From: Oceanimonas pelagia
GTDB lineage: Bacteria; Pseudomonadota; Gammaproteobacteria; Enterobacterales; Aeromonadaceae
DNA length: 64,000 nt
Direction: 5' to 3'
Assembly: GCF_030849025.1 (NCBI RefSeq)
Contig: NZ_CP118224.1
Coordinates: 3,232,501-3,296,500, forward strand
Below are positions 1 to 64,000 of this stretch, in pieces. The translations under genes and the position numbers were made by a program. Below the pieces are notes generated by a model, which saw only the letters and a program-made list of their open reading frames with translations, did not search any database and was not told the origin of the DNA. Every line of letters begins with the position of its first letter. Position 1 is the stretch's first letter.

Positions 1-443
1 GCCACCGCCAGCACGATAATGCCCATGCCCCCCAGCCACTGCAGCATCTGCCGGTAAAACAGAATAGCCTTGGGCAGGGTGTCGAGGCCGCTGATCACGG
101 TGGCTCCGGTGGTGGTCAGCCCTGAAAAGGACTCGAAAAACGCCTCGGCCACCGTCATGGCCGGCACCTCACTGAGCAGAAAGGGGATGGCCCCCACACT
201 GCCCAGCACGGTCCAGAACAGTACCACAATTAAAAAACCTTCCTTGGCCCGCAGATCCTTGTGGTGAGTGCGGTTGGGAAACCACAGCACCAGCCCCAGC
301 ACCAGACAAATCACAAAGGCACTGAAAAAGTCGAGACCGGCACCGTCCCGGTAGATGTAGGCCACCAGCGCCGGCGCCAGCATGGTGACGCTGAACAGGG
401 CAACCAGAATGCCTACAATGCGAATAATGGAGCGAATATGCAT
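1..443 (-). CDS. trkH: TrkH potassium uptake protein, N-terminal part (gene runs off the window)
   Basis: Membrane subunit of the Trk low-affinity K+ uptake system, which works with the cytoplasmic NAD-binding subunit TrkA. Only the first 147 codons are in the window; the 3' end lies beyond base 1. The protein begins [17 protein letters not shown], shows several hydrophobic segments, and carries the first selectivity-filter loop ([13 protein letters not shown], about residues 118-130) typical of TrkH/KtrB transporters. The gene follows yigZ on the same strand with about 21 bases between them, the same yigZ-trkH arrangement as in E. coli, so the two are probably cotranscribed. TrkG is the only close alternative; the context favours TrkH. 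Confidence 0.9.
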
Positions 444-464
444 GCTTGTTCCAAAGCTCGAGTG

Positions 465-1085
465 TCAATCGGTGAGCGGGCGTGCGATAACCCTTCCCTG
501 AGTTCTGTCTTTAATCTGCCGGGCCAGACCGTCGAGCAGCCGAGTATCGACCCGCAACACGCCACTGACCGCCGCGCCGTAATCGACCTGCTCCCACTGA
601 GCACCGCTTTGCGCCAGCAGGCTCTCCAGCTGGGCCATATCGCTGTAGTCGGCAGCCAGCGCCAGTCGTCCTTCAATGACCTTTTCCACCGTGGTCAGCT
701 CCGCCAGGGCGCCGTTTACCGAGCTGCCATAGGCCCGCACCAAGCCACCGGTGCCGAGCTTGATGCCGCCGAAGTAGCGCACCACCACGGCGGTGATTTC
801 ACCAATGCCCGCCCCCTGCAGCACGGCCAGCATGGGCTTGCCGGCGGTGCCTGACGGCTCGCCGTCATCACTGAAGCCCAGCGCCTGAGAATCGTTCGGT
901 GCGCCCGCAATAAAGGCCGAACAATGATGCCCCGCCCCGGGATATTCGCTGCGCAATCGTTCTATAAAGGCCCTGGCCGCCTCTGCATTGGGCGTGTGGG
1001 CCAGGCAGGCAATAAAGCGACTCTTTTTGATTTCCTGCTCCCACACCACGGAAGCCGCCGGAACCAGATAAGGAGAAGGGGTCAT
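465..1085 (-). CDS. yigZ: YigZ/IMPACT-family protein
   Basis: A 206-residue member of the UPF0029/IMPACT family; the cellular role of bacterial members is not firmly known, although eukaryotic IMPACT regulates translation. An N-terminal IMPACT domain (about residues 15-125) carries the family motifs GEPSGTAGKPML and VVVRYFGGIKLGTGGLVRAY. A C-terminal DUF1949-like domain (about 140-198) follows. The length matches E. coli YigZ (about 204 residues). It lies between trkH and fadB as in enterobacteria, except that pepQ, which separates yigZ from fadB in E. coli, is absent. The gene is divergent from fadB with a 229-base gap that must hold both promoters. Confidence 0.93.
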   Translation of the reverse strand: MTPSPYLVPAASVVWEQEIKKSRFIACLAHTPNAEAARAFIERLRSEYPGAGHHCSAFIAGAPNDSQALGFSDDGEPSGTAGKPMLAVLQGAGIGEITAVVVRYFGGIKLGTGGLVRAYGSSVNGALAELTTVEKVIEGRLALAADYSDMAQLESLLAQSGAQWEQVDYGAAVSGVLRVDTRLLDGLARQIKDRTQGRVIARPLTD

Positions 1086-1205
1086 GAATCGTCCCTGAAC
1101 GGTTCTTGCCGGCGCAGTTCAGGCCGGTACATGTGCAATAAGGCCGGCCATGATAGCACAGCTGCCCGCTCGCCACGCCGAGCCAGGATCACGCAGTTTG
1201 CTTTT

Positions 1206-1217
1206 AAACACATGTTT
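1206..1217. promoter_or_regulatory. PsrA/FadP-like operator upstream of fadB (candidate)
   Basis: The palindrome AAAC-ACAT-GTTT sits about 100 bases before the fadB start. The TetR-family fatty-acid regulators PsrA/FadP recognise short palindromes of the AAAC(N2-4)GTTT type, and beta-oxidation operons are known targets in several gammaproteobacteria. No good FadR-type site was seen in the same gap. The motif is short, so the assignment is tentative. Confidence 0.4.
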
Positions 1218-1314
1218 TAAAGCACGTTGAAAAGTGCCTGTTTACTGTCCATAGTGATTTCATCGCAGCCGCTTGTACAGGGCGCCGCACCGGGGAATGC
1301 AAGGAGACATGTGT

Positions 1315-4703
<3,389 letters not shown>

Positions 4704-4713
4704 TGATTTAGGG

Positions 4714-4741
4714 TTGACCATTTTTTCGGCAGCATTAAGAT
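4714..4741 (+). promoter_or_regulatory. Sigma-70 promoter for tusA
   Basis: A -35 element TTGACC (4714-4719) and a -10 element TAAGAT (4736-4741) are separated by 16 bases and sit about 30 bases before the tusA ATG, so tusA appears to be transcribed independently of fadBA. Confidence 0.55.
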
Positions 4742-4771
4742 AGGCGGGTTTTTACCATCTGGTTGACCGAT

Positions 4772-5017
4772 ATGACCGTTTCTCTTTCCGATGCTCACCA
4801 TCACCTCGACGCCACCGGCCTGCGCTGCCCGGAGCCGGTGATGATGGTGCGCAAACAGGTGCGCACCATGGCCGCCGGCGAGACCCTGCTGATCACCGCC
4901 GACGATCCGTCCACCACCCGCGACATTCCCAGTTTCTGCCGCTTTATGGATCACCGGCTGCTGTCCAGCCAGGTGAGCGAACTGCCCTACCAGTTTCTGA
5001 TCCAGAAAGGTAACTGA
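4772..5017 (+). CDS. tusA: Sulfurtransferase TusA
   Basis: Small sulfur carrier that takes persulfide sulfur from IscS and passes it to the TusBCD relay for 2-thiouridine formation in tRNA. 81 residues. The signature [13 protein letters not shown] contains the sulfur-carrying Cys19. Choosing the ATG at 4772 puts this cysteine at position 19 exactly as in E. coli TusA; an in-frame TTG at 4763 would add three residues (MTD). The rest aligns closely with E. coli, including [13 protein letters not shown] and the PYQFLIQKG tail. Confidence 0.93.
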
Positions 5018-5090
5018 ACCGCGAGCGGGCGCACGCCGCCCGCCCCGGCAAGCTGCTATGCTGGGCTCCCCTCGTTGTGCCGGAGCCCCC

Positions 5091-6008
5091 ATGCTGGACG
5101 TGATTCATGCCCTAGGCCCCCTGTTTCTGCTGATCCTGGCCGGTGTTGTGCTGCGCCGGTTGCACTTTCCCGACGATCAGTTCTGGCCCGGGGCAGAGCG
5201 TTTTATTTATTTTCTGCTGTTTCCGGCCATGCTGATCAGCACTCTGGCCACGGCCGATTTCAGCCAGGTGGCCTTTGGGGGCATGATCGGCCTGCTGAGC
5301 ATCCTGCTGGTGCTGCTGGCCGCCCTGCTCTGGCTGCAACGTCACCGGTCGGATCCGGCCTCGTTCAGTTCGGTGTTTCAGGGGGCACTGCGCTTTAACA
5401 CCTATGTTGGCCTGGCCGGCGCCGCCGCCCTGTATGGCGAGGCCGGCATCACCGCTGCCGCCGTGGCCATTGCGGTGATGGTGCCCCTGGTCAACATGCT
5501 CTGCGTATTGATATTTGTGGCCGGTGACCGCCACGGGGCCCCCGGCCCATGGCGTGCCCTCAAGGCACTGACCCGTAATCCCCTGCTGCTCGCCTGTGCC
5601 GCCGGCATCGCACTCAACCTCAGCGGTATAGGCCTGCCCGGCTGGAGCCGGGATACTCTGGCTCTGGCCGGCAAGGCGGCCCTGCCTCTGGGGCTGATTG
5701 CCGTGGGTGTGGCACTGCAGCCCAGGGCGCTGCGCGGCACCGGTGCCGCCTTCTGGCAGGCCTGCGCCATCAAGTTCGGCCTGTTTCCGCTACTGGCAGC
5801 GGGGATCGGCCGGGCAATCAACCTGGCTCCGGTGGAGCTGGGGGTGGTGGTGCTGTTCAGTGCCCTGCCCACCGCCACTTCCTCCTATATTCTGGCGCGG
5901 CAGATGGGCGGCAACGCGCCGCTGATGGCCGCCATCATCACCGGACAAACCCTGCTGGCCATGGCGGTGCTGCCGGCCTGGATGGCACTGCTGCCCCTGG
6001 TGCAATAA
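5091..6008 (+). CDS. AEC-family (auxin efflux carrier type) transporter
   Basis: A 305-residue, very hydrophobic inner-membrane protein with about ten predicted membrane segments, in the AEC/PIN-like family (malate, malonate or other organic-anion transporters). The N-terminal LGPLFLLILAGVVLRR and the C-terminal segment ALPTATSSYILARQMGG are typical of the family. The substrate cannot be told from sequence. The start at 5091 has GGAG (5082-5085) five bases upstream; an in-frame ATG at 5058 would add eleven non-family residues. It is the last rightward gene before a shared terminator. Confidence 0.85.
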   Translation: MLDVIHALGPLFLLILAGVVLRRLHFPDDQFWPGAERFIYFLLFPAMLISTLATADFSQVAFGGMIGLLSILLVLLAALLWLQRHRSDPASFSSVFQGALRFNTYVGLAGAAALYGEAGITAAAVAIAVMVPLVNMLCVLIFVAGDRHGAPGPWRALKALTRNPLLLACAAGIALNLSGIGLPGWSRDTLALAGKAALPLGLIAVGVALQPRALRGTGAAFWQACAIKFGLFPLLAAGIGRAINLAPVELGVVVLFSALPTATSSYILARQMGGNAPLMAAIITGQTLLAMAVLPAWMALLPLVQ

Positions 6009-6010
6009 AA

Positions 6011-6035
6011 AATGCCCGCATAGGCGGGCATTTTT
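6011..6035. terminator. Bidirectional intrinsic terminator
   Basis: A 9-bp perfect stem, AATGCCCGC / GCGGGCATT, around the loop ATAG is flanked by A-runs on the left and T-runs on the right. It can stop both the rightward transporter gene and the leftward lipoprotein gene. Confidence 0.85.
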
Positions 6036-6058
6036 CATCAATGTGCGGCTATCGTCGG

Positions 6059-6709
6059 TTAACCCATGGGGCTCAGGGTAATCTCCACCCGGCGGTTCTG
6101 GGCCCGGCCCTGCTCGGTGGCGTTGCTGGCAACAGGCTGGTTAAAGCCCACACCGCGAATGTTGAAGCGGTTGGCGGCGGCACCCTGGCTGATCAGGAAC
6201 TGACCCACGGCGGCGGCGCGACGCTCGGACAGCGCCTGGTTATAGCTGGCAGAGCCGGTGTTGTCGGTGTGACCCACTACGTTCACCCAGGTCTTGTCGT
6301 ACTCTTTCAGCACCATGGCCACGCCGCTCAGGGTGTTGTAGAAACTGGGGGAAATATCGGCGCTGTCGACCGCAAAGGTGACGTTGCTGGGCATGTTGAG
6401 AATGATCTGGTCACCATTGCGGGTCACACTCACGCCGGTGCCCTGCATGCGATCCCGCAGCTTGGCTTCCTGCACATCCATGTAGTAACCCACACCGCCG
6501 CCCAGGGCCGCACCGCTGGCGGCACCGATCAGAATGCCTTTTTCACGGTCGCTGGAGCTGGCGGAGGCACCGCCGATCACGGCACCGGCCAGGGCGCCAA
6601 TGCCACTGCCGATGGCCGCCTTGGAGGCCTGACGCTCACCGGTGTAGGGGTTGGTGGTACAGGCGGAAAGAGCCAGGGCCGCCGCCACGGCCAGACAAAT
6701 CTTCTTCAT
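6059..6709 (-). CDS. OmpA-family outer-membrane lipoprotein (YiaD-like)
   Basis: A 216-residue predicted lipoprotein. The signal peptide MKKICLAVAAALALSAC ends in lipobox LSAC with Cys17. A glycine-rich stretch (about 33-78) resembling a glycine zipper follows. The C-terminal OmpA-like peptidoglycan-binding domain (about 105-214) has the motif GHTDNTGSASYNQALSERRA with the conserved Asp and Arg that contact diaminopimelate. It probably tethers the outer membrane to the wall. Domain order and length fit E. coli YiaD. It is a single gene, convergent with the AEC transporter. Confidence 0.88.
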   Translation of the reverse strand: MKKICLAVAAALALSACTTNPYTGERQASKAAIGSGIGALAGAVIGGASASSSDREKGILIGAASGAALGGGVGYYMDVQEAKLRDRMQGTGVSVTRNGDQIILNMPSNVTFAVDSADISPSFYNTLSGVAMVLKEYDKTWVNVVGHTDNTGSASYNQALSERRAAAVGQFLISQGAAANRFNIRGVGFNQPVASNATEQGRAQNRRVEITLSPMG

Positions 6710-6793
6710 GGTAAATCCCGTTCAAAAAGCACAAGTAACCGACAATATAGCCCTGTGTCATGCATTAAACCAAGTCCGGATTGGGGCTTGTGG

Positions 6794-7363
6794 TCAACGG
6801 CTGACGTGTTCGGGATGGCAATGGCAGCCCAGCAGATGATCGTTCACCATGCCGGTGGCCTGCATAAAGGCGTAACAGCTGGTGCTGCCCACAAAGGCAA
6901 ACCCCCGCTTCTTCAGCGCCCGGGCCATGGCATCGGACTCGGGCGTGGTCACCGGCACAGTGGCGGCCTCGACCCAGTGATTGATGACCGGCTGCCCCCC
7001 CACAAATGCCCACAGCCAGCGGCTGAAGTCGATACCTTCTCGCTCCATGGCCAAATAGGCGCGGGCATTGGTGATAATGGCCTCAATCTTGCGCCGGTTG
7101 CGCACGATGCCGGCATTTTGCATCAACCGCTCCACATCCTGTGGCGTAAAGGTGCTGATCTTGCTCGGCTCAAAGCCGGCAAAGGCCTCGCGGTAGGCCG
7201 GGATCTTGCAAAGAATGGTAAACCAGCTCAGACCCGCCTGCTGACCGTCGAGGCACAGCTTCTCAAACAGCGCCCGGCTGTCGTACTCGGGCACGCCCCA
7301 TTCGTTGTCGTGATAATGAATGTAACGCGGGTCCTGACTGACCCAGGCACAGCGTGGCACCAT
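6794..7363 (-). CDS. tag: DNA-3-methyladenine glycosylase I
   Basis: Base-excision repair enzyme that removes 3-methyladenine from DNA. 189 residues with the chosen start, close to E. coli Tag (187). The zinc-snap ligands are present: Cys5 and His18 in RCAWVSQDPRYIHYHDNEWG, and a C-terminal His and Cys in NDHLLGCHC. The aromatic/helical core motif QAGLSWFTIL is intact. The ATG at 7363 is preceded by GGGGAGGAGCC, a strong ribosome-binding site; an upstream in-frame ATG at 7429 would add 22 unrelated residues. Divergent from glyQ, as in many gammaproteobacteria. Confidence 0.95.
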   Translation of the reverse strand: MVPRCAWVSQDPRYIHYHDNEWGVPEYDSRALFEKLCLDGQQAGLSWFTILCKIPAYREAFAGFEPSKISTFTPQDVERLMQNAGIVRNRRKIEAIITNARAYLAMEREGIDFSRWLWAFVGGQPVINHWVEAATVPVTTPESDAMARALKKRGFAFVGSTSCYAFMQATGMVNDHLLGCHCHPEHVSR

Positions 7364-7463
7364 GGCTCCTCCCCAATTCAGCCTATATTCACACCGGGTC
7401 AGCGGGTATACTCGGTAACCTAGTTTCACTCAGCAAACGCACCTATATCAAGGCGCTATCATC

Positions 7464-8375
7464 ATGCAAAAATTCGATATCAATACCTTTCAGGGTCTGA
7501 TCCTCACTTTGCAGGATTACTGGGCCCGCCAGGGCTGCACCGTGGTGCAGCCGCTGGACATGGAAGTGGGTGCCGGCACCTCCCACCCCATGACCTGCCT
7601 GCGGGCCATCGGCCCCGAGCCCATGGCGGCCGCCTACGTACAGCCTTCCCGCCGTCCCACCGACGGCCGTTACGGCGAAAACCCCAACCGCCTGCAGCAC
7701 TATTACCAGTTTCAGGTAATCATCAAGCCATCGCCCGACAACCTGCAGGAGCTGTATCTGGGCTCGCTCGAGGCGCTGGGCCTGGACCCTCAGGTGCATG
7801 ATATTCGCTTCGTGGAAGACAACTGGGAAAACCCCACCCTCGGCGCCTGGGGTCTGGGCTGGGAAGTCTGGCTCAACGGCATGGAAGTCACCCAGTTCAC
7901 CTACTTCCAGCAGGTAGGCGGCCTGGAGTGCAAACCCGTAACCGGCGAGATCACCTATGGCCTGGAGCGTCTGGCCATGTACATTCAGGGCGTCGACTCG
8001 GTCTACGATCTGGTGTGGTGCGACGGCCCCCTGGGCAAGACCACCTACGGTGACATCTTCCACCAGAACGAGGTGGAGCAGTCCACTTACAACTTCGAGC
8101 ACGCCGACGTCGACTTTCTGTTCGGCTTTTTCGAGCAGTGCGAGAAGGAGTGCCAGCGACTGCTGGAGCTGGAAAAGCCCCTGCCCCTGCCCGCCTACGA
8201 GCGCATTCTCAAGGCCGGTCACGCCTTTAACCTGCTGGATGCCCGCAAGGCTATTTCGGTGACCGAGCGTCAGCGCTACATATTGCGCATTCGCACCCTG
8301 ACCAAGGCCGTTGCCGAAGCCTATTACGCCTCCCGCGAGGCCCTCGGTTTCCCCATGTGCAAGAAGGAAGGATAA
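7464..8375 (+). CDS. glyQ: Glycine--tRNA ligase alpha subunit
   Basis: Catalytic subunit of the bacterial alpha2beta2 glycyl-tRNA synthetase; it forms glycyl-adenylate and carries the class II catalytic core. 303 residues, identical in length to E. coli GlyQ, beginning [17 protein letters not shown] and containing the conserved block [20 protein letters not shown] likely -10 (TATACT, 7407-7412) lies upstream in the tag-glyQ gap, without a convincing -35. glyS follows after three bases, so the subunits are cotranslated from one message. Confidence 0.98.
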
Positions 8376-8378
8376 GGC

Positions 8379-10448
8379 ATGGCAGAACAGAATTTCCTGG
8401 TAGAAATCGGTACCGAAGAGCTGCCGCCCAAGGCCCTGCGCAGCCTGGGCCAGGCCTTTGCCGACAACCTGCAGAACGAACTCAATAGTGCCGATCTGGC
8501 CTTTGACAGCATTCGCTGGTTCGCCGCCCCCCGCCGGCTGGCGGTACAGGTCACTCACCTGGCCGAAGCCCAGCCCGACAAGCAAATTGAAAAACGCGGC
8601 CCCGCCGTGCAGGCCGCCTTTGACGCCGATGGCAACCCCACCAAGGCCGCTGAGGGCTGGGCCCGTGGTAACGGCATCAGTGTGGAGCAGGCCGGTCGCC
8701 TGAAAACCGACAAGGGCGAATGGCTGGTACACGTGGCCGATATTAAGGGCAAAGCCGCCGCCGAGCTGCTGCCCGCCATGGTGGAGCAGGCCCTGAACAG
8801 GCTGCCGATCCCCAAGGCCATGCGCTGGGGCGACAAGGCCACCCAGTTTATTCGCCCGGTACATACCCTTACCCTGCTGCTGGGTGAGCAACTGCTGCCC
8901 GCCACCATTCTGGGCGTGGACTCGGCCCGCACCATTCGCGGCCACCGCTTTATGGGCGAGCGGGAATTCCAGCTGGATCACGCCGACCATTACCTGGAGC
9001 AACTGGAAAAACGCGGCCGGGTGCTGGCCGACTTCGAGCGCCGCAAGGCCATTATCGAAGCCGGCGTCAAGGACGCCGCCGCCGTGGTGGGGGGAATTGC
9101 CGATCTGGACGACGACCTGCTGGAAGAAGTCACCTCGCTGGTGGAATGGCCGGTGGTACTGACCGCGTCCTTTGAGGAAGCATTCCTCAAGGTGCCGGCC
9201 GAAGCCCTGGTGTATACCATGAAGGGCGACCAGAAATACTTTCCGGTGTACGACACCGACGGCAAGCTGCTGCCGAAGTTCATCTTCGTCACCAATATCG
9301 AGTCGAAGGACCCGAGCCAGATCGTACAGGGCAACGAGAAAGTGGTACGCCCGCGCCTGGCCGATGCCGAGTTCTTCTTCAACACCGACCGCAAGACTAC
9401 CCTGGCGTCCCGCCTGGAACAGCTCGACAACGTGCTGTTCCAGCAGCAGCTGGGCACGGTAAAGGAAAAGTCCGAGCGCATCAGCGCCCTGGCCAGCTAC
9501 GTGGCGGCCGCCATCGGTGCCGATCAGGCGCTGGCCGAGCGTGCCGGCCTGCTGTCCAAGTGCGACCTGGTCACCAACATGGTGTTTGAATTCACCGACA
9601 CCCAGGGTGTGATGGGCATGCACTACGCCCGTCACGACGGCGAGCCGGAAGCCGTGGCCCTGGCGCTGAAGGAGCAGTATCAGCCGCGCTTTGCCGGTGA
9701 CTCTCTGCCCGGCCAGGACGTATCTGCCGCCGTGGCCCTGGCCGACAAGCTGGACACCCTGGTAGGCATCTTCGGCATCGGTCAGGCGCCCAAGGGCGAC
9801 AAGGATCCCTTTGCCCTGCGCCGCGCCGCCCTGGGCGCCCTGCGCATCATTGTGGAGAAAGGCTACCGCCTCGATCTGCTGATGCTGATCGACCAGGCCC
9901 GGGCTCTCTACGGCCACAAGATCTCCAACGACAATGTGGCCGAAGACGTGCTCGAGTTCATGCTGGGCCGGTTCCGTTCCTGGTATCAGGATCTGGGCTA
10001 CGGCGTGGATGTGATCCAGGCCGTACTGGCCCGCCGCCCCACCCGCCCCGCCGACTTCGACGCCCGGGTAAAAGCGGTCAGCGCCTTCCGCGAGCTGGAG
10101 GCCGCCGCCGCTCTGGCCGCCGCCAACAAACGGGTGGGTAATATTCTGGCCAAGTTCGAGGGTGATATTCCCGCCGAGGTAAATGCCAGCCTGCTGCAGG
10201 ACGAGGCCGAGAAGGTACTGGCCGGCCAGGTCGCCGAACTGACCGAACGCCTGGCACCGCTGTTTGCCGACGGCGATTACAGCAAGGCCCTGGCCGAGCT
10301 GGCGTCCCTGCGTGAGGGCGTGGATGCCTTCTTTGACCAGGTGATGGTGATGGCCGAGGACGACACCATTCGCCTCAACCGCCTGGCCCTGCTCAATCAG
10401 CTGCGCAACCTGTTCCTGCGGGTAGCCGACATTTCTCTGCTGCAATAA
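8379..10448 (+). CDS. glyS: Glycine--tRNA ligase beta subunit
   Basis: Beta subunit of the heterotetrameric glycyl-tRNA synthetase, which binds tRNA-Gly and includes a C-terminal anticodon-binding-like domain. 689 residues, the same length as E. coli GlyS. The N-terminus [16 protein letters not shown] and the internal [19 protein letters not shown] / [11 protein letters not shown] blocks are family hallmarks. It forms an operon with glyQ and ends at a clear intrinsic terminator 23 bases downstream. Confidence 0.98.
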
Positions 10449-10471
10449 GCCGACAAGCAAGGCAATTGTTC

Positions 10472-10497
10472 AAAGCCCCGCATCTGTGGGGCTTTTT
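10472..10497 (+). terminator. Intrinsic terminator of glyQS
   Basis: The stem AAAGCCCC / GGGGCTTT flanks a short loop (GCATCTGT) and runs into five T's (10493-10497). Confidence 0.9.
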
Positions 10498-10517
10498 ACA
10501 GTGGCTATCAATGAAGC

Positions 10518-10561
10518 GTGCAGGTGAAGGTAACCCTGCTGTGGCTCTGGCCCCCCTGCAC
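10518..10561. repeat. Dispersed intergenic repeat, degenerate copy
   Basis: Ends in a perfect 7-bp inverted repeat (GTGCAGG / CCTGCAC). Its core GGTAACCCTGCTG also occurs at about 12596-12608, which suggests two copies of one dispersed non-coding element in this window. Confidence 0.4.
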
Positions 10562-10649
10562 CCAGCCTTTTTGTTTTCCTGGTCTTACCAATAATGTCGG
10601 GATTTGTGTTAATACTTAATGTGACTCAACTCGCACAAGGACGATGCCG

Positions 10650-10991
10650 ATGATCAAGGTCATTATTGAACGCCACGTGGCGGAAGGGCTGGAGACCGTT
10701 TACCAGGAAACCATTCGCAACCTGATGCTGCAGATCACCGAGCGCCCCGGCTTCCTCAAGGGCGATGCCTACCGGGATGTGCACCACCCCAACCATTTCT
10801 ACGTGATCTCCAACTGGCAGAGCATAGAAAGCTGGGAACACTGGCAAAACTCACCGGAACGCCAGCGCCTGCTCAGTGAACTGGCGCCGCTGCTGGAGCA
10901 GGACGAGAAATGCACGGTACTGGCATTGAAGGTCAGCTACGAAGCCAAACCCTCAAAATTTGTCCGCCCCACCCAGACCTATACCTATTAA
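10650..10991 (+). CDS. Antibiotic biosynthesis monooxygenase (ABM)-fold protein
   Basis: A 113-residue single-domain protein of the dimeric alpha/beta-barrel ABM superfamily: MIKVIIERHVAEG starts the first strand, and a helix and the segment HFYVISNWQSIESWEHWQNSPER follow. Family members range from quinol monooxygenases to heme-degrading enzymes; no specific substrate can be assigned. The start at 10650 is 8 bases after AAGGA (10637-10641); the ATG at 10644 is only two bases away from it and less likely. It stands alone between glyS and a parS site. Confidence 0.75.
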   Translation: MIKVIIERHVAEGLETVYQETIRNLMLQITERPGFLKGDAYRDVHHPNHFYVISNWQSIESWEHWQNSPERQRLLSELAPLLEQDEKCTVLALKVSYEAKPSKFVRPTQTYTY

Positions 10992-11003
10992 TCCTTCTTC
11001 CCC

Positions 11004-11019
11004 TGTTTCACGTGAAACA
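11004..11019. other. parS: parS centromere site 1 (ParB binding)
   Basis: Exact 16-bp TGTTTCACGTGAAACA, the conserved bacterial parS sequence bound by ParB. Here it is extended by CCC/GGG on either side to a 22-bp perfect palindrome. It is intergenic, about 10.6 kb from dnaA, which fits the origin-proximal placement of parS sites. parA and parB are not in the window. Confidence 0.93.
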
Positions 11020-11112
11020 GGGGGTTCATACCGACCTTCGTCCGGTCGACACCCATGGCAATATCGGATACCGTGAAGCTTTGGTAACCGTATCGCAATT
11101 GGTAGCTCGAAC

Positions 11113-12372
11113 ATGGAATTTTCAGCCTTCGGACAGAAGTTTACCCGTCACTCCGGCATTACTCAGCTGATGGACGATCTCAACCAGGGCCTCACCGCCC
11201 CCAACACCATTATGCTGGGCGGCGGCAACCCGGCCGCCATTCCCGAAGTGATGGCCTACCTGGATACTCAGGCCCAGCAACTGCTGAAAACCGGAGATCT
11301 GCTGAAAGCCATTGCCAATTACGACGGCCCGCAAGGAAAGGACAGCTTTATTCGCGCCCTGGCCGATCTGCTCTCCAAAGAGCTGGGCTGGCAGGTGGGT
11401 CCGGAAAACATCGCCCTCACCAACGGCAGCCAGACCGCCTTCTTTTATCTGTTCAACCTGCTGGCGGGGGAGTTCCCGGATGGCCGCAAAAAGAAGGTGC
11501 TGTTCCCCCTGGCACCGGAATACATCGGCTATGGCGACAGCGCTCTGGACGAAGACCACTTTGTGGCCTGCAAGCCGGAGATCCGCCGATTCGACAATGG
11601 CTTGTTCAAATATTACGTGGACTTTGACCGGCTGGAAGTGGGCGACGATATCGGTCTTATCTGCGTGTCCCGCCCCACCAACCCCACCGGCAACGTGCTC
11701 ACCGACGAAGAAATTCGCCACCTGGATCAGATTGCTCAAGACAAGGGCATTCCGTTGCTGATCGACAATGCCTACGGTACGCCCTTTCCCAATATCATTT
11801 TCAGCAACGCCACGCCGTTCTGGAACGACAACACCATACTGTGCATGAGCCTGTCCAAGCTGGGCCTGCCCGGGGTGCGCTGCGGCATTGTAATCGCCAA
11901 CCCCACCATAGTGCAGGCCATCACCAACATCAGCGGCATCGTCAACCTGGCGCCGGGCAGCATGGGCCCGGCCCTGACCCTGCCGATGATTCAGAATGGT
12001 GACATCATTCGCCTGAGCAACGACGTTATCAAACCCTTCTACCAGGCCAAGGCGCAACAGGCAGTAGAATGGCTGCAACAGGCCATTCCCCTGCCCCAGT
12101 TCCATATTCACAAACCAGAAGGCGCGCTGTTTCTGTGGCTGTGGTTTGAGGATTTGCCGGTACACTGCCAGGAGCTGTATCAGCGCCTCAAGCAAAAAGG
12201 CCTGCTGGTGGTGCCGGGGCACTACTTCTTCCCCGGTATCGAAGACGGCGACTGGGCCCACAGCAAGCAATGCATTCGCCTCAACTACGCCCAGCCGGAA
12301 GCGGACGTCAAAGCCGGCATCGAAATCCTGGCGAAGGAAGTGCTGGCGATTTACGGCGAGAGCCAAAACTGA
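11113..12372 (+). CDS. avtA: Valine--pyruvate aminotransferase
   Basis: PLP-dependent class I/II aminotransferase (transaminase C) that interconverts valine plus pyruvate with 2-ketoisovalerate plus alanine. 419 residues versus 417 in E. coli, and clearly alignable along the whole length: FGQKFTRHSGITQLMDDLN, NYDGPQGK, LTNGSQTAFFYLFNL, SRPTNPTGNV. The PLP-binding lysine is Lys249 in MSLSKLGLPG. A single gene, followed by a long palindromic repeat. Its product relates to the branched-chain pathway that also includes IlvD, encoded 1.4 kb away on the opposite strand. Confidence 0.96.
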   Translation: MEFSAFGQKFTRHSGITQLMDDLNQGLTAPNTIMLGGGNPAAIPEVMAYLDTQAQQLLKTGDLLKAIANYDGPQGKDSFIRALADLLSKELGWQVGPENIALTNGSQTAFFYLFNLLAGEFPDGRKKKVLFPLAPEYIGYGDSALDEDHFVACKPEIRRFDNGLFKYYVDFDRLEVGDDIGLICVSRPTNPTGNVLTDEEIRHLDQIAQDKGIPLLIDNAYGTPFPNIIFSNATPFWNDNTILCMSLSKLGLPGVRCGIVIANPTIVQAITNISGIVNLAPGSMGPALTLPMIQNGDIIRLSNDVIKPFYQAKAQQAVEWLQQAIPLPQFHIHKPEGALFLWLWFEDLPVHCQELYQRLKQKGLLVVPGHYFFPGIEDGDWAHSKQCIRLNYAQPEADVKAGIEILAKEVLAIYGESQN

Positions 12373-12385
12373 AATGGGCTTATGG

Positions 12386-12468
12386 CGTAGGTTGGCGATG
12401 AGCGCAGCGAATCCCAACATAAAGCTGTCGGCAAAGTGTTGGGATTCGTAAACTCATCCCAACCTACG
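12386..12468. repeat. Palindromic intergenic repeat after avtA
   Basis: Nested perfect inverted repeats: outer arms CGTAGGTTGG (12386-12395) and CCAACCTACG (12459-12468), and inner arms CGAATCCCAACA (about 12408-12419) and TGTTGGGATTCG (12437-12448). This resembles the dispersed 'GTAGGTTGGG...CCCAAC' type of intergenic repeat seen in many proteobacterial genomes. It could fold as a long RNA hairpin at the end of the avtA message. Confidence 0.7.
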
Positions 12469-12535
12469 TACTGGCTTCATGCAGACAACACCAATGTTGC
12501 TCGAAGCTGCAGCAGGGATTGCCGTAACCGACCGT

Positions 12536-12629
12536 CACATGCCAGGGACGGCATGTGCCGAGCGCCCCAGGGATGGGCTCGCAGCGTGTCGGTGGAGGTA
12601 ACCCTGCTGCGGCTTCGCTTCACCTCCCT
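12536..12629. repeat. Second dispersed repeat between avtA and the heat-shock genes
   Basis: Non-coding stretch with a hairpin CATGCC / GGCATG (12539-12556), a CCCAGGGATGGG block, and a final GGAGGT / ACCTCC pair around GGTAACCCTGCTG. The last part is shared with the degenerate copy near 10.53 kb. It fills most of the 308-base gene-free gap; no ORF or RNA gene was recognised there. Confidence 0.5.
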
Positions 12630-12635
12630 CACATA

Positions 12636-12665
12636 CAACAACGCCGGCTTCCGCCGGCGTTGTTG
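12636..12665. terminator. Bidirectional intrinsic terminator
   Basis: A 13-bp perfect stem, CAACAACGCCGGC / GCCGGCGTTGTTG, around the loop TTCC with TTTT on the right. It lies between the convergent avtA unit and the leftward small heat-shock genes. Confidence 0.85.
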
Positions 12666-12680
12666 TTTTCGGACTGCAGG

Positions 12681-13124
12681 TTATTCGCTCTTGTGCTCCA
12701 GGGTGCGCCCTTCGCCAATTTCAATACGGCGTGGCTTGAGCGCTTCCGGCACTTCCCGCAGCAGGCTGATACGCAGCAAGCCGTGCTCCAGTTTGGCGTC
12801 TTTTACCTGCACGTGATCCGCCAGCCGGAACTTGAGTTCAAAGTTCCCTTCGCTGATGCCCTGATACAGATAGCGGCGCTCTTCGGCAGGCTGTTCTCGC
12901 TTGCCCTTCACCAGCAGGGTATTCTGCTCCACCGACAGTTCCAGCTCCGGCTCGGCGAAGCCGGCCACCGCCACCGTGATCAGATAGCGATCATCGTCCT
13001 GCTTTTCAATGTTGTAGGGTGGCTGCTCACTGCTCTTGCCATGCAGCAGGTGCTCCAGATCGCCCACCAGACGATCAAACCCAATGGCGGAACGGTACAG
13101 GGGGCTCAAATCAAAACGACTCAT
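12681..13124 (-). CDS. Small heat-shock protein, IbpA/B type (second copy of the pair)
   Basis: A 147-residue Hsp20/alpha-crystallin chaperone that holds unfolding proteins in a refoldable state. The N-terminal motif [18 protein letters not shown] is the IbpA/IbpB signature. The alpha-crystallin domain spans about residues 35-125 (VAVAGFAEPELELSVE, GLLRISLLREVPE), and a C-terminal IEI motif (RRIEIG) follows. The start at 13124 has a good GGAGGATAGG ribosome-binding site, itself held in a predicted ROSE-like hairpin; the longer in-frame start at 13145 would swallow that leader. It lies 59 bases downstream of a paralogue and is probably cotranscribed with it. Confidence 0.93.
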   Translation of the reverse strand: MSRFDLSPLYRSAIGFDRLVGDLEHLLHGKSSEQPPYNIEKQDDDRYLITVAVAGFAEPELELSVEQNTLLVKGKREQPAEERRYLYQGISEGNFELKFRLADHVQVKDAKLEHGLLRISLLREVPEALKPRRIEIGEGRTLEHKSE

Positions 13125-13128
13125 AATC

Positions 13129-13152
13129 CTATCCTCCAATCGCAAGCAATAG
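13129..13152 (-). promoter_or_regulatory. ROSE-like RNA thermometer over the second hsp20 start
   Basis: On the minus strand, CTAUUGCUU folds onto the Shine-Dalgarno segment GGAGGATAG with a single bulged G inside UUGCU. U(U/C)GCU next to a trapped ribosome-binding site is the defining mark of ROSE thermometers, which control ibpA-type genes. The loop is small and the stem ends in G-U pairs, so it should melt easily. Confidence 0.65.
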
Positions 13153-13183
13153 GTTAATGGTGTTGTAACAAGCGGTCTTGCTG

Positions 13184-13606
13184 TCAGCCGATGCTGATGG
13201 TTCTCGGCTTGGCGGCTTCCGGCACTTCCCGCACCAGGTCGATGTGCAGCAGGCCGTTTTCCAGATCGGCGCCGGTCACTTTTATGTGATCGGCCAGCTG
13301 AAAACGTCGCTCAAAGCCACGCTCGGCAATGCCCTGATACAGATAATTGCGGCTCTGCTGCTCGGGAGTCTTGTGCCCCTTCACGGTCAGGGTGTTTTCA
13401 TGGCTGGTGATTTCCAGCTCATTCCGGGCGAAGCCGGCCACCGCCATGGAAATGCGGTACTGATTCTCGCTGAGCAGCTCAATATTGTAGGGGGGATAAC
13501 CGCTGTTGCCGTTGCTGCCATTGCTGGCGGCGTTTTCCATCAGTGACGCCAGGCGATCAAAGCCGATGGCGGAGCGGTACAGGGGTGAAAAATCGAAGCG
13601 TGACAT
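13184..13606 (-). CDS. Small heat-shock protein, IbpA/B type (promoter-proximal copy)
   Basis: A 140-residue Hsp20 chaperone with the IbpA N-terminal signature [18 protein letters not shown], an alpha-crystallin domain (about 36-128; [18 protein letters not shown]) and the C-terminal IXI motif in PRTISIG. E. coli IbpA is 137 residues. The start at 13606 follows CAGGAGGATAGATTT; an upstream in-frame ATG (13693) would translate through the leader hairpin and is rejected. First gene of a two-gene unit driven by a sigma-32-type promoter. The two paralogues share N-terminal signature, leader design and C-terminal motif, consistent with duplication as for ibpA/ibpB. Confidence 0.94.
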
Positions 13607-13611
13607 AAATC

Positions 13612-13630
13612 TATCCTCCTGTGAGCGATA
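13612..13630 (-). promoter_or_regulatory. ROSE-like RNA thermometer over the first hsp20 start
   Basis: The minus-strand RNA UAUC-G-CUC pairs with GAGGAUA around the loop ACAG, leaving one bulged G inside the conserved UCGCU. Seven base pairs cover the Shine-Dalgarno GGAGG. This is the textbook layout of the terminal hairpin of a ROSE element. Confidence 0.72.
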
Positions 13631-13699
13631 TGGATTTGCCCTCCAACCGGACGGGCGGTGCGGGCCCTCAACCGAGCAACCCGCCTTGTTCACTAACAG

Positions 13700-13728
13700 A
13701 TATAGGGACGGACTTTTACGCTTTCAAG
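13700..13728 (-). promoter_or_regulatory. Sigma-32 (RpoH) heat-shock promoter
   Basis: Read on the minus strand: CTTGAAA (-35), 14 bases, then CCCTATAT (-10). This matches the RpoH consensus CTTGAAA-N(11-16)-CCCCATNT with one mismatch. It starts the two-gene small-heat-shock unit and leaves a leader of roughly 90 bases that ends in the ROSE-like hairpin. Confidence 0.85.
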
Positions 13729-13754
13729 CGGTAACTCGATGATTTTTTGCCCGC

Positions 13755-15440
13755 TTAGTGTCCCTCCTCGTGACCATCGGTGACCGCACCGTGAGACGCC
13801 GAGCCCACGGTGCGGGCATACTTGGCCAGCACGCCCCGGCGATAGCGGGGCTCGGGGGGCTGCCAGCGGGCCAGCCGTTCGGCGATCACGCTGTCGGTCA
13901 GCTCCATCTCCAGCCGGTTGTGCTCGGCGTCTATGGTGATGATATCGCCGTCTTCCACAATGGCCAGCGGACCGCCCTGGCGGGCTTCCGGAGTGACATG
14001 GCCCACCACAAAACCATGGCTGCCACCGGAAAAACGGCCGTCGGTGATCAGCGCCACCCCCTTGCCCAGCCCCCGGCCCATGATGGCCGAGGTGGGACTC
14101 AGCATTTCCCGCATGCCCGGCCCTCCCCTGGGGCCTTCATAGCGGATCACCACCACATCACCCTTTTGTACCGTACCATCGAGAATGCACGCCAGGGTTT
14201 CCTCTTCCGAGTCAAACACCCGGGCCGGGCCGGTAAAGCTCAGGCCTTCCTTGCCGGTGATTTTGGCCACGGCACCGCCGGGGGCGAGATTGCCATAAAG
14301 AATGCGCAGATGGCTGTCGGGCTTGATGGGATTATTGAGGGGGCGAATGATGTTCTGGCCGTCGGGGTAAGGTTTGACCCCGGCCAGGTTCTCGGCCAGG
14401 GTTTTGCCGGTCACCGTCAGACAGTCGCCATGCAGCAGCCCGGCGTCGAGCAGCATTTTCATCAGCGGCAGTATGCCGCCGATGTCCACCAGCTCCGACA
14501 TCATGTAATGGCCGCTGGGGCGCAGATCCGCCAGCACCGGCACCCGCTTGCCAATGCGGGTAAAGTCGTCCAGGGTCAGCTCCACCCCCACCGCATGGGC
14601 CATGGCCAGCAGGTGCAGCACCGCATTGGTAGACCCTCCAAGAGCAATCACCAAGGTAATGGCGTTTTCAAAGGCGGGTTTGGTCATGATGTCGGACGGG
14701 CGAATGTTGCGTTTGAGCAGTTGCAGCACAGTCGCACCGGCCCGCTGGCAGTCTTTCAGCTTGGTGTCGGAAGTGGCGTTCTGGGCCGAGCTGCCCGGCA
14801 GGCTCATGCCCATCACCTCAATGGCCGAGGCCATGGTGTTGGCGGTATACATGCCGCCGCAGGAGCCCGGGCCGGGAATGGCGGTATCTTCAATCTGCTT
14901 TACCTCAATGGCGCTCATGTCGCCCTTGGCATGGGCGCCCACCGCCTCGAACACCGAAATAATGTCGGTGTGATTGTCCCCGGGCGCTATGGTGCCGCCA
15001 TACACGAACACCGCCGGCCGGTTGAGCCGGGCCAGACCAATCAGGCAACCGGGCATGTTCTTGTCGCAGCCGCCAATGGCCACCAGGCCGTCAAAGCCCT
15101 CGCAGCCGGCCACTGCCTCGATGGAGTCGGCGATGATCTCCCGGGACACCAGGGAATATTTCATGCCCTCGGTGCCGTTGGCGATGCCGTCGGAAATGGT
15201 GATGGTGTTAAAGATAATACTCTTGCCACCAGCGCCGTCAGCCCCGCGTGCCGCGGCTTCCGCCAGACCGTTGATATGCATGTTACAGGGAGTCAGATTA
15301 CTCCAGGTGGACGCTATGCCTACCTGAGGCTTATGAAAGTCGTCGTCGGTAAAGCCGGTGGCCCGCAGCATGGCCCGGGCCGGCGCTCGTTCGAGCCCGT
15401 CCACCACCCGGCTGGAATACTTGCGGCTGTGGTTGCTCAT
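13755..15440 (-). CDS. ilvD: Dihydroxy-acid dehydratase
   Basis: Third step of valine/isoleucine biosynthesis: dehydration of 2,3-dihydroxy acids to 2-keto acids, using an Fe-S cluster and Mg. 561 residues, so it belongs to the shorter IlvD group rather than the 616-residue E. coli type. Cluster cysteines are Cys52 (NLTPCNMH), Cys125 (GGCDKNMPG) and Cys194 ([11 protein letters not shown]), the three-cysteine pattern of [2Fe-2S] IlvD. Related sugar-acid dehydratases (Edd/AraC-type) are the main alternative; the motifs and length favour IlvD. It is monocistronic, away from the other ilv genes. The 157-base gap to gyrB holds its promoter. Confidence 0.88.
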
Positions 15441-15544
15441 GGTGCTCCCCTTATCGTTGCATCTGACTTATTCCAGTCTAGTGCAGGCCCGTTTTATCGG
15501 CGGCAAGGTCGCCCTGATTGCCCGGCTGGAGCGAGTCGACAACC

Positions 15545-15574
15545 AATAAAAAAGGCAGCCCGCAGGCTGCCTTT
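15545..15574 (-). terminator. Intrinsic terminator of the dnaA-dnaN-recF-gyrB unit
   Basis: A 10-bp stem, AAAGGCAGCC / GGCTGCCTTT, with the loop CGCA; on the minus strand it is followed by TTTTTTATT. It lies 24 bases after the gyrB stop. Confidence 0.88.
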
Positions 15575-15597
15575 GGTCAGGGTGCACAAACCCGTTA

Positions 15598-19114
<3,517 letters not shown>

Positions 19115-19115
19115 G

Positions 19116-20216
19116 TTACAGCCGCATGGGCATCACCACGTAGAGGGCATCGCCGTTGTCTTCGGCTTCGATCAGGCCACTGCTGCTGGCGTCCTTCAGG
19201 CTGATTTTGACCTGCTCCGACTTGAGGGTGCCCAGCACGTCGAGCACATAGGAGACGTTAAAGCCAATCTCCAGGTCACTGCCCTGGTAGTTGACATCCA
19301 GCACCTCTTCCGCCTCTTCCTGCTCCGGGTTGTTGGCCGTGATCTTCAGGGTCTGCTGCTGCAGGTTGAGGCGCACGCCGCGGAATTTTTCGTTGGACAG
19401 GATCGCCGCCCGGGTAAAGGCCTGCTTGAGCCCTTCCCGATCGCAGATCAGGGTCTTGTCACTCTCCCGGGGCAGCACCCGGCGGTAATCGGGAAAGCGG
19501 CCGTCCACCAGCTTGGAGGTGAAAATAAACCCCTGGGTCACGGCACGCAGATTGTTCTTGCCCACCTGCAGGCGCACGTCCTGATCCTCGTGCTCCAGCA
19601 GCTTGCCCAGTTCCAGTACGCCCTTGCGCGGCACTATCACCTGCTGGGCCGGCAGTTCCTGCTCCAGCTCGCGCTGACAGGTGGCCAGGCGGTGGCCGTC
19701 GGTGGCCACGGTGCGCAGACTGTTGCCGTCGGTTTCAAACAGCATGCCGTTGAGGTAATAACGCACATCCTGAATGGCCATGGAGAACTGAGTGGCCTCG
19801 ATCAGCTTTTTCAGCGCCAGCTGGTTGATGTCGAATTCCAGTTCCGAGCTCCACTCCTCGATATTGGGAAAGTCTTCCGCCGGCAGGGTGGACAGGTTAA
19901 AGCGGCTGCGCCCGGAGCGCAGCAGCAGACGATCCCCTTCCTGGCTGAAGGTCAGCCCGGCGCCATCGGGCAGGCCCCGGCAGATATCCAGCAGCTTGCG
20001 CGCCGGCACGGTAGTGCGGCCGGCGGTCACCGCCCCTTCCAGCGGCACTCTGGCCACCATTTCCACCTCGGTATCGGTGCCGGTCATCGACAGGGCATCG
20101 TCGCCGACGCTCAGCAGAATATTGTTGAGGATCGGCAGGTTGGGCCGGCCTCCCAGGGCACTGGATACCAGTTGCAGGGGGCGCAACAGGGCTTCGCGGC
20201 TGATGGTAAACTGCAT
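19116..20216 (-). CDS. dnaN: DNA polymerase III beta sliding clamp
   Basis: Ring-shaped processivity factor loaded around DNA for Pol III and used by repair polymerases. 366 residues, identical to E. coli DnaN in length. Begins MQFTISREALLRPLQLVSS and ends with the typical PMRL clamp tail. It contains three clamp-fold repeats of about 120 residues (for instance ATDGHRLATCQ in the second). Lies 12 bases after dnaA and one base before recF within the dnaA operon. Confidence 0.98.
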   Translation of the reverse strand: MQFTISREALLRPLQLVSSALGGRPNLPILNNILLSVGDDALSMTGTDTEVEMVARVPLEGAVTAGRTTVPARKLLDICRGLPDGAGLTFSQEGDRLLLRSGRSRFNLSTLPAEDFPNIEEWSSELEFDINQLALKKLIEATQFSMAIQDVRYYLNGMLFETDGNSLRTVATDGHRLATCQRELEQELPAQQVIVPRKGVLELGKLLEHEDQDVRLQVGKNNLRAVTQGFIFTSKLVDGRFPDYRRVLPRESDKTLICDREGLKQAFTRAAILSNEKFRGVRLNLQQQTLKITANNPEQEEAEEVLDVNYQGSDLEIGFNVSYVLDVLGTLKSEQVKISLKDASSSGLIEAEDNGDALYVVMPMRL

Positions 20217-20228
20217 GGGGCTCTCCGA

Positions 20229-21611
20229 TCAGGAAGACAGGGTTCGAATCAGGTTGGAATAATCTTCCTTTATATCATGACTCTCTTCCCGCAGCTGGCC
20301 AATTTTGCGGCAGGCATGCAGCACGGTAGTGTGATCCCGGCCGCCAAAGGCGTCGCCGATCTCGGGCAATGAATGGTTGGTCAGCTCCTTGGCCAGGGCC
20401 ATGGCCAGCTGGCGGGGCCGGGCCACGGAGCGGGAGCGGCGCTTGGACAGCAGATCCGCCACCTTGATCTTGTAATACTCCGCCACCGTCTTCTGAATGT
20501 TGTCGATGGTGACCAGCTTTTCCTGCAGCGCCAGCAAGTCCCGCAGCGCCTCGCGCACAAAGTCGATATTGATGGAGCGACCGGTAAAGTTGGCGTTGGC
20601 AATCACCCGGTTCAGCGCCCCTTCCAGCTCACGCACATTGGAGCGCAGGCGCTTGGCGATAAAGAAGGCCACTTCGTCGGGCAGGTGGATCTTGTTCTCG
20701 GCGGCCTTGCGCATCAGGATCGCCACCCGGGTTTCCAGCTCGGGGGGTTCGATCGCCACCGTCAGTCCCCAGCCAAAGCGGGACTTGAGCCGATCCTCCA
20801 CCCCGTCGATCTCCTTGGGGTAACGATCCGAGGTCAGAATGATCTGCTGATTGCCTTCCAGCAAGGCATTGAAGGTGTGGAAAAACTCCTCCTGGGAGCG
20901 CTCCTTGTTGGCGAAAAACTGAATGTCGTCGATCAGCAGGGCGTCCACGCTGCGGTAATAGCGCTTGAACTCTTCAATGGCGTTGTTCTGCAGCGCCTTC
21001 ACCATGTCCTGCACAAAGCGCTCGGAGTGCATGTAGATCACCCGGGCATCGGCCTTGCGCTCGCGAATGCCGTTGCCCACCGCGTGCAGCAGGTGGGTCT
21101 TGCCCAGGCCGGTGCCGCCGTAGAGAAACAGCGGATTGTAGGCGCCACCCGGGTTGTCGGCCACCTGACGGGCGGCGGCCCGGGCCAGCTGGTTCGACTT
21201 ACCTTCAACGAAGTTGTCAAAGGTGTAGTTGGTGTTCATGTTGCTCTTGTGATTGATCTGCGGCCTGTCGTCCGCCTGTTCGCTCCAGGACGGCACCAGC
21301 TGCGGCCGGGCCTGGGGCTTGCTGCCGTTGGGGCTGGCGCTGCTGGCCATCAGGTTCACCTGGGCGCGCTTGTTGCCCACCTCGAACTTGAGCTGGGGGC
21401 ACTGGTTGCCGCAAAACTCGCCCAGCAGACCGTTGATGCGGATCAGGTACTTGTCACGCACCCAGTCGAGCACAAAACGGTTGGGGGCGAACAGGGTCAG
21501 GGTGTCGTCGCCCTGCTCCGCCTGCAGCGGCCGGATCCACATGCTGAATTCCGCGGAAGGCAATTCGTCCTGTAGCCGGGCAAGACACTGCTGCCAAAGC
21601 ATAGCGCTCAT
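20229..21611 (-). CDS. dnaA: Chromosomal replication initiator DnaA
   Basis: AAA+ ATPase that binds DnaA boxes and opens the replication origin. 460 residues from the chosen start ([18 protein letters not shown]). Domain I (1-85) interacts with helicase, domain II is a short linker, and domain III has Walker [11 protein letters not shown] and Walker [10 protein letters not shown]. Domain IV ends with the DNA-recognition signature [21 protein letters not shown] lies six bases before the ATG at 21611; a longer in-frame start at 21638 adds nine non-conserved residues. First gene of dnaA-dnaN-recF-gyrB; a DnaA box upstream suggests autoregulation. Confidence 0.98.
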
Positions 21612-21846
21612 TCGAACTCCTGAAACAAAAGGGATCAATCAAGGGGGACGTCATTCTACTTGCCCGACTTCAGGATCTCTAGCCGGATCATGCCGATCCT
21701 GAAAAATATGATCCTTGACTTATGTGAATAAACCACACCGCAATGCACAGGATCCTCAACCTTATAAACAAGCTACACACATTTTGTATACCGCCGGGTG
21801 AACAGAGGATCCGATGGCCGGCAGGTCAACGCCGATGCCGGCGATC
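21612..21846 (-). promoter_or_regulatory. dnaA upstream region: DnaA box and dense GATC sites (possible origin-related)
   Basis: Eight GATC (Dam) sites lie between 21633 and 21846 (21633, 21674, 21686, 21695, 21710, 21751, 21808 and 21843), far more than expected in high-GC DNA. One consensus DnaA box (TTATTCACA on the minus strand, 21723-21731) and an inverted repeat CAGGATC / GATCCTG (21671-21677, 21695-21701) are also present. Dam/SeqA control of dnaA transcription is the simplest reading. Only one good DnaA box was found, so a full oriC here is not supported. Confidence 0.55.
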
Positions 21847-21987
21847 CTGACCCAGGCAGAGAAGAAGGGGGAGCGGCCTGCCGAAGTAAGTATTCACCTC
21901 ATGGGCGGCGCATTTTTTCGGCGTTTGCCGCACCCAGGTCGTTTTTCAGGTTGTTGAATTGTAAAAAACTGGCCTCATGGCCCCGGC

Positions 21988-21996
21988 TGGTATAAA
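21988..21996 (+). promoter_or_regulatory. Extended -10 promoter candidate for the amino-acid ABC operon
   Basis: TGG followed by TATAAA (21991-21996) lies 77 bases before the binding-protein start; there is no convincing -35. Together with the dnaA leader on its left this explains most of the 461-base gap; the remainder (about 21847-21987) shows nothing I recognise. Confidence 0.35.
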
Positions 21997-22072
21997 AAGA
22001 CCCCCGTCATTTATGCTGTAATGATGCCGGGCGCTGTTGTTTTCGTCCGGGTTCATAATAAGGAGAGTTACC

Positions 22073-22831
22073 ATGTTCGCATCCCTTCGTCGTCTGGGCG
22101 CCGCCTTGGCCCTGTCCGCCACCCTTGTCACCCCCGCCATGGCCGCCGATCCGGTCAAGGTGGGCATGTCCGGCCGCTATTTTCCCTTCACCTTCGTCAA
22201 GCAGGATGAACTGCAGGGCTTTGAAGTGGATGTATGGAACGAGATCGGCAAGCGCATCGGGCGGGACGTGGAGTTTGTAACCACCAACTTCTCCGGCCTG
22301 TTCGGCATGCTCGACACCGGCCGCATCGACACCATTTCCAACCAGATCACCATTACTCCCGAGCGCCAGGAGAAATACGACTTCGCCGAGCCCTATGTGT
22401 ATGACGGCGCGCAGATCGTGGTTCGGCAGGGCAATGACAGCATTCAGGGCCTTGAGGATCTCAAGGGCAAGAAGGTGGCGGTCAACCTGGGCTCCAACTT
22501 CGAGCAGCTGATGCGCAAGCACGACACCAATAACGAGATCGACATCATCACCTACGAAACCAACCTGGAACAGGACGTGGCCCTGGGCCGGATTGACGCC
22601 TTCGTAATGGACCGGGTGGGCTCCGCCCAGCTGATCAAGGAAGCCGGCCTGCCGCTGCAGCTGGCGGGCAAGCCTTTTGAAACCATGGAGAACGCCTTTC
22701 CGTTCGTGAAAAAGCCCGAGCAACAGGCGCTGCTGGCCGAGGTGAACCAGGCGCTGGCCGACATGCGCGCCGACGGCACCCTGAAAGCCATTTCCGAAAA
22801 ATGGCTGAACGCCGACATCACCAGTAAATAA
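22073..22831 (+). CDS. Amino-acid ABC transporter substrate-binding protein (cystine-type)
   Basis: A 252-residue periplasmic binding protein of SBP family 3. Signal peptide of about 24 residues (MFASLRRLGAALALSATL...AMA), then the family core: LQGFEVDVWNEIGKRIG, NFSGLFGMLDTGRIDTISNQITITPERQEKYDF and the DLKGKKVAVNLGSNFEQL segment. The motifs are closest to cystine/polar amino-acid binders (TcyJ/YxeM-like), but the ligand is not proven. AAGGAGAG precedes the ATG; an in-frame ATG at 22037 would spoil the signal peptide. First gene of a three-gene transporter operon placed between dnaA and rpmH. Confidence 0.88.
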   Translation: MFASLRRLGAALALSATLVTPAMAADPVKVGMSGRYFPFTFVKQDELQGFEVDVWNEIGKRIGRDVEFVTTNFSGLFGMLDTGRIDTISNQITITPERQEKYDFAEPYVYDGAQIVVRQGNDSIQGLEDLKGKKVAVNLGSNFEQLMRKHDTNNEIDIITYETNLEQDVALGRIDAFVMDRVGSAQLIKEAGLPLQLAGKPFETMENAFPFVKKPEQQALLAEVNQALADMRADGTLKAISEKWLNADITSK

Positions 22832-22833
22832 AC

Positions 22834-23499
22834 ATGCAGTTCGATCTCGACTACACCCTGGCGCTGTTTCCCATCCTGTTCAGGTATCTGGGCACCACCA
22901 TGGAAATGGCGCTGCTGGGCTTTGTATTCGCGCTGATCATCGCCGGCTTTCTGGCGGTGATCAGAACCTTTGAGCTGCCGGGGCTGAACGCCCTGGCCCG
23001 GCTGTTTATCTCGTTTTTCCGCGGCACGCCCCTGCTGGTGCAGTTGTTTCTGCTGTATTACGGCCTGCCCCAGATCATGCCCATTTTTATTGGCATGAAC
23101 GCCTTTACCGCCGCGGTGATCGGGCTGACCCTGCACTTTGCCGCCTACATGGCCGAGTCGATCCGTGCCGCCATTCTGGGCATTCACAAAAGCCAGATGG
23201 AAGCGGCCATGAGCATCGGCATGACCCGGGGCCAGGCCATGCAACGCATTATCCTGCCCCAGGCGGCGCGTATTGCCACGCCCTCGCTGATGAACTACTT
23301 CATCGACATGATCAAGAGCACCTCCCTGGCCTTTACCCTGGGGGTGGCCGAAATCATGGCCTCGGCCCAGAAGGAAGCCTCAAGCAGCTTCAAGTTCTTT
23401 GAGTCCTTCATTGCCGTGGCGCTGATCTACTGGGCGGTGGTGGTGTTCTTTACCCACCTGCAGGGCCGGCTGGAACGCCGCCTGAATGCGGCTTACTGA
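22834..23499 (+). CDS. Amino-acid ABC transporter permease
   Basis: A 221-residue inner-membrane permease of the HisM/GlnP type. About five membrane segments are visible. The cytoplasmic EAA loop that docks to the ATPase is recognisable as [24 protein letters not shown] (in two parts: [14 protein letters not shown] and IILPQA). The N-terminal [19 protein letters not shown] motif is characteristic. It starts two bases after the binding-protein gene and ends 10 bases before the ATPase gene, so the three form an operon. Confidence 0.92.
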
Positions 23500-23509
23500 C
23501 CGAGGCAAC

Positions 23510-24250
23510 ATGATCAAGTTACGCAATCTGACCAAGGTCTATCATGGCCAGACGGTACTGAACGACATCAGCCTGGACATCGACAAGGGCGAAATCGTGG
23601 TGATCCTGGGGCCCTCGGGCACCGGCAAGTCCACCCTGCTGCGCTGCCTCAACCTGCTGGAAACCCCGGAAGCCGGCAGCCTGGAGATAGACGGCTTTGC
23701 CATCGATCTGGCCAGACACAGCGGCAAGCAGGCCATCGAGCTGCGCAAGCGCACCTCTTTTGTATTTCAGAACTACGCCCTGTTCGCCAACAAGACCGCC
23801 CGCGACAACATCGCCGAGGGGCTGATCACCGTATGGAAAAAGCCAAAGGCCGAAGCCCGGGCGGAAGCCCTGCGCATTCTTGGCGACATCGGTCTGGAAG
23901 ACAAGGCCAACGCCTATCCGTCATCCCTGTCCGGCGGCCAGCAGCAACGGGTGGGCATTGGCCGGGCCATGGCCAGCCACGCCAGGGTCATGCTGTTTGA
24001 CGAACCCACCTCGGCGCTGGATCCGGAATGGGTGGACGAGGTGCTGGGGCTGATGAAAAAGCTGGCGCTGGCGCACCAGACCATGGTGGTGGTGACCCAC
24101 GAAATCGGCTTTGCCCGGGACGTGGCCGACCGCGTCATCTTTATGGATGGCGGCCGCATCGTGGAGCAGGGCCCACCGGCCGAGTTGCTCACCAATCCGC
24201 AGGATCCGCGCACCCGCGCCTTTTTGCGCAAGGTACTGCCCGCCGGCTGA
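23510..24250 (+). CDS. Amino-acid ABC transporter ATP-binding protein
   Basis: A 246-residue ATPase that energises uptake. Walker [10 protein letters not shown] (about residues 33-41), Q-loop [11 protein letters not shown], signature [16 protein letters not shown], Walker [15 protein letters not shown] and switch histidine in [10 protein letters not shown] are all intact. The start at 23510 ([14 protein letters not shown]) fits the family; an in-frame ATG at 23486 overlaps the permease and adds eight residues. The family (GlnQ/TcyN) imports polar amino acids or cystine. The rpmH promoter begins 20 bases past its stop. Confidence 0.93.
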
Positions 24251-24269
24251 GGCCGGCAACGGCTGGTGG

Positions 24270-24297
24270 TTGCCAAGGGCGCAGGCATGGGTATAAT
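24270..24297 (+). promoter_or_regulatory. Sigma-70 promoter of rpmH-rnpA
   Basis: TTGCCA (24270-24275), a 16-base spacer and a perfect TATAAT (24292-24297). A leader of about 200 bases follows before rpmH, in keeping with the long leaders of ribosomal protein L34 genes. Confidence 0.75.
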
Positions 24298-24308
24298 GCC
24301 TGCCCCGC

Positions 24309-24333
24309 GATCCTTTCGGATCCGGGATCGATC
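24309..24333. other. GATC cluster in the rpmH leader
   Basis: Four GATC sites within 25 bases (24309, 24319, 24326, 24330) include the hairpin GATCCTTTCGGATC. The density invites SeqA/Dam control and mirrors the GATC cluster upstream of dnaA 2.5 kb away. The remaining leader up to rpmH shows no ORF I trust. Confidence 0.45.
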
Positions 24334-24499
24334 CGCTCTGCCATGCATGCAACGGCGACGGCTCGGTATTCATGCCATGTCGATTGACGACACGCACTTA
24401 ACTGTTTAGAATTCGGCCTCTTTTATGGGTCGTCTCGGTGAGTGCACGGCATTTCGCCATGGCGGTCAAACTGTACAGTTAACTGAAGCGGTAATAACA

Positions 24500-24634
24500 A
24501 TGAAACGCACTTTTCAACCTTCAAATCTGAAGCGTAAGCGCAGCCACGGTTTCCGTGCCCGCATGGCCACCAAAAACGGTCGCAAGGTACTGGCTGCCCG
24601 TCGCGCCAAAGGTCGTGCCCGTCTGAGCGCCTGA
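24500..24634 (+). CDS. rpmH: 50S ribosomal protein L34
   Basis: A 44-residue, strongly basic protein of the large ribosomal subunit: [19 protein letters not shown] followed by [23 protein letters not shown]. The start is set by this invariant N-terminus; an in-frame upstream ATG (24425) would add 25 unrelated residues. Its stop overlaps the rnpA start (TGATG), the standard rpmH-rnpA coupling. Confidence 0.98.
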
Positions 24635-24996
24635 TGGCCCGGCATGCCTTTTCACGGGAGTTACGTCTGTTAACTCCCGCTCAATTCAAAAACGTCTTCG
24701 ACAACCCCGTCAGAGCCGCCTCTCCCCACCTTACCCTGCTGGCCAAACCCAATGGTCTGGAACATCCCCGACTCGGTCTTGCCGTGCCCAAGAAAGCGCT
24801 CAAGCGCGCCGTGTGGCGCAACCGGGTAAAGCGGGTAGCGCGCGAATCCTTTCGTCTGAAGCAGCACAAGCTGCCCCCGGTCGACATTGTGGTGATCGCC
24901 AAGAAAGGCATCGGAGACGTGCCCAACGACGAGTTGTTCGAGCTGCTGGAAAGGCTATGGCGCACCCTCTCTCGCCGTTGCAAAGACTCGGCATAG
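24634..24996 (+). CDS. rnpA: Ribonuclease P protein component
   Basis: Protein cofactor of RNase P, which trims 5' leaders from tRNA precursors; it supports the catalytic RNA (whose gene is not in the window). 120 residues, basic, with the family motif [13 protein letters not shown] ([19 protein letters not shown], about residues 52-70). It shares one base with the rpmH stop and overlaps yidD by 40 bases. Confidence 0.97.
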
Positions 24997-25202
24997 GCCT
25001 GGTCAGGCTCTACCAGCTGGTCATCAGTCCCCTGCTCGGTCCCAGGTGCCGCTTTACTCCCACCTGCTCTCAATACGCCATTGAAGCCATCCGGCTCCAC
25101 GGTTTTGCAAAAGGCGGTTGGTTAACCATCAAACGTCTATTAAAATGCCACCCTTTAGGTCCAAGCGGCCACGATCCGGTCCCGACAAAGCGAAGAAACT
25201 GA
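24957..25202 (+). CDS. yidD: Membrane protein insertion efficiency factor YidD
   Basis: An 81-residue peripheral inner-membrane protein that helps YidC insert proteins. Family hallmarks: [28 protein letters not shown] and the tail [16 protein letters not shown]. The cysteines of RCRF-PTCS and KCHP are conserved. Starts at 24957 inside rnpA with GGAAAGG as ribosome-binding site, and stops four bases before yidC. This overlapping layout is usual for the rpmH-rnpA-yidD-yidC cluster. Confidence 0.95.
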
Positions 25203-25206
25203 CACT

Positions 25207-26868
25207 ATGGAATCCCAACGCAACATACTTGTTATTGCGCTGCTGCTGGTGAGCTTTCTCATCTGGCAACAGTGGCAGACGGATAAGGCGCCCCAGCCAG
25301 AAACGGCGCAGCAAAGCACTCAAACCAGCACGGGCGATGACAGCTTTATTCCCGAGTCGGACCAGGCCGGCGGCGAAGTGCCCGCCGACGCCCCCGTGGT
25401 CGCCAGCCGCCAGCTGGTCACCATTGTCTCCGACACCCTGGAGCTGACCATCGACACCCAGGGCGGCGACATTGTGCGTGCCGAGCTGCTGGAACATAAC
25501 GACGAGCTCAATTCCGACGACAAGTTCGTGCTGCTGAGCAATGGCGCCAACTTCGTCAACGTGGCGCAAAGCGGTCTTATCGGCCGCGACGGCCCCGACG
25601 CCAGCGCCGACGGACGCCCGGTCTACCAGGCCGAGCAGGGCGAATACCGCCTGGCCGAAGATGCAGACCGCCTGAGCGTGCCGCTGACCTTCACCAACGA
25701 GGCCGGCGTCACCTTCACCAAAACCTTCACCCTGGAGCGCGGCCGCTACGTGGTGGGAGTGAGCTACGACATTCGCAACCAGAGCGACAAGCCGGTTCAG
25801 GCCCAGCTCTACGCCCAGCTCAAACAAAGCGAGAGCAAGCCCGGTGACGACGGCGGCAGCATGCTGATGGCCTCCGCCTACCGCGGCCCGGCCTACTCCA
25901 CCAGCGAAACCCGCTACAGCAAGTACACCTTCCAGGACGTGCGTGAAGCCAATCTCAACCAGACCACCGAAGGCGGCTGGGTCGGCATGCTGCAGCACTA
26001 CTTCGTGTCTGCCTGGGTGGCCCCGGAAAACGGCGAAAACCAGCTGTATACCCGCTTCCTGAACAATCAGGGCCAGGGCATTATCGGCTTCAAGGCCCCG
26101 GTCACTACCGTAGCGCCGGGTGCCGAGCAGAGCCTGAGCGCCAGGCTGTGGCTGGGTCCCAAGCTGCAGGATGAAATGGCCGTGGTGGCTCCCAACCTGG
26201 ATCTGACCGTGGACTACGGCTGGCTGTGGTTCATCGCCCAGCCGCTGTTCAAGCTGCTGCAGTTCCTGCAGAGCTTTGTGGTCAACTGGGGTCTGGCCAT
26301 CGTGCTCACCACCTTTGTGGTGCGCGGCATCATGTATCCGCTGACCAAGGCCCAGTACACCTCCATGGCCAAGATGCGTATGCTGCAGCCCAAGCTGATG
26401 GCCCTGCGCGAGCGCTACGGCGACGACCGCCAGAAGATGTCTCAGGGCATGATGGAGCTGTACAAGAAGGAAAAGGTCAACCCGCTCGGCGGCTGTCTGC
26501 CCATCCTGATCCAGATGCCCATCTTCATCTCCCTGTACTGGGTGCTGATGGAATCCGTTGAGCTGCGTCACGCCCCCTTCATGCTGTGGATTGACGATCT
26601 GTCGGTGCGCGATCCCTACTTCGTGCTGCCCATTCTGATGGGTGCCAGCATGTACGTGATTCAGAAGATGAGCCCGACCACCATCACCGACCCGATGCAG
26701 CAGAAGGTGATGCAGTTTATGCCCATCATCTTTACCTTCTTCTTCCTGTGGTTCCCCGCCGGTCTGACCCTGTACTGGCTGGTGAGCAACGTGGTCACCA
26801 TCTCCCAGCAGTGGTACATCTTCCGCCAGCTGGAGAAGAAGGGCCTGCACAGCAAGGCCGCCTCCTGA
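25207..26868 (+). CDS. yidC: Membrane protein insertase YidC
   Basis: Inserts and folds inner-membrane proteins, alone or with SecYEG. 553 residues (E. coli 548). An N-terminal membrane anchor (residues 5-20, [15 protein letters not shown]) is followed by a periplasmic domain of about 320 residues, then five membrane segments. The hydrophilic-groove arginine is in [14 protein letters not shown] (about Arg373), and the cytoplasmic [20 protein letters not shown] loop and the [23 protein letters not shown] segment are conserved. An intrinsic terminator follows, then mnmE. Confidence 0.98.
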
Positions 26869-26904
26869 GGTCACTGGCCCGAGCGGCGTTAACGCAATAC
26901 ACTG

Positions 26905-26928
26905 GGCGGCCTGAGGGCCGCCTTTTTT
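26905..26928 (+). terminator. Intrinsic terminator of rpmH-yidC
   Basis: The stem GGCGGCC / GGCCGCC with the loop TGAG and six T's (26923-26928). Confidence 0.9.
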
Positions 26929-26986
26929 ATTGGCGGACATCACCGCCATACTGAACCGAACAGCTAATTCCGGAGTAACAGAACCC

Positions 26987-28348
26987 ATGTCCAACGACAC
27001 CATTGTCGCTCAGGCCACCGCCCCCGGACGCGGCGGCGTCGGCATTATTCGCGTTTCCGGCCCCCGGGCCGAGGCCGTGGCCCGGGCCGTGCTGGGCAAG
27101 GTGCCCAGAGTGCGCTACGCCGACTACCTGCCGTTCAGGGACGAACAGGGCACGGTGCTGGATCAGGGCATCGCCCTGCTGTTCAAGGGGCCCAACAGCT
27201 TTACCGGCGAAGACGTACTCGAACTGCAGGGGCACGGCGGTCCCGTGGTGCTGGACATGCTGGTGCGCCGCATTCTGGCCCTGCCCGGCCTGCGCCCGGC
27301 CCGGGCCGGCGAGTTCAGCGAGCGGGCCTTTCTCAACGACAAGCTGGATCTGGCCCAGGCCGAGGCCATTGCCGATCTGATTGAAGCGTCCAGCGAGCAG
27401 GCCGCCCGCTCGGCGCTGCAGTCGCTGCAGGGGGAGTTTTCCACCCGGGTGCACGGCCTGGTGGAAGCGCTTACTCACCTGCGCATCTATGTAGAAGCCG
27501 CCATCGACTTTCCCGACGAGGAAGTGGACTTTCTTTCCGACGGCAAGATTGCCGGCGAGCTGTACGGCATCATGGACCGGCTGGCCGAGGTGCAGCGGGA
27601 GGCCCGCCAGGGTGCCATCATGCGTGAAGGCATGAAGGTGGTGATCGCCGGCCGGCCCAACGCCGGCAAGTCCAGCCTGCTCAACGCCCTGGCCGGCAAG
27701 GAATCCGCCATTGTCACCGACATTGCCGGCACCACCCGGGACGTGCTGCGGGAGTACATTCACCTGGACGGCATGCCCCTGCACATTATCGACACCGCCG
27801 GCCTGCGCGAGGCCAGCGACGCGGTGGAGCGCATCGGCATCGAGCGGGCCTGGGCCGAAATCGAGCAGGCCGACCGCATTCTGTTTATGGTGGACGGCAC
27901 CACCACCACGGCGCTGCACCCGAAAGACATCTGGCCCGACTTTATCGACCGGCTGCCGGCCCATATCGGCCTGACCGTGGTACGCAACAAGGCGGATCTC
28001 ACCGGCGAGCCGCTCACCGTGAGCAGCGACGGCGAGCACCCGGTATATCCCATCTCCGCCCGCACCGGCGAAGGGGTGGAGGCGCTCAAGGAGCACCTGA
28101 AAGCCTGCATGGGCTTTCAGGGCGGCGGCGAAGGTGGCTTCAGCGCCCGACAGCGCCACCTGGACGCCCTGCACCACGCCGATCAGCACCTGATCATGGC
28201 CAGAGAGCAGCTGGAAGTATACATGGCCGGCGAGCTGGTGGCGGAAGAACTGCGCCTGGCCCAGGAGCAACTCAGCCAGATCACCGGCGAGTTCACCTCC
28301 GATGATTTGCTGGGCAGGATTTTTTCGTCGTTTTGTATCGGCAAGTAA
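26987..28348 (+). CDS. mnmE: tRNA modification GTPase MnmE
   Basis: With MnmG forms (carboxymethyl)aminomethyl-uridine at tRNA wobble position 34. 453 residues (E. coli 454). The N-terminal folate-binding domain begins [20 protein letters not shown]. The G domain (about 215-375) has G1 [10 protein letters not shown], the TTRD loop, G3 DTAGLRE and G4 NKAD. The C-terminus ends with the catalytic Cys motif FCIGK. The start at 26987 lies after CGGAGTAACAGAACCC; an upstream in-frame ATG (26930) sits on the yidC terminator and is rejected. Confidence 0.98.
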
Positions 28349-28367
28349 CCCTTGCCGGGAGGCAACC

Positions 28368-28733
28368 ATGTGGTTAATCGATCAACGGGCCGAACAGGCC
28401 ATCAGTCAGGCTCGGCGGGAAGGGCTGTTCGACCACCTGTCCGGTGCCGGCCGGCCCCAGCAGCTGGAAGACGACAGCCTGGTGCCCGCGCACCTGCGCG
28501 CCGGTTACCGGCTGCTGAAAAACGCCGGCTACCTGCCGCCGGAGCTGGAAGCCCGCAAGGAATACCTGCGGCTGACGGATCTGCTGGCCGCCACCGAGCA
28601 TCACACCGAGAGGGAAAAACTGGAGCGCGATTTGCGCCGGCTGGAGATCCTGCTGGGCGAGCGCTTTCGCGAGCTGCCGGTGGCGCTCACGCAGCGGGTG
28701 CTGCACGTCCGGAAAACATCAGGGCCAGCATAA
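28368..28733 (+). CDS. DUF1992 (DnaJ-homologue subfamily C28-type) protein
   Basis: A 121-residue soluble, charged protein of the DUF1992 family (E. coli YhdN-like); function unknown despite the DnaJ-C28 name, and no J domain is present. Conserved core: IDQRAEQAISQARREGLFDHLSGAGRP and LKNAGYLPPELEARKE. The start follows GGGAGGCAACC. It lies 19 bases after mnmE, possibly in the same transcript. Its last 47 bases overlap, tail to tail, with the end of the metal-transporter permease gene on the other strand. Confidence 0.82.
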   Translation: MWLIDQRAEQAISQARREGLFDHLSGAGRPQQLEDDSLVPAHLRAGYRLLKNAGYLPPELEARKEYLRLTDLLAATEHHTEREKLERDLRRLEILLGERFRELPVALTQRVLHVRKTSGPA

Positions 28734-29511
28734 ACAACACCATCATCAGCAGCACTATGGTGGGTGCCGGGGCGCTGTCGAGAAAGAACGACAGATAGAC
28801 GCCCGCCAGAGACGCCAGCACCGCCGCCAGCACCGCCCACAGCAGCATCAGGCCAAAACGGCGGGTCAGCAGAAAGGCGGTGGCACCGGGGGTGATCAGC
28901 AGGGCGATGGCCAGCAAAATGCCCACCGACTTCAGTGCCGCCACTATGGTCAGGGTAAGCAGGCACAACAAACCGTAGTGCAGCCAGCCTACCCTGAGCC
29001 CCACCGCCCTGGCCTGCACCGGATCAAAGGCGTGCAGCAAAAAGTCCTTCCACTTCATGGCCAGCACCAGCACGGTGAGCAGGGCCACGGCCCCGGTTTC
29101 CATAATGTCCCAACGGCCCACCCCGAGCATGTCGCCAAACAGAATATGATCCAGATGCACCTCGGTGCTGATGCTCACATACACCAGCAGACCGAGCCCG
29201 AACATGCCGGAAAATACAATGCCCATCACGGTGTCCTGGCGCACACGGCTGTTGGCGGAAAGAAAGCCGATGCTGAGGGCGCACACCATGCCGGCGCCAA
29301 AGGCGCCCAACGCCAGCGGCACGCCCGCCAGATAGGCCAGCACCACACCGGGAAACACGCCATGGCTCATGGCATCCCCCATCAGCGCCCAGCCTCTGAG
29401 CACCAGAAAACACGACAGCAGCGCCGCCGGCACCGCAATCAGGGCCGAAATGATCAGCGCCTGGGTCATAAAGGCGAACTGAAAGGGCAGCAGCAAATCC
29501 GGCAGGCTCAT
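28687..29511 (-). CDS. sitD: Mn/Fe ABC transporter permease, second subunit (SitD/YfeD-like)
   Basis: A 274-residue inner-membrane permease of the ABC-3 (metal) family with about eight hydrophobic segments. Typical motifs: LRGWALMGDAMSHGVFPGVVLAY near the N-terminus and GILLAIALLITPGATAFLLTRR toward the C-terminus. It is last in a four-gene operon and its start overlaps the upstream permease by four bases. Two distinct permeases with one binding protein and one ATPase is the SitABCD/YfeABCD layout rather than ZnuABC, so manganese and ferrous iron are the likely cargo. Confidence 0.86.
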   Translation of the reverse strand: MSLPDLLLPFQFAFMTQALIISALIAVPAALLSCFLVLRGWALMGDAMSHGVFPGVVLAYLAGVPLALGAFGAGMVCALSIGFLSANSRVRQDTVMGIVFSGMFGLGLLVYVSISTEVHLDHILFGDMLGVGRWDIMETGAVALLTVLVLAMKWKDFLLHAFDPVQARAVGLRVGWLHYGLLCLLTLTIVAALKSVGILLAIALLITPGATAFLLTRRFGLMLLWAVLAAVLASLAGVYLSFFLDSAPAPTIVLLMMVLFMLALMFSGRAAPAA

Positions 29512-30365
29512 GAGCGCCCTTCCCGTGCCAGCCCGGCACGCCGGCGGGCGGCCAGATAGCCGTGCCTGGGAGCAAACACAAAGACCAGCACAAAGATCAG
29601 GGTCTGCAGCACCACGATCAGGCCGCCGGTGGCGCCGTCGAGAAAATAACTGGCATAGGCCCCCAGGCCACTGGTAAGCGTGCCAAGGCCAACGGCGATC
29701 ACCAGCAGCACCGGAAAGCGGTCGGTGAGCAAATAGGCGGTGGCGCCGGGGGTCACCACCATGCAGACCACCAGAAAGGCGCCCACCGTCTGCATGGCAG
29801 CCACCGTGCAGGCCGCCAGCAGGGTAAAGAACAGCAGTTTGATGTGCATGGGATTAATGCCCACCGAGCGAGCCTGGTGCTCGTCAAAAAACACCACCAG
29901 CAGATCCTTCCATTTGCACAGCAGCACCAGCAGGGAGGTCACAGCGATGATCACCAGCTGGATAATATCAAAGGGATCGATGGCCAGAATGTTGCCCAGC
30001 ACTATGGTACGAATGTTCACCGCCATCGGCCTGAGCGACATCATGAACAGCCCGAGAGCGAAAAAGCCCGAGAAAATCAGGCCGATGATCACGTCTTCCC
30101 TGAGTTTGCTGCGCTGATGCAGCAGCAGCATGGCACCGGCGGCCAGGCCACCGGCCACAAAGGCGCCCAGGGAAAACGGCAGCCCCAGCAGGTAGGCGCC
30201 GGCCACCCCGGGCACGATGGCGTGGGACAGGGCATCGCCGATCAGCGACCAGCCCTTGAGCATCAGGTAGCAGGACAGAAAGGCGCACACCCCCCCCACC
30301 AGCGCCGACACCCAGATGGCGTTGATCATGTAACCGTAACCAAAGGGCTCAAGCAGAGTCGTCAT
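29508..30365 (-). CDS. sitC: Mn/Fe ABC transporter permease, first subunit (SitC/YfeC-like)
   Basis: A 285-residue ABC-3 family permease. Visible family motifs are [24 protein letters not shown] and [23 protein letters not shown], with about eight membrane segments. It overlaps the ATPase gene by 17 bases upstream and sitD by four bases downstream. Paired with SitD it forms the heterodimeric membrane channel of the importer. Confidence 0.87.
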
Positions 30366-31242
30366 CGCTTCGCTCCCGTTCGGCCCGGCCTTTCCGGCTC
30401 TGCACCTGGCCGCCCTCTATGATCAGCGGCCGCTCGTCGTCGCTGATCACACCGATGGAGGCGCTTTTTCCGGTGAGCATGAAATGACGCAGCACGCCGC
30501 CAAAGGCCTGCTCCAGGTTGGCCTGGTTAAAAGTGCTGGCGGTAGTGCCGTGAGCCAGTACCGTACCCTTGATGAGAATGGTGCGGTCACAGAACTCGGG
30601 CACCGAGCCCAGATTGTGGGTAGACACCAGCATCACCCGGCCCTCGTCGCGCAACTCCCGCAGCAGGGTGATGATGCGATCCTCGGTTTTCACGTCCACT
30701 CCGGTAAAGGGCTCATCGAGCAGGATCACCCGGCCGTCCTGAGCCAGGGCCCGGGCCAGAAACACCCGCTTCTTCTGGCCGCCGGAAAGCTCGCCGATCT
30801 GGCGATAACGGCAGTCGCTCATGCCCACTCGCGCCAGCGCCCGCTCCACCGCACGGTGATCCGCCTGTTTCGGCCGGCGCAGCAGGCCCATGTGGCCGTA
30901 GCGGCCCATCATCACCACGTCTTCCACCAGCACCGGAAAATTCCAGTCCACCTCCTCCGACTGAGGCACATAGGCCACCGCATTGCTGCGCAGTGCCGCC
31001 GCCACCGGCTGGCCCAGCACGCGAATATCGCCGGTCGCCAGCCGCACAAAGCCCATAATCGCCTTGAACAGGGTCGACTTGCCGGAGCCGTTCACCCCCA
31101 CCAGGGCGGCAATAGTGCCCAGGGGCAGGTGAAAACTGGCGTCGCGCAGGCCGCTGTGACCGTTGCGGTAGGTCACGGTTACCCGCTGCACCACCAGGCC
31201 GGCGCCATCGGGCGAGGCGGCCAGGGTGTCGATGGTGCTCAT
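30349..31242 (-). CDS. sitB: Mn/Fe ABC transporter ATP-binding protein (SitB/YfeB-like)
   Basis: A 297-residue ATPase. Walker [11 protein letters not shown] (about residues 45-54), signature [17 protein letters not shown], Walker [13 protein letters not shown] and switch histidine in VSTHNLG. The start at 31242 ([13 protein letters not shown]) overlaps the binding-protein stop (ATGA) as expected in this operon; much longer in-frame starts would lie inside sitA. A 45-residue C-terminal extension after the core is similar to other YfeB proteins. Confidence 0.88.
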
Positions 31243-32147
31243 TTCAGCCCCTCGGTCAGCCCCCGAGCAATGGTCTGCGAAGTCACCCGCAGCAAATCGA
31301 GGTAGGTGGGCACGGGGCCGTCCGGCTCGCTCAGGGAATCCACATAAAGCACGCCACCGTAGTGCGCTCCGGTTTCCCGGGCTACCTGGCGGGCTGACTT
31401 GTCGGAAATGGTGCTTTCGCTGAACACCGCCGGAATACGGTGCTCGCGCACGGTGTCGATAACCCGGCGCACCTGCTGGGGGGTGCCCTGTTGATCGGCA
31501 TTGATCGGCCACAGATACAGCTCCTTCAAACCATAATCCCGGGCCAGGTAGGAAAAGGCGCCCTCGCTGGTCACCAGCCAGCGCTGATGTTCGGGAATGG
31601 TGGCAAACAGGGCCCGCAGGGGGGCGGTCTCGGCGATGATGCGCGCCTTGTAGGCCTCGGCATTGGCCCGGTAGACCGCGGCATTGGCCGGGTCGTATTG
31701 CACCAGGGCGGCGAGAATGTTGTCGACGTAAATCAGGGCGTTGTCGGGCGACATCCAGGCGTGCGGATTGGGCTTGCCGCGATAGGGGCCTTCATCAATG
31801 CCGATGGGCGTGATGCCCTCGCTCACCACCACCTCCGGCACGTTTTTCAGGTTCTGGTAGAAGCGCTCGAACCACAGCTCCAGATTAAGGCCGTTGGACA
31901 GCAACAACCGGGCATCGTGGGCGCGCAGCATGTCGCCGGGCGTGGGCTGGTATTCGTGGATTTCGGCCCCCGGCCTGGTGATGGACTCCACCACGGCGGC
32001 GCTGCCGGCCACGTTCTGTGCCATGTCGGCGATCACGGTAAAGGTGGTCACCACCCGGAACTTTTCCTGCGCGCCGACCGGCGCTGTTGCCAGCACCAGC
32101 AACAGCGCCAGAGCTCGCAATGCGTGTTTGATGATGCTGTCAGCCAT
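31239..32147 (-). CDS. sitA: Mn/Fe ABC transporter periplasmic metal-binding protein (SitA/YfeA-like)
   Basis: A 302-residue cluster A-I metal binder. Signal peptide of about 26 residues ([15 protein letters not shown]). Metal ligands in the usual order: His in [11 protein letters not shown], His in [11 protein letters not shown], Glu in [14 protein letters not shown] and Asp in [11 protein letters not shown]. The His-His-Glu-Asp set is that of Mn/Fe binders (SitA, YfeA, PsaA) rather than the His-rich zinc-binding ZnuA. First gene of the operon; only 52 bases separate it from the LysR gene upstream, and I see no clear Fur or MntR box there. Confidence 0.88.
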
Positions 32148-32199
32148 GGCCCCTCCCTTATTACTCTATGATGGTGCCTGACCGGCGTTCCGGCCAGCC

Positions 32200-33072
32200 T
32201 CAGGGCTCGGCCGTGTCGCGACAGATTTCCACAAACCGGCGCAACAGGGCGGAATGGAACTTTTGCCGGTGCCACACCAGCCTGAGCGTGCGCGGCAACT
32301 CAAGGCCCACATCAATCACCGCCAGCCGCCCCCGGGCCAGCCGGTCCGCCGCCGCCAGCCGGGAGATCAGCGCCAGCCCCAGCCCCTGCTCCACCGCCTG
32401 CATCACCGCTTCCGGCGTGTTCAGCTCCAGCACCCTGCCCGGCCCGGCCAGGTGCGGTGCCAGTTCACGATCGAACTGTTCCCGGCTGCCGGAGCGGGGC
32501 TCGCGCAGCACCCAGTCACAGCCGGTCAGGCAGGCGGGCGTCAGGCACGACTGCCCCGCCAGTCCATGAGCCGGGGCGGCGATGATCAGCATTTCATCCT
32601 GCAGCCAGGGGTGAGTTTCCAGCTCGGCATGGCGGCTCTCCCCCTCAATCAGCGCCATGTCCAGCTCAAAGCGGGCCACCATGTCGCACAGGGTCTGGGT
32701 ATTGGTAATGGTGACCGCCGCCTGCAACCAGGGCTGGCGCGCCAGCAGTGCCGGCAGCAGGTAGTTGCCGATGGTCTGGCTGGCACCCAGGCGCAGCTGG
32801 CCGGCGAGCTCGCCGCCGCCCTCGAACTGCCGTTCAATATCTGCCACCCGGCTGAGCACGTCTTCCGCCAGCGGTTGCAGCCGCAGGCCCTGATCGTTGA
32901 GCTGCAGCCGGGGGTGCACCCGGTCGAACAGCGGACTGCCCAGGCGCCGTTCCAGCTCGCTCAGCGACTGGGACACCGCCCCCCGGCTCAGACAGACTTC
33001 TTCCGCCGCCTTGCCCAGGTTGCCGTGACGGGCAATGCTGGCAAACACCTGCAGTTGTTTCAGGGTGATCAT
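32200..33072 (-). CDS. LysR-family transcriptional regulator
   Basis: A 290-residue LysR regulator: N-terminal winged helix-turn-helix (ITLKQLQVFASIARHGNLGKAA with recognition helix LSRGAVSQSLSELERRLG, residues 1-60) and a C-terminal periplasmic-binding-like effector domain (about 90-285). It is divergent from a TDT-family transporter gene, and the shared 91-base gap contains a clear set of half-sites. It probably autoregulates and activates the transporter in response to that transporter's substrate. It is not part of the sit operon by orientation logic, though readthrough is possible. Confidence 0.9.
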   Translation of the reverse strand: MITLKQLQVFASIARHGNLGKAAEEVCLSRGAVSQSLSELERRLGSPLFDRVHPRLQLNDQGLRLQPLAEDVLSRVADIERQFEGGGELAGQLRLGASQTIGNYLLPALLARQPWLQAAVTITNTQTLCDMVARFELDMALIEGESRHAELETHPWLQDEMLIIAAPAHGLAGQSCLTPACLTGCDWVLREPRSGSREQFDRELAPHLAGPGRVLELNTPEAVMQAVEQGLGLALISRLAAADRLARGRLAVIDVGLELPRTLRLVWHRQKFHSALLRRFVEICRDTAEP

Positions 33073-33107
33073 TTGATTTTTCCAAATGGTTGCTTTAAAT
33101 CATTTGG
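33070..33107. promoter_or_regulatory. Operator between the LysR and TDT-transporter genes
   Basis: Three half-sites of one motif: CATTTG (33070-33075), CCAAATG (33082-33088) and CATTTGG (33101-33107). The last two form a perfect inverted repeat, CCAAATG-N12-CATTTGG. An AT-rich TATTATAAA follows at 33109-33117 and may be the transporter -10. The arrangement is typical of LysR autoregulation plus divergent activation. Confidence 0.7.
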
Positions 33108-33163
33108 ATATTATAAACGAGGTGGCTTTTTTATGATGGCGGCAGTCACTGAGGAGCGCCGTT

Positions 33164-34135
33164 ATGCTGAACACCACTCGCCATCGTCTTGCCGCCGCCC
33201 CCACCCCCATGGCCGGACTGGCCCTGGGCATTGCCAGCCTGGGCTGGTGCTGGGAAAACACCGGCCTGTTTGCCGGCCTGGCCCAAAGCCTGGGGGCCGC
33301 CATTGCCGCCGTGCTGCTGCTGATCCTCGCCGCCAAGTTTGTGCTGCATCCGCGCCGGCTGGCGGAGGATCTGGCCCACCCGGTGGTGGGCAGTGTGGTG
33401 CCCACCTTTGCCATGGCCACCATGGTGGTGTCGGCATCGCTCGACGGCACCGCCCGCGATCTGCTGTGGCTGCTGGCCACCGGGCTGCACGGGGTATTTC
33501 TGCTGGCCTTTGCCCGCCACCGGCTGCAGGCCTTTCGTCTGCACCACATGGTGCCCAGCTGGTTTGTACCGCCGGTGGGCATTATTGTGGCCGCCGTGGC
33601 CAGCCCGGGAGGCGAGCTGGCCCCCCTGGCGCAAGGGCTGATGTGGTTCGGTCTGGGGTGCTACGGCCTGTTGCTGCCGCCGATGCTGTACCGGCTGATC
33701 TTCTGTGACCAGGTGCCCGATGCCGCCAAGCCCACCATCGCCATTCTGGCGGCACCGGCCAGCCTGTCGCTGGCCGGTTACCTCACCGTGATCACTCAGC
33801 CGGATCCGCTGCTGGTGGCGGTGCTGCTGGGCATAGCGGTGCTGATGACGGCACTCATCTACCTGGCGCTGCTGCACCTGCTGCGGCTGCCGTTCAGCCC
33901 GGGCTATGCCGCCTTCACCTTTCCGCTGGTGATCGGCGCCACCGCCCTGTTCAAGGTGGCGGCCCTGGCCAGCGGCCTGGGGCTGGACGGCACCCTGCTG
34001 GCCCGGTTGGAAGGTCTGGCACAACTGGAGCTGGTGGTGGCCACCCTGATGGTAAGCTATGTGGCGCTGCGCTACGCCCTGCGCTTCACCGCCCTTGGCC
34101 GGCTGCGGGTACCGGGCCGGCAGCCGGCTCAGTAA
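33164..34135 (+). CDS. TDT-family (TehA/SLAC1-like) transporter
   Basis: A 323-residue, ten-segment membrane protein of the tellurite-resistance/dicarboxylate transporter family. Family features include TPMAGLALGIASLGW at the N-terminus and VPSWFVPPVGIIVAA in the middle. Members move malate, sulfite or other small anions; the substrate here is unknown. The ATG at 33164 is preceded by GAGGAGCG. It is divergent from the LysR regulator that probably controls it. Confidence 0.86.
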   Translation: MLNTTRHRLAAAPTPMAGLALGIASLGWCWENTGLFAGLAQSLGAAIAAVLLLILAAKFVLHPRRLAEDLAHPVVGSVVPTFAMATMVVSASLDGTARDLLWLLATGLHGVFLLAFARHRLQAFRLHHMVPSWFVPPVGIIVAAVASPGGELAPLAQGLMWFGLGCYGLLLPPMLYRLIFCDQVPDAAKPTIAILAAPASLSLAGYLTVITQPDPLLVAVLLGIAVLMTALIYLALLHLLRLPFSPGYAAFTFPLVIGATALFKVAALASGLGLDGTLLARLEGLAQLELVVATLMVSYVALRYALRFTALGRLRVPGRQPAQ

Positions 34136-35163
34136 TTGACGTCGGGCACCGGCAGGGTGCGGCCTTCGCTGCTGCTCTTTTCCGCCAGATGAATAATGTT
34201 GAGCCCGTTGAGCGCCTCACGCATGGTGACCGGCAGCGGGCCTTCGCCACGAATAGCCCGGGCGGTGTCTTCGTAAAAGTGGCGGTAGCCGCCCACTTCC
34301 GACACGATCACCTCCGGCTCGCCATCGGAATAAAACACCCCGTAATCGCTTTCCGCCTCCTTGGCCAGAAAGGGGGAGCCAGGCACTATGCCGTCCCGCA
34401 GCCGTTCTTCCTGGGGATCGAAACCCCGCTTGATGTAACAGCCCAGCTCGCCCTGCAGCTTGAAGCGCAGGGTCGGCCCGGGGTGGTAGGAGCTGGAGTG
34501 CAGCACCACTTCCTTGTCGGCGTAATGCAGCTGCACGTGAAAGTAATCGGTCACATTCGAACCCGGACGCTGGGACAGACACCGGCCGGTCACCGCCAGC
34601 GGCTTGCCAAACAGCTCCAGGGTCTGATCCACCAGGTGCCCCCCCAGATCGAACCAGGCGCCGGCCCCCACGCCGGGCTGATCCTCCAGCCCCCTGGGCG
34701 TGGGGCGAAAACGATCAAAGTGGGATTCAAAGGCATGCACCGGGCCTACCTTGCCCTCTGCCAGCAACCGCTTGATGGTGAGAAAGTCGCTGTCCCAGCG
34801 GCGGTTGTGAAAGGGGATCAGACACAGCCGGCTGGTCTCGGCCAGGCGCATCAGCTCGCTGCCCTGATGCAGCTGGGTCACCGCCGGGTTTTCCATCACC
34901 ACGTGCAGGCCCAGGCTCAGGGCCTTGCGCCCCAGCTCGTAGTGCACCTCGTTGGGCGCGGTGATCACCACCAGCCGGGCGCCGGACTCACGCAGCATCT
35001 CATCCACGTCGGTATACACCCGCACATCGGGCCAGTCCCGCTCCACCCGTTCCGGCCGGGAGGTATGAATGGCGACCAGCTCAAATTCGGGCAGGCTGTC
35101 GATAAAGGGCAAATGATAAATGCTGGCCGACTGGCCATAACCGATCACGGCGGTTTTGATCAT
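34129..35163 (-). CDS. Gfo/Idh/MocA-family oxidoreductase (YdgJ-like) lacking the usual catalytic lysine
   Basis: A 344-residue NAD(P)-dependent sugar/polyol oxidoreductase homologue. The Rossmann N-terminus is MIKTAVIGYGQSASIYHLPF (GxGxxA-like), and the substrate domain shows FHNRRWDSDFLTIKRLLAEG and ESHFDRFRP, close to E. coli YdgJ. The family motif (E/D)KP, whose lysine is catalytic, reads MENP here (Asn92), confirmed in the nucleotide sequence (GAA AAC CCG). The later DLGGHLVDQ histidine is kept. It may therefore be altered in activity or act on an unusual substrate. It overlaps the tail of the TDT gene by seven bases. Confidence 0.85.
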   Translation of the reverse strand: MIKTAVIGYGQSASIYHLPFIDSLPEFELVAIHTSRPERVERDWPDVRVYTDVDEMLRESGARLVVITAPNEVHYELGRKALSLGLHVVMENPAVTQLHQGSELMRLAETSRLCLIPFHNRRWDSDFLTIKRLLAEGKVGPVHAFESHFDRFRPTPRGLEDQPGVGAGAWFDLGGHLVDQTLELFGKPLAVTGRCLSQRPGSNVTDYFHVQLHYADKEVVLHSSSYHPGPTLRFKLQGELGCYIKRGFDPQEERLRDGIVPGSPFLAKEAESDYGVFYSDGEPEVIVSEVGGYRHFYEDTARAIRGEGPLPVTMREALNGLNIIHLAEKSSSEGRTLPVPDVNY

Positions 35164-35558
35164 GATAAAACCTCATCGAGCACCGGCACGTCCTTGCGCG
35201 GCAGGAAATAAAGAAATTCGGCCTCACAAAAAACCACAGTCCCTGCCACCGGGTCAAGGCTCGCGGTTTCCGCCCGGCGGCTCAAGCGGCACCGGTGCCG
35301 AGGCATGATGGGGCGGGATACGAGCACGGGAAGCAAGCATCCGGGTCGCTTCACGAGCGGGGGGAAGTTAAAAATACTCCTTTTTATACATACACTTAAA
35401 TTGTGATCCAGGCGGAAATCGAGACAAAAACAGCGTTTTGGGTACAGATAAACATGGCATGGCCGGCGGTGGCGGTGCCATGCTGATCCGGCGACCGGAC
35501 GACCTGGTGACCGATCAACCAGCGGGCCCGCCCCGGCCCCAGCAGGGAGAAGGAATTC
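35164..35558 (+). promoter_or_regulatory. Divergent regulatory gap between the oxidoreductase and glcD
   Basis: A 395-base gap without a convincing gene. An AT-rich core at about 35367-35403 (TTTTTATACATACACTTAAA) is the only promoter-like part. I found no convincing GntR (GlcC) or CRP site. The ribosome-binding site AGGGAGAAGGAA lies just before glcD. Confidence 0.35.
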
Positions 35559-37004
35559 ATGACCAGCCCTCACACGGCATTGCGCGACACCCTGGCCGAG
35601 GCCTTTCGCGCCTTTATCGAGCCGGAATACGTGATAGCCGATGCCGAAACCCAGAAACCCTACGAATGCGACGGCCTCTCCATGTATTGCGAGATGCCCA
35701 TGCTGGTGGTGCTGCCGGGCACGGTGGCCGCGGTGCAGCACGTGCTGCGGCTGTGCCACCAGCACCAAGTGCCGGTGGTGGCCCGGGGTGCCGGCACCGG
35801 CCTGTGCGCCGGTGCCATGCCCAGTGCCGATGGCGTGTTGCTGTCGATGGCCCGCTTCAAGGATATTCTCGACATCGACCCGCTGGCGCGCACCGCCCGG
35901 CTGCAGCCCGGGGTGCGCAACCTGGCCATCAGCGAGGCCGCCGCGCCTTATGGCCTCTATTACGGGCCGGATCCTTCTTCCCAGATAGCCTGCACCATCG
36001 GCGGCAACGTGGCGGAAAACTCCGGCGGCGTGCACTGCCTCAAATACGGCCTGACGGTGCACAACCTGCAAAAGGTGGAGCTGCTCACGGTGGACGGCGA
36101 GCGGCTGGTGTTCGGCGGAGACGGTCTCGACAGCCAGGGGCCGGATCTGCTGGCGCTGCTCACCGGCTCCGAGGGACTGCTCGGCATCATCACCGAAGTG
36201 ACGGTCAAGCTGCTGCCGCTGCCGGAAAAAGCCCAGGTGGTGATGGCCGGCTTTGAGCGGGTGCAGCAGGCCGGCGATGCCGTGGGCGCGGTGATCGCCG
36301 AGGGCATTATTCCCGCCGGACTGGAGATGATGGACAGCCACGCCATCATCGCCGCCGAGGCCTTTGCCCAAGCCGGCTACCCCACCGACGCCCAGGCCCT
36401 GCTGTTGTGCGAGCTGGACGGCACCGCAGAGGAAGTGGCCGAATACATAGCCCGGGTAGAAGCTATTTTTCGGGAGCAGGGCGCCACCCAAATTCGCGTG
36501 TCCCAGAGCGAGGCCGAGCGGGCCCTGCTGTGGAAGGGCCGCAAGTCGGCCTTTCCCGCCGTGGGGCGACTCTCTCCCGACTATTACTGCATGGACGGCA
36601 CCATACCCCGGGGCCAGCTGGCCCATGTGCTGACCGAGATGCAGGCCATGTCGGAACACTACGGCCTGCGGGTGGCCAACGTGTTTCACGCCGGCGACGG
36701 CAACCTGCACCCGCTGATCCTGTTCGACGCCAACGTGCCCGGTGAATTCGAGAAAACCGAAGAATTCGGCGGCAAAATTCTGGAGCTGTGCGTGGCGGTG
36801 GGCGGCTGCATTACCGGCGAGCACGGCGTTGGCATCGAGAAAATCCGGCAGATGCGGGTGCAGTTCAGCGAGCTGGAGCTGGCCCAGTTTCACGCCATCA
36901 AGGCGGCCTTTGACCCCCTCGGCACCCTCAACCCGGGCAAGGGCATTCCCCTGCTCAAACACTGCCAGGAATACCGCACCCTCGATCACAAGGAGGCACG
37001 CTGA
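35559..37004 (+). CDS. glcD: Glycolate oxidase FAD-binding subunit GlcD
   Basis: FAD subunit of the membrane-associated glycolate dehydrogenase (GlcDEF), which oxidises glycolate to glyoxylate and passes electrons to quinone. 481 residues (E. coli 499). The PCMH-type FAD domain spans about 45-225 with PVVARGAGTGLCAGAMP and GGNVAENSGGVHCLKYG. The C-terminal FAD-oxidase domain contains FHAGDGNLHP and CITGEHGVGIEK. It shares one base with glcE (stop TGA / ATG). GlcD and D-lactate dehydrogenases are close relatives; adjacent glcE and glcF decide the call. Confidence 0.95.
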   Translation: MTSPHTALRDTLAEAFRAFIEPEYVIADAETQKPYECDGLSMYCEMPMLVVLPGTVAAVQHVLRLCHQHQVPVVARGAGTGLCAGAMPSADGVLLSMARFKDILDIDPLARTARLQPGVRNLAISEAAAPYGLYYGPDPSSQIACTIGGNVAENSGGVHCLKYGLTVHNLQKVELLTVDGERLVFGGDGLDSQGPDLLALLTGSEGLLGIITEVTVKLLPLPEKAQVVMAGFERVQQAGDAVGAVIAEGIIPAGLEMMDSHAIIAAEAFAQAGYPTDAQALLLCELDGTAEEVAEYIARVEAIFREQGATQIRVSQSEAERALLWKGRKSAFPAVGRLSPDYYCMDGTIPRGQLAHVLTEMQAMSEHYGLRVANVFHAGDGNLHPLILFDANVPGEFEKTEEFGGKILELCVAVGGCITGEHGVGIEKIRQMRVQFSELELAQFHAIKAAFDPLGTLNPGKGIPLLKHCQEYRTLDHKEAR

Positions 37005-38062
37005 TGGCGGATTTGACTTCATCCCTGCTGGCGCAAGTGCAACAGGCCCGGGCCGAGGGCACACCGCTGCAAATCATCGGCGGCAACAGCAAGGCCTTTA
37101 TGGGCAGAGTCCCCAAGGGCGAACCGCTGCCACTTTCCGGCCACAGCGGCATTGTCAGTTATCAGCCGGTGGAGCTGGTGCTCACCGCCCGCGCCGGCAC
37201 CCCCCTTGCCGAAGTGCAGGCCACCCTGGCGGAGCGGGGTCAGATGCTGGCCTGCGACCCGCCGTTGTTCGACGGCCGAGCCACCCTGGGCGGCACTCTG
37301 GCCTGCCACCTGTCCGGCCCGGGCCGGCCCTGGACCGGCTCGGTTCGGGATCAGCTGCTGGGCATTCGGCTCATCAACGGCCGGGGCGAGCACCTGCGCT
37401 TTGGCGGCCAGGTGATGAAAAACGTGGCCGGCTACGACGTGTCCCGGCTGCAGGCCGGGGCCATGGGCACCCTGGGGGTGATCACCGAGCTCAGCCTCAA
37501 GGTAATGCCGGTGCCGGACTGCAGCCTCACCCTGGTGCGCGAGCTGGATGCCGGTGCCGCCATACAGGAAATGAACCGGCTGGCGGGCCAGCCCCGGCCG
37601 CTCACCGCCGCCTGCTGGCTGGACAACCGGCTCTATCTGCGGCTGTCCGGTGCCGCCAGTGCGGTCAACAACACCGCCAGGCTGTGGCCGGGGAAAGTAC
37701 TGGAAGACGGCGACACCTTCTGGCGGGATCTGCGCGAGCAGCGGCTGGCGTTCTTTGCCGGCAATGCGCCCCTGTGGCGCTTTTCAGTGGGCTCCACCGC
37801 CGCCCATGTATTGCCCGACGCCCCCTGGTTGCTGGACTGGGCCGGCAGCCAGCGCTGGCTGCGGGGCGAATTCGACCAAAGAGAGCTGGAAATCCTGGCC
37901 GAAGCCGCCGGCGGCCAGGTGGCCCGGTACCGGGGCGGCGATCGCAGCGGCGAAGTGCTGCATACCCTGCCGGCCCCCATGCAGGCCCTGCAGCGCCGGC
38001 TCAAGGCGGCGCTGGATCCGGACGGCCTGTTCAATCCGGGCCGGCTCTACCGCTGGCTGTAA
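37004..38062 (+). CDS. glcE: Glycolate oxidase subunit GlcE
   Basis: Second FAD-binding subunit of glycolate oxidase; 352 residues (E. coli 350). A shorter PCMH-type domain (about 20-200) with LQIIGGNSKAFMGR, CDPPLFDGRATLGGTLAC and GQVMKNVAGYDVSRLQAGAMG is typical of GlcE. The C-terminal part ends in LDPDGLFNPGRLYRWL, the FAD-oxidase tail motif. It lies between glcD and glcF in a tight operon and acts in the same complex. Confidence 0.95.
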   Translation: MADLTSSLLAQVQQARAEGTPLQIIGGNSKAFMGRVPKGEPLPLSGHSGIVSYQPVELVLTARAGTPLAEVQATLAERGQMLACDPPLFDGRATLGGTLACHLSGPGRPWTGSVRDQLLGIRLINGRGEHLRFGGQVMKNVAGYDVSRLQAGAMGTLGVITELSLKVMPVPDCSLTLVRELDAGAAIQEMNRLAGQPRPLTAACWLDNRLYLRLSGAASAVNNTARLWPGKVLEDGDTFWRDLREQRLAFFAGNAPLWRFSVGSTAAHVLPDAPWLLDWAGSQRWLRGEFDQRELEILAEAAGGQVARYRGGDRSGEVLHTLPAPMQALQRRLKAALDPDGLFNPGRLYRWL

Positions 38063-38073
38063 AGGACGACATC

Positions 38074-39288
38074 ATGCGTACAGACATTCATGTGAACTAC
38101 CAGGATCACCCCGACATTCAGGAAGCCGAGTCGATTCTGCGCAGCTGCGTGCACTGCGGCTTCTGCACCGCCACCTGCCCCACTTACCAAGAGCTGGGCG
38201 ACGAACGGGACGGCCCGCGCGGGCGTATTTACCTGATCAAGCAGATGCTGGAAAGCGGCGAGATCAGCGAAAAATCACAGACTCACCTGGACCGTTGCCT
38301 GACCTGCCGCAGCTGCGAGACCACCTGCCCGTCCGGAGTGCGCTACGGCCGGCTGGCGGAGATCGGCCGCGGCATCATGGAGCAGCAGTTACCCCGCTCC
38401 AAGGGCCGGCGCCTGCTGCGCTGGCTGCTGCGTAAGGTGCTGCCGTTTCCGGCCCGGCTGCGGCCGCTGCTGGTGCTGGGACGCATGACCCGGCCACTGT
38501 TGCCCGGGGTGCTGGCGGCCAAGGTTCCCCCGGCACAGGCAACGGCTGCCCTGCCTCAACGTCGTCACGCCAGAGTGATGCTGGCGCTGGGCGGCTGTGC
38601 CCAGGCGGCGGCCACCCCCAACACCCACGGGGCGGCGGCCCGGGTGCTGGACCGGCTTGGCATCAGCCTGATGCAGGCCCCCGAGGCGGGCTGCTGCGGC
38701 GCGGTCAGCTATCACCTCTCGGCCCATGAGGAAGGGCTCGGTTTTATGCGCCGCAACATCGACGCCTGGTGGCCCCATCTTCAGGCCGGCGCCGAGGCCA
38801 TCGTGATCAGCGCATCCGGCTGCGGCGCCATGGTGAAGGAGTACGGCGACAAGCTGGCCCATGACCCGGCCTATGCCGACAAGGCACGCCGGGTGAGTGA
38901 GCTGGCCCGGGATCTGAGCGAGGTGCTGGCAGGAGAAGACCTCAGCAAGCTGCCCCTGGCCGGCCGGGGCCGCAAAACTGCGGTGCACTGCCCCTGCACC
39001 CTGCAACATGCGCTCAAACTGGGCGGTCAGGTCGAGGCCATACTGCGCCGGGCCGGACTGGAGCTGACCCCGGTCAAGGACGGCCACCTCTGTTGTGGCT
39101 CGGCGGGCACCTATTCCATCCTGCAGCCGAAGCTCAGCCAACAGCTGCTCAGCAACAAGCTGGACGCCCTCACCGCGGGTGGGCCCGAGCAGATCGTCAC
39201 CGCCAACGTGGGCTGCCAGCTGCATCTGGCCAGCAAGGCAACGGTGCCGGTAAAACACTGGATTGAGCTGCTCGATCCCGGCGAATAA
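38074..39288 (+). CDS. glcF: Glycolate oxidase iron-sulfur subunit GlcF
   Basis: Electron-transfer subunit of glycolate oxidase, 404 residues (E. coli 407). Two 4Fe-4S motifs, CVHCGFCTATCPTY (about residue 24) and CLTCRSCETTCPSG (about 75), are followed by two CCG domains (GCCGAVSYH near 206 and LCCGSAGTY near 339) that bind a further cluster. The ATG at 38074 lies 11 bases after glcE with AAAGGA upstream; the frame is open much further upstream but only overlaps glcD/glcE. No glcC, glcG or glcB is adjacent. Confidence 0.95.
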   Translation: MRTDIHVNYQDHPDIQEAESILRSCVHCGFCTATCPTYQELGDERDGPRGRIYLIKQMLESGEISEKSQTHLDRCLTCRSCETTCPSGVRYGRLAEIGRGIMEQQLPRSKGRRLLRWLLRKVLPFPARLRPLLVLGRMTRPLLPGVLAAKVPPAQATAALPQRRHARVMLALGGCAQAAATPNTHGAAARVLDRLGISLMQAPEAGCCGAVSYHLSAHEEGLGFMRRNIDAWWPHLQAGAEAIVISASGCGAMVKEYGDKLAHDPAYADKARRVSELARDLSEVLAGEDLSKLPLAGRGRKTAVHCPCTLQHALKLGGQVEAILRRAGLELTPVKDGHLCCGSAGTYSILQPKLSQQLLSNKLDALTAGGPEQIVTANVGCQLHLASKATVPVKHWIELLDPGE

Positions 39289-39303
39289 GCCGCGCCGGGA
39301 CCG

Positions 39304-40209
39304 TCAGAAGTAATGCCTGATTGCCATGTAGCGGGCGCGAATGTGTTCGATCAGCAGTTTTATCTTGCGGGGCGGCTGGCGGTTGTAGGGGTAGACGGCG
39401 TAAATGCCCAGCACCTTGCCCACCCGGCTGGGCAACAGCTCCATCAGCCGGCCCGCCTGCAGATCCGGATACACCAGGCAGCGGGGCACATAGGCCAGGC
39501 CATGGCCGGCCAGGGCGGCCTTGCGCAGGGCGGCGGCGTTGTCGGTGGAGAAGTTGCCGCTCACCCGCAGTGAATAGGTCTCACCAAAGCGGTTGAACAG
39601 CCAGTCCCGGGCGCCGCTCTCCTGATAGCTGTAGATCAGGCAGTTATGCTGCAGCAGATCTTCCGGCACCTGGGGCTTGCCGTGACGGCTGAGATAGGCG
39701 GGCGCGGCGCAGATGGTCCAGCGCGAGTCCAGAATATGGCGGGCAATCAGGCTGGAGTCCTCCAGATGACCGGTGCGGATCACCAGGTCGTAACCTTCCC
39801 CAATCAGGTCCACAAACCGGTTGTCCAGCGACATGTCGACGCTGATGGCCGGATGCAGCTCACAAAATTGCGCCACCGCCTCCGCCAGCAGCAGCTCACC
39901 GGAAATGGTGGGCACCGACATGCGAATGTGCCCCTGCAGGGTGTCGCTGTAGCCGGTGACCGCATCGAAGGCCTCCTGAGCCGACTGCGCCACCGCCTGA
40001 GCCCGCTCAAACAGCACCCGGCCCGCCTCGGTCAGGGTCAGGCGCCGCGTGGTACGGTGGATCAGGGTGCTGCCCAGCTCGGCTTCAAGCCGGGCGATGC
40101 GCTTGCTCACCACCGAGTTGGTCAGGCCGTGGGCCTCGGCGGCCCTGCTGAAGGATCCCAGCTCAATTACCTGGGCAAACAGAATGAGATCGTCGGTTCT
40201 CGGCATCAT
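39304..40209 (-). CDS. LysR-family transcriptional regulator between glcDEF and lldP
   Basis: A 301-residue LysR protein: helix-turn-helix FAQVIELGSFSRAAEAHGLTNSVVSKRIARLEAELG (about 10-45), effector domain from about 92. The sequence is of the DsdC/AaeR-like subgroup common near metabolic operons. Divergent from lldP with a 167-base gap containing an inverted repeat, so it is a good candidate for lactate (and perhaps glycolate) control in place of the GntR-type LldR/GlcC of E. coli. Two adjacent start codons (40209, 40206) are possible. Confidence 0.88.
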   Translation of the reverse strand: MMPRTDDLILFAQVIELGSFSRAAEAHGLTNSVVSKRIARLEAELGSTLIHRTTRRLTLTEAGRVLFERAQAVAQSAQEAFDAVTGYSDTLQGHIRMSVPTISGELLLAEAVAQFCELHPAISVDMSLDNRFVDLIGEGYDLVIRTGHLEDSSLIARHILDSRWTICAAPAYLSRHGKPQVPEDLLQHNCLIYSYQESGARDWLFNRFGETYSLRVSGNFSTDNAAALRKAALAGHGLAYVPRCLVYPDLQAGRLMELLPSRVGKVLGIYAVYPYNRQPPRKIKLLIEHIRARYMAIRHYF

Positions 40210-40222
40210 TTAACCAGTTTTG

Positions 40223-40237
40223 GAAACAATGAGTTTC
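40223..40237. promoter_or_regulatory. Inverted repeat in the lysR-lldP gap, candidate operator
   Basis: A perfect GAAAC-AATGA-GTTTC inverted repeat, 14 bases upstream of the LysR start and about 140 bases before lldP. The position suits LysR autoregulation. No AATTGG-type LldR site was seen. Confidence 0.45.
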
Positions 40238-40376
40238 ATTAAGTCTATATATCCACAAAAAACAAGGGATTAAAGTTTACATTCGTTTAACACCCCGAGT
40301 GCCATCGTACTCTACAGTATTAAGGATACGGGTGGAGAGACGCCGCCCAAGAACAAGGTGACAAGGATAAACACTC

Positions 40377-42077
40377 ATGATGAATGATACGCTGCTGGCA
40401 TTGCTGGCCTTTTCTCCCATACTGCTCGCCGCCGTGCTGCTGGTGGGCCTGCAATGGCCGGCCAAACGCGCCATGCCGCTGGCCTTTCTGCTGACCGTCA
40501 TCATTGCCCTCTGGGCCTGGGACATGACCGGAACCCGGGTGCTGGCCTCCACCCTGCAGGGGCTGGTGATCTCCGTCTCGCTGCTGTGGATCATCTTTGG
40601 CGCCATTCTGCTGCTCAACACCCTCAAGCATACCGGTGCCATTACCACCATTCGCAACGGCTTTACCGCCATCAGCCCGGACCGGCGCATTCAGGCCATT
40701 ATTGTGGCCTGGTGTTTCGGCTGCTTTATTGAAGGCGCCTCGGGCTTTGGCACTCCGGCGGCGGTGGCGGCCCCCTTGATGGTGGCGCTGGGCTTTCCGG
40801 CCCTGGGCGCAGTGCTGATGGGCATGATGATTCAGAGCACACCGGTCTCCTTCGGTGCCGTGGGCACCCCCATTATCGTGGGCGTGACCACCGGCCTCGA
40901 CAACGCCGCCATCAACAGCACCCTGAGTGCCGCCGGCTCGGGCTGGCCGGTGTACCTGCAAACGGTCACCAGCAACGTGGCCGTCACTCACGCCATTGTC
41001 GGCATTCTGATGCCGCTGTTCATGTGCATGATGCTGACCCGCTTTTTCGGCAAGGAAAAAAGCTGGAAGCAGGGTCTGGAAATTCTGCCCTTTGCCATTT
41101 TCGCCGGGCTGGCCTTTACCGTGCCCTACGCCCTCACCGGCGTGTTTCTCGGCCCCGAGTTTCCGTCCCTGATCGGTGGCCTGGTGGGGCTGGCCATAGT
41201 CGTCACCGCCGCCCGCAAGGGCTTTCTGGTGCCCAAACACACCTTTGATTTTCCCGATGAAAAAGACTGGCCGGCGGAATGGCTGGGTTCCCTGGTCATT
41301 CACAAGGAAGATCTGCAGAAAAAGCCCATCGGCCTGGCCCTGGCCTGGTTCCCCTACCTGCTGCTGCCGGCCCTGCTGGTGCTGAGCCGCACCAGTGACG
41401 GCTTCAAGGCAATGCTCACCGGCTGGAACATCGCTTTTACCGATCTGCTGGGCGAAGCGGGCATCAGCGCCGGCATTCAGCCCCTGTACCTGCCCGGCGG
41501 CATTCTGGTGTTCGTGTCGCTGGTGGCGGTGCTGAGCCAGACCCGCTCGCTTAAGGATCTGGGCCCGGCCATTCACGAGTCGAGCAGAACCCTGATCGGC
41601 GCCGGCTTTGTGCTGATGTTCACCGTGCCCATGGTGCGTATCTTCATCAACTCCGGCGTTAACGAGGCCGATATTGCCAGCATGCCGGTGATGACCGCCA
41701 AGGTGGCCGCCGATCTGGTGGGCGGGTTCTTTCCCGCCATCAGCGGCGTCATCGGCGCCCTCGGGGCCTTTATCGCCGGCTCCAATACGGTATCGAACAT
41801 GATGTTTTCCCAGTTCCAGTTCGAGGTGGCCCAGACCCTTGGGGTGTCCACCGCCATGGTGGTGGCACTGCAGGCGGTGGGCGCCGCCGCCGGCAACATG
41901 ATCGCCATTCACAACGTGGTGGCGGCCTCGGCCACCGTGGGACTGCTGGGCCGGGAAGGCACCACGCTGCGCAAAACCGCCCTGCCCACCCTCTATTACC
42001 TGGTGGCCATCGGCATCATCGGCATGATTGCCATCTACGGAATGGGCATCTCGGATCCGCTGCTGCAGCTGTCCTGA
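40377..42077 (+). CDS. lldP: L-lactate permease
   Basis: Lactate/proton symporter of the LctP family, also able to carry glycolate in E. coli. 566 residues with about 12-14 membrane segments. Hallmark region: [24 protein letters not shown] followed by [16 protein letters not shown]. The C-terminal [20 protein letters not shown] block is also conserved. First gene of the lactate operon; lldEFG and the D-lactate dehydrogenase gene follow on the same strand. The start has a neighbouring in-frame ATG at 40380. Confidence 0.95.
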
Positions 42078-42134
42078 TGCCATGCCGCCGGCGCCCGCTG
42101 GCGGCCTTGTTGTAACCCTGACAGGAATTGCCCT

Positions 42135-42905
42135 ATGTCGTCCGCTATTCGCCTCTACCCGCCCAGACCGGAAAAGGTCTACGTCTACGCCACCTGCCTG
42201 GTGGATCTGTTTTCGCCCCAAAGCGGGCTGGATGCCATTCGCCTGCTGGAACTGGCCGGGGTTGAGGTTATCTACGTGCCCAAGCAGAGTTGCTGCGGCC
42301 AGCCCGCCTATTCCTCCGGCTATAACGACGACGCCCGCACCACGGCCCTCAGCCAGATGGCGCTGTTTCCCGAGCCCTGGCCGGTGATCGTGCTGTCGGG
42401 CTCCTGCGGCGGCATGATGCACCATCATTACCGCCGGCTGTTTGCCGGCAGCGAGCACGAGGCCCGCGTCAATCAATTCTGTGATCGGGTATTTGAACTC
42501 ACCGAGTTTCTGGTGCACGTCTGCCGCATTCGGCTGAAGGATCAGGGCCCCAGCACCTCAGTGGTACTGCACACCTCCTGCGCCGCCCGCCGGGAAATGA
42601 AGGTGCATGTCACCGCCCGCCAGCTGCTGGGCCAGCTGGAGCAGGTGGAGCTGCGCGAGCAGGCCTACGAAAGCGAGTGCTGCGGCTTTGGCGGCACCTT
42701 TGCGGTGCGCCACCCGGCCATCAGCGAGGCCATGGTGCAGGACAAGACCCGGCATCTGAACGACACCCAGGCCGAACAGCTGGTCAGTGCCGACTGGGGC
42801 TGCCTGCTCAATATCAACGGCGCCCTGGAATACCAGGGCCGCACCCTCAAAGGCATTCACCTGGCCAGCTTTCTGCTGAGCCGGCTGGAGGGAAGCCATG
42901 CATAA
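42135..42905 (+). CDS. lldE: L-lactate oxidation complex (Fe-S)-binding subunit LldE/LutA
   Basis: A 256-residue subunit of the three-part, non-flavin L-lactate dehydrogenase complex LldEFG (LutABC). It has two CCG domains, with SCCGQPAYSSGY near residue 54 and ECCGFGGTFAVRHPAIS near 182, which bind iron-sulfur or heterodisulfide-reductase-type clusters. It is slightly longer than E. coli YkgE (239) through an N-terminal extension. The gene overlaps lldF by eight bases. A hairpin-prone, GC-rich 57-base spacer separates it from lldP. Confidence 0.93.
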   Translation: MSSAIRLYPPRPEKVYVYATCLVDLFSPQSGLDAIRLLELAGVEVIYVPKQSCCGQPAYSSGYNDDARTTALSQMALFPEPWPVIVLSGSCGGMMHHHYRRLFAGSEHEARVNQFCDRVFELTEFLVHVCRIRLKDQGPSTSVVLHTSCAARREMKVHVTARQLLGQLEQVELREQAYESECCGFGGTFAVRHPAISEAMVQDKTRHLNDTQAEQLVSADWGCLLNINGALEYQGRTLKGIHLASFLLSRLEGSHA

Positions 42906-44316
42906 CCAGCCTCAACACTTTCACGCCCAGGCCGAGGCGGCCCTGGCCGACAAGGAGCTGCGCGCCAACTTTCGCGGCGCCATGGACTACCTGCGCGACA
43001 AGCGCAAAACCGCCTTTGCCGACGCCGGTGAGGAAAGCGCCATTCGCGATCGGGCCGAGGCCATTCGCCGGCGCTGCCTGAGCAAGCTGCCCGAACTGCT
43101 GGAACAACTGGAAAGCAACTGCATCGCCAACGGCATTCGCGTGCACTGGGCGGAAAACGCCGAGCAGGCCAACGCCATTTTCACCGACATCATCCAGTCT
43201 CACGGCGGCACCCTGGCCGTGAAGGGCAAGTCAATGGTGAGCGAGGAAATCGAGCTGAACGACGCCATGGCCAAGGAAGGCATCACCTGCCTGGAAAGCG
43301 ACATGGGCGAATACATAGTCCAGCTCGGCCGGGAAACGCCGTCCCACATCATCATGCCCGCCATTCACAAGAACAAGCAGCAGGTGGCCGATTTGTTCGC
43401 CGAGCATGTGCCCGGCTTTGAACACACCCTGGACGTGGATACCCTGATCCAGACCGGCCGGCGGGTGCTGCGGGAAAAATACCGCACCGCCGACGTGGGC
43501 GTGTCCGGGGTCAACTTTGCGGTGGCGGAAACCGGCACCCTGTGCCTGGTGGAAAACGAAGGCAACGGCCGCATGTGCACCACAGTGCCCGAAGTGCATA
43601 TTGCCATTACCGGCATCGAGAAGGTGGTGGAATTTCTGGCCGACGTGCCGCCGCTGTTCAGCGCCCTCACCCGCTCCGCCACCGGCCAGCTGATCACCAC
43701 CTACTTCAACATGATCAGTGGCCCGCGCAAGGAAAATGAGCTCGACGGCCCCAAGGAAGTGCACCTGGTGCTGCTCGACAACGGCCGCAGCCAGGCCTTT
43801 GCCGACGAGGAGCTGCGCAAGACCCTGCAATGCATTCGCTGCGGTGCCTGCATGAACCACTGTCCGGTGTACACCCGCATTGGTGGCCATGCCTACGGCA
43901 CCGTGTATCCCGGCCCCATCGGCAAGATCATCTCGCCGCACCTGATGGGCCTGGAGGCAACCCGGGATCTGCCCACCGCTTCCAGCCTGTGCGGCGCCTG
44001 CGGCGAGGTGTGCCCGGTGCGCATTCCCATTCCCGAGCTGCTGCAGCGGCTGCGCCACGAGGCCAAGCAGGATCCCGCTCCCGGCGCCCTGCCCCTGCGC
44101 GGCCAGAAGGCGGCGGCCAGCAACACCGAGGCCTTTGTCTGGCGCAGCTTTGCCCTGGCCACCCGCCAGCCGGCGCTGTACCGTATGCTGACCTGGTGCG
44201 CCACCCGGCTGCGCTGGCTGATCCCGCGCAAGCTGGGCCCCTGGACCCGCTGCCGCACCGCCCCAAAACCTGCCGCCCGCACCCTGCGTGAACTCATGGC
44301 CGAGAGGAACAAATAA
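42898..44316 (+). CDS. lldF: L-lactate oxidation complex iron-sulfur subunit LldF/LutB
   Basis: A 472-residue protein (E. coli YkgF 475). An N-terminal LUD domain (about 60-290, with VSGVNFAVAETGTLCLVENEG) is followed by a ferredoxin-like part with two 4Fe-4S motifs, CIRCGACMNHCPVY (about 311) and LCGACGEVCPVRIPIPELL (about 364), and a C-terminal DUF3390-type tail. It transfers electrons from lactate toward the quinone pool together with LldE and LldG. Its stop shares one base with the lldG start. Confidence 0.94.
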   Translation: MHNQPQHFHAQAEAALADKELRANFRGAMDYLRDKRKTAFADAGEESAIRDRAEAIRRRCLSKLPELLEQLESNCIANGIRVHWAENAEQANAIFTDIIQSHGGTLAVKGKSMVSEEIELNDAMAKEGITCLESDMGEYIVQLGRETPSHIIMPAIHKNKQQVADLFAEHVPGFEHTLDVDTLIQTGRRVLREKYRTADVGVSGVNFAVAETGTLCLVENEGNGRMCTTVPEVHIAITGIEKVVEFLADVPPLFSALTRSATGQLITTYFNMISGPRKENELDGPKEVHLVLLDNGRSQAFADEELRKTLQCIRCGACMNHCPVYTRIGGHAYGTVYPGPIGKIISPHLMGLEATRDLPTASSLCGACGEVCPVRIPIPELLQRLRHEAKQDPAPGALPLRGQKAAASNTEAFVWRSFALATRQPALYRMLTWCATRLRWLIPRKLGPWTRCRTAPKPAARTLRELMAERNK

Positions 44317-44969
44317 TGTCGACCGCCCGAACCGCCATTCTTGACCGGCTGCGCCGGGTCAATGCGCTGCCGCTGTCCGCGCCGGAGCCGGACTACCCCA
44401 TCTGGAACGACTCCGACCCCGACACCATGCTGGCCCGGCTCACCGGGCTGCTGGAACAGAACCATGCCGAGGTGCTGCGCCTGTCCCGCACCGCCCTGGT
44501 GTCCACCCTGCGGGAGCGGCTGGCTGAAGCCGGCATCAAGCGGGTGGCCACCGGCACCGGCGGTGAATTTTTTGACGAAATCACCCAGGCCTTGAACGGC
44601 ACCGCCGAGCGGGTCTGCTTTGACCGCCCGCTGGAAGAGTGGAAAGACGAGCTGTTCAACACCATGGATGCCGGCATCACCGGCTGCCACGGCGCCATTG
44701 CCGCCAGCGGCAGCCTGGTGCTGTGGCCGGGGCCGGAAGAGCCGCGCACCCTGTCGCTGGTGCCGCCCCATCACATTGCCATTCTCAAGGCCTCCACCCT
44801 GCACGCCAACCTGCCGGCCATGATGGCCAGCGAAGGCTGGAACCAGGGCATGCCCACCAACCTGCTGCTGGTGTCGGGCCCGTCCAAGACCGCCGACATA
44901 CAGCAAACCCTGGCCTACGGCGCCCACGGCCCCAGCGCCCTGACGGTATTGATTCTGGAGGATGCCTGA
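44316..44969 (+). CDS. lldG: L-lactate oxidation complex subunit LldG/LutC
   Basis: A 217-residue LUD-domain protein (E. coli YkgG 231), third member of the LldEFG complex. Conserved LUD features: MDAGITGCHGAIAASGSLVL and SLVPPHHIAILKAS, with a C-terminal VSGPSKTADIQQTLAYGAHGP. The last reads as the usual GASRTADIE-type block of LutC. It overlaps both neighbours by one base (ATG within TGATG), so the whole lldEFG-dld unit is translationally coupled. Confidence 0.93.
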   Translation: MSTARTAILDRLRRVNALPLSAPEPDYPIWNDSDPDTMLARLTGLLEQNHAEVLRLSRTALVSTLRERLAEAGIKRVATGTGGEFFDEITQALNGTAERVCFDRPLEEWKDELFNTMDAGITGCHGAIAASGSLVLWPGPEEPRTLSLVPPHHIAILKASTLHANLPAMMASEGWNQGMPTNLLLVSGPSKTADIQQTLAYGAHGPSALTVLILEDA

Positions 44970-47770
44970 TGGAGGCACGCTACCAGCGGCTGGCCGACGA
45001 GCTGGCCGGCTTTTTGCCGAGTGAACGTATTATTGCCGATCCGTCCCTGTGCCTGGCCTACGGCACCGATGCCAGCTTTTACCGGCTGCTGCCCAAACTG
45101 GTGCTGCGGCTGGCAAGCCAGGACGAAGTGGTGCGAGTGCTGGCGGCCTGCCGCCGGCATGGCATTCCCTGCACCTTTCGTGCCGCCGGCACCAGCCTGT
45201 CGGGGCAGGCGGTGTCCGACTCGGTGCTGATCACCCTCACCGACGACTGGCGCGGCCACCGCATCGAGGACGACGGCAAACGGATCGCCCTGCAACCCGG
45301 GGTGATCGGCGCCGACGCCAACCGCTATCTGGCCCCCTATGGCCGCAAGATTGGCCCGGATCCGGCGTCCATCAACAGCTGCAAGATCGGCGGCATTGCC
45401 GCCAACAACGCCTCCGGCATGTGCTGCGGCACCGCCCAGAACTCCTACCGCACCCTGCACGGCCTGAGCCTGGTGCTGGCCGACGGCACTCGGCTCGACA
45501 CCCGGGACGCCGCCAGCCGGGCCCGTTTTGCCGAGCACAGGCCCGAGCTGCTGGCCGGGCTCAAACAACTGAGCGAAGAAGTAAAAGCCAACCCTGAGCT
45601 CAGCGAGCGCATTCGCCACAAGTACCGGCTGAAGAACACCACCGGCTACAGCCTGAACGCCCTGCTCGACTTTGACGATCCCGTCGACATGCTGGCCCAC
45701 CTGATGATCGGCTCCGAAGGCACCCTCGGCTTTATGGCCGAGGTCAGCTATAACACGGTGCCCGATCACCCGTTCAAGGCCTCCTGCCTGCTGGTGTATG
45801 CCGACATTGAAACCACCTGCCGGGCGGTGACCGCCCTGGCCGGCACCGAAGTGGCGGCGGTGGAACTGATGGACGGCCGGGCCCTGGCCTCCATTGCCGA
45901 CAAGCCGGGCATGCCCGGCTTTGTGCGCGAGCTCGACACGGAAGCCGCCGCCCTGCTGGTGGAAGTGCACGGCGCCGATGAGGCCGAGCTGCTGCAGAAA
46001 TGCGAGCGGGCCATGGCCGCCGTCACTCCCTTTGAGCGCCGCAACCAGGTGGCCTTCACCCAGGACAAGGCCACCTGCGCCACCCTCTGGGCCATGCGCA
46101 AGGGCATGTTTCCGGCGGTGGGCGCGGTGCGGGAAACCGGCACCACCGTGATCATTGAAGACGTGGCCTTTCCGGTAGAAGAGCTGGCCCCGGCGGTGCG
46201 TAAACTCACCGCCCTGTTTGAGCGCTTTGGCTACCATGAGGCCATCATCTTCGGCCATGCCCTGGCGGGCAACCTGCACTTCGTGTTCACTCAGGGGTTT
46301 GATACTCAGGCCGAGCTGGAGCGCTACGGCGGCTTTATGGACGCCGTGGCGCAGCTGGTGGCGGTGGACTACGGCGGCTCGCTCAAGGCCGAGCACGGCA
46401 CCGGCCGCAACATGGCCCCCTATGTGGAGCTGGAGTGGGGCAAGGAGGGGTATGCCCTGATGCAACGCATCAAGGCGCTGTTCGACCCGGACGGCCTGCT
46501 CAACCCCGGGGTGATCCTCAACGACGATCACCAGGCCCACCTGAAAGACCTGAAGCCCCTGCCCGCCGCCGATGCCATCGTCGACAAGTGCATTGAATGC
46601 GGCTTTTGCGAGGCGGTGTGCCCGTCCCGGGATCTGAGCCTGACCCCGCGCCAGCGCATTGTGCTGTTTCGCGAGCTGCAACGCCGGGCCGCCGCCGGCG
46701 AGTCCACCGCCGACTCGCTGCAACGCGTGTTTGATAAACAGGGCGTGGATACCTGCGCCGCCACCGGCCTGTGCGCCCAGCGCTGCCCGGTGGGCATCAA
46801 CACCGGGGATCTGGTACGCCAGCTGCGCACCGTGCGCTACCAGAAATTCGAGCCCATCGCCCGCTGGACCGCCAGCCACTTTACCGCCACCACCCGGGCC
46901 GTGGCCCTGGGGCTGAATGCCGCCCACCTTGGTCGCCGGCTGCTTGGCGACCACACCATGACCCGGCTGAATGCCGGGCTGCGCAAGGCGAGCAAAAACA
47001 AGGTGCCGCTGTGGCTGCCGGAAACCCCGGGCGCCAACCCGCACCGGCCCAGGGCCGGCGGCTCCGGGCCGGAAAAGGTAGTGTATTTTCCGTCCTGCGC
47101 CAGCCGCACTCTGGGGCAGTCGCCGGGCGCGCGAGACCCCCGTTCCCTCACCGAGGTCACCCTGGCGGTGCTCAACAAGGCCGGTTTTGAGGTGATCCTG
47201 CCCGAGTCGCTCACCGGCCTGTGCTGCGGCATGCCCTATCAGAGCAAGGGGATGGCGGCGCTGGCCAGCGGCAAGGCCGCCGAGCTGGAATCCGCCCTGT
47301 GGCAGGCCAGTGAACAGGGCCGCTGGCCGGTGCTGATGGACACCAGCCCCTGCGCCAAGCGCAGCCTGGAAACCGCAAGCCGGCCGCTCAAGATTTATGA
47401 GCCGGTGCAGTTTGTGCTGGAACACGCCCTGGAGCGGCTGGCGATCGAACCGGTGGATGAGACTGTGATGCTGCACATTACCTGCAGCAGCCGGCGCATG
47501 GGGCTGGCCGAGCCCATGCTGGCGCTGGCCCGGCGCTGCGCACAAGAGGTGGTGGTGCCCGAACACATCGAATGCTGCGGCTTTGCCGGCGACAAGGGCT
47601 TTACCACCCCGGAGCTGAACGCCGCCGCGCTCAAACCGCTGCGGGAACAGGTGCCGGCGGGTTGCACCCGGGGTGTGAGCAACAGCCGCACCTGCGAGCT
47701 GGGGCTCAGCCACCACAGCGGCATTCACTACGAGTCCATTCTCTACCTGGTGGATGAAGCCAGCCAGTAA
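44969..47770 (+). CDS. FAD/Fe-S D-lactate dehydrogenase, Dld-II type
   Basis: A 933-residue single-chain respiratory enzyme that joins a GlcD-like flavoprotein to a GlcF-like iron-sulfur part. The FAD (PCMH) domain spans about 30-260 (FRAAGTSLSGQAVSDSVL, GGIAANNASGMCCGTAQNSY); the FAD-oxidase domain about 280-515 includes GHALAGNLHFVF and KAEHGTGRNMAP. A two-cluster ferredoxin part has CIECGFCEAVCPS (about 540) and CAATGLCAQRCP, and two CCG motifs follow near 751 and 868. Architecture and operon match the D-lactate dehydrogenase Dld-II known from Shewanella. The frame is open further upstream, but the start at 44969 overlaps the lldG stop. Confidence 0.9.
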   Translation: MEARYQRLADELAGFLPSERIIADPSLCLAYGTDASFYRLLPKLVLRLASQDEVVRVLAACRRHGIPCTFRAAGTSLSGQAVSDSVLITLTDDWRGHRIEDDGKRIALQPGVIGADANRYLAPYGRKIGPDPASINSCKIGGIAANNASGMCCGTAQNSYRTLHGLSLVLADGTRLDTRDAASRARFAEHRPELLAGLKQLSEEVKANPELSERIRHKYRLKNTTGYSLNALLDFDDPVDMLAHLMIGSEGTLGFMAEVSYNTVPDHPFKASCLLVYADIETTCRAVTALAGTEVAAVELMDGRALASIADKPGMPGFVRELDTEAAALLVEVHGADEAELLQKCERAMAAVTPFERRNQVAFTQDKATCATLWAMRKGMFPAVGAVRETGTTVIIEDVAFPVEELAPAVRKLTALFERFGYHEAIIFGHALAGNLHFVFTQGFDTQAELERYGGFMDAVAQLVAVDYGGSLKAEHGTGRNMAPYVELEWGKEGYALMQRIKALFDPDGLLNPGVILNDDHQAHLKDLKPLPAADAIVDKCIECGFCEAVCPSRDLSLTPRQRIVLFRELQRRAAAGESTADSLQRVFDKQGVDTCAATGLCAQRCPVGINTGDLVRQLRTVRYQKFEPIARWTASHFTATTRAVALGLNAAHLGRRLLGDHTMTRLNAGLRKASKNKVPLWLPETPGANPHRPRAGGSGPEKVVYFPSCASRTLGQSPGARDPRSLTEVTLAVLNKAGFEVILPESLTGLCCGMPYQSKGMAALASGKAAELESALWQASEQGRWPVLMDTSPCAKRSLETASRPLKIYEPVQFVLEHALERLAIEPVDETVMLHITCSSRRMGLAEPMLALARRCAQEVVVPEHIECCGFAGDKGFTTPELNAAALKPLREQVPAGCTRGVSNSRTCELGLSHHSGIHYESILYLVDEASQ

Positions 47771-47775
47771 CCCTC

Positions 47776-47800
47776 AACGCCCCTGCTGGGGCGTTTGACT
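47776..47800 (+). terminator. Intrinsic terminator of the lactate operon
   Basis: An 8-bp perfect stem, AACGCCCC / GGGGCGTT, with the loop TGCT, followed by the T-containing TGACTATTT. The T-run is weak. Confidence 0.65.
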
Positions 47801-47927
47801 ATTTCGGCTTCCGCAGCGTGATCAACCCCCGGTTGTTTGGCATTGCTGCATATCTGTGGTTTACAACGCTGACCGTGGCGGTAAGGTCGTGTTTTTACCA
47901 CCGACATAACCCCAAAGAGAGATACAA

Positions 47928-48278
47928 ATGACTATTGAACGCCAGCAGATCGGCCAGCGCATGAGCCGTATCGTCAAGCACAACGGCACCATCTACCTGT
48001 GCGGTCAGGTATGCAAGGACGCCACCAAGGACATTACCGAACAGACGGTAACCATGCTGGAAAAAGTGGACGAGTTGCTGCAGGAAGCCGGCTCCGATCG
48101 CGAGCACATTCTGTCCGCCACCATTTACCTGAAGACCATGGCCGACTTCGCCGCCATGAACGCGGTATGGGACGCCTGGGTGCCGGAAGGCCATGCCCCG
48201 GCCCGGGCCTGTGTGGAAGCCGCCATGGCCCGCCCCGAGCTGCTGGTGGAAATCTCCGTGGTGGCCGCCGAGGCCTGA
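47928..48278 (+). CDS. RidA-family protein (YoaB-like)
   Basis: A 116-residue RidA/YjgF/Rid-superfamily protein, probably trimeric. Classical RidA hydrolyses reactive enamine/imine intermediates from PLP enzymes. The arginine that binds the substrate carboxylate is present in [12 protein letters not shown], and the region [15 protein letters not shown] is very close to E. coli YoaB. This subgroup is less well characterised than RidA itself. The ATG follows AAAGAGAG. Single gene, with a 10-bp hairpin just downstream. Confidence 0.88.
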
Positions 48279-48290
48279 AGATAAAACGCA

Positions 48291-48316
48291 ACATGCCGGG
48301 ACCAGCCCGGCATGTT
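48291..48316 (+). terminator. Hairpin after the RidA-family gene
   Basis: A perfect 10-bp stem, AACATGCCGG / CCGGCATGTT, around the loop ACCAGC. There is no T-run after it, so it may be a weak or factor-dependent terminator or an mRNA-stabilising hairpin. Confidence 0.5.
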
Positions 48317-48340
48317 CAGTCTGCAATAACCACTGCCACA

Positions 48341-48366
48341 AAAAATAAAAGCCCGGTCTGCCGGGC
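48341..48366 (-). terminator. Intrinsic terminator of gdhA
   Basis: The stem GCCCGG / CCGGGC with the loop TCTG; on the minus strand it runs into TTTTATTTTTT. Confidence 0.85.
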
Positions 48367-48396
48367 CTTTAGACGTTATTCGAAGGGAGCTGGCGG

Positions 48397-49779
<1,383 letters not shown>

Positions 49780-49975
49780 CTATTGGGGATGCACCTTTAC
49801 GAGACCCCGCACTATTGAAATATGGCGCCGCGCTCGGGTCAATGACTAATTTTCAAATACATATACTAAAAAGAAGAATATTTATGCTTCCTTAGAACTT
49901 TGAGCCTGATCACAGCCTTTCTTCAACCTGTCGCCGGCGGTCTATGCTTGATCAGAACACAGGGAGGCAATCGAT

Positions 49976-51688
49976 ATGGATGTCAGCGGAGCCTGGTCGG
50001 CACGGGATCAAGCCCTCGGCCAAAAACTGATCGAGCAGGGCCAACTCACCGACAAGGAGCTGAGCCGGCTGACACGCATGCAACAGGGCCAGCAGGAAGC
50101 CGTGCCCCTGCCCCGTTTGCTGCTCAACCTCGGCATGATGTCGGAGCGGGAGCTGGCCCGTACCCTGGCCGAACTGCATAAGCTGCCTCTGACCGAAACC
50201 GACCGCTACCCCCTGGCCCCGCCACTGGAGCACCCCCTGCCCTACCGTTTTCTCAAGGAGCACCACCTGGTACCCCTTTATCAGCAGGACAATACCCTGG
50301 CGCTGGCCATGGTGGATCCGGACGACGACTTTGCCCTGCAGGCCATGGCCATGCTCTGCGGCCAGCCGGTGCGGGCCCAGGTGGGTGTCGGATCGGAAAT
50401 AGACGCCGCCATCGAGCGGCTCTACGGCGAAGGCCAGAGCAAGATGGGCGACATACTGTCGGCGGTGCAGCAAGAGGAGGAAACCGAGGAACGCATCGCC
50501 CAGCTGAAAGACATGGCCAGCGAGGCGCCGGTAATAAGGCTGGTGAACCTTCTCATTCAGAAAGCGGTGGAGCTGAGGGCGTCGGACATTCACGTGGAGC
50601 CCTTTGAAAACCGGCTTAACATTCGTTACCGCATCGACGGCGTACTGCAACAGGGCGAGGCGCCGCCGGTGAACATGACCCCGGCCATTATCTCGCGCAT
50701 CAAGATCCTGGCCCGGCTCAATATTGCCGAACGCCGCCTGCCCCAGGACGGTCGCATCGAGCTGAAGGTGCAGGGCCAGGATCTCGACATTCGGGTGTCC
50801 ACCGTGCCCACCATGCACGGCGAAAGCCTGGTGATGCGCCTGCTCAACCGGGAAAGCGTGGTGCTCGACTTCGACGCCCTGGGCTTTGCCGGCGACACCC
50901 GCCAGCGGTTGCAACAGGTACTGGCCATTCCCCACGGCGTGCTGCTGGTCACCGGCCCCACCGGCAGCGGCAAAACCACCACCCTCTATACCGCGCTGAA
51001 CCGGCTCAATACCACCGAGCGCAAGCTGATCACGGTGGAAGACCCGGTGGAATACCAGATGGAGGGCATTAACCAGATCCACGTCAAGCCCGCCATCGGC
51101 CTGACCTTTGCCAGCGCCCTGCGCGCCATTGTGCGCCAGGATCCGGACGTGATCATGGTAGGGGAAATGCGCGATCTGGAAACCGCCCGCATCTGCGTGC
51201 AGTCGGCGCTCACCGGCCACCTGGTGCTGTCCACCCTGCACACCAACGACGCCGCCAGCAGTGTCACCCGGCTGCTGGAAATGGGGGTGGAAGACTACCT
51301 GCTCACTTCCACCCTCAATGGCGTGGTCGGCCAGCGCCTGATCCGCGTGCTCTGCCCCCACTGCAAGGAAGGCTATGAACCGCTGCCGGAGCTGGTGCGC
51401 GAGCTGAAGCTGGAACCACTGGTGCCCGGCGAGCCGCTGCGGCTGTTCCGCCCGGTGGGCTGCGGCCACTGCGCCCACACCGGCTATCACGGCCGGCTGG
51501 CCATTCAGGAGTTGCTGGTGATGAACGATGACATTCGCAAGCTGGTGCTGAGCCATGCCGACGCCGGCCAGATCCAGCGCGCCGCCGTGGCTGGCGGCAT
51601 GCGCACCATGTATGGCGACGGCCTGCTCAAGGCCCGGCAGGGGATCACCAATGTGGAAGAGGTGATTCGGGTTACCCAGGAGGCCTGA
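49976..51688 (+). CDS. gspE: Type II secretion ATPase GspE
   Basis: Cytoplasmic hexameric ATPase that drives pseudopilus assembly. 570 residues. The N-terminal MshEN-like domain (about 10-140) binds the GspL partner. The nucleotide core has Walker A GPTGSGKT (327-334), Asp box, Walker B DPDVIMVGEMRD and His box STLHTNDA. A zinc tetracysteine motif (CPHC about 460, CGHC about 496) separates this from type IV pilus PilB-like proteins lacking it. GGGAGG lies eight bases before the ATG. First gene of an eleven-gene operon in xps order (E to N, then D). Confidence 0.95.
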   Translation: MDVSGAWSARDQALGQKLIEQGQLTDKELSRLTRMQQGQQEAVPLPRLLLNLGMMSERELARTLAELHKLPLTETDRYPLAPPLEHPLPYRFLKEHHLVPLYQQDNTLALAMVDPDDDFALQAMAMLCGQPVRAQVGVGSEIDAAIERLYGEGQSKMGDILSAVQQEEETEERIAQLKDMASEAPVIRLVNLLIQKAVELRASDIHVEPFENRLNIRYRIDGVLQQGEAPPVNMTPAIISRIKILARLNIAERRLPQDGRIELKVQGQDLDIRVSTVPTMHGESLVMRLLNRESVVLDFDALGFAGDTRQRLQQVLAIPHGVLLVTGPTGSGKTTTLYTALNRLNTTERKLITVEDPVEYQMEGINQIHVKPAIGLTFASALRAIVRQDPDVIMVGEMRDLETARICVQSALTGHLVLSTLHTNDAASSVTRLLEMGVEDYLLTSTLNGVVGQRLIRVLCPHCKEGYEPLPELVRELKLEPLVPGEPLRLFRPVGCGHCAHTGYHGRLAIQELLVMNDDIRKLVLSHADAGQIQRAAVAGGMRTMYGDGLLKARQGITNVEEVIRVTQEA

Positions 51689-51689
51689 G

Positions 51690-52910
51690 ATGGCACTGTT
51701 TCACTTTCGGGCGGTCAGCCACAGCGGCGAGGAGCAGGAAGGCCGGCTGGAAGGGGCCGATCAGCAGGCCATAGTACTGCAGCTGCAGCAGAGGGGCCTG
51801 ATCCCCCTCAGCGTGAAGCCCGCCGGCGAACGCAACACCGGCCTGCTGAGCATAAAGCTCGGCCCGGGCCGCAACGGCACCAGCGAGCGGCAGATTCAGG
51901 CCCTGACCCAGGATCTGGCGGCCCTGCTCAAGGCCGGCGTGCCCCTGGAACGGGCCCTGGGCATCATGATCCAGGTGCGCAACCGCAACGACGACACCCG
52001 CCTGCTCAGCCGCATTCGCGAGGGCATACAGCGCGGCCAGGCGCTGTCGGCGGTGCTGGCGGAGCAAAACGCCGGCTTCTCGCCCTTTTACCTCAACATG
52101 ATCCGGGCCGCCGAGATCTCGGGCAACCTGGAGCAGGGTCTGGCGGATCTGGCGCAATATCTGGAGCGCAGCCGGCTGTTGCGGGACAAAGCCCTGTCGG
52201 CCCTGATCTACCCGCTGATCCTGCTGCTGGTGTCGGCGGCCTCGCTGCTGATCATTCTCACCTACGTGATCCCCCAGTTTCAGCAACTGTTTGCCGACAT
52301 GGGCCAGGCCATGCCCCTGCCAACCCGCATTGTGATCGACACCGCCGATTTCATCAAACGCTTTGGGCTCTGGCTGCTGCTGGGGCTGCTGCTGGGGCTG
52401 CTTTATGCCCGCCGCCGGCTGCGCGAGCCCGGAGTGCGACTGGCCTGGCACACTCTGCTGTTGCGCCTGCCCCTGGCCGGCCCGCTTATTCAGCGGCTGG
52501 AGGTGGCCCGCTGCAGCCGCAGCCTGGGCACCCTGATGAAAGGCGGCGTGCCCCTGCTGGCCGCCCTCGACATCGCCCGCCAGACCCTGGGCAACCAGCA
52601 GCTGATGAAGGTGCTGGCGGAGGCCGGCCACGATCTGAAAGAGGGCAAACGACTGGCGGAGCCGCTGCAGGCCTCGGGCCGGTTTCCGCCCCTGGCCATA
52701 CAGATGATTCGGGTGGGCGAGGAAACCGGCCAGCTTGAAGACATGCTGCTGCGGGTGGCCGACACCTACGACCGGGAAGTGGAAAACGCCATTCAGCGCC
52801 TGCTGACCATACTGGAGCCGGTGCTGATCCTGGGACTGGGGGTGCTGATCGCCGGCATTATCATTTCCATGCTGGTGGCCATTCTCGGCATTAACGAACT
52901 GCCCATATAA
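51690..52910 (+). CDS. gspF: Type II secretion inner-membrane platform protein GspF
   Basis: A 406-residue polytopic protein at the centre of the inner-membrane platform, in contact with GspE and GspL. It has two T2SSF domains (about 70-195 and 275-397) with the repeated feature LxxGvPLxxAL: LLKAGVPLERALGIM and LMKGGVPLLAALDIA. Three membrane segments (about 170-195, 220-245 and 375-400) end with ILEPVLILGLGVLIAGIIISMLVAILGIN. It starts one base after the gspE stop. Length is standard for GspF. Confidence 0.95.
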   Translation: MALFHFRAVSHSGEEQEGRLEGADQQAIVLQLQQRGLIPLSVKPAGERNTGLLSIKLGPGRNGTSERQIQALTQDLAALLKAGVPLERALGIMIQVRNRNDDTRLLSRIREGIQRGQALSAVLAEQNAGFSPFYLNMIRAAEISGNLEQGLADLAQYLERSRLLRDKALSALIYPLILLLVSAASLLIILTYVIPQFQQLFADMGQAMPLPTRIVIDTADFIKRFGLWLLLGLLLGLLYARRRLREPGVRLAWHTLLLRLPLAGPLIQRLEVARCSRSLGTLMKGGVPLLAALDIARQTLGNQQLMKVLAEAGHDLKEGKRLAEPLQASGRFPPLAIQMIRVGEETGQLEDMLLRVADTYDREVENAIQRLLTILEPVLILGLGVLIAGIIISMLVAILGINELPI

Positions 52911-52934
52911 AGTGACCCATCCTGGGAGGTAAAT

Positions 52935-53363
52935 GTGCGTTATCAACCTAAACCATTCGGACTCGGCTTTACCCTGCTGGAACTGCTGGTGGTGCTGGTG
53001 ATCCTGGGGCTGCTGGCCAGCCTGGCGGGCCCTCAGGTGCTGCGCCAGCTGGGCGGTTCCAAAACCAAGACGGCGGCGCTGCAGATCAAGGAGCTGAGCA
53101 CGGCGCTGGATCTTTATCGCCTGGAGGTGGGCCGTCATCCCACCACCGCCGAAGGACTGGAAGCCCTGATCAGCGCCCCCGCCGGTGCCAGGGGCTGGAA
53201 CGGCCCCTATCTGAACAAGAAATCGGTGCCACAGGACCCCTGGGGCAACGACTACCAGTATCGCTCTCCCGGCCAGCACGGCGAGTTCGATCTGTTCAGC
53301 CTGGGGTCCGACAATCAGCAAGGAGGCTCGGGTGAAGCTCAGGATGTGGTCAGCTGGGAGTAA
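52935..53363 (+). CDS. gspG: Major pseudopilin GspG
   Basis: Main subunit of the secretion pseudopilus, 142 residues. The prepilin cleavage site is G|FTLLELLVVLVILGLLASL (cleavage after Gly11), with Glu at +5 of the mature protein. C-terminal calcium-site motif region: PQDPWGNDYQYRSPGQHGEFDLFSLGSDNQ, split here by the usual GspG loops. Translation appears to start at GTG (52935), six bases after GGGAGG; no suitable in-frame ATG exists. It overlaps gspH by 32 bases. Confidence 0.95.
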   Translation: MRYQPKPFGLGFTLLELLVVLVILGLLASLAGPQVLRQLGGSKTKTAALQIKELSTALDLYRLEVGRHPTTAEGLEALISAPAGARGWNGPYLNKKSVPQDPWGNDYQYRSPGQHGEFDLFSLGSDNQQGGSGEAQDVVSWE

Positions 53364-53802
53364 CGCCACCGGCTTTGGCTTTACCCTGCTGGAACTGCTG
53401 GTGGTGCTGACCATCGCCGTGCTGGCGCTGGCGGTGGCCCTGCCCCGCTTTGCCGCCCTGCTGCCCGGCGCCGAGCTGAAAAGCTATAGCCGGCAAACCG
53501 CCGCGCTGCTGCGGCTGGCCCGCAGCCAGGCCATAGCCACCGGTGAGCCGGTCACCCTGACGCTGAACAGCGAGCAACGGCAAACCCAGTTGTCGGGGCA
53601 GGCCCGGGGACATGCCTGGCCGGCGGCCGTGACCTTGAGCCTGTCCGGCACAGGCCCGCTGCCGGTTCCCGATGTTCCCGCCGGGCTGGTGTTTTACCCC
53701 GATGGCGCCAGCAGCGGCGGCACAGTACGGGTAGCGGGCAACGGCCGGCACTACCGCATTCGGGTCGACTGGCTCACCGGCCGGGTGGTTTTCGATGACT
53801 AG
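53332..53802 (+). CDS. gspH: Minor pseudopilin GspH
   Basis: A 156-residue minor pseudopilin: short leader, cleavage at G|FTLLELLVVLTIAVLALAV with Glu at +5, then a GspH-type C-terminal beta domain (LLRLARSQAIATGEPVTL, FYPDGASSGGTVRV). The GTG at 53332 is favoured because AAGGAGG precedes it by five bases; an in-frame ATG at 53344 would give a four-residue shorter leader. The start lies inside gspG, and the end overlaps gspI by eight bases. Confidence 0.92.
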   Translation: MKLRMWSAGSNATGFGFTLLELLVVLTIAVLALAVALPRFAALLPGAELKSYSRQTAALLRLARSQAIATGEPVTLTLNSEQRQTQLSGQARGHAWPAAVTLSLSGTGPLPVPDVPAGLVFYPDGASSGGTVRVAGNGRHYRIRVDWLTGRVVFDD

Positions 53803-54196
53803 CCCCCGCGCGCGCCAACACCAGGCCGGCTTCACCCTGCTGGAGGTGCTGGTGGCCTTTGCCGTGCTCACCGTTACCCTGGGGATACTGCTCAATCTTT
53901 TTTCCCTGGCGATTCAGACCAGCCGGACCGCCCAGGATCAGCAAAAGGCGGTGCTGCTGGCGGAGTCGAAACTGGCGGAGCTGGACGCCGGCGCGACCCT
54001 GCGCCCCGGGGTGGAGCGGGGCGAGTTCGACGACCGCTTTGCCTGGGAAACCCGCATTGAGGAATACGACAGCAGAGCCCTGATGGACAACCAGACCCTG
54101 CTGCTGCCCTACCGGCTGTCGGTGGTGGTGAGCTGGAGCGACCACCGCCGCTATGAACTCGCTACCCTGCGGCTGGTGCGTACGGAGGCCCGATGA
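53795..54196 (+). CDS. gspI: Minor pseudopilin GspI
   Basis: A 133-residue minor pseudopilin of the tip complex (GspI-J-K). Cleavage at G|FTLLEVLVAFAVLTVTLGIL with Glu at +5. The following ESKLAELDAG motif is typical of GspI. It overlaps gspH by eight and gspJ by four bases, indicating coupled translation. Confidence 0.93.
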   Translation: MTSPRARQHQAGFTLLEVLVAFAVLTVTLGILLNLFSLAIQTSRTAQDQQKAVLLAESKLAELDAGATLRPGVERGEFDDRFAWETRIEEYDSRALMDNQTLLLPYRLSVVVSWSDHRRYELATLRLVRTEAR

Positions 54197-54867
54197 CACG
54201 CTCGCGCGGCTTTACCCTGCTGGAGCTGATGGTGGCCCTGAGCCTGCTCACCCTGCTGGCGGGACTGATGTTCGGCGGCTTTCGCATTGCCAGCCGCGCC
54301 TGGCAGACCGTGGACGAGCACAACACCGAGCTGAGCGAAACGGTACAGGCCCAGCGCTTTCTGCGCCGGCTGCTGGCGCGCAGTGAAGCACGCCTGGTGC
54401 CGGAAACCCGCAACACCTCGCTGCTGTCGTTCCAGGGCGATGAGCGCTCGCTGATTTTTCTCTCGGCCCTGCCCCAGCGCCACAGCCGGGTCAGCCAGAC
54501 CGCCTGGTTCTACCTGGCGCTGGACGATGCCGATCCCGAGGCACCCTGGCTGGTGCTGAAAACTCAGCCCCTGGCCGGACTGGACGAACCCACCCCGGAG
54601 CAGCCGGACCTGATCTTTGACTGGTACCAATTGGTGGATGACTTTCAGCGCCCCGACGGTACACCACCGCTGCTCATCCTGCCCGCCGACGCGTTCAGCC
54701 TGGAGTATCTGCCCCGGGAGGAAGACGGACTGCAACCCGGCTGGCAGGGCGACTGGCAGCAGCAGGAGACGCTGCCGGCACTGGTGAAGCTGCAACTGAA
54801 CGACCACTGGCCGGCGCTGGTGGTGTCGCCCGGAGAGCAACCCCATGTTATCAAGCAACTCGAATAG
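54193..54867 (+). CDS. gspJ: Minor pseudopilin GspJ
   Basis: A 224-residue minor pseudopilin. A very short leader (MTRSRG) is cleaved before FTLLELMVALSLLTLLAGL with Glu at +5. A large C-terminal domain typical of GspJ follows (RFLRRLLARSEARLVPE, ERSLIFLSALPQ). Part of the I-J-K tip complex that primes pseudopilus growth. Overlaps gspI by four bases and gspK by 23. Confidence 0.92.
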   Translation: MTRSRGFTLLELMVALSLLTLLAGLMFGGFRIASRAWQTVDEHNTELSETVQAQRFLRRLLARSEARLVPETRNTSLLSFQGDERSLIFLSALPQRHSRVSQTAWFYLALDDADPEAPWLVLKTQPLAGLDEPTPEQPDLIFDWYQLVDDFQRPDGTPPLLILPADAFSLEYLPREEDGLQPGWQGDWQQQETLPALVKLQLNDHWPALVVSPGEQPHVIKQLE

Positions 54868-55831
54868 GCAGGGGGGCATCGCCCTGATCAGCGTGCTGTG
54901 GCTGCTGCTGCTGCTGACGGTGCTGGCCTCCGGGCTGTCGGTGAACAGTCGCAACCAGGCCCGCCAGAGCGGCAACATTGCCATTGCCACCCGGCTGCAA
55001 CAAGGCGCCGAGGCCGGCCTGCAGCTGGCGCTGCTGGCCCTGGCCCAGAGTGCCGAACAGCAACCCTGGCTGGCGGATGGCAGCCTCCACGGCGTGCCGT
55101 TCAACGACATGGAAGTATACCTGGCGCTGTTCAACGAAAGTGGCCGCATCGATCTCAACACCGCCGGCCCCGAACTGCTGAACGGCCTGCTGGCCACGGT
55201 GGAGCCCGACGACGCCCTGCGCGCCCGGCTGACCGACGCCATTATGGACTGGCGCGACGGCGACGATCTGCGCCGGCTCAACGGTGCCGAGCTCGACGAT
55301 TACCTGGCCGCGGGCCTGGACTATGGCCCCGCCAATGCCCCCTTCACCTCGGTGGAAGAGCTGCAAAAGGTGCTGGAAATGACCCCGGAGCTGTACCGGC
55401 AAATTCGCCACAGCCTGACCCTGCGCAATCCGCGCCCGGGCATCAACCCCCAGTTCGCCCCCCGCCAGGTGCTGCTGGCCCTGCCCGGGGTAAGCGAGGC
55501 CACGGTGGATCAGTTTATTGAAGACAGACGCGCCCGCTTTGAGGCGGGCCAGCCGCCCCCGGCCACCGAGCTGTTTCCTTCCGGGCTGCTCTCTGGCGGT
55601 GCCCCCGGGGTTAACTACACTATTTATACCGAAGCCCGAATGAATACGGTATATCGCTACCGGCTGACCGCCAGCCTGCTTAACCGCCGTGGCCGGCCCC
55701 TGGTACTGAAAGCGGAGCAGGAATTCGTTCCGCTGTTTACCGACATTCCCCCTGACGGAGACGCCCTATGGATGGGGAGCAAACTGCCCGCCGGCTTGGC
55801 CGGTATGGCCGCCACCTGGCGCAGCAACTGA
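54845..55831 (+). CDS. gspK: Minor pseudopilin GspK
   Basis: A 328-residue large minor pseudopilin that caps the pseudopilus. Leader ending in GG|IALISVLWLLLLLTVLASG; position +5 is Ser instead of Glu, as expected for GspK. The helical insert domain includes LNTAGPELLNGLL and DWRDGDDLRRLNGAE, and the helix-hairpin-helix-like LLALPGVSEATVDQFI. It overlaps gspJ by 23 bases at its start and gspL by 64 bases at its end, the longest overlap in the operon. Confidence 0.92.
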   Translation: MLSSNSNRQGGIALISVLWLLLLLTVLASGLSVNSRNQARQSGNIAIATRLQQGAEAGLQLALLALAQSAEQQPWLADGSLHGVPFNDMEVYLALFNESGRIDLNTAGPELLNGLLATVEPDDALRARLTDAIMDWRDGDDLRRLNGAELDDYLAAGLDYGPANAPFTSVEELQKVLEMTPELYRQIRHSLTLRNPRPGINPQFAPRQVLLALPGVSEATVDQFIEDRRARFEAGQPPPATELFPSGLLSGGAPGVNYTIYTEARMNTVYRYRLTASLLNRRGRPLVLKAEQEFVPLFTDIPPDGDALWMGSKLPAGLAGMAATWRSN

Positions 55832-56841
55832 CCCGGTTCTGGAACTGGTGGCACCGGCAATTGCTGGCCTCGTTACCGCATGGCCTGCGCCAGCGCCTGT
55901 TTCGTCCCGGCCAGCAGCTGTGCATTTATGCCGGGCAGGATCAATACCGGTTGCAACTGCAGCCCGATGGCGACATGCGGGCACTCTTCGGCATGTCTTC
56001 CGCGGAACGGCAGCAACTGGTGCAAAAGGCCGAGCAGGTACGATTGTGCCTGCCCGCCAGTGAACTGCTGCTCACTCAACTCACCCTGCCCGCCGCCACC
56101 GCCGGCAACCTGGAGAACGTGCTGCGCTTTGAAATGGACCGGCACACCCCCTTTAACGCCGATCAGGTGTATTTCGGCTTTGCCGTGGCGCCCCGGGAGA
56201 AAAACAGTCCGCAACTTCAGGTGAGCCTGCTGCTGGCCCCCAAAGCCAACATTGATGGGCACCTGGCCGAGCTGGCCGGACTGGGGCTGTATCCTGCCCG
56301 GCTGTGTGCGGCCGATCGGGCCGAAGCCCCGGTCATTGCCCTGCCCGTTCCCCCCGATGGCGCCGGCCGCAACGGCCGGCTGAAAAACCTCAACGGCGCC
56401 CTGGTGCTGATCATGCTGTTTTTGCTGATTGCCGTGCCCCTTTACCATCGCCAGAACCGCATCGACGGCCTGACCGCCGAACTGGAACAGCCCCGCCAGC
56501 GGGCCGAGCGGGCCGCGGCCCTCAAGCGCGAACTGGCCGCCCTGCAGGACAGCCGGGATTTTCTCTCCCGAAAAAGAGCCGAACGCCCCCCCACCCTGCC
56601 ACTGCTGAACGAACTCACGCAGCGGCTGCCGGATCACACCTGGCTGACACGGCTGGAGCTGGACAGCGACACCCTGCAGATACGCGGCGAGTCGGCCAGT
56701 GCGTCTGAGTTGATAGGCCTGCTGGAAAACTCTGCGCTGTTTACCGATGTGCGCTTCAGCTCGCCGATCACCAATAACCCGGCCACCAACAAGGATCGCT
56801 TCATGATCACCGCCCGCCTGGGTGAAGGGGGAGCGCCATGA
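55768..56841 (+). CDS. gspL: Type II secretion assembly protein GspL (PilN-domain type)
   Basis: A 357-residue bitopic protein expected to link GspE to the inner-membrane platform. A cytoplasmic actin-like part (about 45-210: LCIYAGQDQYRLQLQ, VRLCLPASELLLTQLTLP, FEMDRHTPFNADQVYFGF) is followed by one membrane segment (about 212-230) and a periplasmic PilN-like domain (about 235-355) with NELTQRLPDHTWLTRLEL. This PilN-containing form is typical of Xps/Hxc-like systems rather than of Aeromonas ExeL. GGAG precedes the start, which lies within gspK. Confidence 0.85.
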   Translation: MDGEQTARRLGRYGRHLAQQLTRFWNWWHRQLLASLPHGLRQRLFRPGQQLCIYAGQDQYRLQLQPDGDMRALFGMSSAERQQLVQKAEQVRLCLPASELLLTQLTLPAATAGNLENVLRFEMDRHTPFNADQVYFGFAVAPREKNSPQLQVSLLLAPKANIDGHLAELAGLGLYPARLCAADRAEAPVIALPVPPDGAGRNGRLKNLNGALVLIMLFLLIAVPLYHRQNRIDGLTAELEQPRQRAERAAALKRELAALQDSRDFLSRKRAERPPTLPLLNELTQRLPDHTWLTRLELDSDTLQIRGESASASELIGLLENSALFTDVRFSSPITNNPATNKDRFMITARLGEGGAP

Positions 56842-57446
56842 ACCTGGATGCCCGCCAGCAAAAATGGCTGGCACTGGCCCTGCTGGCGCTGGTGCTGGTG
56901 CTGGTGTTCAGCCTGATCATCAGCCCCCTGTTCAGCCTGTTCTGGCGCCAGGGGGAACGGCTGGAGCAACTGGAAAGCCAGCTGGCCCGCTACCAGCGCC
57001 TGGCCGGCGAGCTGGAGCAGACCGAGCAGCAGTTGCAGCAACTGAGGGCCGCCACCCCCAACGACAACCTGCACCTGCCCGAGCAGCGCCCCGCCCTGGC
57101 CCAGGCCTGGCTGCAGCAATACCTCAACCGCCGGGTGGCGCAAAGCGGCGGCCAGCTGGTAAGCATTCAGAATGCCCCCGCCGGCTCCGAAGGCCCGCTG
57201 CCGGAAGTCATGCTGCGGGTGCACCTGCGCAGCGAGCTGAGCGAGCTGGTGCCACTTATTCACGCCATTGAGTCGGGCACACCCGCGCTGTTTATTGAGG
57301 ACCTGGTAATCACCGCTTCACCCCGGCGGGCGCGGGTGCGCAACAACCGGGTGGTGGCCCGCCGGCAAAATGCGCAAGTGCGGGATATTCCGTCCCTCGA
57401 CGTGCGCTTCAACCTGCTGGGGTATACCCGCCAGGAGGCCCCATGA
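56838..57446 (+). CDS. gspM: Type II secretion protein GspM (T2SSM_b type)
   Basis: A 202-residue bitopic inner-membrane protein. A short cytoplasmic N-terminus, one membrane segment (about 10-30, LALALLALVLVLVFSLII), a coiled-coil-like stretch (about 38-75, rich in Leu, Gln, Glu and Arg) and a small ferredoxin-like C-terminal domain. The partner of GspL; gene overlaps of four bases on both sides support the call. Sequence conservation in this family is low, so context carries much of the weight. Confidence 0.83.
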   Translation: MNLDARQQKWLALALLALVLVLVFSLIISPLFSLFWRQGERLEQLESQLARYQRLAGELEQTEQQLQQLRAATPNDNLHLPEQRPALAQAWLQQYLNRRVAQSGGQLVSIQNAPAGSEGPLPEVMLRVHLRSELSELVPLIHAIESGTPALFIEDLVITASPRRARVRNNRVVARRQNAQVRDIPSLDVRFNLLGYTRQEAP

Positions 57447-57967
57447 CGCACACTTCCTGGCCCCTGTTGCTGATGCTGTGGCTGCCGGCGGCACTGGCGC
57501 AGACCACCGGGCAGACACCGCCGGAGTATCCGCCCCTGGAGCAGTTTGAAAGCATGCTCGAGCGGCCCCTGTTCAACGCCTCCCGGCGGCCCGAAGCCGG
57601 CGAAGACGATAACGGCCTGAGCGAAAGCGCCGCCGAAATGCGTAAAAAATGGCGGCTGAGCGGCGTGGTGTGGGAAAACGATCAGCAACTGGCGCTGTTC
57701 AGCGAGCGGGAAGGCGAAGGCCGGCAGCGCCTGCGGGCCGGCATGTATCTGGACGGCAACTGGCAGCTCGACGACATTGCCGAAGACAGCGTTACCCTGA
57801 GCGACAACGGCCAGACGCTGCGGCTGGAACTGTGGGAGCCGAGAGCGCCGTCCACCCGGCCACTGCCAGAGCAGCATGCACAGCCGCAGGCCGACGAGCC
57901 GACCGAGCAAAACAACAACGGCGATGCGCCGGACACCGAACAGGGAAGTAACGGGGAGTCATCATGA
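57443..57967 (+). CDS. gspN: Type II secretion GspN/GspC-like periplasmic protein
   Basis: A 174-residue exported protein with a signal peptide of about 19 residues (LLLMLWLPAALA). A homology-region (HR)-like beta domain begins with MLERPLFNASRRP (about 37-49), the 'RPLF...RRP' signature of GspC/XcpP and of XpsN-type proteins. The domain continues to about residue 128; a polar, Gln/Glu/Asn-rich tail follows. It sits between gspM and gspD as xpsN does. It may do the secretin-contacting job of GspC, for which no other candidate is present. Confidence 0.72.
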   Translation: MTHTSWPLLLMLWLPAALAQTTGQTPPEYPPLEQFESMLERPLFNASRRPEAGEDDNGLSESAAEMRKKWRLSGVVWENDQQLALFSEREGEGRQRLRAGMYLDGNWQLDDIAEDSVTLSDNGQTLRLELWEPRAPSTRPLPEQHAQPQADEPTEQNNNGDAPDTEQGSNGESS

Positions 57968-60051
57968 ACAGGTTTTCATTACCTCACTGGCTTGGCGCCA
58001 GCCTTATTTGCACCCTGCTGGTGGCCTGCACCACCCCCACCGGCGACCGGGCCGCCCCCGACAAACCCTGGGGCAAAAAAAGGGTGAGCAGCAGCTACGA
58101 TCCGGTGAAGCTGCCCGCCGGCGAGCAGGCCACAGACCGGCTGCCCGCCAGCCTGACTCCGGCACCGGCAGCCACGCCCGCCACCCGGGCCGAAATTTAC
58201 CGGGGCTCGGGCAACTTTATGCGCCTGAGCCAGGCGCCGCTGGCGGCGGCACCGGCCCCCGGCGACGTGACCCTCAACTTTCAGGGCTCCGACATTGCCG
58301 AGGTGGTGAAAACCATACTGGGCGACATTCTGCAGCTGAACTACTCCCTCGACGAACGGGTGCGCGGCCAGGTGTATCTGCAAACCAACCGCCCCATTCG
58401 CCAGGATGATCTGCTGCCCACCCTCGAGAGCCTGCTGCAAACCCACGGTGCCGCCCTGGTGCACAGCAACGGCCTGTTCAATGTGGTGCCCGCCGGCGAA
58501 GTGCCGCCCTCGGCCCTGAACCCGCGCCTGACTCCCACCGCCGAGCGCGGCTACCAGATGCTGATTGTGCCCCTGCGTTACATTGGCGCCCGGGAAATGG
58601 AAAAGATCCTGGAGCCGGTCAAGCCCCGCCAGGGGGCCATGATGGTGGACGACAGACGCAACCTGATCACCCTGGTGGGCACCCGCGACGAGCTCACCAA
58701 TATTCGCGACACCGTGAACCTGTTTGACGTGGACCAGCTGCGCGGCATGTCGGTGGGCCTGTTCCGGCTGCAGGCCAGCAGCGCCGACGTGATGGCCAGC
58801 GAGCTGCAGGCCATTTTCGGTGACGAGGCCGAGGGCCCGCTGGCGGGCATGGTGCGCTACCTGCCCATAGAGCGACTCAACGCCCTGCTGGTGATCACCC
58901 CTCAGGAGCGCTACCTGACCGACGCCCGGGTGTGGATAGAGCGGCTGGACCGGGCCGAGAACCCCCGGGGCCTGAACATGTACGTTTACCACGTGCAGAA
59001 CGGCAAGGCCGATCACCTGGCCGAGCTGCTCAACCAGTTGTTCGACAGCCAGCGCCGCAACAGCGCCGGCTCGCCCCTGCCGCCGGCGGCGAGCAGCAGC
59101 GAGGAAGGCAGCCCGGTACAGATTGCCACCGGCATAAACGCCGCCAACCTGGACGTGGGCGAAGTGAGCGTGATTGCCGACACCGAGCGCAACGCTCTGG
59201 TGGTGATGGCCGCCAGCGCCGACTACGAGAAGGTGGAGCAGGCCATCAAACGGCTGGACCAACTGCCGCTGCAGGTGCTGGTGGAAGCCACCATCGTAGA
59301 GGTGAGCCTGGAAGACGAACTGCGCTACGGCCTGCAATGGTATTTCAAGAACAGCCTGGGCGGCGGCCGCACCGGCGTGGGTGCGGTGGGTGCACTGCCC
59401 ATTCCCTCGCCCTTTGACGGTGGCCTGGACGTAAGCGCCAGCTACGAGGTGTTCAACGCCGCCGGCACCCGGGCCCTGCTTCAGGCCCTGGCCAGCGACT
59501 CCAAGGTCAACGTGATCTCCTCGCCCTCGCTGATGGTGCTCGACAACCAGAAAGCGCTGATCCGCGTGGGCGATCAGGTGCCCATCCGTACCTCGGAAAC
59601 CACCAACCTCAACAGCGACGTGGGCAACGTGACCAGCACCATTCAGTATCGCGACACCGGTGTGCTACTGGAAGTGACGCCGCGGGTAAACGCCGGCGGC
59701 ATGGTGGTGCTGGAGCTGGTGCAGGAGGTGAACGACGTGGCCGCCACCACCAGCTCCAACATTCAGTCACCCACCATAACCCAACGCAAGATCGACACAA
59801 GAGTCGCGGTGCAAAGCGGTGAAACCCTGGTGCTGGGGGGCTTGATTCGCGAGAACACCACCCGCGACAGCCAAGGCGTACCCGGCCTGCGCCACGTGCC
59901 GGTGCTGGGCTGGCTGTTCGGCAGCAGCGGCACCAACACCCGCCGCACCGAGCTGGTGGTGCTGATCACCCCCACCGCCGTGGCCAACGCCATCGACGCC
60001 CGCGCGGTAACCCAGGAATACCGCAGCAAGCTGCAGCAGGTGGCGATGTAA
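57964..60051 (+). CDS. gspD: Type II secretion secretin GspD (lipoprotein form)
   Basis: Outer-membrane channel of the system, 695 residues. The signal sequence ends in a lipobox, LLVAC with Cys22, so this secretin is probably lipidated and needs no separate pilotin. N0-N3 domains span about 95-420 (VTLNFQGSDIAEVVKTILGDILQLNYSL). The secretin core (about 440-690) has VNVISSPSLMVLDNQKALIRVGDQVPI, QYRDTGVLLEVTPRVNAGGMV and GETLVLGGLI. A lipidated secretin and last position in the operon match XpsD. A bidirectional terminator follows. Confidence 0.94.
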   Translation: MNRFSLPHWLGASLICTLLVACTTPTGDRAAPDKPWGKKRVSSSYDPVKLPAGEQATDRLPASLTPAPAATPATRAEIYRGSGNFMRLSQAPLAAAPAPGDVTLNFQGSDIAEVVKTILGDILQLNYSLDERVRGQVYLQTNRPIRQDDLLPTLESLLQTHGAALVHSNGLFNVVPAGEVPPSALNPRLTPTAERGYQMLIVPLRYIGAREMEKILEPVKPRQGAMMVDDRRNLITLVGTRDELTNIRDTVNLFDVDQLRGMSVGLFRLQASSADVMASELQAIFGDEAEGPLAGMVRYLPIERLNALLVITPQERYLTDARVWIERLDRAENPRGLNMYVYHVQNGKADHLAELLNQLFDSQRRNSAGSPLPPAASSSEEGSPVQIATGINAANLDVGEVSVIADTERNALVVMAASADYEKVEQAIKRLDQLPLQVLVEATIVEVSLEDELRYGLQWYFKNSLGGGRTGVGAVGALPIPSPFDGGLDVSASYEVFNAAGTRALLQALASDSKVNVISSPSLMVLDNQKALIRVGDQVPIRTSETTNLNSDVGNVTSTIQYRDTGVLLEVTPRVNAGGMVVLELVQEVNDVAATTSSNIQSPTITQRKIDTRVAVQSGETLVLGGLIRENTTRDSQGVPGLRHVPVLGWLFGSSGTNTRRTELVVLITPTAVANAIDARAVTQEYRSKLQQVAM

Positions 60052-60055
60052 AAAA

Positions 60056-60079
60056 GGCCATCGCTGCAAAGCGATGGCC
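60056..60079. terminator. Bidirectional terminator after gspD
   Basis: A 10-bp perfect stem, GGCCATCGCT / AGCGATGGCC, with the loop GCAA. An A-run precedes it (good T-run for the leftward gene) and a weaker AATTACTTT follows. Confidence 0.75.
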
Positions 60080-60133
60080 AATTACTTTCAAAGCAAAAAC
60101 AGTGTACGCAATGCGATGATTGATGGCTTTTCA

Positions 60134-61198
60134 TCAGGGCATCAAACGCATCACATCACTGGCTTCGAATTCAACTTCTTCGTTTTCATCGTTCAGGTAT
60201 TTACCACTGATGCTGATCAAACGTGCTTCACGCTCGTTCACCTCGCCCAGCTGACCAGCCACACACTGACTGTTGAACTTCAGGGTCAGATCTGTCCAGC
60301 CATCGGCTCCCTCTGCGGTACATTCATTCTCCAGCACCGGCTCACTAAAGCCGCCGTCATAGGGTGTGGCCACATCTTCATAAGACCAGCGCAGGGCCTC
60401 ACAGTCGCCGGCCATTTTAACGGTATCGGGCAGAATGCGGGAAACATCAAATTCTTCCGATCCCAGAATAGCCACCGGAATTACCCCTTTCTGAGTCATT
60501 TTCAGCGGATTGGGGCAGGAAGTGGGCTTGATATCCACCTTCACCGGTGCTGCCGCAGCAACACAGGCGGTCAGTACCGCTTCGAGAACAGGGGTAGCAT
60601 CTTCCTGGAATGAAGCCAGATTGAAAAGCTGCCCACCGGTAGCATCGGCGAGAGGCTGAGCTTCGGTAAAAAGGCCGCTCGGCATAATACCAAAGAAGAT
60701 ACCCCCTTCCGCCGTCATGGCATCAATCGCATTTTGCCGGGTTACTGTACCCTGAGCCGGCGTTTCATCGGTAATCAGAATGTTACAGTAGGGCGCGCCG
60801 GTAAAGCCCAGCGAATCTCCATCCACGGTATCGGTAGCCGACTCGACCACCGCCCGGTAACCTTCCTCAAAGCCCCCGTTGGCCACCAGCTCATTCACCG
60901 CTGTCTGAAAGGCGGTACTGTCAGTGGTCAATGGTGAATGCAGGTGTGGCGCCTGACTGGTACCGTGCCCACTTTTGCTGGAACCATATCCCACCAGGCC
61001 AACATGAGATCCTGCCGGCAGGGCGTTAAAAATGGTCACCACATTAGCCTTTACATCGGCAATTTCCCCCCCCATAGAGCCGGATTCATCGATTTTAAAA
61101 ACCACGTCTATGCCCTGGGCATAGACTCCGCCGCACGCCATGGCCACCGCCAGGGCGCAAATCGTATTACGTGCTTTTTGTTGCATATGTTTCATCAT
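60134..61198 (-). CDS. Secreted von Willebrand factor type A domain protein
   Basis: A 354-residue exported protein. Signal peptide of about 27 residues (ICALAVAMACGGVYAQ), then a VWA domain (about 30-205) whose metal-ion site motif DESGS is at residues 38-42, with a later Thr and an ITDE aspartate. VWA domains bind proteins or matrix. The C-terminal part (about 217-354) holds IKPTSCPNPLKM, KGVIPVAILGSEEFDVSRI, LRWSYEDVATPYDGG and DGWTDLTLKFNSQ, a motif set I recognise from many secreted bacterial and archaeal proteins but cannot name. It is more AT-rich than the neighbouring operon. Convergent with gspD; a plausible secretion substrate. Confidence 0.8.
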   Translation of the reverse strand: MMKHMQQKARNTICALAVAMACGGVYAQGIDVVFKIDESGSMGGEIADVKANVVTIFNALPAGSHVGLVGYGSSKSGHGTSQAPHLHSPLTTDSTAFQTAVNELVANGGFEEGYRAVVESATDTVDGDSLGFTGAPYCNILITDETPAQGTVTRQNAIDAMTAEGGIFFGIMPSGLFTEAQPLADATGGQLFNLASFQEDATPVLEAVLTACVAAAAPVKVDIKPTSCPNPLKMTQKGVIPVAILGSEEFDVSRILPDTVKMAGDCEALRWSYEDVATPYDGGFSEPVLENECTAEGADGWTDLTLKFNSQCVAGQLGEVNEREARLISISGKYLNDENEEVEFEASDVMRLMP

Positions 61199-61754
61199 TT
61201 TGCCTGCTATCTATGTCAGTTAATAACGCAGAGGCAATAAAACTTGCTGCCAGCTATCGCACTCTCTTCACTGAACACAAAACCTCTCCGTGCTTAACAA
61301 AGGTAAAAAATGGCCCAAAACCAACGGAACCACGCAGCTCAGCTGAGGCAATAAATGTACCGAAAACATAAACAGCTGAATCAGCAGGATTTATAAAAAA
61401 CAAAACAAAAAAAAACAAAAAAATGTAAACAAAATGCAACATTAAAGCTGACTAAAAAAAACAAAAAACATAAAAAACAACAAGTAAAGCGAACTTAAAA
61501 ATGTATCAAAATGCTAACACCACCAATAAAAAACATAATAATCAATACTTTATAAAGCCATCATATCTTTTCCTCATCAGCCTAAAACCTTGAGGAACAC
61601 TCTCCCCCTGTTTCACAAGTGAAACAACTTCCGCATATTTATACTTCCCACAATCAACAAAAATTAAAATAACAACATATAAATCAACATCTTATTAATT
61701 ATGGTTCGTTATATGCAGTAAACCCGTAAATAATAACCGTCTTGGAGCAACACA
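61199..61754. other. AT-rich intergenic region between divergent genes
   Basis: 556 bases without a believable gene, in strong contrast to the GC-rich surroundings; 61381-61540 is mostly A with short CA breaks. It must carry the promoters of the leftward VWA gene and the rightward 423-residue gene. Such DNA is a typical target for H-NS-type silencers. A 62-codon leftward frame (61254-61442) is low-complexity and is not called. Confidence 0.6.
61609..61626. other. parS-like palindrome with a 2-bp insertion
   Basis: TGTTTCACAAGTGAAACA: both parS half-sites are perfect (TGTTTCAC and GTGAAACA) but separated by AA. In the canonical sites at 11.0 and 18.05 kb the halves touch. Whether ParB, a relative such as a ParB-like regulator, or another protein binds it is unknown. 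Confidence 0.6.
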
Positions 61755-63026
61755 ATGATACAGGAAACGGTTTCACCGAATCAGGATGATGCCTTCAGCT
61801 GGATTATCGGGCTGCTGGCGCTTGGGCTGGCTGCATGGCTGATGTATGAAGCCTGGTTCGAGCCACCTTCTCCCCTGACAGTGACACAAGGCTCACAGGT
61901 GAAAAGTGAGATTCAAAAAGATACAACTCTCTCAGCTCCTCACTTGCCATCTCAAGTTTATTCACCCACTTACAAAGCCGCTCCCCCTTCAACCTTGCCT
62001 TCCTTAACCGCCAGCGGGCTGCTGGAGCAACTGACCTTGTGGCAGTATCAGCAAGTAAACACTCTGAGTGCCGACGACATTCGCCAGATAAACAAGGAGC
62101 TGACTCAACTAGCCAGCTTGGGCGAAAGTGCCATTCCGGTTATTCATCAGTACCTGAACAGCGGCCAGGATGTAGATTTTCAGGCTTTCGGCAATGGGCA
62201 GAACTTAAGCCAGCCATCGTTACGCTTGGCCCTGTTCGAAGTGCTGCATCGTATCGGCGGAGATGAGGCGGAATTCATCTGGGCCGAGTCACTCGGTAGC
62301 ACGAGTATTCCCCAAGAGATCGCTGTACTGGGCAAATACTTGGAGGAACGGGCCCCCGGCTACTACCGCAGTGATATCATCACCGCCGCTCGGGAGGCGT
62401 TTTATCTGGCCACTGATGAAGGAATCGGCGGCCGGGATGCAGGGCCGCTGTTTCAGGCATTCAAAAGCTATGGGGATTCCGCCCTGGTGCCAGAACTGGA
62501 ACAGGTGTCACAACTCAAATGGGGTCAATATGCAGCCGTAGCCTTGGCCGGTCTCCCCGATGGTCAGGGCATTCCCAGCTTGGCCCGTCAGGTACAAGGC
62601 GCTTCACCGACTGACTTAAGTGCTCGTTTTGCCCTGCAGATGCTGGCTCAGCAAGCGGATCACCCTGACGCTCAGCAAGCACTGCTGGGGAGTCTGCAAC
62701 AACAGCTTATCCAGGATTACCTGTGGCCCGAGATGGCCGGGCTGCTCGCCGGCACCTACCACATCCAGATCGCGGCTCCATCCAACGCCGTTCACCCAAC
62801 GACAGCTCGGCTCCGCTCCACCAAGAAGATGACATCACTCACCCCGGGAGGAGGACAGCGGTTGTATGGCATGCACTACTTCCAGACCACCCTGAGCGAG
62901 GAACAACTGCTTCCCCGCCTCAGATTGATAGAAGCAATGTACCAGGAAACATCCAACCCCAAAGCAAAGCGAGCCCTGGAGCAAGCCTATGACGTCATTT
63001 GGGCCGCATTGGCTATCCAGGAATAA
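61755..63026 (+). CDS. Unrecognised membrane-anchored protein with helical-repeat-like body
   Basis: I do not recognise this 423-residue protein. It has one N-terminal membrane segment (about 14-30, FSWIIGLLALGLAAWLMY) after a short acidic N-terminus, so the rest is probably periplasmic. A Pro/Ser/Thr-rich linker (about 37-83) follows, then a long mostly helical region (about 85-420) with Leu/Ala-rich units such as QLASLGESAIPVIHQYLNSG and AALAGLP-type turns resembling HEAT/armadillo repeats. TTGGAG precedes the ATG. It is more AT-rich than the secretion operon. It lies 68 bases upstream of a large exported protein on the same strand and may help its export or anchoring. Confidence 0.7.
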   Translation: MIQETVSPNQDDAFSWIIGLLALGLAAWLMYEAWFEPPSPLTVTQGSQVKSEIQKDTTLSAPHLPSQVYSPTYKAAPPSTLPSLTASGLLEQLTLWQYQQVNTLSADDIRQINKELTQLASLGESAIPVIHQYLNSGQDVDFQAFGNGQNLSQPSLRLALFEVLHRIGGDEAEFIWAESLGSTSIPQEIAVLGKYLEERAPGYYRSDIITAAREAFYLATDEGIGGRDAGPLFQAFKSYGDSALVPELEQVSQLKWGQYAAVALAGLPDGQGIPSLARQVQGASPTDLSARFALQMLAQQADHPDAQQALLGSLQQQLIQDYLWPEMAGLLAGTYHIQIAAPSNAVHPTTARLRSTKKMTSLTPGGGQRLYGMHYFQTTLSEEQLLPRLRLIEAMYQETSNPKAKRALEQAYDVIWAALAIQE

Positions 63027-63094
63027 ACGGCAGGCCAAAGTTCTACTTTGGCATTTTTTAATCCCCAGAATCACGGAATCAGGAGAGTCTGACA

Positions 63095-64000
63095 ATGAAG
63101 ACGCTTTCGACCAAGAAGAAACTAACGGTGCTAATGGTTAGCGCCATGCTGGGAACCAGCTTGTTAGCCACAGACGCCCAAGCCGGCCACTACCAGCGGA
63201 GTCTGGAGGGCAGCCAATTTGAAATCGATACCAACGCCAATCTGATATTGGATGCAGGCTTGACACTGGACTGGGCAACTGTTGCCAGTGGCCCAGACCC
63301 TAAATATGCAGAGAAGGACGATGCGCCGACCGGCAAAAATGACGACTCCTTCTCCGGGGGGACCAAGGAGGATACCCAGAACCCTAATACCACCACAGGT
63401 TCCATCCCCAACAACAAGAGTGATTTGCTAAAGTTCGGCGCCTTCCAGGAAGGCACCCAATTCCTGCATCTTTACTGGGCCAGAGTACAGAATCCCTCCG
63501 GCACCACCTTGATGGATTTCGAGTTCAATGCGGGTGATCAGGGGCTGGGCAGCAATGGCTTCCCCATCCGCTCCGCCGAGGATCTGCTGGTGGAATACAA
63601 GCTGGCCCAGGGGGGGACCACCCCCGAGTTGTTCCTCTATGAATGGCTGACGGAAGCTGCCCAGGGCAGTTGTGAGGCCAGCAACAAATACCCCTGTTGG
63701 GGTAATATGCAGAGTTTGGCCGGTAAGGCCAGCGGCAGTATCAATACCTCCGGAGCCAATGCGGCCAGTATCGGTCTGGGCACACTGGATCCCTTTACCT
63801 TCGGTGAAGCCAGTATCGACCTGTCCAAGGTATTCCCTGCGGGGGAATGTAAGTCCTTTGGCTGGGCCTACCTGAAGAGCCGCTCATCAGACTCCTTCAG
63901 CGCCCAAATGAAGGATTTCATCGCACCGACCCCGGTCAACATCACCAACTGTGCCAACGTCACCGTCATCAAACAGGACGATGCCACTCCCCCCAAAGCC
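63095..64000 (+). CDS. Exported surface-type protein, N-terminal part (runs off the window)
   Basis: 302 codons are visible with no stop. Signal peptide of about 31 residues (KKKLTVLMVSAMLGTSLLATDAQA). The mature N-terminus is an apparent beta-rich domain with no cofactor motif I recognise: HYQRSLEGSQFEIDTNANLI, FLHLYWARVQNPSGTTLMDFEFN and several Gly/Ser/Asn-rich turns. At about residues 290-302 the sequence TVIKQDDATPPKA resembles the entry to a Cna-B/SpaA-like prealbumin domain, as in bacterial adhesins. AGGAGA lies eight bases before the ATG. A likely substrate of the neighbouring secretion system, by position only. Confidence 0.75.
   Translation, partial: MKTLSTKKKLTVLMVSAMLGTSLLATDAQAGHYQRSLEGSQFEIDTNANLILDAGLTLDWATVASGPDPKYAEKDDAPTGKNDDSFSGGTKEDTQNPNTTTGSIPNNKSDLLKFGAFQEGTQFLHLYWARVQNPSGTTLMDFEFNAGDQGLGSNGFPIRSAEDLLVEYKLAQGGTTPELFLYEWLTEAAQGSCEASNKYPCWGNMQSLAGKASGSINTSGANAASIGLGTLDPFTFGEASIDLSKVFPAGECKSFGWAYLKSRSSDSFSAQMKDFIAPTPVNITNCANVTVIKQDDATPPKA

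Follow-up and report, generated by a model that had tools for sequence, protein, structure and literature searches.

A variable cargo bay with a candidate switch and helper inside an xps-like type II secretion locus of Oceanimonas pelagia

Why do genes for exported proteins, of lower GC content than their surroundings, follow directly on gspD in Oceanimonas pelagia, and are their products delivered by the type II secretion system (T2SS) encoded next to them? The question arises at the end of a 64,000-nucleotide stretch of the genome (the window), where a first-pass annotation had noted three open reading frames (ORFs) after gspD. All three were found at the positions it gave, and the drop in GC is real: 51.9% in positions 60134-64000 against 63.0% in 1-60000, with 54-56% in the three coding parts and 33.5% in the intergenic stretch between the VWA gene and the gene of a 423-aa protein (named HEAT here). 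The features in the window are the following.

49976..60051, plus strand: gspE to gspD operon of an xps-like T2SS (ORFs; GspD by TIGR02517; middle genes named by eye)
60056..60079, no strand: hairpin GGCCATCGCT/AGCGATGGCC where gspD and the VWA gene converge (read by eye), probably a terminator
60134..61198, minus strand: secreted VWA protein, 354 aa (ORF; PF00092, E 6.8e-8; signal peptide by eye)
61347..61362, minus strand: weak sigma-54-like site preceding the VWA gene (score 8; counterpart in G047, 10)
61702..61717, plus strand: sigma-54-like -24/-12 site TGGTTCGTTATATGCA, 38 bp before the 423-aa gene (identical 16 letters before the G047 gene)
61755..63026, plus strand: 423-aa HEAT protein with predicted N-terminal membrane helix, linker and alpha-solenoid (ORF; structure model; copies in G047 and L006)
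63095..64000, plus strand: exported SpaA protein, first 302 codons (ORF; full length 672 aa, end at L002:5613)

The gene set is larger than the three genes first named. The locus extends beyond the window end, and the genome sequence read past this point gives the order gspE to gspD, VWA gene (minus strand), 423-aa gene, 672-aa SpaA gene, a dockerin-like gene (minus strand), a VpsR-type sigma-54 activator gene (minus strand), gspA and gspB. The module thus lies between gspD and gspAB of a single T2SS locus. Profile matches place the flanking genes in a T2SS, as GspD scores 499.7 bits against TIGR02517 (curated cut-off 351.35) and GspB is encoded beside GspA (PF16537, E 1.1e-20; GspA_C39-like, E 5.5e-8).

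The SpaA gene ends about 1.1 kb past the window end, and the complete protein contains three SpaA prealbumin-like (Cna-B-type) domain stretches (E 2.5e-21), in agreement with its earlier description as a large exported protein leading into a Cna-B-like segment. The structure model of its N-terminal domain has a pLDDT of 43.9. A sortase-anchored SpaA pilin or adhesin was considered and rejected: the SpaA domains are present, but the C-terminus, read by eye as ...CTINVDP, has no LPXTG-type anchor. The VWA protein was rejected as a marine sortase target (E 0.12 only). The complex proposed for the VWA protein and the large protein is not supported: G053 encodes the VWA protein without SpaA or HEAT, and L006 encodes HEAT and SpaA with no VWA match in its 21 kb. 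The dockerin-like protein (448 aa) combines dockerin and Big_7 domains and has no protease domain.

Across the genus of this genome (g1), a variable cargo bay occupies the stretch from gspD to gspA. Relatives carry different protein sets in the same slot, occupied by related families in 12 g1 genomes, and the slot therefore resembles a bay into which surface proteins are plugged. Among 17 GspD-positive g1 genomes, cargo is found in the bay of 12 of the 13 with an adjacent activator and of none of the four without one (Fisher p 0.002; p values are optimistic, as the sequences within sets are related); in G048, the activator is present and the bay is empty. Of the elements searched for in the six g1 genomes without GspD (HEAT, SpaA, metzincin, leader and activator), none was found. 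Another family (G089, G149, G113 and G165) likewise has exported cargo between gspD and gspAB, and the full locus order is repeated in G089 and L006. What recurs in the bay is a unit of two facing genes, one for an exported beta-rich protein and one for a metzincin. The profile of the large protein matched in 5 of 394 genomes of the order, all five times inside such bays.

The core module of activator, exported protein and metzincin also occurs in genus g5 and other genera with no gsp gene in view. There were 20 metzincin genomes outside g1, G089 and G149, and the context was read for 19 of them (G293 was left out); the chance rate of 0.12 for an activator near a metzincin is our own estimate. 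A relative of the SpaA protein with 35% identity is encoded on a plasmid of Arthrobacter, to our knowledge a member of a group without T2SS. Homologues apart from a T2SS, which the first-pass annotation took to speak against its delivery model, are thus found on this plasmid and in the gsp-free modules, but six g5 genomes with the stand-alone module carry another GspD elsewhere. The stand-alone modules and the Arthrobacter relative favor an explanation in which the cargo proteins belong to surface or matrix, are exported by Sec and share regulation and location with the T2SS, yet take another route to the surface, the 423-aa protein being no secretion helper. We consider this unlikely, given the linkage of cargo to gsp genes in both g1 and f16 genus g20, the additional GspD in g5, and the C-terminus of the SpaA protein, which lacks an LPXTG tail.

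The activator is of the VpsR type according to its domains (VpsR, PF20161, E 4.5e-13; AAA, PF00158, E 5.6e-71; Fis-type HTH, PF02954, E 7e-11), and a GAFTGA loop was read by eye. Sigma-54-like promoters precede 16 of 22 lead cargo genes and none of 21 controls, in a test based on dinucleotide shuffles of upstream sequence only (the first scan relied on block shuffles and took in 100 bases of every gene). The 22 do not count the three SpaA genes that immediately follow HEAT (scores 6, 6 and 9), which were treated as operon members; the gspA promoter control comprised 8 genes rather than all, and start codons were assigned by rule. Because the score-9 threshold was set once these loci had already been inspected, the comparison in separate loci (12 of 18 against 2 of 53) is the fairer one. 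The promoter signal is absent from the five g5 exported-protein genes. The 423-aa gene ends 68 bp before the SpaA gene and is likely the first gene of an operon with it; HEAT is directly upstream of SpaA in all three known copies. A PEP-CTERM/XrtA system was rejected, as the matches to the PrsR regulator (408.2 against 502.6 bits) and the XrtA-associated ATPase (267.9 against 324.5) are both below the curated cut-offs.

The lower GC would also be expected of a chance cluster of acquired genes that are functionally unlinked to the T2SS, as would the rarity of HEAT, which is found in 2 of 75 genomes of the family and 2 of 394 in the order sample (three copies in total, with no further relatives among plasmids or viral contigs). 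The conserved slot and the common promoter class make this explanation very improbable: related families fill the same slot in 12 g1 genomes, the slot is seen again in another family, and cargo tracks the activator.

The dockerin-like gene of this genome lies behind a leader of ~330 bp and first codons that are used by metzincin genes in relatives, so the leader is common to unrelated gene bodies. In other lineages, a c-di-GMP-I riboswitch precedes the metzincin-slot gene (15 of the 44 genes examined, 0 of 12 in g1; outside g1, G089 and G149, Rfam was run on 20 short loci from 18 of the 20 metzincin genomes), and its expression platforms, read by eye, suggest ON. No c-di-GMP-I aptamer was detected in the bay of this genome (L002) at the gathering threshold, nor in e-value mode before the dockerin-like gene or between gspD and SpaA. 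The g1 leader was rejected as a riboswitch: no Rfam family reaches the gathering score (one sub-threshold row is of another family), the mean folding z of its 11 copies is -0.92, where three c-di-GMP riboswitch leaders give -3.95, -1.22 and -3.46, and 3 of 32 RNAalifold pairs show changes on both sides. A promoter region to which proteins bind would be an equally good reading of this leader. Direct binding of c-di-GMP by GspE was rejected too, as GspE reads ALGQKLI (by eye) and lacks the arginine of RLGDLLV, the motif that PMC4624772 gives for the c-di-GMP-gated MshE-type ATPase. Any c-di-GMP control in this genome is one that we only infer.

The convergent exported protein/metzincin pairs of relatives and their riboswitches would also suit a c-di-GMP-gated adhesin/protease pair, in which the exported protein attaches the cell or matrix and the metzincin processes or sheds it. 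There is a precedent in Clostridioides, where, according to PMC6366702, adhesins and the protease that cuts them are under opposite c-di-GMP riboswitches. The pair would have been rewired in the window's genome, since the protease slot is taken by the dockerin-like protein. This explanation is doubtful: cleavage of the partner by the metzincin is putative, the 12 g1 genes have no known riboswitch, the platforms suggest ON, opposite to the Clostridioides protease, and the bays of G000, G047, G053, G054 and G055 contain no metzincin.

The 423-aa protein had been described as a membrane-anchored helical-repeat protein, and the structure prediction (pLDDT 66.9) concurs, with an N-terminal helix at residues 11-34, a disordered linker and helical repeats; the helix is hydrophobic by eye and has a local pLDDT of only about 35-59. 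The protein matched no Pfam family at E <= 0.5, and a Foldseek search with the model returned general solenoids, none at E <= 0.001. It was rejected as a member of the lipase-specific foldase sequence family, since it matched no Pfam profile at E <= 0.5 and gave only one irrelevant weak row in NCBIfam. As modeled, its layout is that of a membrane-anchored periplasmic helper, and a role as such for cargo of the flanking T2SS is plausible.

We favor, with a probability of roughly 0.6, an activator-switched variable cargo bay in an xps-like T2SS locus, with T2SS export and a solenoid helper. The neighboring activator would induce the lead cargo genes through their -24/-12 promoters; in this genome, the targets would be the operon encoding the 423-aa protein and SpaA and, probably, the VWA gene. 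Exported products would cross the inner membrane by Sec, and it is plausible that they exit via the T2SS encoded by the flanking genes. The SpaA protein may work on the cell surface or close to it, most likely for attachment or as matrix, while the 423-aa protein would remain in the inner membrane, its periplasmic solenoid holding or handing over the SpaA client in the way that T2SS chaperones of the LipB and CpaB type serve their own clients. Evolution of the bay may proceed by swapping of gene bodies while their leaders stay fixed, as suggested by the dockerin-like gene behind the leader and first codons of metzincin genes. What the computation establishes is the anatomy, the synteny, the variability, the common leader and the promoter enrichment. 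The gsp-free modules, the Arthrobacter relative, the empty G048 bay, the lack of the promoter in g5 and the count of three HEAT copies are points against this explanation.

More tentatively, this may be a kind of modular locus for surface proteins in Gammaproteobacteria that has not been described before. Its local VpsR/sigma-54 activator would drive an exported adhesin-like protein, and either a c-di-GMP riboswitch or a second conserved leader would control the convergent metzincin or whatever has replaced it; in several lineages the unit would lie inside its own xps-like T2SS, with bodies swapped behind fixed leaders and a new solenoid family acting as client-specific export chaperone. Our literature search returned no paper joining c-di-GMP riboswitch, type II secretion and metalloprotease, or type II secretion, prealbumin and gram-negative. 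With the predicted cargo, switch and helper of one T2SS gathered in a single locus, simple deletions could test both how a T2SS chooses its substrates and how secreted surface proteins are controlled. If true, body exchange behind a conserved leader would allow surface-protein diversification without rewiring of control.

Known systems resemble parts of this arrangement. The activator shares its VpsR, AAA and Fis-type HTH domains with VpsR of Vibrio cholerae and other c-di-GMP-linked sigma-54-type activators, but carries GAFTGA and adjoins genes with sigma-54-like sites. A class of membrane-bound T2SS substrate chaperones is described in PMC4713064. The 423-aa protein is similar to LipB/CpaB of Acinetobacter and lipase-specific foldases in having a predicted N-terminal transmembrane segment, a periplasmic helical body and a gene adjoining that of an exported protein, its putative client; it differs in the alpha-solenoid model, in having no Pfam or NCBIfam foldase match, and in that the client would be a SpaA-repeat protein. 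As in the Clostridioides adhesin/ZmpI (PPEP-1) pair, adhesin-like exported proteins are encoded beside a secreted metalloprotease in relatives, several of which have a class I riboswitch before the protease-slot gene. In contrast to that pair, the locus is Gram-negative, T2SS-linked in some lineages, has a different protease family and lacks a sortase anchor, and this genome has neither a protease, its slot holding the dockerin/Big_7 protein, nor a known riboswitch. GbpA of Vibrio cholerae is itself secreted by a T2SS. It is an attachment factor under the Vc1 c-di-GMP-I riboswitch, with control reported as positive in PMC4744006. GbpA is a single gene without local activator, bay or partner, but the locus of the relatives resembles it in a putative secreted attachment factor under predicted c-di-GMP-I control.

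The first-pass annotation had placed three ORFs directly after gspD, encoding a VWA protein, a 423-amino-acid (423-aa) membrane-anchored helical-repeat protein (here HEAT) and a large exported protein. All three are present as claimed in the ORF listing, and the lower GC that it described is borne out (51.9% vs 63.0% in the rest). The genome (G000) is a single 3.59-Mb contig, of which the window covers G000:C1:3232501-3296500, and the locus extends beyond the window end into L002 (L002 position + 59500 = window position):

49976-60051, gspE to gspD
60134-61198, minus strand, VWA gene
61702-61717, sigma-54-like site before the 423-aa protein gene
61755-63026, 423-aa protein gene
63095 to L002:5613, SpaA protein gene (672 aa)
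L002:5673-7019, minus strand, dockerin-like gene (448 aa; dockerin and Big_7 domains)
L002:7728-9113, minus strand, sigma-54 activator with VpsR domain
after the activator, in order, gspA, gspB, mioC, mnmG, rsmG and parA (mioC to parA named by eye)

Elsewhere in the window, AT skew is unusually strong (0.300) in one 2-kb block (28001-30000).

The interval between gspD and gspA of this type II secretion system (T2SS) is a bay of variable content, a reading to which we give a probability of about 95%. GspD was detected (E ≤ 1e-80) in 17 of 75 genomes of the family, all from the window's genus, g1 (17 of its 23 genomes), and neighbourhoods were retrieved for the 16 besides G000. The interval ranges from 40 bp (G043) to ~15 kb (G041); gspA is absent from the stretch after gspD in G059, the G042 bay is spread over two contigs (L036 and L091), and gspD of G057 is truncated by a contig end. 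The exported-protein genes (cargo) fall into recurring families: SpaA, FELDGN (our own label for proteins that are in part DUF11- or Big-type), DUF7507, VWA, HEAT, dockerin-like proteins, and metzincins, which have Big_9/cadherin repeats and share the invariant motif HExGHxxGxxH. Of the 23 g1 genomes, 13 have the activator (E ≤ 1e-150), each of them also among the 17 with GspD, and cargo of the recurring families is found in the bays of 12 of these 13 vs none of the four GspD genomes without activator (Fisher p 0.002). The latter are G043, G045, G046 and G059; the G045 bay holds one 306-aa ORF outside the recurring families. Searches of the six GspD-less g1 genomes, at the set thresholds, found neither HEAT, SpaA or metzincin nor the leader or activator, and no GspD scored above the family cut-off.

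HEAT is found in 2 of 75 family genomes, 2 of 394 genomes of an order sample and the MAG locus L006, with no match in plasmids or viral contigs. All three copies lie upstream of a SpaA gene, two within a bay and one ~7.5 kb from gspA. L006 also encodes a DsbA-like thiol-disulfide protein (4155-4997, CPFC motif, by eye), its gene flanked by one for an exported SpaA-type protein and one for a metzincin. In the order sample, the SpaA profile matched five of the 394 genomes; apart from those in G000 and G047, its three matches are weak (E about 1e-4), and each lies within a bay gene. Metzincins were detected (E ≤ 1e-20) in 14 of 75 family genomes, the G000 match being to repeat domains only and outside the locus; long matches occur in seven g1 genomes, 6/11 genomes of genus g5 and 0/37 of genus g2. 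The order sample contains them in 25 of 394 genomes (8 of 114 genera). No gsp match was found in the six g5 metzincin loci, five of which have an exported protein and five an activator (G070 lacks both); all six genomes encode GspD above the cut-off elsewhere. At the exported-protein position of other g5 genomes, the G070 locus (L090, 11356-13723) has two ORFs resembling, by eye, an IS21-type transposase pair. Twenty further metzincin loci (19 genomes) include 18 with an activator-type protein, 11 with a FELDGN protein and two with gsp genes (G113, G165). The order in G089 is gspD, exported protein, metzincin and activator (both reversed), gspA, gspB and a mioC-like gene, and in G149 gspD adjoins proteins of such bay families. 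In a tree of 28 GspDs, 18 from the loci described here split from 10 canonical ones at 100/100, the only split used given the long branches. Given this wider distribution, including loci without adjacent gsp genes, the core module (activator, exported protein, metzincin) either predates its association with this T2SS or is the more mobile of the two.

We scanned for sigma-54-like promoters as GG-N10-GC sites scored against TGGCACGN4TTGCW (threshold 9). In the g1 and L006 loci, such sites precede 16 of 22 lead cargo genes, and none of 21 control genes (activator, gspA) has one (Fisher p 3.6e-7). Outside these loci they precede 12 of 18 exported-protein genes vs 2 of 53 genes for metzincins and activators (Fisher p 1.1e-7). 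Both p values are optimistic as the sequences are related. The threshold is reached by 1 of 13 metzincin or dockerin genes in the g1 and L006 loci and by none of five g5 exported-protein genes. Control of the lead cargo by the activator is likely.

The dockerin-like gene of G000 occupies the position (metzincin slot) that holds a metzincin gene in relatives. Over its first 29 bp and ~330 bp of upstream sequence, it matches the corresponding stretch of metzincin genes in other g1 genomes at 68-81% identity, and an all-against-all comparison found no similarity between the proteins beyond this conserved start; gene bodies in g1 bays sit behind a fixed leader. A leader search gave 13 matches in 8 of 23 g1 genomes, every one within a bay locus; two G060 matches are fragments of a single copy, and that on G042:C50 belongs to L091, which has metzincin, activator and gspA. 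In the retrieved bay loci, 11 of 11 g1 metzincin or dockerin-like genes are convergent with an exported-protein gene. The leader (L002:7020-7345; further copies aligned in A5) carries an extended -10 (TGCTATAGT or TGTTATAGT), in most copies a TTTTATTCC/GGAATAAAA inverted repeat, and long invariant blocks. Ten g1 metzincins end in Gly/Lys-rich tails, e.g. GGKGPNK and GKGNGKKR (L027, L029, L033, L035, L036, L037, L041), possibly sorting or binding tails.

The g1 leader occupies the slot held by a c-di-GMP-I riboswitch in other lineages. Rfam models detected a c-di-GMP-I or c-di-GMP-I-GGC riboswitch upstream of 15 of 44 metzincin-slot genes: 6/6 in g5, 3/3 in G089 and G149, 3/20 in the further loci (G113, G165, G432), 3/3 in L006 (one before a dockerin-like gene) and 0/12 in g1. 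Flanking repeats, e.g. AAAGATCCTC/GAGGATCTTT, were seen by eye in the riboswitch leaders of L006, L099, L100 and L085-L090, and could form a helix round the aptamer, which would compete with a hairpin that covers the ribosome-binding site. We infer that these are ON switches, because the aptamer-enclosing helix, by eye, would exclude that hairpin. The grounds for a possible c-di-GMP link in G000 are two, kinship and the VpsR domain.

In the mechanism we propose, the activator and sigma-54 would turn on the 423-aa protein and SpaA genes, perhaps VWA too, and the exported proteins would pass first through Sec and next through the T2SS, the 423-aa protein acting as a client-specific helper. Counted against it are the stand-alone modules in other genomes, a SpaA protein relative in Arthrobacter, the empty bay of G048, which has the activator, and G053, which has VWA without SpaA or HEAT. 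Export of the cargo by the T2SS is somewhat favoured, and a role in attachment is an even bet.

Searches of the open-licence literature, with results including PMC6366702, PMC4744006, PMC4624772, PMC7378039 and PMC4713064, found no description of this locus by title. Profile searches with the 423-aa sequence found no foldase match, and its structural model (pLDDT 66.9, pTM 0.60) has a helix (11-34), a linker and a solenoid (86-332). A helper role, which we suggest tentatively, would recall the T2SS chaperone class described in PMC4713064, whose members have an N-terminal membrane segment, are encoded beside their effector and are required for its secretion.
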